Below, piece by piece: positions 1 through 34,966 of a stretch of DNA of 34,966 nucleotides (its first letter is position 1; each line of letters opens with the position of its first letter). The notes below the pieces were generated by a model that was given only the letters and a program-made list of their open reading frames with translations, was not told the DNA's origin and searched no databases. Source of the stretch: Rhodoferax sp. (GTDB lineage: Bacteria > Pseudomonadota > Gammaproteobacteria > Burkholderiales > Burkholderiaceae_C). The translations under genes and the position numbers were made by a program. The stretch covers positions 1 to 34,966 of the forward strand of contig JARXAM010000067.1 in assembly GCA_029865845.1 (NCBI GenBank). The letters run 5' to 3'.

Positions 1-1900
1 CAAAGGTGCGCAGGGTCTGCGCGGCAGTCTGGTTGCTCTGCGTCATGCTCTGCAGCGCAGCTTGTACCCAGCGCCCTTTCGCGGCTGCACGACCATGCGC
101 GGCAAACAAGGCACCAGTGCCTATCGGCTTGGTCAGCAGCAGCACATCGCCGACTTGCATGCCGCCTTTGCGCAGCACGCCGGTCATTTGGCCATGGCTG
201 TCCACGTCCACCAGGCCGTTCACTGCAAAGCCCAGCGCCAGCTCCGCGCCTTCGCCGCTGTGCCCGCCGATCAGCGTGCATCCCGCCGCATTGAGCACCT
301 CGACGGCGCCCTGCATCATCTGGCGCAGGGTGGCTTCTACCTGCCGGTCCACGCCAGGCGGTACGGTGGCGATCGCTGTGGCGGTGTGGGGCTGGGCGCC
401 CATGGCAAACAAGTCGCCCAGTGCATGGTTGGCGGCAATGCGTCCGAACACATACGGGTCGTCAACAAACGCGCGGAAAAAGTCCACGCTGTGCACCAGC
501 GCTTTGCCGGGCGGCACGCGCACCACGGCAGCGTCGTCCGGGCTGTCCAGGCCCAGCAGTACATCGGGGTTGGGTTGCACCCACAGGTTTTGCAGTGCAC
601 GCGAGAGCACGCTGGCCCCCACCTTGGCGCCACAGCCTCCGCAGCGCATGGCGACTGCGGCTTGCGCCTGTTGGGCTTCTTCAGCGCTTAGCTGAATGGA
701 TGCGTTGGCGGATTTCGCGGCTGAAGTCATGCCCGCAAGCCCCGCCACGCCTTGCACGCTAAAGCGCTGCATAAAGCGGCGGTCTATCCAGTCCTTCCAG
801 CGCCAGACCCAGGCACCCGCAAACCCGAGGGCGCCGCGTGAGGCCACGGCAAATTTGTCACCGGTGCTGATTAGCGCCAGCCAGTGGCGCTGCGGGCGGT
901 AGGGCTGCAGGGGCAGACCTTGGACCGCGCGCTGCAGGTTGATGGCCAGCGGCATGCCCATGCGCACGGCAAACACACCGGCTTTCTCCAGCGCAAAGTT
1001 CTCCATCGCTGCCACGTCACCCGCCGCAAACACGCGCGGGTCGGTGATGCTTTGCAGCGTGTCGTGCAAGCGAATGCAACGGTTGTCTGTCAGGGCCAAG
1101 TGGGTGCCTTGCAGCCAGGCGCCACCGCCGGCTTGGGTAACCCAGAGCACCTCGTCGGCGTCAAACCATTCGCCTTGCGCGCTGCGCAAACGGCCTGCCT
1201 GCACTTCCGCCACGGGTGTCTTTAGATGCACTTGCACGCCGCGCTCGGCGAGCACTTTGGCAAAGCGCCTCTGTACACCCGCGTTGTGGGTGGGCAGCAG
1301 GCCATCCGAAGTAAACAAGTGGAACTGCGGTGCCAAGTCCGCGCGCCCGGTGGCTTGTGTCTCGGCACGAAGCCGGTATTGCATGGCCAGGCACAGTTCC
1401 ACACCGCCCGCGCCACCGCCCACGATGGCAATCGTCAGCGGCCGCTTAGCGTGCGCCACTTTGTCGAGCAATTGCAACCAGCGTTGGTTGAAGCCGGTAA
1501 TGGGTTTGACCGGCACTGCGTATTCAATGGCGCCCATTGCGCGCATCTGCGGCGTGGAGCCGGTGTTGATGGAGACCACGTCGTAATCGATGTCGGGCCG
1601 GCCGCGCAGCTGCACCGTGCGCGCCTCACGGTCCAGACCCATCACTTCGGCTTGGATAAAGCGGGCGCCGGTGGCGGCACACAGGCGGCACAGGTCGATG
1701 TGCACATCGTCATAAGCGTAGTGCCCCGCCACGTAGCCGGGCAGCATGCCGGAGTAGGGCGTGTGCGCGTCGGTACAAATCAGGGTGATGCGCACGCCGG
1801 GCAGCAGGTGCATGGCGAAGTAGCGCAGCGCCACCACATGGCTGTGGCCGCCGCCCACCAACACAATGTCTCTAACGATGGGCGTGGCGGGTGTTTGCAT
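1..1900 (-). CDS. selD: FAD/NAD(P) oxidoreductase-selenide,water dikinase fusion (SelD), 3' end cut by window
   Basis: Predicted bifunctional cytoplasmic enzyme. The N-terminal part is an NADH-dehydrogenase-like flavoprotein: FAD-binding GGGHSH at residues 16-21, second Rossmann GGGAGG near 160, and AAGDVA before the C-terminal part. From Met418 a SelD domain starts, with RCGGCGAKVG. SelD makes selenophosphate from selenide and ATP for selenocysteine and selenouridine. The catalytic Cys/Sec position is Cys423 and the essential Lys is Lys426, so this is the Cys form. The second Cys of the E. coli GCGCK motif is Ala here. About 216 SelD residues are visible and the rest lies beyond base 1. The oxidoreductase part has a CxxC (Cys71, Cys74). 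ATG at 1900 sits just before the first Rossmann strand; no clear ribosome site is seen. Last gene of a six-gene minus-strand set, 134 bases after its neighbour. Oxidoreductase-SelD fusions are known, but the oxidoreductase role is not settled. Confidence 0.93.
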   Translation of the reverse strand, partial: MQTPATPIVRDIVLVGGGHSHVVALRYFAMHLLPGVRITLICTDAHTPYSGMLPGYVAGHYAYDDVHIDLCRLCAATGARFIQAEVMGLDREARTVQLRGRPDIDYDVVSINTGSTPQMRAMGAIEYAVPVKPITGFNQRWLQLLDKVAHAKRPLTIAIVGGGAGGVELCLAMQYRLRAETQATGRADLAPQFHLFTSDGLLPTHNAGVQRRFAKVLAERGVQVHLKTPVAEVQAGRLRSAQGEWFDADEVLWVTQAGGGAWLQGTHLALTDNRCIRLHDTLQSITDPRVFAAGDVAAMENFALEKAGVFAVRMGMPLAINLQRAVQGLPLQPYRPQRHWLALISTGDKFAVASRGALGFAGAWVWRWKDWIDRRFMQRFSVQGVAGLAGMTSAAKSANASIQLSAEEAQQAQAAVAMRCGGCGAKVGASVLSRALQNLWVQPNPDVLLGLDSPDDAAVVRVPPGKALVHSVDFFRAFVDDPYVFGRIAANHALGDLFAMGAQPHTATAIATVPPGVDRQVEATLRQMMQGAVEVLNAAGCTLIGGHSGEGAELALGFAVNGLVDVDSHGQMTGVLRKGGMQVGDVLLLTKPIGTGALFAAHGRAAAKGRWVQAALQSMTQSNQTAAQTLRTF

Positions 1901-1940
1901 ATCTTTGAATTGTGCCGCTACACGCACAGTGGCGAAACGT

Positions 1941-2030
1941 GGGGGTACGGTTTGCGGCGCCGGGCCGCCCCAAGCGCAAACGCGCCCCCTCGGGGGCAGC
2001 GACCCGCAAAGCGGCGGAGCGTGGGGGCAC
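1941..2030. repeat. GC-rich intergenic repeat (REP-like, Comamonadaceae type) with hairpins
   Basis: This fills most of the gap between the TVP38-flavoenzyme gene and the selD fusion. A perfect 6-bp hairpin GCCCCC-TC-GGGGGC lies at 1984-1997, and a second small one, CCGC-AAA-GCGG, at 2004-2014. The block ends in GTGGGGGC. From memory, near-identical blocks are scattered between genes in Comamonadaceae genomes; only one copy is seen in this window. It may act as a terminator, attenuator or mRNA stabiliser between the two genes. Confidence 0.6.
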
Positions 2031-2034
2031 TATT

Positions 2035-4242
2035 TCAGCCGCGCTTCCAGTCGTGGAACTTGCGCACCCATTCCAATAGCTTGTGCGGCTGGTGTGCGCG
2101 CTTCCACGCACCGGCGGCGTATTTGTTGGCCTCGGCCAGCGTGGGGTAGGTGTGGATGGTGCCCAGGATTTTGTTCAGGCCCAGCCCGTGTTTCATGGCC
2201 AGCACGTATTCGGCCAGCAGGTCGCCCGCGTGGGTGCCCACGATGGTCACGCCCAAAATCTTGTCTTTGCCCGGCACGGTCAGCACTTTCACAAAGCCGT
2301 GGGCCTCGCTGTCTGCAATTGCACGGTCCAAGTCGTCGATGCCGTACTTCGTTACCTCGTAGGCAATGCCGTGCGCCTGGGCGTCTTGTTCATTCAGGCC
2401 CACACGTGCGACCTCGGGGGCGATGAAGGTGGCCCAGGGGATGACCGAGTAGTCGGCTTTGAATTTCTTGAAGTCTCCAAACAGCGCATTCACCGCGGCG
2501 TACCAGGCCTGGTGCGCCGCGGTGTGGGTGAACTGGTAGGGCCCCGCTACGTCGCCTGCTGCATAGATGTTGGGGTAGATGGTTTGCAGGTAGTCGTTGG
2601 TTTGCACCGTCGTGTGGGTGGGAATGCCCAAGTCTTCCAGGCCGTAGCCCGTGAGGCGTGCTGTGCGCCCCACGGCGCACAGCAACTGGTCAAAGGCAAT
2701 GCGCCTTTCCAGGCCAGCGTGTTCTGCCACCAGCACCTTTTCGCCATCTACGATCTCGCAGCGCAGGGCCTTGTGGTCGGTGAGCAGGTCCACGCCATCG
2801 GCGCGCAGGGCGTGGGCGGCAAGCGCAGAGACGTCGAGGTCTTCCCGCGCCATGATGCGCGGCCCCATTTCTACCTGGGTGACGGCAGAGCCCAGGCGGG
2901 CAAAGCTTTGCGCCAGTTCACAGCCAATCGGCCCGCCCCCCAGCACCACCAGGCGTGGGGGCACCTCGTCGAGCTTGGCGAATGCGTCCCACAGCGTGTC
3001 GCTGGTCACATAGCCCACCGCATCCAGCCCAGGCAAGGGCGGCACAAAGGGGCGCGCGCCTGCGGCGATGACGATGCTGCGGGTCGTGAGCCTGATCACC
3101 TTGGGCTGGCCTTGCGGCGCGGTGTCGCCATCGTTGAGTGCAATCTCCACCGTCCACGGGTTGACGATCTTGGCGTAGCCCTGCACGACCTCCACGCCCA
3201 GGCTGGTGTACCGCTCCACGCTGTCGTGCGGCGCTATGGCGGCAATGACGTCGTGGATGCGCTGCATGACTGCCTTGAACGAGAACAGCGTTGGCCCCCC
3301 CTCGGACGCACGCACAATGCTATGCAAGCCATAGCGCTGCGCGTGCCGCATTTGGTGGGCCAGGGTGGCGCTTTTGATCAGGGCCTTGCTGGGTACGCAG
3401 CCGTAGTTCAGGCAGTCGCCGCCCATTTTGTGGGCTTCTACCAGGGTGACTTTGGCCTTCACGGCGGCGGCAATGTAGGCCGACACCAGTCCGCCCGCGC
3501 CCCCGCCAATGACCACCAGGTTGCGGTCAAAGGTGGATGGGCGCACCGCCTTCCAGCGGGCGTAGACCTTGCGTTGTTGGAGGTGGTTCATCAGCGCCCT
3601 GGCAACCCAGGGAAACACACCGAGCAGCACAAACGCTCCTAGCAGGGGCGGGCTGGCAATGTCGTGGACGGTTTGCAGTTCAGCCAAGCGGGTGCCTGCG
3701 TTGACGTACACCGCCGTACCCGCCAGCATGCCCAATTGGCTGGCCCAGTAAAAGGTGCGTGTGCGCATGGTGGTCAGCCCCATGGCAAGGTTGATCACAA
3801 AGAACGGCACCACCGGAATCAGCCGCAGGCTCACCAGGTAGAGCGCGCCATCGCGGGCCACGCCTTGGTTGATGTCTGCCAGTCGTGCGCCAAAGCGGGC
3901 CTGCACCGCGTCGCGTAGCACAAAGCGTGCTGCCAAAAAAGCAAAGGTGGCACCGATGCTGGAAGCAAACGACACCAATAGCAGCCCCCAGCCCAGTCCA
4001 AACAGGGCACCGCCCGCCAGGGTCAGCATGAGCGCGCCAGGTAGCGAGAGCGCGGCCACAGCGACATACACCGCGACAAACGCGGCCCGCAGGCCCCAGG
4101 GGTGGGCTGCGTCAAGCGCCGCCAAGGTGGCCTGGCTGTCGCGCAGGGCTTGCAGGCTCACCAAGCGCCCGCCGTCCAGTGCGAAAAACGCCGCAAGGGC
4201 GGTGGCCGCGACCAATAGCACGAGGAGTTTGGCGGTTTTCAT
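2035..4242 (-). CDS. TVP38/DedA-family membrane domain fused to mercuric-reductase-type FAD disulfide oxidoreductase
   Basis: 735-residue inner-membrane fusion. Residues 1-220 form a TVP38/TMEM64 (SNARE_assoc, DedA superfamily) domain with about five or six membrane segments and the typical RLIPVVPFFVIN signature at 140-151. Residues 241 to the end are a complete class I pyridine nucleotide-disulfide oxidoreductase: GGGAGG at 246-251, redox-active Cys277 and Cys282 in CLNYGCVPSK, a second Rossmann GGGPIG, an AAGDVAG site and the C-terminal HTYPTLAE active-site pair (His, Glu). It lacks an N-terminal HMA domain and the C-terminal vicinal Cys pair of true MerA, so mercury is probably not its substrate. 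Start ATG at 4242 is 10 bases after the YnjF-like gene, so the two are co-transcribed. The fusion suggests that a small molecule crossing the membrane is reduced at its inner face; the substrate is unknown. DedA-type proteins have been linked to selenite uptake in Cupriavidus. Confidence 0.93.
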   Translation of the reverse strand: MKTAKLLVLLVAATALAAFFALDGGRLVSLQALRDSQATLAALDAAHPWGLRAAFVAVYVAVAALSLPGALMLTLAGGALFGLGWGLLLVSFASSIGATFAFLAARFVLRDAVQARFGARLADINQGVARDGALYLVSLRLIPVVPFFVINLAMGLTTMRTRTFYWASQLGMLAGTAVYVNAGTRLAELQTVHDIASPPLLGAFVLLGVFPWVARALMNHLQQRKVYARWKAVRPSTFDRNLVVIGGGAGGLVSAYIAAAVKAKVTLVEAHKMGGDCLNYGCVPSKALIKSATLAHQMRHAQRYGLHSIVRASEGGPTLFSFKAVMQRIHDVIAAIAPHDSVERYTSLGVEVVQGYAKIVNPWTVEIALNDGDTAPQGQPKVIRLTTRSIVIAAGARPFVPPLPGLDAVGYVTSDTLWDAFAKLDEVPPRLVVLGGGPIGCELAQSFARLGSAVTQVEMGPRIMAREDLDVSALAAHALRADGVDLLTDHKALRCEIVDGEKVLVAEHAGLERRIAFDQLLCAVGRTARLTGYGLEDLGIPTHTTVQTNDYLQTIYPNIYAAGDVAGPYQFTHTAAHQAWYAAVNALFGDFKKFKADYSVIPWATFIAPEVARVGLNEQDAQAHGIAYEVTKYGIDDLDRAIADSEAHGFVKVLTVPGKDKILGVTIVGTHAGDLLAEYVLAMKHGLGLNKILGTIHTYPTLAEANKYAAGAWKRAHQPHKLLEWVRKFHDWKRG

Positions 4243-4252
4243 GGTTCGCGGT

Positions 4253-4858
4253 TCAGGAAAATGCGCGCCAACCCCACCAGATGCGCGTGGCCGTGGTCAC
4301 GGCGCACAGTACGGCAAAGGTGGTGGCCAGCATATCGAAATGGGCAGGCCACAGGCACATGGCCACAAAGAAGGCCAGTGTTTCAGTGGCCTCGGTCAGC
4401 CCGCCTAAAAAGTACAGCGACTTGTCGGGGTAGGCCAGGTTGTCCATGCCACGTTTGGCTGCCAGGGCAGCAAACGCCAGAAAACTGCTGCCGCTTCCCA
4501 CAAAGCTGGCCAAGAGCGCCGCCGCAGGCAGGGCGTTGGTTGCGGGTGATGCCAGGGCAAACGCCAGCGGAATGCTGGCGTAAAACACAAAGTCCAACGC
4601 AATGTCCAGAAAGCCGCCCGCATCGGTAGGCTGCGTTTCGCGCGCCACGGCACCGTCGAGTCCGTCTAGCAGCCGCGATGCCACGAGGGCGATCGCGCCG
4701 CTGCCATAGGCGCTCGCCGCAATCAGGCCTGCCGCGATCAGGCCGGTGGCAAAGGCGGCTAGCGTCACGGTATTGGCGCCCACACCTGCGCGCACCAGCA
4801 CGCGTGCAATGCGTTGCAGGGGCGAGCGCAGGATAGGGGTGAGGAAGCGGTCCAGCAT
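4253..4858 (-). CDS. CDP-alcohol phosphatidyltransferase family protein (YnjF-like)
   Basis: 201-residue membrane enzyme of the family that moves a phosphatidyl group from a CDP-lipid to an alcohol. The catalytic motif is present as D68-G69-x2-A72-R73, then G81-x3-D85-x3-D89. The spacer between AR and G is seven residues instead of the usual eight, which I associate with the YnjF branch. Four to six hydrophobic helices surround it. The acceptor alcohol cannot be told from sequence. In E. coli ynjF ends the ynjBCDEF cluster, and here the gene again lies just downstream of YnjC- and YnjD-like genes. ATG at 4858 is 55 bases after the ATPase gene, and the next gene begins 10 bases after its stop. 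Confidence 0.9.
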   Translation of the reverse strand: MLDRFLTPILRSPLQRIARVLVRAGVGANTVTLAAFATGLIAAGLIAASAYGSGAIALVASRLLDGLDGAVARETQPTDAGGFLDIALDFVFYASIPLAFALASPATNALPAAALLASFVGSGSSFLAFAALAAKRGMDNLAYPDKSLYFLGGLTEATETLAFFVAMCLWPAHFDMLATTFAVLCAVTTATRIWWGWRAFS

Positions 4859-4913
4859 GCGGGGAGTCTACGTGTTGGGGCGTTGTCCGTCAGTCGCGCA
4901 AGCGATGCGTTTC

Positions 4914-5543
4914 TTACAACGGGCCCATGTGGGTAAGTAAGTTGGGGTCTGCCACGTCGGCGGCATCATGGGTGACCAGCAGGGTGGGGATGCCCCGGTG
5001 GCGCACCAGGCCAAACACCAGGGCGCGCATGCGTTCGCGCAGCGCGGCATCCAGCTTGGAAAAAGGTTCGTCCAGCAGCAGCGCGCTGGGCTGGGCCAGC
5101 AACGCCCGCGCAAGTGCCACCCGTGCGCGCTGGCCGCCAGACAGGCGCGCCGGGTTTGCCAGGGCAAAGTCGTGCATCTCCACATCGCGCAGCGCCTGGG
5201 CAACGGCTGCTTCCCGCGCTGCGGCGGGGCCGGTGGGCACGGCAAAAAGCAGGTTCTCGCGCACCGTCATGTGGGCAAAAAGCAGGTCGTCCTGAAACAG
5301 GATGCCTACCCGGCGCGCGTGCACCGGCAGGCTGTCGATCCGCTGCCCATGCAGGTGCACCGCGCCGCGCCATTGCATGCGGGGTGCCAGCGTACCGCAC
5401 ACCGCCGCGAGCACACTGCTTTTTCCGCAGCCACTGGGCCCCATCAGCGTATGGATAGTGGCTGGCGCAATGGCCAGGTGCAGGTCGCGCACCAAGAGGC
5501 CTGCGGGGCTGGAGAGCGTTGCGATGTGAATCTGCAAGCTCAT
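4914..5543 (-). CDS. ynjD: ABC transporter ATP-binding protein (YnjD-like)
   Basis: 209-residue nucleotide-binding subunit of an importer. Walker A GPSGCGKSS at 35-43, Q-loop Gln84, signature LSGGQ at 134-138, Walker B with catalytic Glu159, and switch His192 are all present, so it should be active. Length fits E. coli YnjD (about 217). The ATG at 5543 was chosen over a longer in-frame start at 5627 because it overlaps the TGA of the Rieske gene as ATGA and places Walker A at the usual distance. It pairs with the fused permease two genes upstream. No substrate-binding protein is visible beside it. The transported compound is unknown. Confidence 0.93.
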   Translation of the reverse strand: MSLQIHIATLSSPAGLLVRDLHLAIAPATIHTLMGPSGCGKSSVLAAVCGTLAPRMQWRGAVHLHGQRIDSLPVHARRVGILFQDDLLFAHMTVRENLLFAVPTGPAAAREAAVAQALRDVEMHDFALANPARLSGGQRARVALARALLAQPSALLLDEPFSKLDAALRERMRALVFGLVRHRGIPTLLVTHDAADVADPNLLTHMGPL

Positions 5544-5959
5544 GCTGCGATACGGATGGTGCCGTCGACATCGATGACCACTGGAATGGCCAGCAGCGAT
5601 TCGCCTTCGCAGTCGCCCGCAGTGCACAGGCCGTCGCTCCAGCGGTAGTGGGCGTAGTGCACATTGCAGCTCACCCGCACATGGGGTTGGAACTTCAACA
5701 GGTCTTGTCGCGCAGCCAGCGGCACGCCGAAATGGGCACAGCGGTTCACATAGGCACGCACGTCCGATCCGCTGCGCAGCAAAAGGTAGCGGAAGACGCC
5801 CATGCCGTCACGGCCCGGCGTATCCGGGGTTTCTGCCATCGTCACGCTGCCGTCGGCTAGCGTGTGGGCGTGCCCGAGCACTGTGCCGGGGAGCGGCGCA
5901 TGGGGCACGTCGTGCCAATGGCGGGGGTCAGCGGGGAGCGGGGTGGGCGCAGTCGTCAT
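5540..5959 (-). CDS. small Rieske [2Fe-2S] protein
   Basis: 139 residues with a single Rieske domain. Ligands are Cys74-x-His76 and Cys98-x2-His101, separated by 21 residues, within the normal range. No signal peptide, membrane helix or catalytic iron domain is present, so it is probably a soluble cytoplasmic electron carrier, comparable to NirD-like or ferredoxin-like Rieske proteins. Two extra cysteines (112, 117) follow the second ligand pair. It is coupled on both sides: its ATG (5959) overlaps the permease stop as ATGA, and its stop overlaps the ATPase start in the same way. A start three codons upstream (5968) is possible. A Rieske gene between an ABC permease and its ATPase is unusual and points to a redox step linked to the transported compound. 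Confidence 0.92.
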   Translation of the reverse strand: MTTAPTPLPADPRHWHDVPHAPLPGTVLGHAHTLADGSVTMAETPDTPGRDGMGVFRYLLLRSGSDVRAYVNRCAHFGVPLAARQDLLKFQPHVRVSCNVHYAHYRWSDGLCTAGDCEGESLLAIPVVIDVDGTIRIAA

Positions 5960-7698
5960 GTTTGCCATTGTGTCTGTGCGCGGGCCGAGGCAGGCGTTTG
6001 TTGTGCAGGCCAGCGTCGCGCCCGGCCCGCCCATGCGGCCAGTCCGAAGGCGAGCACGGGCAGCATCCATTGCAGCCAGGCAAATGCGGAGGTCAGCGAG
6101 CGCTGGCCGCCCGCCGCCAGCGTTACCGCCTCGGTGGTGACGGTCTGAAAGCGGCCAGCCCCCACATACAGCGTGGGCAGGTACTGAGCGATGCTGACGG
6201 CAAAGCCGATGGCCCAGGCCGCTGCGAGCGCGCTGCGCAGTAGCGGCCACTTTACCCGCCACAAAAACACCGCATGGCGGTGGCCCAAGGTGGCGCTCAC
6301 CAAGTGCAGGCGCGGGTCAAACCCGAGGTAAGGCCCTTGCAGGGCCATCAAGACGTAAGGCACACAGGCCAGGGTGTGGGCCAGCCACACGCCGGTGCCC
6401 GTGGCGACCAGGCCCCAGGCGAGGCTGAAACGGTGCACGCCCAGCACCCATAGCAGTGCGGGCAGCGCCAGGGGCATCATCCACAGGGGCCACAGGCGTT
6501 GTTGCCAGCGCGCCGGTGCCCACTCTAGCCAGGCCACGACCCAGAGGAGTGCGGCGGTGGTGCTGGCCAGTGCCAGCCAGGCGCTGGTCCAGAGCGTGTC
6601 ATGGCTGGCTGCCACTTGCCGCCACGCCTGCGCGGTGTGTGTTTTCGGCCACAACTGCGGGAAGGGCCAGGCCCCAGTGATGCTGCCCAGCAGCAGTGCG
6701 AGCATGACGGCGGCATACACCAGCAGCACGCCGACCATGGGTGGGGGCGCCCACGCGGTGACGCGCTTTGGCGGTGCAGGCAGGGCGTATGGCGCGGTAT
6801 CTGCGCGGTGCGTGTCAGGGCCACGGGTCCAGCGCGTCCGCCAGAATTTCAGCTGCCGCAGGCCCCACCACACGCCCGCACCGCAGGCCAGTACCAGGGC
6901 CAAGCACCAGGCTGCTGCCGCACCCTGCGCGTTGGTGGCGGGGTCTGCGTCCTGTAGCCATTGCCACGCCAACATGGCCAAGGTGGGGGGCGAGGTGGGG
7001 CCTATGACCAGCGCCACATCCACCACCGTGAGGCCATAGGCCCAGACGCCCAAGAGCGGCACCGCCATGTGCGGCAACAATTGCGGCCAGCCCACCCGCC
7101 ACCAGGCTTGGGGCGCGCTATAGCCCAGCGTGTGGGCAAGCGTGAGTTCTTGCCGCAGTCGGAGCGCCACGTCGGGGCGTTGCAGGTGGGCCAGTGCCAC
7201 CCACAGTAGAAATGGCACTTCTTTGAGTACCAGCACGGCGACCAAGCCCAGGCCCCAAGGGTCTTGGGTGCTAGGCCAGGGCGGCGGATCACTGAAGCCC
7301 GTGGCCCACGGGGACACGAGCCGCAGCAGCCAGCCGCTGGGTGCCAACAGCGCTACACAGCCGATAGCAAACGCCGCGTGCGGAACCGACAACAGCGGTG
7401 CCAGCCATCGCGCCAGCCGGTGGCTGCACTCAGGCGCTTGCAAGCGCCCCACGGTCATGGACAGCACCCAGGCCGCAAGCCCCAGCGATAGCAGGGTGGA
7501 TGCCGTGCCGGTCCACACACTCAGGCCCAGCGCCCGCCACCACACGGGCTCTTGCGACAGGGCCAGCCACGCGAGGGGCTGCGCGGCGGCCACCAGCGCT
7601 GCACCCAGACTCCAGAGTGCAGGCAGCGCCACCACGGCGGCGAGTGCAGCGGCGGTGACGTGGCGGGCGGGTGAGTGTCCGGGGGTGGTTGGGCGCAA
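5956..7698 (-). CDS. ynjC: fused two-domain ABC transporter permease (YnjC-like)
   Basis: 580-residue inner-membrane protein made of two MetI-like permease halves. Each half carries a recognisable EAA-type cytoplasmic loop: AHTLGYSAPQAWWRVGWP in the first half and SATLGHRHAVFLWRVKWP in the second. About 12 membrane segments are expected. It is somewhat longer than E. coli YnjC (about 510). The start is a TTG at 7698, supported by an AGAGGG ribosome site 6-7 bases upstream (complement of 7705-7710). The reading frame closes shortly upstream and offers no ATG. First gene of the operon, only 50 bases from the divergent MFS gene. It would work with the YnjD-like ATPase. The periplasmic binding protein (YnjB in E. 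coli) is missing here. Confidence 0.9.
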   Translation of the reverse strand: MRPTTPGHSPARHVTAAALAAVVALPALWSLGAALVAAAQPLAWLALSQEPVWWRALGLSVWTGTASTLLSLGLAAWVLSMTVGRLQAPECSHRLARWLAPLLSVPHAAFAIGCVALLAPSGWLLRLVSPWATGFSDPPPWPSTQDPWGLGLVAVLVLKEVPFLLWVALAHLQRPDVALRLRQELTLAHTLGYSAPQAWWRVGWPQLLPHMAVPLLGVWAYGLTVVDVALVIGPTSPPTLAMLAWQWLQDADPATNAQGAAAAWCLALVLACGAGVWWGLRQLKFWRTRWTRGPDTHRADTAPYALPAPPKRVTAWAPPPMVGVLLVYAAVMLALLLGSITGAWPFPQLWPKTHTAQAWRQVAASHDTLWTSAWLALASTTAALLWVVAWLEWAPARWQQRLWPLWMMPLALPALLWVLGVHRFSLAWGLVATGTGVWLAHTLACVPYVLMALQGPYLGFDPRLHLVSATLGHRHAVFLWRVKWPLLRSALAAAWAIGFAVSIAQYLPTLYVGAGRFQTVTTEAVTLAAGGQRSLTSAFAWLQWMLPVLAFGLAAWAGRARRWPAQQTPASARAQTQWQT

Positions 7699-7704
7699 GC
7701 AAAT

Positions 7705-7712
7705 CCCTCTTT
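7705..7712 (-). promoter_or_regulatory. ribosome binding site for TTG start of the YnjC-like gene
   Basis: On the minus strand the sequence AAAGAGGG lies 6 bases before the TTG at 7698. It decides the start of the permease gene, which has no in-frame ATG nearby. Confidence 0.5.
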
Positions 7713-7748
7713 ACGGCGCAGAAACTGGTCCAGCCTATCCTACACACC

Positions 7749-9189
7749 ATGCACACATCCGAAGAAACTGCAGCCGGTGACCAGACTGCAGTCAAACGCT
7801 ACCTGCCCTGGGTTGTGGCCACCGCCTTGTTCATGGAGCAGTTGGATTCCACTATCGTGAACACGGCCGTGCCTGCCATGGCTGCCGGTCTGGGGGTGAC
7901 CCCGTTGAGCCTCAAGGGCGTGATCACCAGTTACATCCTCAGCCTGGCGGTGGGCATTCCGGTCAGTGGCTGGATGGCTGACCGCTATGGGACTCGGCGT
8001 GTGTTTTCGTGTGCAGTAGCGATCTTCACCCTGGCCTCGGTGTTGTGCGGCCTGGCCAGTACCGTGCCCATGCTGGTGGCAGCGCGCGTGTTGCAAGGCA
8101 TGGGCGCAGCCATGATGATGCCGGTGGGTCGGCTCACCATCATCCGCACCTTTCCCAAGTCAGAGCTGTTGGCGGCAATGAACTTTGTGATCATCCCGGC
8201 CCCTCATCGGCCCCCTGCTCGGGCCCACCATCGGCGGCGCCATGGTGCATTGGTTTTCGTGGCGCGAGATCTTTTTTGTCAACGTGCCCTTTGGGCTGGC
8301 AGCACAGTGGTTGATCTACCAACACATGCCCGACTACCGCAGTGAGACGGCCAGGCCGCTGGATGTGCCGGGGCTGGTGCTTTTTGGCAGCGGCACCGCG
8401 TTGCTCTCGTGGGTGCTTGAAGTTTTTGGCGAACACCAGCTTCGTGCGCAGTCGGTGGCGCTATTGCTGCTTTTGTCCTTGTTGTTGCTGGGTGCCTATG
8501 TGCTGCATTCCCGGCGAGTGGCGTATCCGCTCTTGCGCTTGGCGGTGCTCAAGGTGCGCACCTACCGCGTGTCGGTGCTGGGTGGTTTTGTCACCCGGCT
8601 CGGCCTGGGAGGCATGCCTTTTTTGTTGCCCTTGCTCTACCAGTTGGGCCTGGGGTTCTCGGCGTGGGAATCCGGCTTGCTGATGATGCCGTCCGCCCTT
8701 GCCGCCATGGGCATGAAAGCGATGGCTGCCAACGTGTTGGCCCGCTGGGGTTACCGCCGTGTGTTGGTCGTGAACACGGTGCTGATTGGGATGACGGTGT
8801 GCCTTTTTTCGCAGGTCGGGGCAGGTACGCCCGTGTGGGGCATCGTGCTCCTGAGTTTGGCGCAGGGCTTGTTCAACTCCCTGCAATTTTCCAGCATGAA
8901 CTCCTTGGCCTTTGCCGACATTGAGCCGCAGGACACCAGCATGGCCAGCACCCTGAGCAGCTCTTTGCAGCAGCTCTCCATGAGTTTCGGGCTTGCCTGC
9001 GGCTCGCTGGTGACCGCGTTTTATTTGGGCGACGTTCCCCAGACAGACCGGCTGGCTGTTGCATCGTCGTTGCACCATGCGTTTATCACGGTGGGGGTGA
9101 TCACCATGGTGTCGTCCTTGTCGTTTTGGACCTTGAAAAACGACGATGGAAGCGCCATCAGTCATGGACCGCGCAGCGCGACACACTGA
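7749..9189 (+). pseudogene. MFS drug exporter, DHA2 (EmrB/QacA) family, frameshifted by one extra C
   Basis: Two reading frames together make one 14-helix proton-driven exporter. The first frame starts at ATG 7749 and has the DHA2 motif LDSTIVNTAVPAMA and the loop GWMADRYGTRR. It runs to about 8200. The protein resumes in another frame at about 8204 and ends at 9189. The break is a run of four C at 8200-8203; with three C the text reads through as IIPALIGPLLGPTIGGAMVH, as expected for the family. The span 7749-9189 is 1441 bases, one more than 480 codons, so no other lesion exists. Either the gene is freshly inactivated or the base is a sequencing error in a homopolymer; the intact remainder favours a recent event or an error. 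Divergent from the ynj-like operon. Confidence 0.88.
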
Positions 9190-9210
9190 GCACGGGGCGC
9201 GATTGCTCAG
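9186..9210. terminator. possible bidirectional hairpin between convergent genes
   Basis: CTGAGCA at 9186-9192 and TGCTCAG at 9204-9210 form a perfect 7-bp stem with an 11-base loop. The stem contains both stop codons (the MFS TGA and the nuoA TGA). There is no T-run on either side, so it is not a standard rho-independent terminator. Confidence 0.35.
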
Positions 9211-9569
9211 TCTTCCCAGTCCATTGCACCCTTGGCCCATTCATACGCAAAGCCCACGCACAAAATGGCCAAGAACACCATGCCCGCCAAAAAGCCGGTC
9301 AGCCCGATGTCCTTGAGGGCCAGGGCCCACGGAACCAGGAAGGCGATTTCCAGGTCAAAGAGAATGAAAAGAATGGCGACCAGATAAAAGCGCACGTTGA
9401 ACTGCATGCGCGCATCGCCAAAGGGCTCGAACCCACATTCGTAGGCCGAGCCCTTTGCCACATCGGGCCGGCGGGGCCCCAACAGGTAGCCCGCCAGCTG
9501 GGGGACTACCCCCACTGCCACGCCTACTGCAATAAACAGCAGGACCGGCAGGTACTGCTCCAGGTTCAT
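9207..9569 (-). CDS. nuoA: NADH-quinone oxidoreductase subunit A (lone NuoA)
   Basis: 120-residue, three-helix membrane subunit of complex I. Family signatures are clear: [12 protein letters not shown], the helix stretch [18 protein letters not shown] with the conserved acidic pair, and the C-terminal [16 protein letters not shown] at 9569 was chosen because it overlaps the Tim44-domain gene's TGA (ATGA) and gives the normal N-terminus [12 protein letters not shown]. No other nuo gene is present: the next gene downstream is convergent and unrelated. NuoA normally opens the nuoA-N operon, so this is either a second, orphan copy or a relocated gene. Confidence 0.93.
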
Positions 9570-10498
9570 TCGACCTGCTGGATGCCCGCCAATACCCAAC
9601 CGCCTTGACCTTGGCGGCTCTTGGTCAGGTGCCAGATTTCGTCAAACGTCTCGTCGTCGGAGCCCGCACCAAAGCGGATAAATCCGGTGAAGCGCACGCT
9701 CACCACGTAGCGCTGTGCTTCTTCGGCCACTTCGAGCACGGCGGTGTCAATGCGTACCACTTCACCGGGTTGGCCGGACGCTTCGCGCTCGGAAAAGTCC
9801 AGTTTGATTTCGGCAAACATTTCAGGCGTGGTGAACTCGCGGATGTCGTCCAGGTTGCCTGCGTCATAGGCCGCTTGCAGACGGATGAAGTTCACTTTGG
9901 CGTTGCGCTCGAAACCGGCGCGGTCAAAGTCCGCTGGAATGGCAGGGGAAGCGGCTTGCGCACCAATACCTGAGCCGATCAAAGAGCCCGAAGACGATCC
10001 ACCCACACTGGACGGGGCTGGAGTTGCCATCTTGAAGGCTTGATTCGATGTGCCTGTGTCAGCGCCTGCAGCAGCGCCAGCCGGTATCAGCCCGCCTGCA
10101 CCGGCCATGCCACCCTGGCGTGCCAAGGCTCGCTTGCGCAGGATAAATCCGATGACAGCCATCACGGCCAAGCCCACCAAGGCCATGGTCATCATGGAGG
10201 CCAGTTCGTCACCAAAACCAAAGTGCGATGCCAGTGCGGCAATACCCAAGCCCGCAGCCAATCCGGCGACCGGCCCCATCCAAGAGGGCTTGGAGGCGGC
10301 GGCAGCGCCTGCACCCGCACCAGCGGCGGGTGCCGCGTTTTGTGCCGTGGGTGTTGACGGGGCCTTGTCTTGCACAGCCTGGCGCTGGGTGCCCATAGAT
10401 TTTCCTGACCCCAGACGCTTGGCGGCCTCGGCATCCGTGGACACGCTGGCTAGGCCCAGCGAGAACACCACGGCCAGTACGGATAAAAGCGTTTTCAT
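9566..10498 (-). CDS. Tim44-like domain membrane protein
   Basis: 310-residue envelope protein. An N-terminal signal or anchor (residues 1-25) is followed by a low-complexity Ala/Gly/Pro linker and two membrane segments around 75-120 ([19 protein letters not shown] and [18 protein letters not shown]). A second Gly/Ser/Ala linker follows, then a C-terminal Tim44 domain of about 130 residues (from [18 protein letters not shown] to the end). In mitochondria Tim44 tethers the import motor; in bacteria its role is unclear. ATG at 10498 was chosen over 10504 because AGGAG (complement of 10505-10509) then lies six bases upstream. Its stop overlaps the nuoA start, so the two are translationally coupled. 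Confidence 0.88.
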
Positions 10499-10557
10499 AG
10501 TCATCTCCTAAAAAAGTAAAACACGGGCTCGAGAGTACGGAGTAAAAGAAGTAATAA

Positions 10558-10604
10558 AAACCAGTGTTTGGTTGATATTCATTCCTATAAAAACTGAATG
10601 AATA
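10558..10604 (-). promoter_or_regulatory. two adjacent inverted repeats upstream of the Tim44-nuoA operon
   Basis: AACCA-GTGTT-TGGTT lies at 10559-10573. A longer perfect 9-bp dyad, TATTCATTC / GAATGAATA, lies at 10576-10604 with an 11-base AT-rich loop. On the minus strand the first dyad is followed by TTTTTATTA, so it could end nhaR transcription. The second could be an operator for the Tim44-nuoA promoter. Confidence 0.4.
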
Positions 10605-10625
10605 AGGTGGCCCTGCGCTGACTAT

Positions 10626-11510
10626 TTACATCACGCCTTGCAGCACCCGCAGTACCAGTGGGTGCTGTACTTTGCGCTCGGTGCCTATGGCAAAAAAGTG
10701 CTCTGCCACCCCCTCGCAAGGGCCGAGAAGCTTGACGCCGTAGTGTGCCAGCAGGTCGTCTTGCACCCACTGCGCCGCCGGAAAAGCACCCATGCCGCTG
10801 CCGCCGAAGGTTTTGAGCAGGGCGCTGTCCTCGAACTCTCCCACGATGCGTGGCCGTATGCCCACCTGCTCAAACCAATGGTCCAGCCGGGCACGCACTG
10901 CCGTGTGGGCGGTAGGCATGAGCAACGGCATGTCGGCCAGGCACTGGGGAAACTTGCGCCCCCCGGCGCGCGCCATGGCGGGTGTGGCATACCAGGCGAT
11001 GGGGGAGCTACCCATGGCGTGGCTGTAGAGCTTGATGTTGGGGTTGGCCGGTGCGGGCCGGTCAGAAAACACGACATCCAAACGGTGCAAGGCCAGGTCA
11101 CCCAGCAGGTCGTCGAGCTCGCCCTCGTGACAGAGCAGCCGCAGGTGGGGCTCGGCAATCACGGGCTGTAGCAGCCGGTGCACGACCAGCTTGGGCAGGC
11201 CATCGGAGATGCCCACCGCCAAGCGTGTGGCCGGTGTGCTGGCTGCATCGCGCACCAGCGTGGGAAGGTTCTCACCGATTTGAAAGATTTGGTCTGCCTG
11301 CTGCATCGCCGTGATGCCCGCGTCGGTGAGCACAAGCCCCCGCCCTGCCGGTTTGAGCAGGGCGTAACCCAGCGAACGCTCCAGCTCCCGCACCTGGGCA
11401 CTCACGGTTTGCACCGCCATGTCTAGCTTGTCGGCAGCTCGGGACATACCGCCCTCTTTGGCTACGACCCAGAAGTAATAGAGGTGCTTGTAGTTGAAAG
11501 AGGTGCTCAT
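10626..11510 (-). CDS. nhaR: LysR-family transcriptional regulator, NhaR-like
   Basis: 294 residues. The N-terminal winged helix-turn-helix opens with FNYKHLYYFWVVAKEGGMSR, which closely follows the start of E. coli NhaR (activator of the sodium/proton antiporter gene nhaA). A LysR co-inducer domain follows, including IVGEFEDSALLKTFG and a C-terminal ERKVQHP stretch that also match NhaR. No nhaA is present in the window, so the target may be its divergent neighbours. ATG at 11510 fits the family start. The gap to the divergent HPF-like gene is 98 bases, AT-rich, and contains a LysR-type dyad. The inducer here is unknown; sodium or alkaline pH is the NhaR precedent. Confidence 0.88.
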   Translation of the reverse strand: MSTSFNYKHLYYFWVVAKEGGMSRAADKLDMAVQTVSAQVRELERSLGYALLKPAGRGLVLTDAGITAMQQADQIFQIGENLPTLVRDAASTPATRLAVGISDGLPKLVVHRLLQPVIAEPHLRLLCHEGELDDLLGDLALHRLDVVFSDRPAPANPNIKLYSHAMGSSPIAWYATPAMARAGGRKFPQCLADMPLLMPTAHTAVRARLDHWFEQVGIRPRIVGEFEDSALLKTFGGSGMGAFPAAQWVQDDLLAHYGVKLLGPCEGVAEHFFAIGTERKVQHPLVLRVLQGVM

Positions 11511-11517
11511 GGTCAGT

Positions 11518-11534
11518 TATAAAGAGAATTTATA
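11518..11534. promoter_or_regulatory. candidate NhaR operator (LysR-type dyad)
   Basis: TATAAA-GAGAA-TTTATA is a perfect 6-bp inverted repeat, and T-N11-A spacing is present inside it (11520 to 11532). It lies just upstream of the nhaR start and between nhaR and the divergent cassette, the usual position for LysR autoregulation and divergent control. Confidence 0.45.
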
Positions 11535-11608
11535 TAAGAAATTATCTGCTTTTTACGCAATAACCGCCGGGCTATGGTCGGGCCTTGTTCATCGCTAGGA
11601 GAGCTGTT

Positions 11609-11953
11609 ATGCAAGTCATTTTCGAATCTCGGCATGCTGCGGGTGGGGCCATGCGGGACGAGGCCCTGCAACGCGTGCGCTTTGTGTTGCGTCGCCTCGG
11701 GGCCGTGGTGCCCCGCGCGAGGGTGATGTTGACCGACATTAACGGCCCACGCGGTGGGGTCGACAAACACTGCCTCTTGGAGGTGAAAACCGAGAAGTCT
11801 GGGGTGCTGGTGATTTCCTCTTTGGCCAGTGACTGGCGAACGGCCCTGGACGACGGCCTGGACCGCCTGGTGCGCGCGCTGACCCGGACTTTGCACCGCC
11901 AGCACAAGCCTGTGCGTGGCCGGCTTGTTAAATCGGAAGTGGGGTCACTGTGA
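11609..11953 (+). CDS. HPF/RaiA-family ribosome-associated protein
   Basis: 114 residues resembling the S30AE fold of ribosome hibernation factors, with short beta strands and a basic C-terminal helix (DDGLDRLVRALTRTLHRQHK). These proteins bind the 30S decoding region and silence ribosomes under stress. It lacks the long C-terminal domain of long HPF. The stretch LTDINGPRGGVDKHCLLEVKT is typical of a betaproteobacterial subgroup I remember. ATG 11609 has AGGAG seven bases upstream (11597-11601). First gene of a three-gene cassette divergent from nhaR; its stop overlaps the next ATG (TGATG). Confidence 0.8.
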   Translation: MQVIFESRHAAGGAMRDEALQRVRFVLRRLGAVVPRARVMLTDINGPRGGVDKHCLLEVKTEKSGVLVISSLASDWRTALDDGLDRLVRALTRTLHRQHKPVRGRLVKSEVGSL

Positions 11954-12120
11954 TGGAAACTGATTTTCTTACCTTGGAGTGGATAGCGCTCGCACTGTCG
12001 CTGCCAGTGGTCTATGTCGCGTGGCACGAATACGCGGCCCGCAACACGCGGGATGCCAAGTTACTGGCCGGTGTCGGGGCAGGCGGCTTGTTGCTGTCCG
12101 CCGTCGGCTTTACGTTTTGA
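11953..12120 (+). CDS. 55-residue small membrane protein
   Basis: A short coding region starting METDFLTLEW and ending GFTF. It has two hydrophobic stretches (about residues 9-22 and 38-55) separated by a charged middle (HEYAARNTRDAK), so it is probably a two-helix inner-membrane peptide. It is not recognised as a named family. The ATG shares bases with the stop of the HPF-like gene (TGATG), and the next gene's AAGGAG follows directly after its stop. This coupling is the main evidence that it is translated. Confidence 0.65.
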   Translation: METDFLTLEWIALALSLPVVYVAWHEYAARNTRDAKLLAGVGAGGLLLSAVGFTF

Positions 12121-12136
12121 CCTCAAGGAGTTGGAT

Positions 12137-12400
12137 ATGAAATGCCCCCATTGCACCGATAGCACGCTGGTGATGACTGAACGCCAAGGCGTGGAAATTG
12201 ACTACTGTCCTACCTGCCGCGGTATCTGGCTGGACCGTGGTGAGCTAGACAAATTGTTGGACAAAGCCCCCGCCGCACCGGTTGCCGCTCGGCCAAGCCA
12301 TGCGCCTACCCACCGCGATTTTGAGGACTCGGATTTCCACGGCCACAAGCGTTACCCGCAGGGACGCAAGAAATCGTGGCTGCACGAGATATTTGATTGA
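12137..12400 (+). CDS. zf-TFIIB (zinc ribbon) domain protein
   Basis: 87 residues. The N-terminal zinc ribbon has four cysteines in two CxxC pairs, CPHC at 3-6 and CPTC near 24-27, followed by RGIWLDRGELDKLLD, the hallmark of the bacterial zf-TFIIB family. The C-terminal tail is charged and His-rich. The function of such proteins is not established; metal or nucleic-acid binding is likely. AAGGAG at 12125-12130 lies six bases before ATG 12137. Last gene of the cassette divergent from nhaR, convergent with the methyltransferase gene 19 bases on. Confidence 0.85.
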   Translation: MKCPHCTDSTLVMTERQGVEIDYCPTCRGIWLDRGELDKLLDKAPAAPVAARPSHAPTHRDFEDSDFHGHKRYPQGRKKSWLHEIFD

Positions 12401-12419
12401 ACCGCAGGGGGGCAGGCAC

Positions 12420-13352
12420 CTAGTCCGGCAGGCGGTACACCAGTACCTTGAGCGCGCGCTCTGGCTCGGCGTCTGCAAACGCGGCGGGGTTGGGCAGGCG
12501 CTGCACGAATTCGAGCGCGGGCGCTTGTGCTTGCACATGGCCGCGCAGGAAGGCAGTGTCCAGCTCGGGTGCATTCAGGCACACCAGCGCGTGGCCCCCT
12601 GGCGCGAGCAGCTCGGGCAGGCGGCGCACCAAGCGGGCGTAGTCTTTGGTGGCGACAAAGCTGCCTTTTTGGTAGCTGGGCGGGTCTAGCACCACGAGGT
12701 CATAGGGGCCGCTGCGGTTGATCTTGCCCCAGGTCTTGAAAATGTCGTGCCCCAAAAAGCTGACACCACTCTCGATGCCGTTTAACCGGTGGTTGTGTTG
12801 GCCGGTGGCCAGTGCCCCCTGGCTCATGTCCACATTCACCACATGGCGTGCACCCGCCTGCAAAGCCACCACCGAGAACGAGCAGGTATAGGCAAACAGA
12901 TTCAGCACTCGGAAGGCATAGGTTTTGGGGTGGGCCGCCACATAGTGGCGCACCCAGTGCCGACCCTCGGCCATGTCCAGAAACAGGCCGTGGTTTTGCC
13001 CTTTGAGCACATGCACCCTGTACCGGGCACCCGCCTCAGTGACCACATGCGGCTCAGGTACGGCACCTGCCATCAGACGGGTGTCAGCCAGCCCCTCGGC
13101 GCGGCACTGGAACACCCAGTTGAGTGCTTGATCCGGGGCGAGCGTGCTCCAGCGCGCCGACATTGCGGCACCCACGCAGGCCAAATCATCATCACTCACT
13201 GGCTTGAAGCTGGTGAGCACCAGTACCGGCGCATACCAGTCCAGCGACCAATGCTCGCAACCGGGGTACAGGCCTCCGCGCCCATGGAAGAGGCGGCAGG
13301 CGTCGGGGGGAGGGAAGTCTATCGTCGCGATGGTTTGGAGCAGGGCGTGCAA
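12420..13352 (-). CDS. class I SAM-dependent methyltransferase, RlmI/COG1092-like (probable rRNA methyltransferase)
   Basis: 310 residues. Motifs of 23S rRNA m5C-type methyltransferases are present: GLFLDM at 122-127, the SAM-binding NLFAYTCSFS at 151-160 and the catalytic-loop DPPSYQKGSF at 223-232. It is shorter than E. coli RlmI (about 396) and has no recognisable PUA domain at the N-terminus, so the exact target base is uncertain. The start is TTG at 13352, with AAAGG upstream; no in-frame ATG exists before the upstream stop, and the sequence from TIDFPPPDACRLFHGRGG onward looks like the family start. Divergent from katG. Confidence 0.85.
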   Translation of the reverse strand: MHALLQTIATIDFPPPDACRLFHGRGGLYPGCEHWSLDWYAPVLVLTSFKPVSDDDLACVGAAMSARWSTLAPDQALNWVFQCRAEGLADTRLMAGAVPEPHVVTEAGARYRVHVLKGQNHGLFLDMAEGRHWVRHYVAAHPKTYAFRVLNLFAYTCSFSVVALQAGARHVVNVDMSQGALATGQHNHRLNGIESGVSFLGHDIFKTWGKINRSGPYDLVVLDPPSYQKGSFVATKDYARLVRRLPELLAPGGHALVCLNAPELDTAFLRGHVQAQAPALEFVQRLPNPAAFADAEPERALKVLVYRLPD

Positions 13353-13411
13353 GGTACAGGGCCTTTGAGGATGTCAAGGCTGGCAGTGTATGCACCGCTG
13401 CGCGCACGTAA

Positions 13412-15718
<2,307 letters not shown>

Positions 15719-15751
15719 GCGCTGAGAGGGTGGCGCTGCGGGCTTTATGTA

Positions 15752-16873
15752 TCAACCCGCAGTGGGCACCCGCAAATCGTCGAGGTAATCTGCCGCGATA
15801 TTGATGCTGCACGCAACGCCGATGGACGCCACATGCTGTGCAAGCCAGTGCGTGGCGCACGCGCGCCCCAAGTCGCGCAGCGTGTGCAGAAGGGTGGCCT
15901 GGGTGTCTGATTTGGTGGAGGCCGGGTAAGCCTCCAGTGCGCCACCACCATCGATGCGGTGCATCAGCACATTTTTGTAGCGCGCGGGGTCGAGCTTGCC
16001 CTCGGCCAGCAGGCGCTTGACGAAATCGATCGCGCGCATCTCCGCGATCAGCGCGGCGTTGAAGGTGATTTCGTTGATGCGGTCCAGGATGCTGGCGGCG
16101 GTGACGGGCAGTTGGTGCCGTTCGATGGGGTTGATCTGCACGAGCATCACATCTGGACTTTTGCATTCGTAAATCAGGGGGTGTATGGCGGGGTTGCCCG
16201 CGTAGCCGCCATCCCAGTAATGCTCGCCGTCTATCTCCACTGCGTGAAACACCGTGGGCAGGCAGGCCGAGGCCATCACGGCGTCTGCGGTAAGCCGTCG
16301 GCCCGAGAAAATCTCTGCTTTGCCGGTGCGCACAGTCGTGGCCACCACAAACACCTTGAGGTCTGCGGCCGCAGCCAAGCGCTCGAAGTCGATCTGTTGT
16401 TGCAAAAAGCCGCGCAAGGGGTTGATGTCTAGCGGGTTGCGTTGGTAGGGCGACACCGATTGGGTCCAGAACTGGCTGATCGCATCTGACAGGAGGTGCC
16501 CCGGCGAGGCCCCGCCGGTGAGCGCAGCGAGGCCCCCAAACAAGAAATCAAAGGGCATGCGGTGTGCATCGGCCACGGTGTTGCCCAAGGCACCCATGGC
16601 GATAACGCCCTCCCAGAAATTGGCCAGGGATTGGCGTGCGCTTTCGCGCAAGGCGGTGCGCGATTTGCCCTGGGCCAGTGCAAAACCGTGGGCCAGCGCC
16701 ACCGCGTTCATGGCACCCGCGCTGGTGCCGCTTAGGCCCTCAAAGTCCAGCCGTCCATCCTCCAACAGGGCATCCAACACGCCCCAGGTAAAGGCTCCGT
16801 GGGAGCCGCCTCCTTGCAAGGCCAGGTTGACGACGGGGTGCGGGGCGGCAGGGGGGGTGGTGTGTGAGGGCAT
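15752..16873 (-). CDS. patatin-like phospholipase
   Basis: 373-residue serine lipid acyl hydrolase. The oxyanion-hole loop GGGSHG is at 21-26, the nucleophile elbow GTSAG at 49-53 (Ser51), and the dyad Asp221 is in DGGYAG, so the catalytic Ser-Asp pair is intact. No signal peptide is seen, so it is probably cytoplasmic or membrane-peripheral, like other single-domain bacterial patatins. Substrate lipid unknown; the lack of secretion signals argues against an exported toxin of the ExoU type. It starts 72 bases after the small membrane protein gene of the redox operon and may be read from the same transcript. Confidence 0.92.
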   Translation of the reverse strand: MPSHTTPPAAPHPVVNLALQGGGSHGAFTWGVLDALLEDGRLDFEGLSGTSAGAMNAVALAHGFALAQGKSRTALRESARQSLANFWEGVIAMGALGNTVADAHRMPFDFLFGGLAALTGGASPGHLLSDAISQFWTQSVSPYQRNPLDINPLRGFLQQQIDFERLAAAADLKVFVVATTVRTGKAEIFSGRRLTADAVMASACLPTVFHAVEIDGEHYWDGGYAGNPAIHPLIYECKSPDVMLVQINPIERHQLPVTAASILDRINEITFNAALIAEMRAIDFVKRLLAEGKLDPARYKNVLMHRIDGGGALEAYPASTKSDTQATLLHTLRDLGRACATHWLAQHVASIGVACSINIAADYLDDLRVPTAG

Positions 16874-16945
16874 ACCCCCAAGCTTAGGCCCAACGTGGCG
16901 GCACCGCTGTGCGCTGTGCCAAAAACGGCTGGGTCGCGGGGCAGA

Positions 16946-17329
16946 CTATGCCGCTGCTGCGGGTTGCGGGCGGCTGCGTCGCCATGCCCACCACAGACCC
17001 ACGGCGGGCACCAGGGCCAACGCGGCAAACGGCCACTGCTGGTACACGATGCTGCGCACAAAGGCCTGATATGGCGCGTCGTCGATAGTGCCGAGCGCGT
17101 GGGGGGGCTGTGCCTGCAGGCGGGGCACCCACAAGGTTTTCATGTCGTACACAATTTCGTGGTCATGCTGGGCGGCAGAGAATGCAAAACGCGCTGTGCC
17201 CAGGCCCTCGAGCTGAAGGGTCACGATTTTGCGTGGCAACGCGGGGGCTGCCTGCCAGTAGGCAAGCCCGGCACACAGAAGCCACCAGACCACGGCGATG
17301 CCCAGAGCACCGCGCCTCAATGGGCTCAT
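16946..17329 (-). CDS. small two-helix membrane protein of unknown function
   Basis: 127 residues. An N-terminal membrane helix (about 8-27), a roughly 65-residue periplasmic part and a second helix near the C-terminus (about 100-117) are followed by an Arg-rich and Ala-rich tail. I do not recognise the family. Its ATG overlaps the stop of the chemoreceptor gene (ATGA at 17326-17329), so it should be made together with the receptor. A role as receptor partner is only inferred from this coupling. Confidence 0.7.
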   Translation of the reverse strand: MSPLRRGALGIAVVWWLLCAGLAYWQAAPALPRKIVTLQLEGLGTARFAFSAAQHDHEIVYDMKTLWVPRLQAQPPHALGTIDDAPYQAFVRSIVYQQWPFAALALVPAVGLWWAWRRSRPQPAAAA

Positions 17330-18924
17330 CGCAAGCGCACCGCGTCGGTGGGCGCTGGCTCTGCAATTTTGAAGGTGGACACCTGCTGGTGCAGGGAATG
17401 CGAGGTGTGCCGCAGTTGCTCGGAGGAGTGCTGCACGCGGTTGACCAACTGGATGTTGGTGGTGTTGCAGGTTTCCCAGCGCTGCACCGCGTCGAGGAGG
17501 TCTTCCACATGCTGACTTTGCGCTTGCGACCCATCGGCGATGCGGCCCACCAGTTCTTGGAGGGTATCGGCGGTGCCCACCACCTGGTCAATCACCTGGG
17601 CAATAGATTGCACTTTGGTCGTTCCGCTTTCTACCTGGTTTTGGGTGGTGAGAATCAAACCCTTGATGTCCTTGGCCGCCTCGGCAGAGCGCCCCGCCAG
17701 ACTGCGCACTTCTGCTGCCACGACCGCGAAGCCTCGCCCCTGCTCGCCTGCGCGGGCGGCCTCTACCGCCGCGTTCAGGGCCAGGATGTTGGTTTGGAAG
17801 GCAATGCCGTCGATCATGGCGATGATCTCCGTGATCTTGTGTGACGACTGTTTGACCAAGCCCATCTCATGCACCGCCGCACTCACGGAATGTCGGCTAG
17901 TCATCGTGATTTCGGACATCTCGCTGGCCATGCGCGTGGCTTGGGCTGCGGTTTCTACATGGAGGTCAATGACAGACTTCACGCCGTTGATGATGCCCAG
18001 AGTGGATTGCAGCTCCTGCGTTTGTTGTGTGGCCTGGTCTTCGAGGCCCTGGTTGTCTTGGGCAATGGACGTGGCGGTGTGGTTCAACAGGTCCGCGCTC
18101 TCGCGGATGCTGCCCACCACCCCAGAGAGCCCTTTCGATATCTCGTTAAAGGCGCACGTGACCTGGCCCACCTCATCGTCGTTGCGCACCGCGACGGCCT
18201 GCGAAAAATCTCCCGTGGCCACCACGCGCGCAGCCTCCACCGATTCCCTTAGCGGCACCAACACCGACCGGATCACCAAATACGCCAGGAGCACCGCAAC
18301 CGCTGTGGCCGCCGTGGCAATGGCAATAGACACCTGCATTTGCATCGCCTCGGTTTTGGCGACCTCGTGCTTGAGGTCGTTCAACGCTTGTATCTGCGCG
18401 GCCTGAAACCCCGCAATCAGGCTGGCAAGACCGCCCAGCTTGGGCTGCAAGCCACTCAGCAGAAGCTGGTAGGCCGCGTCTTTTTTGTCGGCTTTGATCA
18501 GGCGCGAAAACTTCACCATCTCCACCAAAATGCCCGAGCTTTGGTCTCCGATTTTTTGGGCCAGTTGGGTGGACTCTGCGGTGCCCTCTTCGGTCAACGC
18601 TTTTTGCAAACCATCCAGGCGCTCGCCCACTTGGGTGCGGCCCGCGTCGATCTTTTTGAGGCTGTCTGCCTGCGCCTCAGGCGTGGTGCTCAGCAGCGCA
18701 TCGCGTGCCAGCACATTCATGGCTGCGAGTTCGCTTTGGATGTTTTCCAAGTCCACGAGCCGGGGAATGCGGGTGTCCAGCACCGTTTCATACTTCTCCC
18801 GAACCACCTCAATGCTGCGGATGCCCATGGTGGCAACCACGATGCTGACCAAAATCATGGCCAAAAAGCTGGCGGCAAGCCTGACGGCAATGCTGCGGCG
18901 AAACAGGAAAAAGAGTCTTTGCAT
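17326..18924 (-). CDS. methyl-accepting chemotaxis protein
   Basis: 532-residue chemoreceptor. First membrane helix at about residues 12-35, then a periplasmic four-helix-bundle sensor of about 150 residues, a second helix near 195-215, a HAMP linker (VLVPLRESVEAARVVATGDF) and a signalling domain with the highly conserved hairpin IDGIAFQTNILALNAAVEAA. A C-terminal CheR-binding pentapeptide (NWETF-like) is absent. The ATG at 18924 was chosen over an earlier in-frame start at 19101, because the longer form would overlap msrQ and add a Cys-rich non-family tail. It lies four bases after msrQ, inside a redox operon. The ligand is unknown; the context suggests an oxidant, a metal or an oxidised compound. 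Confidence 0.9.
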   Translation of the reverse strand: MQRLFFLFRRSIAVRLAASFLAMILVSIVVATMGIRSIEVVREKYETVLDTRIPRLVDLENIQSELAAMNVLARDALLSTTPEAQADSLKKIDAGRTQVGERLDGLQKALTEEGTAESTQLAQKIGDQSSGILVEMVKFSRLIKADKKDAAYQLLLSGLQPKLGGLASLIAGFQAAQIQALNDLKHEVAKTEAMQMQVSIAIATAATAVAVLLAYLVIRSVLVPLRESVEAARVVATGDFSQAVAVRNDDEVGQVTCAFNEISKGLSGVVGSIRESADLLNHTATSIAQDNQGLEDQATQQTQELQSTLGIINGVKSVIDLHVETAAQATRMASEMSEITMTSRHSVSAAVHEMGLVKQSSHKITEIIAMIDGIAFQTNILALNAAVEAARAGEQGRGFAVVAAEVRSLAGRSAEAAKDIKGLILTTQNQVESGTTKVQSIAQVIDQVVGTADTLQELVGRIADGSQAQSQHVEDLLDAVQRWETCNTTNIQLVNRVQHSSEQLRHTSHSLHQQVSTFKIAEPAPTDAVRLR

Positions 18925-18928
18925 GGTG

Positions 18929-19663
18929 TTAATGCGGGTGTTGTAGTGCGCGCGGAGGTTTGCGCAGGCCCGGCAGGCGGACGCGGCTTTCGGTGCCGTC
19001 ATCTCCATCCCAGTGGGCGATAACTCCGACTTTGAGGAGCACCCGGTACAGCAACAAAGCACACAGCGCTGCGGTGTCGGGCCATGGGGTGTAGCTGCCA
19101 TGCTTGGTCAGTTGCCAAAAGTGCAGCAGCGACAAAAGGGCGATCAGGTAGACCAGCGCGTGCAAGGTGTTCCAGTGTTTGCCCAGCCGCCGCCGTAGGC
19201 TGTTGGCTGAGGTGACCGCCAGTGGCACCAAAAGCGCCCACGCTATAAACCCCGAGAGCAAAAAGGCCTTGTCCTGCAGCTCTTCCCAGCCGGCGGCCCA
19301 GTCGTAGTTGAGGTCAAAGGCCACAAAAATCCAGGCGTGCAGGCTGGCGTAGGTAAACGACCACAGGCCCAAGGGGCGGCGAAACTTGATCAGCCAGTTC
19401 CAGTCGCAAAGCCGTTTGCCCCTGCGCCATTGCGCCGCGGTGGCGACCACGGACAGCAGCCGGCGCAAGGGGGTAATGGTCAGGGTGACAGTCAGTATGA
19501 CCAGTGCACTGCGTCCCGTAACTTCTAGCAAGGTGGTCAACGGCATGCTGCCCAGTTCCCCCCGGTGCAAGGCCCACAGCAGGTAGAGGGCCGGTGTGGC
19601 ACAAGCCAGCATGATGCCGCGCTGCAACTCTGCTGCGTGGCGCTTGACCCAGAGCACGGACAT
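18929..19663 (-). CDS. msrQ: MsrQ, haem-binding membrane subunit of the periplasmic methionine sulfoxide reductase
   Basis: 244-residue cytochrome b-type membrane protein (YedZ family, ferric-reductase-like fold) with about six helices and conserved His residues (for example SLHAW, LHALVY, LLHFW). It passes quinol or flavin electrons to MsrP, which repairs oxidised Met in periplasmic proteins. Slightly longer than E. coli MsrQ because of a polar C-terminal tail. It starts 12 bases after msrP. Confidence 0.93.
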   Translation of the reverse strand: MSVLWVKRHAAELQRGIMLACATPALYLLWALHRGELGSMPLTTLLEVTGRSALVILTVTLTITPLRRLLSVVATAAQWRRGKRLCDWNWLIKFRRPLGLWSFTYASLHAWIFVAFDLNYDWAAGWEELQDKAFLLSGFIAWALLVPLAVTSANSLRRRLGKHWNTLHALVYLIALLSLLHFWQLTKHGSYTPWPDTAALCALLLYRVLLKVGVIAHWDGDDGTESRVRLPGLRKPPRALQHPH

Positions 19664-19675
19664 AGGCGCGTGTCC

Positions 19676-20593
19676 TTAGTAGAGCAGGCGCGGGTCCATA
19701 CCGCGGTACAAGTCTGCGACCCACGCCGCATAACCGTTGAACGGCAGGGTGGGGCGCTTGTGCAGTTCACCCAGCCGGTTTTCGCGTGACTGGCTCCAAC
19801 GCGGGTGCGCAACGGCAGGGTTGACGTTGCCAAAAAAGCCATATTCCGCAGGCGCAGCTTGGTTCCAGCTGGTGATGGGCGGTGTTTCGCGCAGCACGAT
19901 GCGGGTGAGTGCCTTGGGGCTTTTGAAACCGTATTTCCACGGCACGGCCATGCGCAGGGGGGCCCCATTTTGTTTGGGCAGTGGCTTGCCGTACAGGCCC
20001 GTTACCACGAAGGTGAGGGGATGCATCGCCTCGTCCATGCGCAAACCTTCGCGATAGGGCCAGACGAGCTGGGACATGCGTTGGCCAATCATCTCCCGGC
20101 TGCGGTGCAGGCTTTCGAACTCCACAAACTTGGCCCGGCTGGTGGGGCGCGCGCGGTCCAACAACTTGGACAGCGCAAAGCCCGACCAGGGCACCACCAT
20201 GGACCAGCCCTCTACACAGCGCAGGCGGTAAATGCGCTCCTCCGCGCCAAACAGCTTGTACACATCGTCTATGTCCACGGTAAGCGGCTTTTCCACTTCA
20301 CCCTCTACCGAGACCGTCCATGGGTGTGTGGTGAGCGCTTGGGCCAGCGTCTTTACCGCTTTTTTGTCGGGTGAAAACTCGTAGTAGTTGTTGTGGCCGG
20401 TGACATCCGCCTCTGCACACAACACATCGCCCGCCAGGGCGTAGTGCAGGCTGGGCGCCTCGGTGCCGTGTGCCACCGTGGCGGCCATCCCAATGGGCCA
20501 CTGCACCACGCGCTGAAGGGCCCCGCGCCGCTCGAAGAACAAGCGCTCGGGGGTCACCTCGTGCTCACGTACACCGAACCGGGCACCGTGCAT
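19676..20593 (-). CDS. msrP: MsrP, periplasmic protein-methionine-sulfoxide reductase catalytic subunit
   Basis: 305-residue molybdopterin enzyme. The Mo-coordinating cysteine is Cys126 in RLRCVEGWSMVVPW. Further MsrP signatures are EGLRMDEAMHPLTF, VPWKYGFKSPK and the C-terminal FNGYAAWVADLYRG. A twin-arginine motif (ERRGALQ, Arg22-Arg23) fits Tat export, but the hydrophobic part of the signal is short and no clear AxA cleavage site is seen. Known role: reduction of both stereoisomers of protein-bound methionine sulfoxide, mainly after hypochlorous-acid-type stress. It starts nine bases after the peroxidase gene and precedes msrQ. Confidence 0.95.
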   Translation of the reverse strand: MHGARFGVREHEVTPERLFFERRGALQRVVQWPIGMAATVAHGTEAPSLHYALAGDVLCAEADVTGHNNYYEFSPDKKAVKTLAQALTTHPWTVSVEGEVEKPLTVDIDDVYKLFGAEERIYRLRCVEGWSMVVPWSGFALSKLLDRARPTSRAKFVEFESLHRSREMIGQRMSQLVWPYREGLRMDEAMHPLTFVVTGLYGKPLPKQNGAPLRMAVPWKYGFKSPKALTRIVLRETPPITSWNQAAPAEYGFFGNVNPAVAHPRWSQSRENRLGELHKRPTLPFNGYAAWVADLYRGMDPRLLY

Positions 20594-20602
20594 GGTCAGG
20601 CC

Positions 20603-21634
20603 TTACTTGAAGGGCAGTGCCGGCACTTTCACAGGCTTGTAGGGGGAGCTGAGGGCTTCCATGAAGGCCACAAGTGCCAGCTTCTCCTCGCTGCTCAGGT
20701 TCAGGGGGTGGATGTTGGGTGACAGGTTGCTAGTTACCACGCCACCTTGGTCGTAGTGCTCCACCACGTCCATCAAGGTCTTGGCCGAGCCATCGTGAAA
20801 GTAGGGTGCTGTGTGGGCGATGTCACGCATGGTGGGCGTTTTAAAGGCACCTTTCATGGCCTTGACCGGTTTGATGGCGTAGCGACCCATGTCGGGCTCG
20901 GCATCACCCCACGAGCGCAAGCCCAGGTTGTGAAAGCCGTTGTCGGTGAAGTTGGCGCCGCTGTGGCAGGCCATGCAATTGCCTTTGCCAGCAAACACCT
21001 CGAAGCCCCGAACCTGTTGGGCCGTCATCGCTTTGGCATTGCCCTTGACCCAGCGGTCAAACGGGGAGTTTCGGCTCACGATGGTGCGCTCGAACGATGC
21101 GATGGCCTTGGACACCGTGCCCTCGTGAATGCCCTCGCCCGGATAGGCTTTTTCAAACATCGCCTGATAGCCCTCGACGCCTCGCATCCACTCGAGCAGC
21201 TTGCCGACGTCCATGTTCATCTCCACGTTCGCTTGCATGGGGCCCATGGCCTGCTCTTCCAAGGTGGCTTTGCGGCCATCCCACATCTGGATGCTGTTGT
21301 AGCCGGTGTTGATGACGGTAGGCGTGGCGCGCCCCAGCACCTGGCTTTTGGTGCCACGGGCAGTGGGCAAGCCATCGGACCAGCCCAGACCAGGGTTGTG
21401 GCAGGTGGCGCACGACATGTTGCCGTCACCCGAGAGGCGGGGGTCAAAAAACAGGGCCTGACCCAGTGCCACGCGGGCTGCGTTGGGGGCGTTGTCCGCC
21501 GGGTGCGGAACCTTGGCTGGCAGCAAAAACCCCTGCAGGCTGGGGTGGCCGGCCTTGAAGACCAGCCGTGTTTCGTCTGCGTGCGCTACGAGTGCCAAGG
21601 CAGCCAATGCCCAGGCGAGCAAAACTTTTTGCAT
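20603..21634 (-). CDS. di-haem cytochrome c peroxidase (CcpA/MauG family)
   Basis: 343-residue periplasmic protein with a signal peptide (1-19, ending AHA). Two c-type haem sites are seen: CATCH at 75-79 and CMACH at 220-224. The segment MGPMQANVEMNMD and the later TPTMRDIAHTAPYFHDGS are typical of bacterial peroxidases that reduce hydrogen peroxide with electrons from small cytochromes or cupredoxins, both of which are encoded directly upstream. MauG-like functions cannot be excluded from sequence. ATG 21634 has AAAGG seven bases upstream. Confidence 0.92.
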   Translation of the reverse strand: MQKVLLAWALAALALVAHADETRLVFKAGHPSLQGFLLPAKVPHPADNAPNAARVALGQALFFDPRLSGDGNMSCATCHNPGLGWSDGLPTARGTKSQVLGRATPTVINTGYNSIQMWDGRKATLEEQAMGPMQANVEMNMDVGKLLEWMRGVEGYQAMFEKAYPGEGIHEGTVSKAIASFERTIVSRNSPFDRWVKGNAKAMTAQQVRGFEVFAGKGNCMACHSGANFTDNGFHNLGLRSWGDAEPDMGRYAIKPVKAMKGAFKTPTMRDIAHTAPYFHDGSAKTLMDVVEHYDQGGVVTSNLSPNIHPLNLSSEEKLALVAFMEALSSPYKPVKVPALPFK

Positions 21635-21663
21635 ATGGGAACCTTTGAAGACAAAGAAGGGGA

Positions 21664-22116
21664 TTACTTGTTGACCCGTAGGGTCATCAAATAGTTGAGC
21701 GTGTCGTTGATTTGCTCATCGGTGAGCTGGTCGCCCCATGGGGGCATGCCCTTGCCGCGCCCCATGGCCTCGCCCCCTTTGCGCACGATTTGTGCAATGT
21801 AGTCTCGAGGAGCCATGGACTGCGTGAGGTTGTAGGGCCGCGGGGTGTGCAGTTTGGCCGCCCGGCCGTCCCCTTTGCCCTCGGTGCCATGGCAGAGCAC
21901 GCAGTAGTTTTGGAACGCCAGTCGGCCACGGATGACAGAGGCCTCCATCGTATCCTTGAAGTGGCGTACCACGCAGGCGTCTGTGATGACCCCGGTGCAG
22001 GTCTTCAGGGCTAGGGTCTGGTCCAGTGGTTTGAGCTCTTGCTCGGCATGGACGGCACCCATACACAGGCCCAACCATGCGGCCAACCCCAGGCCGCGCA
22101 ACAGGGGGGCGATCAT
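21664..22116 (-). CDS. periplasmic monohaem cytochrome c
   Basis: 150 residues. Signal peptide 1-24, haem site CVLCH at 72-76 and likely axial Met124 in KGMPPW. A second Cys pair (Cys40, Cys48) before the haem domain may form a disulfide. Class I cytochrome of the c551/c5-like kind. Probable electron donor or partner for the di-haem peroxidase, whose gene begins 29 bases downstream. ATG 22116 overlaps the cupredoxin stop (ATGA) and was preferred over a longer frame. Confidence 0.88.
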   Translation of the reverse strand: MIAPLLRGLGLAAWLGLCMGAVHAEQELKPLDQTLALKTCTGVITDACVVRHFKDTMEASVIRGRLAFQNYCVLCHGTEGKGDGRAAKLHTPRPYNLTQSMAPRDYIAQIVRKGGEAMGRGKGMPPWGDQLTDEQINDTLNYLMTLRVNK

Positions 22117-22430
22117 TTCTCCACCTCGATCACCATTTGCATGGAGGGGTGGATGGAGCATTCGACCTCGACCTTGCCGGCTTTGTCGAACGTTACCTTT
22201 TTGGATTGCCCCTGGGGGTAGGAGCCAAGGTCAAAGGCCTTGGTGTCCGAAAGGGAAAAGATGTTGTGGGCAAACGGATCGGAGTTGCGGAATTCCACCG
22301 TATCGCCCACCTTGACCTTGAGTGCCTTTTTGCTGAACTGCTTGTCTTTTTGGTCGATCACCACGTCGCCAGCCCAGGCTTGCGTGCCCATCAATACCGC
22401 CAACGCGCACAGAAAACATGTTTTTTTCAT
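22113..22430 (-). CDS. plastocyanin-like cupredoxin
   Basis: 105-residue periplasmic blue-copper protein. Signal peptide 1-20 (ending AWA). Type 1 copper ligands are His55 (DPFAHNIF) and Cys91, His94 and Met97 (VECSIHPSM). It resembles the small methylamine-utilisation-type plastocyanins often found beside di-haem peroxidases. Probable electron carrier for the cytochrome and peroxidase encoded next. First gene of the operon, with a strong AAAGGAGGG ribosome site before ATG 22430. Confidence 0.92.
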   Translation of the reverse strand: MKKTCFLCALAVLMGTQAWAGDVVIDQKDKQFSKKALKVKVGDTVEFRNSDPFAHNIFSLSDTKAFDLGSYPQGQSKKVTFDKAGKVEVECSIHPSMQMVIEVEK

Positions 22431-22489
22431 CGAACCCTCCTTTGTGAATAAATCAAATAGCTTAATTACATCCTTCTGATAATAAATTA

Positions 22490-22518
22490 ATTATAAATGT
22501 TAAAAACAACAAAAGCAA
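22490..22518 (-). promoter_or_regulatory. putative promoter of the cupredoxin-peroxidase-msrPQ operon
   Basis: On the minus strand a perfect TATAAT lies at 22495-22490. A weak TTGCTT (22518-22513) stands 17 bases upstream. The AT-rich setting, about 60 bases from the cupredoxin start, contrasts with the GC-rich surroundings. The weak -35 suggests activator dependence. Confidence 0.45.
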
Positions 22519-22865
22519 GCAAATACTTCTCTGCAGACGGCCACGCTCGGGCTACTTATCGACAAAATCGATCAGATTCGTTGGTCTGGTAGGAGGCTTG
22601 TCCCCCCCAAGCCTTATCGCAACCGGTGTTGCCGATGGTGTGCAATTTGTTCTATCTGGCACGAACGGTAAAGCCATGCTCGCCTAGTTGTCAACAAACA
22701 AAAGAAATGTTTTTGAAACGTATTTATTTGTTTGAAGACCGTGTTCAAGCAGCACCGGCATCGCGCACGGGCGTTGGCGTGAATCTGGGGCGCGCGTGAG
22801 GAGCTGAGGGAGTGCGCGTGGGTAGGGGAGAGAGGGAGATGGGCTGCCAGTGGCGGGCATGCCCG

Positions 22866-22895
22866 AAAAACAACGACACCCTCGCGCGGAGGGTG
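22866..22895 (-). terminator. rho-independent terminator of the NDP-sugar enzyme gene
   Basis: On the minus strand a 7-bp stem CACCCTC / GAGGGTG with a 5-base loop (22895-22877) is followed by TCGTTGTTTTT. It lies just after the gene's stop at 22908. Confidence 0.65.
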
Positions 22896-22907
22896 CCGGG
22901 CACGGGC

Positions 22908-24011
22908 TCAGGCGCGTGCGTCGCCCCAGCGCAGGCGCGATGTATCGTCGCCCGCGTACAGGGTCTCGCCATGGCGATTGACGCAGTACTGGCGCGAAAC
23001 GATCATTTCGTGAAAATGCATGTCGCTGGCAATGCGGGTGTATTCGAACAAAATTCCGCGCGTGATCCGTGCGCCTGACCGCACCACGCTGCCATGGCCT
23101 ATCCATGCAGGGCCGATGATGGTGGCACCCGGCTCAATCGTCACGCTCGATCCAATGTAGACCGGCCCTTCAATCTTGACCTGGTCCCACGCAACGCGGG
23201 TATTGAGCCCCACCCAAACCCCTGGCTTGACTTGGCGTCCGGGGATGGGCATGTTGGCAATTTCCCCTTTCAACACCCGTTGCAGCACCGTCCAGTAGTC
23301 GCTGACACGGCCAATGTCGATCCAGTGGAAGGGCCGGTTTTGCACATAAAAGGGCGACCCATCCAGCGCCAGGCGGGGAAACAGCTCTGACCCAATGTCA
23401 TACACCGTGTGGGCGGGAACTTTGTCCAACACTTCGGGCTCGAAGATGTAGATGCCGGTGCTTGCCAAGGTCGACAAGGCTTCGTCGGGTTGCGGCTTTT
23501 CCTGGAACGATTGGATGCGTCCCTGTGCGTCTGCCACCACGACACCGTAGTTTTGCACCTCATGCCGCGGCACATCCATGGCAACGACGCTGGCCAGTGC
23601 CCCTTTGGCCGCGTGCTCTTCCAGCGCGGCCGTGATGTCCAGGTCAATCAACGCATCGCCACAAATCACCAGGGTGGTTTGGTCAAAGAAACCGCTGAAG
23701 TCTTGGACACGCCGCATCGCACCCGCCGAGCCCATGGGACGGGGCAAGATGTCGCCATGGTCTCGAACGCCTTCATACGAATAGGCAATTTCCACGCCCC
23801 AGCGGCTTCCGTCACCAAAATACTGCTCGATGCGCTGGTGGTGGTAGGCCACATTGACAATGATTTCCCGCACCCCATGGCGGGCCAGGTGCTCAATCAA
23901 GTACTCCATCACCGGTTTGCCCAGTATGGGCACCATCGGCTTGGGCAGGTCTTTGGTCAGCGGGCGAACCCGTGTACCTTGCCCCGCCGCCAAAATCATT
24001 CCTTTTGCCAT
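22908..24011 (-). CDS. NDP-sugar pyrophosphorylase (mannose-1-phosphate guanylyltransferase-like)
   Basis: 367 residues. An N-terminal nucleotidyltransferase domain begins with MILAAGQGTRVRPLTKDLPK, the NTP-binding signature, and has ICGDALIDLD as the metal-binding region. After about residue 260 a left-handed beta-helix follows, built from hexapeptide-like repeats (VYIGSSVTIEPGATIIG). Such enzymes couple sugar-1-phosphate to NTP for glycan synthesis; whether the sugar is mannose, glucose or another cannot be read from sequence. GGGAG precedes ATG 24011 by about ten bases. Alone between a terminator and a 188-base gap that holds no recognisable gene. Confidence 0.9.
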   Translation of the reverse strand: MAKGMILAAGQGTRVRPLTKDLPKPMVPILGKPVMEYLIEHLARHGVREIIVNVAYHHQRIEQYFGDGSRWGVEIAYSYEGVRDHGDILPRPMGSAGAMRRVQDFSGFFDQTTLVICGDALIDLDITAALEEHAAKGALASVVAMDVPRHEVQNYGVVVADAQGRIQSFQEKPQPDEALSTLASTGIYIFEPEVLDKVPAHTVYDIGSELFPRLALDGSPFYVQNRPFHWIDIGRVSDYWTVLQRVLKGEIANMPIPGRQVKPGVWVGLNTRVAWDQVKIEGPVYIGSSVTIEPGATIIGPAWIGHGSVVRSGARITRGILFEYTRIASDMHFHEMIVSRQYCVNRHGETLYAGDDTSRLRWGDARA

Positions 24012-24199
24012 CAGTCGCTCACTCCCTACAGTGTGTATGTCAACAGCCTGTCGCAGCGCACCTGCGGTAGATCTTGCCTATCGCTGTGCGCATTCAATTG
24101 CGACTTGCGTTCGAGTGTAGTTCGGCCAAATGTCGTCTACCTAACATACCTGGGTGGGTGGTGCGACGCTTGGCAGGCGTGCGCATCGGCGCGCGCGGG

Positions 24200-25219
24200 C
24201 TATTCGGGCAGGTCCGGTGCTGCCTTGCCTTGCTGGGCAAAGCGCCCCTGCGCACGCGGGTGCACTGGGCCGGGGCTGTCCCACGGCCAGCCACCGAACT
24301 CGGTGCGGCGGTAGTCGGCAAACGCCTGGTGGATTTCTGCTTGTGTGTTCATGACAAACGGGCCGTACTGCGCCACCGGTTCGCCAATGGGGCGGGCTTG
24401 CAACACCAGCAGTTCGCTGGGGGTATCGCCGTTTTCCAGCGTGCAGGCTTGGTCGGCCGCCACCACCATCACCGATGCGCCAGGCACTGGCTCGCCTGCC
24501 ACACGCAGGCTGTCGCCCTTGAAAAAGTAGAGCACCCGCTGGGTTTGTGCGCTGTGGGCGGCAGGGAGCGTCCAGCGCGCACCGGGCTCCATGCGGATGG
24601 TGAAGATGCCCAGGTCGCTGTCAGGGGCGCTGGCCCAGGAGTCAGGTGGCGGGGGCAGGCTACGCGTGGCACCCAGTCTCCCGGCAATACAGACCACCTC
24701 GGTGCTGCGTCCGCTGGCATCGGTGGCACAGATGCGGGGGATGTTTTCGTGCCAAAACATGGTGAAGTGCGGCTCGGCCATCTTGCTTTTGGCAGGCAGG
24801 TTGACCCAAATCTGGAACAGTTCGGTGGGGTTGGGCGCCTCGGTGTGCAGTAGCGGAAACATCTCGCTGTGCACGATGCCTTTGCCCGCCGTGAGCCACT
24901 GCACATCACCGCCGCCAAACCGGGCGGTGGCACCCAGCGAATCGGCATGGTCGATGCGGCCCTGGCGCACGATGGTGACGGTTTCAAACCCACGGTGCGG
25001 GTGCGATGGAAAACCCGGCACGGATGTGCCGTGGTACATGCTCCAACCGTCCTGTGCGGAAAAGTCCTGGCCTATGGCGCGGCCCGCCAGCAGTTCGGGG
25101 GCGACGGCCATGTCCGCGTCACCCGGGGGGTAGGCGTCGTTGTGGTGCACACAAAACAAAAAGGGGTCCAGGGTCTGCCATGGAAAGCCCAAAGGGGCGA
25201 CGGAGAGCACGGTTTTCAT
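24200..25219 (-). CDS. pirin family protein
   Basis: 339-residue two-domain cupin protein. Metal ligands of the N-terminal cupin are His73, His75 (FPSHPHRGFETV), His117 and Glu119 (GIVHSE), matching pirin/YhhW. Bacterial pirins bind iron, and some have quercetinase activity; the actual substrate is unknown here. ATG 25219 (MKTVLSVAPLG) matches family starts better than 25252, which would add eleven polar residues. Divergent from the sialidase-like gene with only 55 bases between. Confidence 0.9.
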   Translation of the reverse strand: MKTVLSVAPLGFPWQTLDPFLFCVHHNDAYPPGDADMAVAPELLAGRAIGQDFSAQDGWSMYHGTSVPGFPSHPHRGFETVTIVRQGRIDHADSLGATARFGGGDVQWLTAGKGIVHSEMFPLLHTEAPNPTELFQIWVNLPAKSKMAEPHFTMFWHENIPRICATDASGRSTEVVCIAGRLGATRSLPPPPDSWASAPDSDLGIFTIRMEPGARWTLPAAHSAQTQRVLYFFKGDSLRVAGEPVPGASVMVVAADQACTLENGDTPSELLVLQARPIGEPVAQYGPFVMNTQAEIHQAFADYRRTEFGGWPWDSPGPVHPRAQGRFAQQGKAAPDLPE

Positions 25220-25274
25220 GGTGGGATTGTCTTTCTTGTTACGGGGCGTCATGGGCGGCCACTAAGATTGCAGC

Positions 25275-26444
25275 ATGACATTTTTATCTCGTTGGTGCCG
25301 CCTAAGTGTTGTTGTGGCCGTCGCGTGGTGTGTGTGGGCCGTGGACGGCTGGATGCGCCCCAGTCCTCTGCCTCCTGCACTGGCGCGCATGCCTGCCACC
25401 GAGGTGCAGGGCCAGCCGGTGCAGGCCGCTGGCTTGCAGCGTGTGGCGTCTGGCGACGTACCCATGCCACCGGGTGCCAAGGCCGCGCACGCCAGCAGCC
25501 TGCTACCCATGCCTGCGGGCAGCGCGGCGGCGTTGAGCTTGTTTTGGTTTTCCGGTGAACGCGAAAGCGGCCCCTTGGTGCAGATTGCGGCTACCCAGTG
25601 GGACCGCGCGAGCGGGCGCTGGCGTGAGCCACGGTTTGTGGTCAACCGCCACGCCATGGGCGATGTGCTGGGCCATGGGGTAAGGCGCTTGGGGAACCCG
25701 GTGTCGTGGTTGGACGCGCAGGGGCGCATTCACTTGTTTGTGGTCGCTACCGGCTGGGGTGGATGGGCGGCAAGCAGGGTGCTGCATCTGCGCCAAAGCA
25801 GCGCATCGCAGGATTTGGATGCCCTTGCCTTTGAGCCCATGCGTGTGCTGCCGCTGTCATGGCTTTGGAACACGAGCTTTTTGGTACGCAATGCCATGCT
25901 GCCCTTGCAAGACGGGGGGGCGGTGCTGCCGGTGCACTTTGAGCTTGGCCTGAAATACCCTGCCGCAGTCCGGATAAGTCCTGAGGGCGAGTTTTCGCGG
26001 CTTACGCGCATGTCCTCGCTGACCTACCAGCTACAGCCCAGTTTTTTGGCCCGTTCGCCACACGATTGGGTGGCCTTGATGCGCGATCAGCGCCACCATG
26101 GGCACATTACTGCGGTGCAAACTCTCGATGGGGGACAGCATTGGACGGACTTGCCCGATTTACCCATGGGCAACCCGGACTCTTCTGTGGCAGCCCTGGC
26201 CTTGGGCCAAGGACAAATGCTGCTGGCGCACAACCCGACCCCCCAGGGGCGCGCCCAGTTGGACTTGAGCCGAAGCACCGATGGCTTGCAGTGGACCTTG
26301 CACCACAACCTGCGCGCAGGCGACCCGGAGGCCGAGTTTTCCTATCCCGCCATGGCATGGGCCGATGACGCGCTATGGGTGGCCTACACCGTGGACCGGG
26401 CCACCTTGTCGTGGCAACGCTTTGCGCCCGGAGGCACACCATGA
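25275..26444 (+). CDS. sialidase-fold (BNR/Asp-box) protein with N-terminal membrane anchor
   Basis: 389 residues. A hydrophobic signal or anchor at about 8-24 directs it to the periplasmic side. The rest fits a six-bladed beta-propeller: one good Asp-box (TLDGGQHW) and one degenerate box (STDGLQW) are visible, with repeated strand patterns. The family includes exo-sialidases, but I cannot identify the full catalytic Arg triad, Tyr and Glu, so an enzymatic role on sialic acid is not shown. It could equally bind glycans. Its TGA overlaps the next ATG (26441-26444). Confidence 0.8.
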   Translation: MTFLSRWCRLSVVVAVAWCVWAVDGWMRPSPLPPALARMPATEVQGQPVQAAGLQRVASGDVPMPPGAKAAHASSLLPMPAGSAAALSLFWFSGERESGPLVQIAATQWDRASGRWREPRFVVNRHAMGDVLGHGVRRLGNPVSWLDAQGRIHLFVVATGWGGWAASRVLHLRQSSASQDLDALAFEPMRVLPLSWLWNTSFLVRNAMLPLQDGGAVLPVHFELGLKYPAAVRISPEGEFSRLTRMSSLTYQLQPSFLARSPHDWVALMRDQRHHGHITAVQTLDGGQHWTDLPDLPMGNPDSSVAALALGQGQMLLAHNPTPQGRAQLDLSRSTDGLQWTLHHNLRAGDPEAEFSYPAMAWADDALWVAYTVDRATLSWQRFAPGGTP

Positions 26445-27097
26445 GCACGCCAGCGTTGCCCGATTTGTTGGTCATGCAAGTTTGGTTGCACGTCGGATGG
26501 GCCGTGGTGCTGGCCGGTGGCAGTGCTGCCCTGCTGGCGCATGGGGCAGTGCCCTTGACGCTGCGGCGTGCTGTTGCTGTCGTAATGGGGCTGTGGGCGC
26601 TTATGCCCGGAGATATGTCTGCCGCCTATTGGCTGGGCCTGGCGTTTCAGGCACCGAGCGCGATGGGTGCACTGGTGTGGGCGGCGATGGGTTGGAGAGC
26701 CCTGCGCCCGGCGCGGGGGCACCACCACGTAGCGGCTGCGACCGCCCCCTATCGATGGGAGGTTGGGCTGGTGGTGTGCGGCATCGTGTTGGGCTGGGCC
26801 TTGCTACTAGACACTTTTGCGCAGTTGCCCGTGGCGCTGTACGAGCGCGGGTTTGACCGCCCGGCGCTGGGAGTCCTGATCGTTGTGGCGATGTTGCCCC
26901 TGTTGCAAGAGGGCAGTGTGCGGCGTGCCACGGCGTGGCTCGCTCCGGCAGCGGTGGCGCTGTTTGTGCTGCTGCGCCTGCCCACGGGCAACGTTTTTGA
27001 TGCCGTGTTGGATCCATGGTTATGGGGGGCTTTGCATGCGGTAGGTGTGCGCTGGGCTTACCAGCGCTGGCGAACCAGACCGCAGCCCGCCGCGTAA
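26441..27097 (+). CDS. polytopic membrane protein of unknown function
   Basis: 218 residues with about seven hydrophobic helices (for example VWLHVGWAVVLAGGSAALLA, VGLVVCGIVLGWALLLDTF and APAAVALFVLLRLPTG). No catalytic motif is recognised; it does not look like a transporter family I can name. It is translationally coupled to the sialidase-fold gene (ATGA), so the two probably work together at the inner membrane. The longer frame from 26375 was rejected because its extra residues lie inside the upstream gene. Confidence 0.75.
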   Translation: MSTPALPDLLVMQVWLHVGWAVVLAGGSAALLAHGAVPLTLRRAVAVVMGLWALMPGDMSAAYWLGLAFQAPSAMGALVWAAMGWRALRPARGHHHVAAATAPYRWEVGLVVCGIVLGWALLLDTFAQLPVALYERGFDRPALGVLIVVAMLPLLQEGSVRRATAWLAPAAVALFVLLRLPTGNVFDAVLDPWLWGALHAVGVRWAYQRWRTRPQPAA

Positions 27098-27140
27098 GCG
27101 CCCCACCTGGCGCAACGGGGTATCTTCGGGGCAGCAAGCC

Positions 27141-27290
27141 TTACAGCGGCTTGCGACCGGTGATGAGATTCACCAGAATCATCACCACCGCAACCACCAG
27201 AAGAACATGAATGAATCCCCCCATGGTGTAGGCACTGACCAGCCCTAGAAGCCACAAAACGATGAGCACAAGGGCGAAGGTGTAGAGCAT
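27141..27290 (-). CDS. DUF5670 / lmo0937-family mini membrane protein
   Basis: 49 residues, almost entirely two membrane helices: MLYTFALVLIVLWLLGLVSA, then TMGGFIHVLLVVAVVMILV, ending NLITGRKPL. The pattern LWLLGLV-x-YTMGGFIHxLLV is characteristic of this small family, which is of unknown function and often found near stress genes. The Met at 27290 was chosen over a longer frame from 27341, which would add a charged non-family tail. Transcribed toward the membrane protein gene at 27097. Confidence 0.88.
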   Translation of the reverse strand: MLYTFALVLIVLWLLGLVSAYTMGGFIHVLLVVAVVMILVNLITGRKPL

Positions 27291-27545
27291 GGGGGCTTTC
27301 AAGAAAAAAAGGGATGTGCGGTGTTTCAGTGTCTGGCGCATGGTTCATGGCGTCTGTTTGGCAGACCGCAGACACCGGCACTGGCACGCAAGGCCTGGCT
27401 TCCGCAGGGCGAGCGGGTTGGAGCCATGGCACTTGTGGTTCTCTATGATGCCGACTGGGGCACTGGCCTGCTTGGCGAGTCATCAGGACCACGCGCTTGA
27501 ATGCCCGTTGGTAGTCGCCCCACATGACAAAGAAAAGGAATCGGT

Positions 27546-27992
27546 ATGAACGTTCTGATGCTGCACGGCATTAACCACAACATGTTCGGCAAGCGGGACC
27601 CCGTGCAATACGGCACCATCACGCTGGACGAAATCAACAGCCGGCTGATTGCGCTGGGCCATGCGTTGGGGGCCGAGGTACAGACCTTTCAGACCAACCA
27701 TGAGGGCGCCATGTGTGAGCGCATTCATCAAGCGTATGCGCAGGGGGTGGATGCGGTACTCATCAATGCCGGTGCATGGACGCACTATAGCTATGGCATT
27801 CGCGATGCGCTGGCCATCTTGACCTGCCCGATTGTGGAGTTGCACATGTCCAACATCCATGCCCGTGAATCCTTTCGCCATCACTCGGTGTTTGCCGACA
27901 TCGTCAAGGGCCAGATTGCAGGCTTTGGCGTAGACAGCTACTTGCTGGCCCTGCGCGCTGCGGTATCTGCCGTGCAGGCGGCCAAGGCCTGA
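27546..27992 (+). CDS. aroQ: type II 3-dehydroquinate dehydratase-like protein (AroQ)
   Basis: 148 residues, the usual length for type II dehydroquinase, which turns 3-dehydroquinate into 3-dehydroshikimate in the shikimate or quinate pathway. Catalytic residues are kept: Asn12, Arg17, Tyr22, Asn74, Glu98, His100 (VELHMSNIHARESFRHHS) and Arg111. The N-terminal lid region reads LHGINHNMFGKRDP instead of the usual NGPNLNLLGTREP, so it belongs to a divergent branch and may be a second copy. AAAGGAA stands before ATG 27546. It is not beside accB-accC, the common place for aroQ in this group. The 255 bases before it hold no recognisable gene. Confidence 0.85.
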   Translation: MNVLMLHGINHNMFGKRDPVQYGTITLDEINSRLIALGHALGAEVQTFQTNHEGAMCERIHQAYAQGVDAVLINAGAWTHYSYGIRDALAILTCPIVELHMSNIHARESFRHHSVFADIVKGQIAGFGVDSYLLALRAAVSAVQAAKA

Positions 27993-28043
27993 GCCGAGGC
28001 TAACAGGGCCTGCGCAGGAGCCCGCCATCGCGAGCTTGCCGGT

Positions 28044-29828
28044 TCAGCGGGCCGGGCGTAGCAGCCATTCGCGGCGGAACAACCACTCTTGCACCTGCCA
28101 CACGTTGGACAGCGTGACCTCGCCGTCCTTGTGGCGGCTTTTCACATGCCAGCGCTGTGCGATCAGCGTGCAGGCGGGCAGGCACGAAGGCTGCTCGTGC
28201 AGGTCGTCTTGCAACCAGATAACGGCATCAAACTCGGCGAGCAAGCGTGTCAAGCGTTCTGGAGGGGGCAGGTCGGGGTAGAGTGCGCCGGTGTTGCGGC
28301 CCTCGGCGTCATAGGGGGTGATGCGGGCACCATGCAGAAGAAAGTGAAAGCGTTCGTATTGGCCGGTAAAGCCATTGGGCACGGCAACGCGTTGCCCCTG
28401 CATGTGCGCCTGAATGGTCGGGTTGTAGCCCGCCTGGTCGTTGGAGAGGGGCTGCACCATCAGCGCAAAGCAGCCGTACACCGCCAATACCGCCCCCAGG
28501 CTGGCATTGCGCGCCCAGGTCCCACGAACCATGCCAGCAACAGCGGATGCAATACCGAGCCCTGCCACGGTGCAGGTCAGCGCAAGTTCGGTGGGCGAGG
28601 CAATCCCCAGTGACCCCATGACCCAGCTGATGCGCCCCAGCATGACCAGCGCGGGCAGGGTGATGAGCAGCGTCAACCAAAACCAGAGGCGCGGCAGCCT
28701 GTCCCAGACCAACGCCATGGCGATGGCCACTGCGGGCATGGCGGGTATGACATAGCGCTCAGAGCGCTGGTTGGGGATCGTGAACACCACCAGCCACACC
28801 ACCACCCAGGCCAGCAGCACCCACGCTGCCGGGCGCAGGCGGCTTGGCCGCAGCGCGGTGCGTGCGTGGCGCAGCGCCAGCAGGCAAAAGCCCAGCACCG
28901 GCAGGGCGAGCAAGCCGCCGTTGGCGGGGTAGGCCAGCAACTGCGTCCACATGGGGTAGGGCCCCGACAGTGCAGCCTGCCAGTAGCCCATGCTGCTGGA
29001 CATCTTGCCGGCGTTTTCGGCCACGACAAACTCTTGCCATACGCTGGCCGGGTCGGGGTCCAGTACAAACCACAGGGCGAAAATGCCCACCCCCAGCAAG
29101 GTACTCCAACCGGTGCCTATGGTGGTGCGCACCGTTGTGCGCCAACTCCAGGGCATGCTGAGCAGCACGGCGCACCACAGGGCGGCGGCGGCGGGTGCAA
29201 CCAAGGCAAAGGACTTGTAGGCCGCACCTAGGCCCATGGCCACACCAAACAGCGTGTAGGCCAACGGGCCGGGTGTGGGGCGGGCACGTTGCCCGCTGGC
29301 GGTGGTGTCGCTGCGCAGGCCCAGCCACAACACCCACCACATGGGCAAGGCCAGCCAGAAGGTCTCGGGCGCGGAGGTGAGGTACACCCGCCCATAGCGG
29401 AAGGTAGAAAAAAACAGCAAGTACAGGGCCGCTGCCACGCAGGCGGTGCGCAGCCGGCGGTCCGGATCGCTCAGCCGGTAGGCAAAAAAGGCCAAGAAGG
29501 CGGTGGTCGCAAACGTATAGGCAACGCTGGGCAGGCGCAGAGCCCACAGGTTCCACGTCTGGCCCCAGCCACCGGCCACCATGGCCTGCCAGATGAGCAG
29601 GGGAGGCTTGGTGTTTCGGGTCCCAACGAGTTCTGATTGCAGGGGCAGCCAGTGCCCGCTTTCCGCGGTCATGCGGGCGATATGGATGTAGACCATTTCG
29701 TCACCGTTGGTCGGTGCGTAGGCGCTGCCCAGGCCGAACAGGTAGAGTGTGGCCGCGACCACAACTAGCGCCAGCCACGCCATGCTTGCGGGCCTCAGAG
29801 GCTCAAATTGCTTGAAGTCCCGCACCAT
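28044..29828 (-). CDS. ArnT-like integral-membrane glycosyltransferase (GT83 / PMT superfamily)
   Basis: 594 residues, GT-C fold: about 11-13 membrane helices, a first periplasmic loop with the acidic motif NGDEMVYIH, and a C-terminal soluble periplasmic domain of about 130 residues. Such enzymes move a sugar from an undecaprenyl-phosphate carrier to lipid A or another envelope acceptor. The acceptor here is unknown; an aminoarabinose route is not encoded nearby. ATG 29828 was chosen because it lies seven bases after the GtrA stop; a longer frame overlaps gtrA. Third gene of the GT9-GtrA-ArnT operon. Confidence 0.88.
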   Translation of the reverse strand: MVRDFKQFEPLRPASMAWLALVVVAATLYLFGLGSAYAPTNGDEMVYIHIARMTAESGHWLPLQSELVGTRNTKPPLLIWQAMVAGGWGQTWNLWALRLPSVAYTFATTAFLAFFAYRLSDPDRRLRTACVAAALYLLFFSTFRYGRVYLTSAPETFWLALPMWWVLWLGLRSDTTASGQRARPTPGPLAYTLFGVAMGLGAAYKSFALVAPAAAALWCAVLLSMPWSWRTTVRTTIGTGWSTLLGVGIFALWFVLDPDPASVWQEFVVAENAGKMSSSMGYWQAALSGPYPMWTQLLAYPANGGLLALPVLGFCLLALRHARTALRPSRLRPAAWVLLAWVVVWLVVFTIPNQRSERYVIPAMPAVAIAMALVWDRLPRLWFWLTLLITLPALVMLGRISWVMGSLGIASPTELALTCTVAGLGIASAVAGMVRGTWARNASLGAVLAVYGCFALMVQPLSNDQAGYNPTIQAHMQGQRVAVPNGFTGQYERFHFLLHGARITPYDAEGRNTGALYPDLPPPERLTRLLAEFDAVIWLQDDLHEQPSCLPACTLIAQRWHVKSRHKDGEVTLSNVWQVQEWLFRREWLLRPAR

Positions 29829-29835
29829 GATGTGC

Positions 29836-30318
29836 TCACTCGCGGTTGCGTTTGAAGGTCCAACGGTCGTTGGCCAGAAAGTTGCTGACGCTGGCTGCCA
29901 GGATGGCAATGATGTTGGCCAGGCGGTAGTCCATGCTGCCCGACAGCAGTAGCGTCAGCACATATTGCATACCGCTGCCAAAGGCCGAGGCGGTAACGTA
30001 CTGGCCGAATTCCATGCCCAGCAGGCGCAGGCTCACCGGTTGCACCTCACCCGCCTCTAAGGTTTTTACCCGGTCCGACCAAGTCCACAGGCGGTTCCAG
30101 GTGAAGTTATTCAGGGTGGCCAGTGCGATGGCCAGCGCCAATGAAAAGTAGGGCTTGTTGTAGCCCGCTTCAATGTGGTTAAAGAGGTACTCGTGGCCAA
30201 TGTGCAGCACCACCAAATTCACCACGGTGCCGCTGGCACCCACAATGCCAAACTTGATGTAGCGGTACTTCTCCAGCAGCCCGAGCGCCCAAAGCACAGC
30301 GTGTTGCACACCCTTCAT
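29836..30318 (-). CDS. GtrA-like polyprenyl-linked-sugar flippase
   Basis: 160 residues, four membrane helices (for example YIKFGIVGASGTVVNLVVL and NIIAILAASVSNFLAND) with the GtrA signature NNFTWNRLWTWSDR. GtrA proteins are thought to flip undecaprenyl-phosphate sugars for use by a periplasmic glycosyltransferase, which fits the ArnT-like gene directly after it. ATG 30318 overlaps the GT9 stop (ATGA); a longer frame to 30456 lies inside the upstream gene. Confidence 0.9.
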   Translation of the reverse strand: MKGVQHAVLWALGLLEKYRYIKFGIVGASGTVVNLVVLHIGHEYLFNHIEAGYNKPYFSLALAIALATLNNFTWNRLWTWSDRVKTLEAGEVQPVSLRLLGMEFGQYVTASAFGSGMQYVLTLLLSGSMDYRLANIIAILAASVSNFLANDRWTFKRNRE

Positions 30319-31562
30319 GCCGCGGCCCCTGAACCTGTGGTGGCTGCGCCCAAAAACGCCAGGGCTTGGTGCAACACAGGGTCTGGCGCGATGCGCTTGA
30401 GGCACTGGTTGTCGCCATCGCAAAAGGTCAGGCGGTGGTTGTAGGCAGTCAGGCACGGGGAGCAGGCGATACCGCTTTCCAGAATGATGGTGCGGTGTCC
30501 CAAGGGGCCATACAACTTGCCGGTTTCGGGCCCGAAGAACACCATGGTTTGAATGGGCGTAACGGTTGCAAAGTGGCTGGGGCCGCCGTCGTTGGTAATG
30601 AGCAGGCTGCTGGCGTGCATGAGCATGAGCAACTCGCGGATGCTTTTGGTGTACCCGGTCAGGTTCAGACAGGCGGCATCGCCGACTTGCGTCTGCAAAT
30701 CACGCGCCAGCACGGCATCATCCTTCAGGCCAATCAGGCCCACGGCATAACCACCATGGCACAGGCCTTGCACCACGCGCGCATAGTGGCTGGCAGGCCA
30801 GGCCCGCTCAGGCAGGATGCCGCCCCCTGCATAGACCAGCACCAGACGCCGTTCGCGGGTGATGGGGTGGTCGCTTTCCAACTTGCTGCTGTAGGTTTCC
30901 AGCTCGGTGTCGGTGAACTTGACGGCCAGCTCGGTGTCTACCGGCGTGCTGCGGATGGCGGCGGCGCGATTGCGCGGCATGCTGTTGGGCGCATCCAGTG
31001 CATCGACCAAGGACAAAAACTGTTTGCTGATGTGCTGGTACGGGTTGTACGGGATGCTGTGGTTGATGAAGCTGCCTCGGTACAAGCCCTCCTGCGTGTG
31101 GGGTGTGAAGCCCGCACGCACCGGTGCGCCGGTGCTGAAGGACAGCAGCGCGCTCACACGCGAAAACAGCTCGCAGTCGATCACTGCATCCAGTCCGATG
31201 CGGCGGAACTTGAGGCTGACCTTCACAATGTCAGCGATCAGCGTCCCGCCCGAGCTGTCATCCAGCGAGTGCATGTGCTGGGCTTGTGTGAGCGAGAGGA
31301 GCTTGGAGACTTCCTGGTTCTTTTTGAGTTGCAGGATGTGGATGGCCGCCCCCGGATACTGGCGGCGCAACTGCGCAAACATGGGGCCCGCCAGCACGAT
31401 GCTGCCCATCTCGGACAGCAGGATGACCAGGATGTTTTGGGGCGCGGCAGGCATGCGGGCCGGTGCGCCGAATAGCCCGGTCAAACGCACCCACGCAGAC
31501 ACCGCCGCGCAGAGCAGCTGGCCGACCCAGCGGTCAATGAAGCGTTGTGTCTGGAGGTTCAT
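30315..31562 (-). CDS. glycosyltransferase family 9 (heptosyltransferase-like)
   Basis: 415 residues, GT-B fold. The N-terminal acceptor domain begins at NILVILLSEMGSIVLAGPM, a variant of the heptosyltransferase start. The donor domain contains LITNDGGPSHFATV and FFGPETGKLYGPLG, the typical GT9 nucleotide-sugar site. Four late cysteines (IACSPCLTAYNH, TFCDGDNQC) are as in GT9 proteins of this kind. It probably adds heptose or a related sugar to LPS core or another surface glycan. First gene of the operon, 62 bases downstream of metK. Confidence 0.88.
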   Translation of the reverse strand: MNLQTQRFIDRWVGQLLCAAVSAWVRLTGLFGAPARMPAAPQNILVILLSEMGSIVLAGPMFAQLRRQYPGAAIHILQLKKNQEVSKLLSLTQAQHMHSLDDSSGGTLIADIVKVSLKFRRIGLDAVIDCELFSRVSALLSFSTGAPVRAGFTPHTQEGLYRGSFINHSIPYNPYQHISKQFLSLVDALDAPNSMPRNRAAAIRSTPVDTELAVKFTDTELETYSSKLESDHPITRERRLVLVYAGGGILPERAWPASHYARVVQGLCHGGYAVGLIGLKDDAVLARDLQTQVGDAACLNLTGYTKSIRELLMLMHASSLLITNDGGPSHFATVTPIQTMVFFGPETGKLYGPLGHRTIILESGIACSPCLTAYNHRLTFCDGDNQCLKRIAPDPVLHQALAFLGAATTGSGAAA

Positions 31563-31624
31563 GGTCGATGTGCGCCGTGTGGCTGTGTTGTCAAGCTTGA
31601 GTATCTGCTACGCAAACCCGTGAC

Positions 31625-32806
31625 TTACAGGCCAGCCGCTGCACGCAGCGTTTGGGCCTTGTCGGTGCGTTCCCAAGTGAACTCGGGTTCTTCGCGGCCA
31701 AAGTGGCCATAGGCTGCCGTCTTGGCGTAGATGGGGCGCAGCAGGTCCAGCATCTGGATGATGCCTTTGGGGCGCAGGTCAAAGTGCGCGTTCACCAAAG
31801 CGGCGATCTGTTCGTCGGGGATGACACCGGTGCCTTCGGTATACACGGTCACATTCATGGGCTTGGCCACGCCAATCGCGTAAGCAACCTGAATCTGGCA
31901 TTGCTTGGCCAGACCGGCCGCGACGATGTTTTTGGCCACATAGCGCGCGGCATAGGCTGCAGAGCGGTCGACCTTGGACGGGTCTTTGCCCGAGAACGCG
32001 CCACCGCCGTGCGGGCAGGCACCGCCGTAGGTGTCCACAATGATTTTGCGACCGGTCAGCCCGCAATCGCCCTGGGGCCCGCCGATCACAAAACGGCCGG
32101 TGGGGTTGATCAGGTAGCGGGTGTTGTGCAGCCACTCTTTGGGCAGCACGGGCTTGATGATTTCTTCAATGATGGCTTCGGTGAACGAGGCCTTCATCGT
32201 GTGCTGGGTTTCCGACTGGTCGGGGCTGTGCTGGGTGGACAGCACCACGGTGTCAATGCTGTGGGGTTTGCCATCCACATAGCGCATGGTGACCTGGCTC
32301 TTGGCGTCCGGACGCAAAAAAGGCAGGCGACCGTCTTTGCGCAATTGCGCTTGGCGCTCCACCAAGCGGTGGGCGTAGTAAATGGGTGCGGGCATCAGCT
32401 CGGGCGTTTCGTCGCAGGCGTAGCCAAACATCAGGCCCTGGTCGCCCGCACCGATGTTGAGGTGGTCGTCGGAGGCATGGTCCACGCCCTGGGCGATGTC
32501 GTTGGACTGCTTGTCATAAGCGACCAGCACCGCGCAACCCTTGTAGTCGATGCCGTATTCGGTGTTGTCGTAGCCAATGCGCTTGATGGTGTCACGCGCC
32601 ACCTGGATGTAGTCCACGTGGGCGTTGGTAGTGATTTCACCGGCCAGTACCACTAAGCCGGTATTGGTCAACGTTTCAGCGGCTACACGAGAGCGGGGAT
32701 CTTGCGCAAAGATCGCGTCCAGAATGGCATCAGAAATCTGGTCCGCCACCTTGTCGGGGTGGCCTTCAGAGACGGATTCAGAGGTAAAGAGGAAGTCGTT
32801 CGCCAT
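31625..32806 (-). CDS. metK: S-adenosylmethionine synthetase
   Basis: 393 residues, full length. It joins ATP and methionine to make SAM. Signatures: [20 protein letters not shown] near the N-terminus, [15 protein letters not shown] in the middle and [19 protein letters not shown] at the phosphate-binding loop. ATG 32806 has TGGAG seven bases upstream. Divergent from the acyltransferase genes across 180 bases. The 62 bases after it, before the GT9 gene, hold nothing recognised. Confidence 0.98.
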
Positions 32807-32843
32807 GTGGGTTCTCCAAAATAAACATCAAGACGCGTTGCTT

Positions 32844-32924
32844 GAGCTTTGGAGCTTTCAGCGAACGCTTTAGCAGATTCGCCAGTGGGGGCGAGGCACA
32901 ATGGCAGTTTTTTGGACCACTGCC
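32844..32924 (-). promoter_or_regulatory. metK leader with repeats and hairpins
   Basis: Upstream of metK (minus strand) are a 6-bp hairpin GGCAGT / ACTGCC (32903-32908 and 32919-32924), a small palindrome AGCG-AA-CGCT (32860-32869) and a direct repeat GAGCTTT (32844-32850 and 32852-32858). No known SAM or SAH riboswitch is recognised. Confidence 0.3.
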
Positions 32925-32951
32925 GCTGTGATGTCACCCTGCAAGTAGTTC

Positions 32952-32957
32952 TATAAC
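32952..32957 (+). promoter_or_regulatory. possible -10 box of the acyltransferase promoter
   Basis: TATAAC, five of six matches to the -10 consensus, lies 29 bases before the ATG at 32987. No good -35 is seen. Confidence 0.3.
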
Positions 32958-32986
32958 TCGGTGACGCGGAGAATTTTAGCCCACCC

Positions 32987-33829
32987 ATGGCGCTTATATT
33001 TCAGTTTCTTTCCTTGTGGCCTTTGCGGCTGTTGCATGCCCTTGGGGCCGGGTGCGGTTGGTTGGTATATCTCGTGTCGGGTGCGTATCGCCGCCGGTTT
33101 CGGGACCATGCCGCGTGTGCAGGCATCAGCCGGGCCGATCAGTGCTTGGCGATTGAAGCTGCTGGCAAGATGGTGATGGAGCTTCCTCGTCTGTGGTTGG
33201 GTGCGCCGGTACCGGTGCAATGGGAGGGTGCCGCGCACATTGAGGACGCTCTGGCAACGCGGCAAGGCGTATTGTTTTTAACCCCCCATGTGGGCAGTTT
33301 TGAGGTGACCGCGCGGGCCTTTGCCCATCGCTTTGGCCCTGGGGGTGCGGAAATGACAGTGCTGTACCGGCCGGCCCGCCAGCCCTGGCTGCGCCGTTGG
33401 GTCGAAGCCAGCCGCGCACTGCCGGGGCTGCACACCGCACCGGCCACGCTGGCGGGCGTCAAACAATTGATCAAGGCCTTGCGTGCGGGCCAGTGTGTGG
33501 GCTTGTTGCCCGACCAGGTTCCTCCAAAGGGGCAAGGGGCCTGGGTTCCTTTTTTTGGGCGCAATGCCTACACCATGACTTTGGCGGCCCGACTGGCCCA
33601 GCAAACCGGTGCGCGCCTGGTGCTTGCGTGGGGCGAGCGCCTGCCCGCCGGTGCGGGTTACAAAGTGGGTGTGCGGCCCTACCCGGCACCGCTGCCGCAG
33701 GACGTGACCGAGGCAACGGCCCACATCAACCAGGCCATGGAGCAGGTCATCCGGGAGCTACCCTCGCAATACCTGTGGGGCTATGCGCGCTACAAAGAAC
33801 CGCGTCGGACCGACGCTGCGGCCGAATAA
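32987..33829 (+). CDS. LpxL/HtrB-family lysophospholipid (lipid A) acyltransferase, copy 1
   Basis: 280 residues with one N-terminal membrane helix. The catalytic HX4(D/E) motif is His-x4-Glu in TPHVGSFEV, and LLPDQVPPKGQGAWVPFFG is the substrate-site signature. These enzymes add secondary acyl chains to lipid A at the inner face of the inner membrane. It is first of a tandem pair. CDS 2 begins 15 bases after its stop, so both are co-transcribed. Chain specificity cannot be read from sequence. Confidence 0.9.
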   Translation: MALIFQFLSLWPLRLLHALGAGCGWLVYLVSGAYRRRFRDHAACAGISRADQCLAIEAAGKMVMELPRLWLGAPVPVQWEGAAHIEDALATRQGVLFLTPHVGSFEVTARAFAHRFGPGGAEMTVLYRPARQPWLRRWVEASRALPGLHTAPATLAGVKQLIKALRAGQCVGLLPDQVPPKGQGAWVPFFGRNAYTMTLAARLAQQTGARLVLAWGERLPAGAGYKVGVRPYPAPLPQDVTEATAHINQAMEQVIRELPSQYLWGYARYKEPRRTDAAAE

Positions 33830-33844
33830 GAAAGCCACAAAAAA

Positions 33845-34705
33845 ATGAGTCGTTGGATACTGCGTTGCATTGAAGTGCTGGGGCGTTTGCCGCTGCCCTG
33901 GCTGCGGGCACTGGGCGTGCTGCTGGGGTGGACATTGTACGCCGTGGTGGGCTCGCGCCGCCGCGTGGTGTATGTCAACCTTGCGATGTGCTTCCCACAG
34001 TGGTCGCCTTGGTACCGGCGGCGCCAATCGGTCCGAGCCTTCGTCGCGTTTGCGCAGGCTTGGCTGGACCGCGGATGGCTGTGGCACGCCCCGCCCGAGG
34101 TACTGCGCCAACGTTTGCACCTGACCGGCGCTTTGGACGCGCTGGCGGGAGATGCGCCTACGGTGCTGTTTGCTCCCCATTTCGTGGGGCTGGATGCGGG
34201 GTGGACCGCGCTGACGCAGCAGGTCGATCGGCGTTTCACCACCATCTACACCGACCAGGCCAACAAAGTGGCCGATGCGTGGATATTGGCGGGGCGCAAG
34301 CGCTGGGGTGGTCGTTTGTTTGGCCGCATCGAGGGCGTCAAGCCCATCATCGCGGGATTGAAGGCGGGCGAGCCCTTGTACCTGTTGCCCGACATGAACT
34401 TTGGCCCCGAAGAGTCGGTCTTTGTGCCGTTTTTCGGCCACCCCGCAGCCACGGTGCCGTCCTTGTCGCGCTTTGCCCGGCTGGCGCGGGCCCAGGTGGT
34501 GCCTGTCTTGTGCCGCTTAACGCCCAGCGGCTACACGATTGAGGTGCTGCCCGCGTGGGCAGACTTCCCCAGCAGCGATGCGCACCACGACACCGCCCGC
34601 ATGAACCAAATGCTGGAGACCTACATTCACACCATGCCCGCGCAGTATTACTGGGTGCACAAGCGCTTCAAGGACCAGCCCGCCGGTATAAAGCCGCCTT
34701 ACTGA
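33845..34705 (+). CDS. LpxL/HtrB-family lipid A acyltransferase, copy 2
   Basis: 286 residues, one N-terminal helix. The catalytic motif is His-x4-Asp (APHFVGLDAG), whereas copy 1 has Glu. The second motif is LLPDMNFGPEESVFVPFFG. The two copies have diverged widely, so they probably place acyl chains at different positions (late acylation steps of hexa-acyl lipid A). It ends four bases beyond the stop codon of the convergent engB. Confidence 0.9.
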   Translation: MSRWILRCIEVLGRLPLPWLRALGVLLGWTLYAVVGSRRRVVYVNLAMCFPQWSPWYRRRQSVRAFVAFAQAWLDRGWLWHAPPEVLRQRLHLTGALDALAGDAPTVLFAPHFVGLDAGWTALTQQVDRRFTTIYTDQANKVADAWILAGRKRWGGRLFGRIEGVKPIIAGLKAGEPLYLLPDMNFGPEESVFVPFFGHPAATVPSLSRFARLARAQVVPVLCRLTPSGYTIEVLPAWADFPSSDAHHDTARMNQMLETYIHTMPAQYYWVHKRFKDQPAGIKPPY

Positions 34706-34966
34706 GCGCCAGGCGCAGCGTCGGTGGCGGGTGCAGCGGGGGCTGGCGGTGTGGGGGTATCCGGGTGCGCCCAGTCCCACAGCAGGGTGGCGACGTCCTC
34801 GATGCCGGTGCGCTTGGTGGCCGAAAACAGGCGAACCTCGCCGCCGCCTGCTTGAAGTTTTGCAATGGACAGTGCCTTTGCCCCTTCGGAGCGGGTGAGT
34901 TTGTCCGACTTGGTCAGGATGACCAGAAACTTCAGGCCCTCAACAACACGCGGTCGAATGACGTCG
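34699..34966 (-). CDS. engB: ribosome biogenesis GTPase EngB (YihA/YsxC), 3' part only
   Basis: The last 88 residues and stop (TAA, 34701-34699) of the essential GTPase needed for 50S subunit assembly. The frame is open to the window edge, so the 5' two-thirds lie outside. The G4 specificity motif TKSDK and G5 motif SATK are visible, as are EGLKFLVILTKSDKLTRSEG and the typical QAGGGEVRLFSA. The C-terminus ends in a Pro/Ala-rich tail. It overlaps tail-to-tail with the acyltransferase gene. Confidence 0.93.
   Translation of the reverse strand, partial: DVIRPRVVEGLKFLVILTKSDKLTRSEGAKALSIAKLQAGGGEVRLFSATKRTGIEDVATLLWDWAHPDTPTPPAPAAPATDAAPGAQ

Follow-up and report, generated by a model that had tools for sequence, protein, structure and literature searches.

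Organization of the locus

The stretch of DNA analyzed here, referred to below as the window, is a whole contig of 34,966 nucleotides from a Rhodoferax sp. (JARXAM010000067.1), base 1 being a contig end. Six minus-strand genes are found at that end, in the following order:

5956..7698, minus strand: YnjC homologue, ABC permease, 36% identical to E. coli YnjC over 465 residues
5540..5959, minus strand: Rieske [2Fe-2S] protein with CxH...CxxH (PF00355); start at ATG 5959 (or ATG 5968)
4914..5543, minus strand: YnjD homologue, ABC-transporter ATPase (PF00005), 49% identical to E. coli YnjD
4253..4858, minus strand: YnjF homologue of the CDP-alcohol phosphatidyltransferase family (PF01066), 51% identical to E. 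coli YnjF over 197 residues
2035..4242, minus strand: fusion of a TVP38/VTT membrane domain (PF09335) with a class-I pyridine nucleotide-disulfide reductase (PF07992 and PF02852), hereafter the TVP38-reductase
2..1927, minus strand: fusion of an FAD-dependent oxidoreductase (TIGR03169, Nterm_to_SelD) with the selenide, water dikinase SelD (TIGR00476), hereafter FAD-SelD; start at GTG 1927 or ATG 1900, C-terminus lost at the contig edge

The coordinates bear out the gene order, the two ATGA overlaps, and the 10-base gap described in the initial annotation: the permease TGA (5958-5956) overlaps the Rieske ATG (5959-5957), the Rieske TGA (5542-5540) overlaps the ATPase ATG (5543-5541), and 10 bases separate the stop of the CDP-alcohol gene (4253) from the ATG of the TVP38-reductase (4242). 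The ATPase and CDP-alcohol genes are 55 bases apart, and the TVP38-reductase and FAD-SelD genes either 107 or 134, according to which of the two starts is used, so that SelD is the member with the loosest join. Beyond the contig edge, where selU or selAB had been envisaged, the relatives carry instead DUF3047, a second FAD enzyme, and a YhgE/Pip-type protein.

The arrangement is repeated in three genomes of the same genus—complete in L025 and L027, without a Rieske match in L026—and parts of it were seen in many of 80 named loci, a sample skewed to near relatives because it was taken as the best 80 among 165 matches to a permease of the window type; genes in the relatives were called with a simple script based on length and GC-position. 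This recurrence indicates that the juxtaposition is not due to chance. The Rieske gene, matched in 12 of those best 80 loci, is accessory.

Since the E. coli operon is FNR-regulated, we looked for an FNR-type site (TTGA-N6-TCAA) and found none near the operon, the sole match in the window beginning at the distant position 18371; a promoter scan over positions 1-9300 likewise returned 0 sites. A palindrome at 1984-2000, in the gap before FAD-SelD, was discarded as a regulatory hairpin, its fold not rising above those of shuffled sequences (z 1.17); its exact core recurred in 4 of 173 loci, all accounted for by the window's place and that of G007, each present twice.

The importer genes and the TVP38-reductase

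The label of ynjCDF in the initial annotation holds by homology, at the identities listed above, though the solute-binding YnjB is absent from the operon. The YnjC homologue had no Pfam match at E 0.001 and gave weak ModB/PotC/ThiP-type NCBIfam matches, all below cut-off. A YnjB is encoded elsewhere in the same genome (G000:C4:7609-8787), so that, with the YnjC and YnjD of the operon, all the parts of a full YnjBCD transporter (COG4134/4135/4136) are present. FAD-SelD operons were without an adjacent YnjB in all 13 upstream-informative loci versus 23 of 57 others (p = 7e-5), and YnjB was encoded somewhere in 17/17 genomes tested. A YnjB-C-D-F block occurs, moreover, in families other than that of the window (L047-L052, L054, L056, L057). 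No substrate for the YnjBCD or YnjF of E. coli K-12 was found in the literature searched, and when E. coli YnjB was run against the PDB with phmmer, the single match, at E 0.38, was uninformative.

In the TVP38-reductase, PF09335 covers residues 71-184, and PF07992 and PF02852 residues 241-709. The residues C277, C282, H697, and E704 are invariant in 15 aligned homologues, and the presence of a VTT domain together with a reductase bearing both a Cys-x4-Cys motif and a His-Glu pair fits a COG0398 TVP38-disulfide reductase fusion. Mercuric reductase MerA was rejected as an identity for this protein, TIGR02053 scoring 339 bits against a cut-off of 454. The initial annotation had invoked a link of DedA-type proteins with selenite in Cupriavidus, a matter that a 2005 paper of Ledgham reportedly treats. 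The membrane half matches YdjX and YdjZ of E. coli, which proteins, according to a passage of PMC3836016, cluster apart from YqjA and YghB.

In a sample of 369 genomes of the class, the TVP38-reductase was present in 126, the copies in 22 of these appearing split, truncated, or reductase-only. YnjC lay within 5 kb of a TVP38-reductase in 6 of 13 YnjC genomes (G000, G107, G134, G167, G407, G424), the G107 copy consisting of two split genes. In a TVP38-reductase tree—in which 40 of 43 selected loci could be placed, L076, L078, and L108 giving short or no matches—the G107 and G424 copies fell outside the group of the other Ynj-linked ones, on long branches that leave their placement unsure.

FAD-SelD and its association with the cluster

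The FAD half scores 471 bits against the TIGR03169 cut-off of 310, and the SelD half, despite its loss of residues at the contig edge, 199 bits against the TIGR00476 cut-off of 125 (289 bits in the full-length L025 protein). With the active-site motif MRCGGCGAKVG present in the window and in close relatives, the domain is predicted from its sequence to be a real selenophosphate synthetase, as initially annotated. For the catalytic Cys and Lys of this GCGxK-type motif we assume the roles known from E. coli work. The fused SelD is the sole SelD match (E 1e-40) in G001, G007, and G034, genomes 99-100% complete that also encode selU, and the window's genome encodes selU as well (G000:C7:1620-2525, 344 bits). 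About 41 of the 369 genomes carry a SelD fusion, an estimate from frame lengths and score bands judged by eye that includes doubtful rows, and at least seven relatives have a standalone SelD whose gene converges on one for a TIGR03169-like FAD enzyme. A dithiol mechanism in the FAD domain was dismissed, the CxxC of the window being absent from other SelD fusions beyond the nearest relatives.

In the FAD-enzyme tree, the standalone FAD enzymes encoded after the TVP38-reductase in G015, G018, G032, and G167 cluster with the FAD enzyme that lies downstream of FAD-SelD (support 100/99), while the 13 SelD fusions form a separate group with a support of only 85/89. This topology, of moderate strength, suggests that the FAD-SelD fusion may have been inserted into an older YnjCDF/TVP38-reductase/FAD cluster.

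The association with selD was assessed, in the class sample at a match threshold of E 1e-50, with co-occurrence tests that ignore kinship. The core genes are not confined to selD-bearing genomes: the TVP38-reductase, contrary to what a dedicated selenium operon had led the initial annotation to expect, is common where selD is lacking (no selD match in 89 of its 126 genomes), and the same is in part true of YnjC, 3 of whose 13 genomes, from three families and each 100% complete, had no selD match. At the same time, selD was found in 10 of the 13 YnjC genomes versus 77 of the other 356 (Fisher p = 5e-5, kinship ignored), which enrichment could point toward a functional tie. Among 61 relatives the figures were 22/23 YnjC genomes versus 29/38 (p = 0.07), and in 12 of those 23 YnjC genomes SelD was within 6 kb of YnjC. 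Outside the window's family, eight genomes combine YnjC and selD, with the genes lying apart (on different contigs in seven, and at 3.2 Mb in G424), and selD adjoined selU in 7/7 of the selD loci fetched from those genomes.

Among the 80 named YnjC loci (the best 80 of 165), SelD was fused and co-directional in 16, fused and convergent in 3, and standalone and convergent in 4. As an earlier informative set was biased to positives (23/30), the count was repeated with a fixed 6-kb flank rule, under which SelD occurred within about 8 kb in 12 of 21 loci, 34 loci being too short and the rest of the 80 having no TVP38 match. That SelD recurs nearby in several arrangements, the convergent standalone genes of the relatives included, may mean that it is functionally tied to the cluster in this family and did not land there by chance.

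Interpretation and comparison with known systems

Because other genomes carry much of this gene set without selD, the cluster is probably not a dedicated selenium pathway. The account that we favor, with somewhat more confidence than doubt, is a composite one, wherein an old importer/lipid/redox module received in Rhodoferax-like bacteria a ready-made FAD-SelD, which gene continues to do its usual work. The core would comprise an ABC importer (YnjC and YnjD, with YnjB elsewhere), YnjF, the TVP38/disulfide-reductase as a membrane flavoenzyme, and, to judge from the relatives, an FAD enzyme of TIGR03169-like type past the contig edge, often accompanied by DUF3047; FAD-SelD would have entered between the TVP38-reductase and the genes after it. 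The importer might take up a small organic, probably anionic, solute; YnjF might transfer a phospho-alcohol group, the partners being a CDP-activated lipid and an alcohol; and the TVP38-reductase might use NAD(P)H at the membrane to reduce a disulfide-like or metalloid-thiol group, all of these substrates and reaction directions being our inferences. Following the prediction of PMC2432076 that such FAD domains supply SelD with its substrate, selenide would arise here by reduction of a selenium compound on the FAD domain. SelD would then convert selenide to selenophosphate, and SelU, encoded elsewhere, would use the latter to form 2-selenouridine in tRNA.

The import, reduction, and activation of selenium, as initially annotated, would have a selenium compound enter through YnjBCD, undergo reduction by the redox proteins, and be activated by SelD. 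That SelD appears genuine, that selU is present, that selD is enriched among YnjC genomes, and that several arrangements within the window's family place SelD close to the cluster are all congenial to this proposal, as are the substrate-making role proposed for FAD-SelD fusions and the mention, in a portion of PMC5029168, of an ABC-type ATPase near orphan selD genes. We nevertheless rejected selenium-specific import as the main reading, and consider it unlikely, on the grounds that the core genes occur without selD (YnjC in three complete genomes of three families, the TVP38-reductase in most of its genomes) and that SelD looks like a late insertion; outside the window's family, furthermore, selD was beside YnjC in 0/8 genomes and paired with selU wherever its locus was fetched, and none of the results pointed to selenium as what the transporter carries. 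A role of the importer in copper or other metal stress, through bufferin-type genes, seems to us very improbable: DUF2282, DUF692, and DUF2063 do lie just upstream of YnjB in nine loci (L046, L080, L081, L086, L091, L092, L097, L130, L136), all three are upstream of the TVP38-reductase in L029, and weaker DUF692 matches (about 30%) precede YnjB in L099, L106, L110, L111, L114, L117, and L131; but 6 of the 9 full sets belong to records named Hydrogenophaga, and the YnjB loci fetched from the window's genus (L146-L151, L153), like the remaining YnjC loci scanned, gave no bufferin-type match.

A further alternative, which we also think unlikely, is that the guild of TVP38-reductase, FAD enzyme, DUF547, and DUF3047 acts on an organometalloid resembling an arsenosugar, or on a lipid that carries one, the compound being made in some bacteria by ArsS and TIGR04283-type glycosyltransferases, whereas others would take it up through YnjBCD and join it to lipid by means of YnjF. 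In its favor, TIGR04283 was found in 106 of the 126 TVP38-reductase genomes versus 87 of 243 others (p = 1.5e-19, kinship ignored), and ArsS in 24 of 27 sampled TVP38-reductase genomes outside the YnjC set versus 13 of 40 (p = 4e-6), these having been hand-picked from 114 and from the rest, respectively, before the ArsS search and with kinship ignored. Unexpectedly, ArsS was found in 0/13 YnjC genomes (p = 5e-8 versus the 24/27 and p = 0.02 versus the 13/40), and TIGR04283 was rarer there (2/13 versus 191/356; p = 0.009), while in two genomes of the window's genus that lack a YnjC match (G022 and G012) ArsS is near the TVP38-reductase (L040, L163), in G022 together with FAD-SelD and a glycosyltransferase pair. 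The family names, however, are NCBI labels and not tests; the glycosyltransferase pair occurs in several YnjC loci, so that the exclusion concerns ArsS only; one of the 13 YnjC genomes (G120) has no TVP38-reductase match; and ArsS was within 10 kb of the reductase in only 7 of 25 copies in the sampled TVP38-positive genomes. A bolder version, and a decidedly unlikely one, gives the TVP38-reductase a place in a widespread, unrecognized route whose compound, an organometalloid or a lipid-linked metabolite, would be obtained in two exclusive ways—made by ArsS and glycosyltransferases, or imported by YnjBCD and put on a membrane lipid by YnjF—and the route would be joined in Rhodoferax to selenophosphate synthesis; if true, selenium and arsenic-type chemistry would share redox enzymes in Rhodoferax, and the E. 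coli ynjBCDF genes would have their first substrate class.

Three testable leads emerge from the comparison: YnjCDF is recurrently paired with the TVP38-reductase, YnjC and ArsS seem to exclude each other, and the only selenophosphate synthetase gene seems to have been inserted into the cluster. They matter for YnjBCD and YnjF of E. coli K-12 as well as for the TVP38-reductase fusion, which is common among the genomes sampled.

Among known systems, the FAD (COG1252/TIGR03169)-SelD fusion has the same domain order and active-site motif as the window protein, but here it adjoins TVP38-reductase and YnjCDF genes rather than selU, as in L058-L062. The fusion of COG0398 (TVP38) with a pyridine nucleotide-disulfide oxidoreductase is likewise the one found in the window, and is given in a section of PMC10127716 as the commonest for COG0398. 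Arsenosugar-type clusters, with ArsS (TIGR04167) and TIGR04283, have in common with the window's cluster type the TVP38-reductase, the TIGR03169-like FAD enzyme, and in part DUF547/DUF3047, though in the window's genome (75.8% complete) neither ArsS (TIGR04167, E 1e-60) nor TIGR04283 was found. We read the window's cluster as an import module sharing its TVP38-reductase with the arsenosugar-type clusters, SelD being a late addition. In E. coli K-12, ydjXYZ-ynjABCDE with the opposite-strand ynjF also brings together YnjC, YnjD, and YnjF homologues with TVP38-type proteins, a set described in a passage of PMC3688515 as FNR-regulated predicted proteins and a transporter. There, unlike in the window, the TVP38 proteins (ydjX, ydjZ) have no reductase fusion, and the Rieske gene is lacking but ynjE, annotated as a molybdopterin synthase sulfurtransferase, is present; nor does the operon contain SelD, selD beginning 6.2 kb past ynjE with six genes between, including ynjF. 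The same kinds of partner—ydjX, ydjZ, ynjBCD, and ynjF—thus occur in E. coli without a selD fusion, an observation that we counted for the composite reading.

Gene content of the operon

The window spans an entire contig (G000:C65) of a genome of 2.74 Mb, which is 75.8% complete with 4.2% contamination. At the left end of the window lie the six genes of the initial annotation, in the same order and strand, and both the two ATGA overlaps and the 10-base gap were borne out on the sequence; the spacing upstream of the FAD-SelD fusion is 107 or 134 bases.

2-7698, minus strand: six-gene set (permease, Rieske protein, ATPase, CDP-alcohol phosphatidyltransferase, TVP38-disulfide reductase, and FAD-SelD fusion, the last truncated by the contig end)

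The permease, ATPase, and CDP-alcohol enzyme resemble E. coli YnjC (36% identity), YnjD (49%), and YnjF (51%), respectively, and the TVP38 part of the reductase fusion resembles YdjX and YdjZ. The reductase half carries a Cys-x4-Cys and a His/Glu pair, which residues are invariant across 15 aligned homologues; assignment of this half to MerA was discarded, the score being under the MerA cut-off. SelD possesses the active-site motif and scores above the SelD cut-off despite the truncation. The Rieske gene is accessory, occurring in 12 of the best 80 of 165 loci matched by the window-type permease. A divergent transporter-like gene at 7671-9189 (plus strand) reads by eye as an MFS efflux type and comprises two overlapping frames (7671-8345 and 8242-9189), as if split by a frameshift or an assembly error.

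Distribution of selD and the role of SelD

The initial annotation had read the operon as a selenium uptake, reduction, and activation set, which reading fits SelD itself and extends only weakly to the remaining genes. In the class sample—369 genomes, drawn evenly, with E-value thresholds of 1e-30 for YnjC, 1e-50 for selD, and 1e-150 for the TVP38-reductase—we found YnjC in 13 genomes, selD in 87, and the TVP38-reductase in 126, of which last matches 22 look split, truncated, or reductase-only. The YnjC genomes, spanning 8 families, contained selD in 10 of 13 instances versus 77 of the 356 others (Fisher p 5e-5, which test ignores kinship); the three without a selD match (G107, G365, and G407) belong to three families and are each 100% complete, and selD was absent from 89 of the 126 genomes with the TVP38-reductase. 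Beyond the window's family, eight genomes have both YnjC and selD, and in these the two are separated, on different contigs in seven and by 3.2 Mb in G424, and selU adjoins selD in 7/7 selD loci fetched from them (L058-L064; five fused, two standalone). The 61 relatives include 23 with YnjC, every one a member of the window's genus. Of these 23, 22 have selD, compared with 29 of the 38 relatives lacking YnjC (p 0.07); in 12 of the YnjC genomes, no more than 6 kb separates SelD from YnjC (11 fused, 1 standalone).

Neither selU nor selAB, which the initial annotation had raised as neighbors just left of the window, is there in three same-genus relatives (L025, L026, and L027), where the remainder of SelD is followed by DUF3047, a second TIGR03169-like FAD enzyme, and a YhgE/Pip-type membrane protein. 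The window's genome does encode selU elsewhere:

G000:C7:1620-2525: selU

Similarly, in G007 selU is at C1:1236331 and the operon at 3.69 Mb. Because the fused SelD is the sole SelD match in G001, G007, and G034—99-100% complete and all containing selU—the window SelD very likely feeds selenouridine synthesis. Another contig of the window's genome (C127, L044) has a FAD-SelD gene at its end, then a second FAD enzyme and a YhgE/Pip-type gene; the FAD-SelD DNA at 6174-8390 of L044 is 85% identical to window 1-2131 (96% over a 219-base piece), and this copy probably represents a second strain or a mixed bin rather than a duplication.

Placement of FAD-SelD and YnjB relative to the cluster

SelD looks like an insertion into an older cluster, to judge from phylogeny and gene order. 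When 28 FAD domains were placed in a tree, the enzyme encoded downstream of FAD-SelD clustered (100/99) with the standalone FAD enzymes of G015, G018, G032, and G167, which follow the TVP38-reductase with or without an intervening DUF3047; a separate group, of moderate support (85/89), is made up of the 13 SelD fusions. Since the tree thus separates the two, the older order would have been YnjCDF, TVP38-reductase, (DUF3047), and FAD enzyme, with FAD-SelD later placed within. The best 80 of 165 YnjC loci include 16 co-directional SelD fusions, 3 convergent fusions after DUF3047, and 4 standalone, convergent SelD genes beyond the FAD enzyme; by a fixed flank rule, SelD is within about 8 kb in 12 of 21 loci. 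Seven genomes of the window's genus have a standalone SelD convergent with a TIGR03169-like FAD gene, so that the FAD-SelD pair occurs there in unfused form:

G012:C207, G013:C292, G015:C13 (L038), G022:C93, G026:C94 (L166), G031:C212, G033:C165: standalone SelD, convergent

As SelD nears the cluster in several arrangements, which recurrence speaks against pure chance, a functional tie is possible.

An adjacent YnjB is missing from all 13 FAD-SelD operons with enough upstream DNA versus its presence in 34 of 57 other loci; YnjB is encoded somewhere in 17/17 genomes tested, about 18 kb from the permease in G007. Bufferin-type genes (DUF2282, MNIO/DUF692, and DUF2063) stand immediately upstream of YnjB in nine loci (L046, L080, L081, L086, L091, L092, L097, L130, and L136) and of the TVP38-reductase in L029; a term search of an MNIO survey (PMC12452194) did not find ABC transporter, TVP38, or DedA.

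Arsenosugar-type partners and known systems

Outside the Ynj setting, the TVP38-reductase clusters, unexpectedly, in varying combinations with ArsS, TIGR04283, DUF547, DUF3047, and a standalone FAD enzyme; in the class sample TIGR04283 occurs in 106 of 126 TVP38-reductase genomes versus 87 of 243 others (p 1.5e-19). Over 80 genomes, ArsS was found in 0/13 with YnjC, in 24/27 with the TVP38-reductase and no YnjC, and in 13/40 with neither, the 27 and the 40 having been hand-picked before the ArsS search. Within the window's genus, G022 and G012, which have no YnjC match, carry ArsS near the TVP38-reductase (L040 and L163). A rule might be proposed by which ArsS genomes make, and YnjC genomes import, a product; in its simple form, however, that rule is contradicted in part, because the glycosyltransferase pair is present in several of the best 80 of 165 YnjC loci and because only 7 of 25 ArsS copies from sampled TVP38-positive genomes were seen at 10 kb or less from the reductase. 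The apparent YnjC/ArsS exclusion, in counts that take no account of kinship, is the most useful lead. L040 (G022:C34), at 7976-16523, holds FAD-SelD, ArsS, and a TIGR04283-type glycosyltransferase pair together, with the TVP38-reductase opposite; by gene content, this locus is a link of selenophosphate synthesis to an arsenosugar-type cluster.

In the TVP38-reductase tree (40 rows), the majority of Ynj-linked copies share a group (95/99, 29 rows) with some copies that lack this link. The Ynj-linked copies of G107 and G424 fall outside, each on a long branch, so that the pairing probably has more than one origin. The lipid-type neighbors—a fatty acid hydroxylase (L055 and L056) and a Mpo1-like protein (L034)—would be consistent with a role in membrane lipids for both YnjF and the TVP38 domain.

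In E. coli, YdjX and YdjZ head the same region as the ynj genes, whose operon appears in an FNR regulon table (PMC3688515) and a PdhR target table (PMC7660256), and YnjBCD is termed an uncharacterized transport system (PMC9207381). Other reports describe the FAD-SelD fusion with its proposed role (PMC2432076) and the TVP38-disulfide reductase fusion type (PMC10127716), and a survey (PMC5029168) records an ABC transporter-related ATPase in the vicinity of orphan selD genes. The terms ABC transporter, DedA, NADH dehydrogenase, and phosphatidyltransferase are absent from PMC5322559. Among the matches listed for ynj genes, for selD with TVP38 or Rieske, for CDP-alcohol enzymes or DedA with selenium, and for TVP38 with arsenosugar, from a scope mostly outside subscription papers, no title or abstract has the combination of genes seen here. 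The gene cluster is a new arrangement of known parts.
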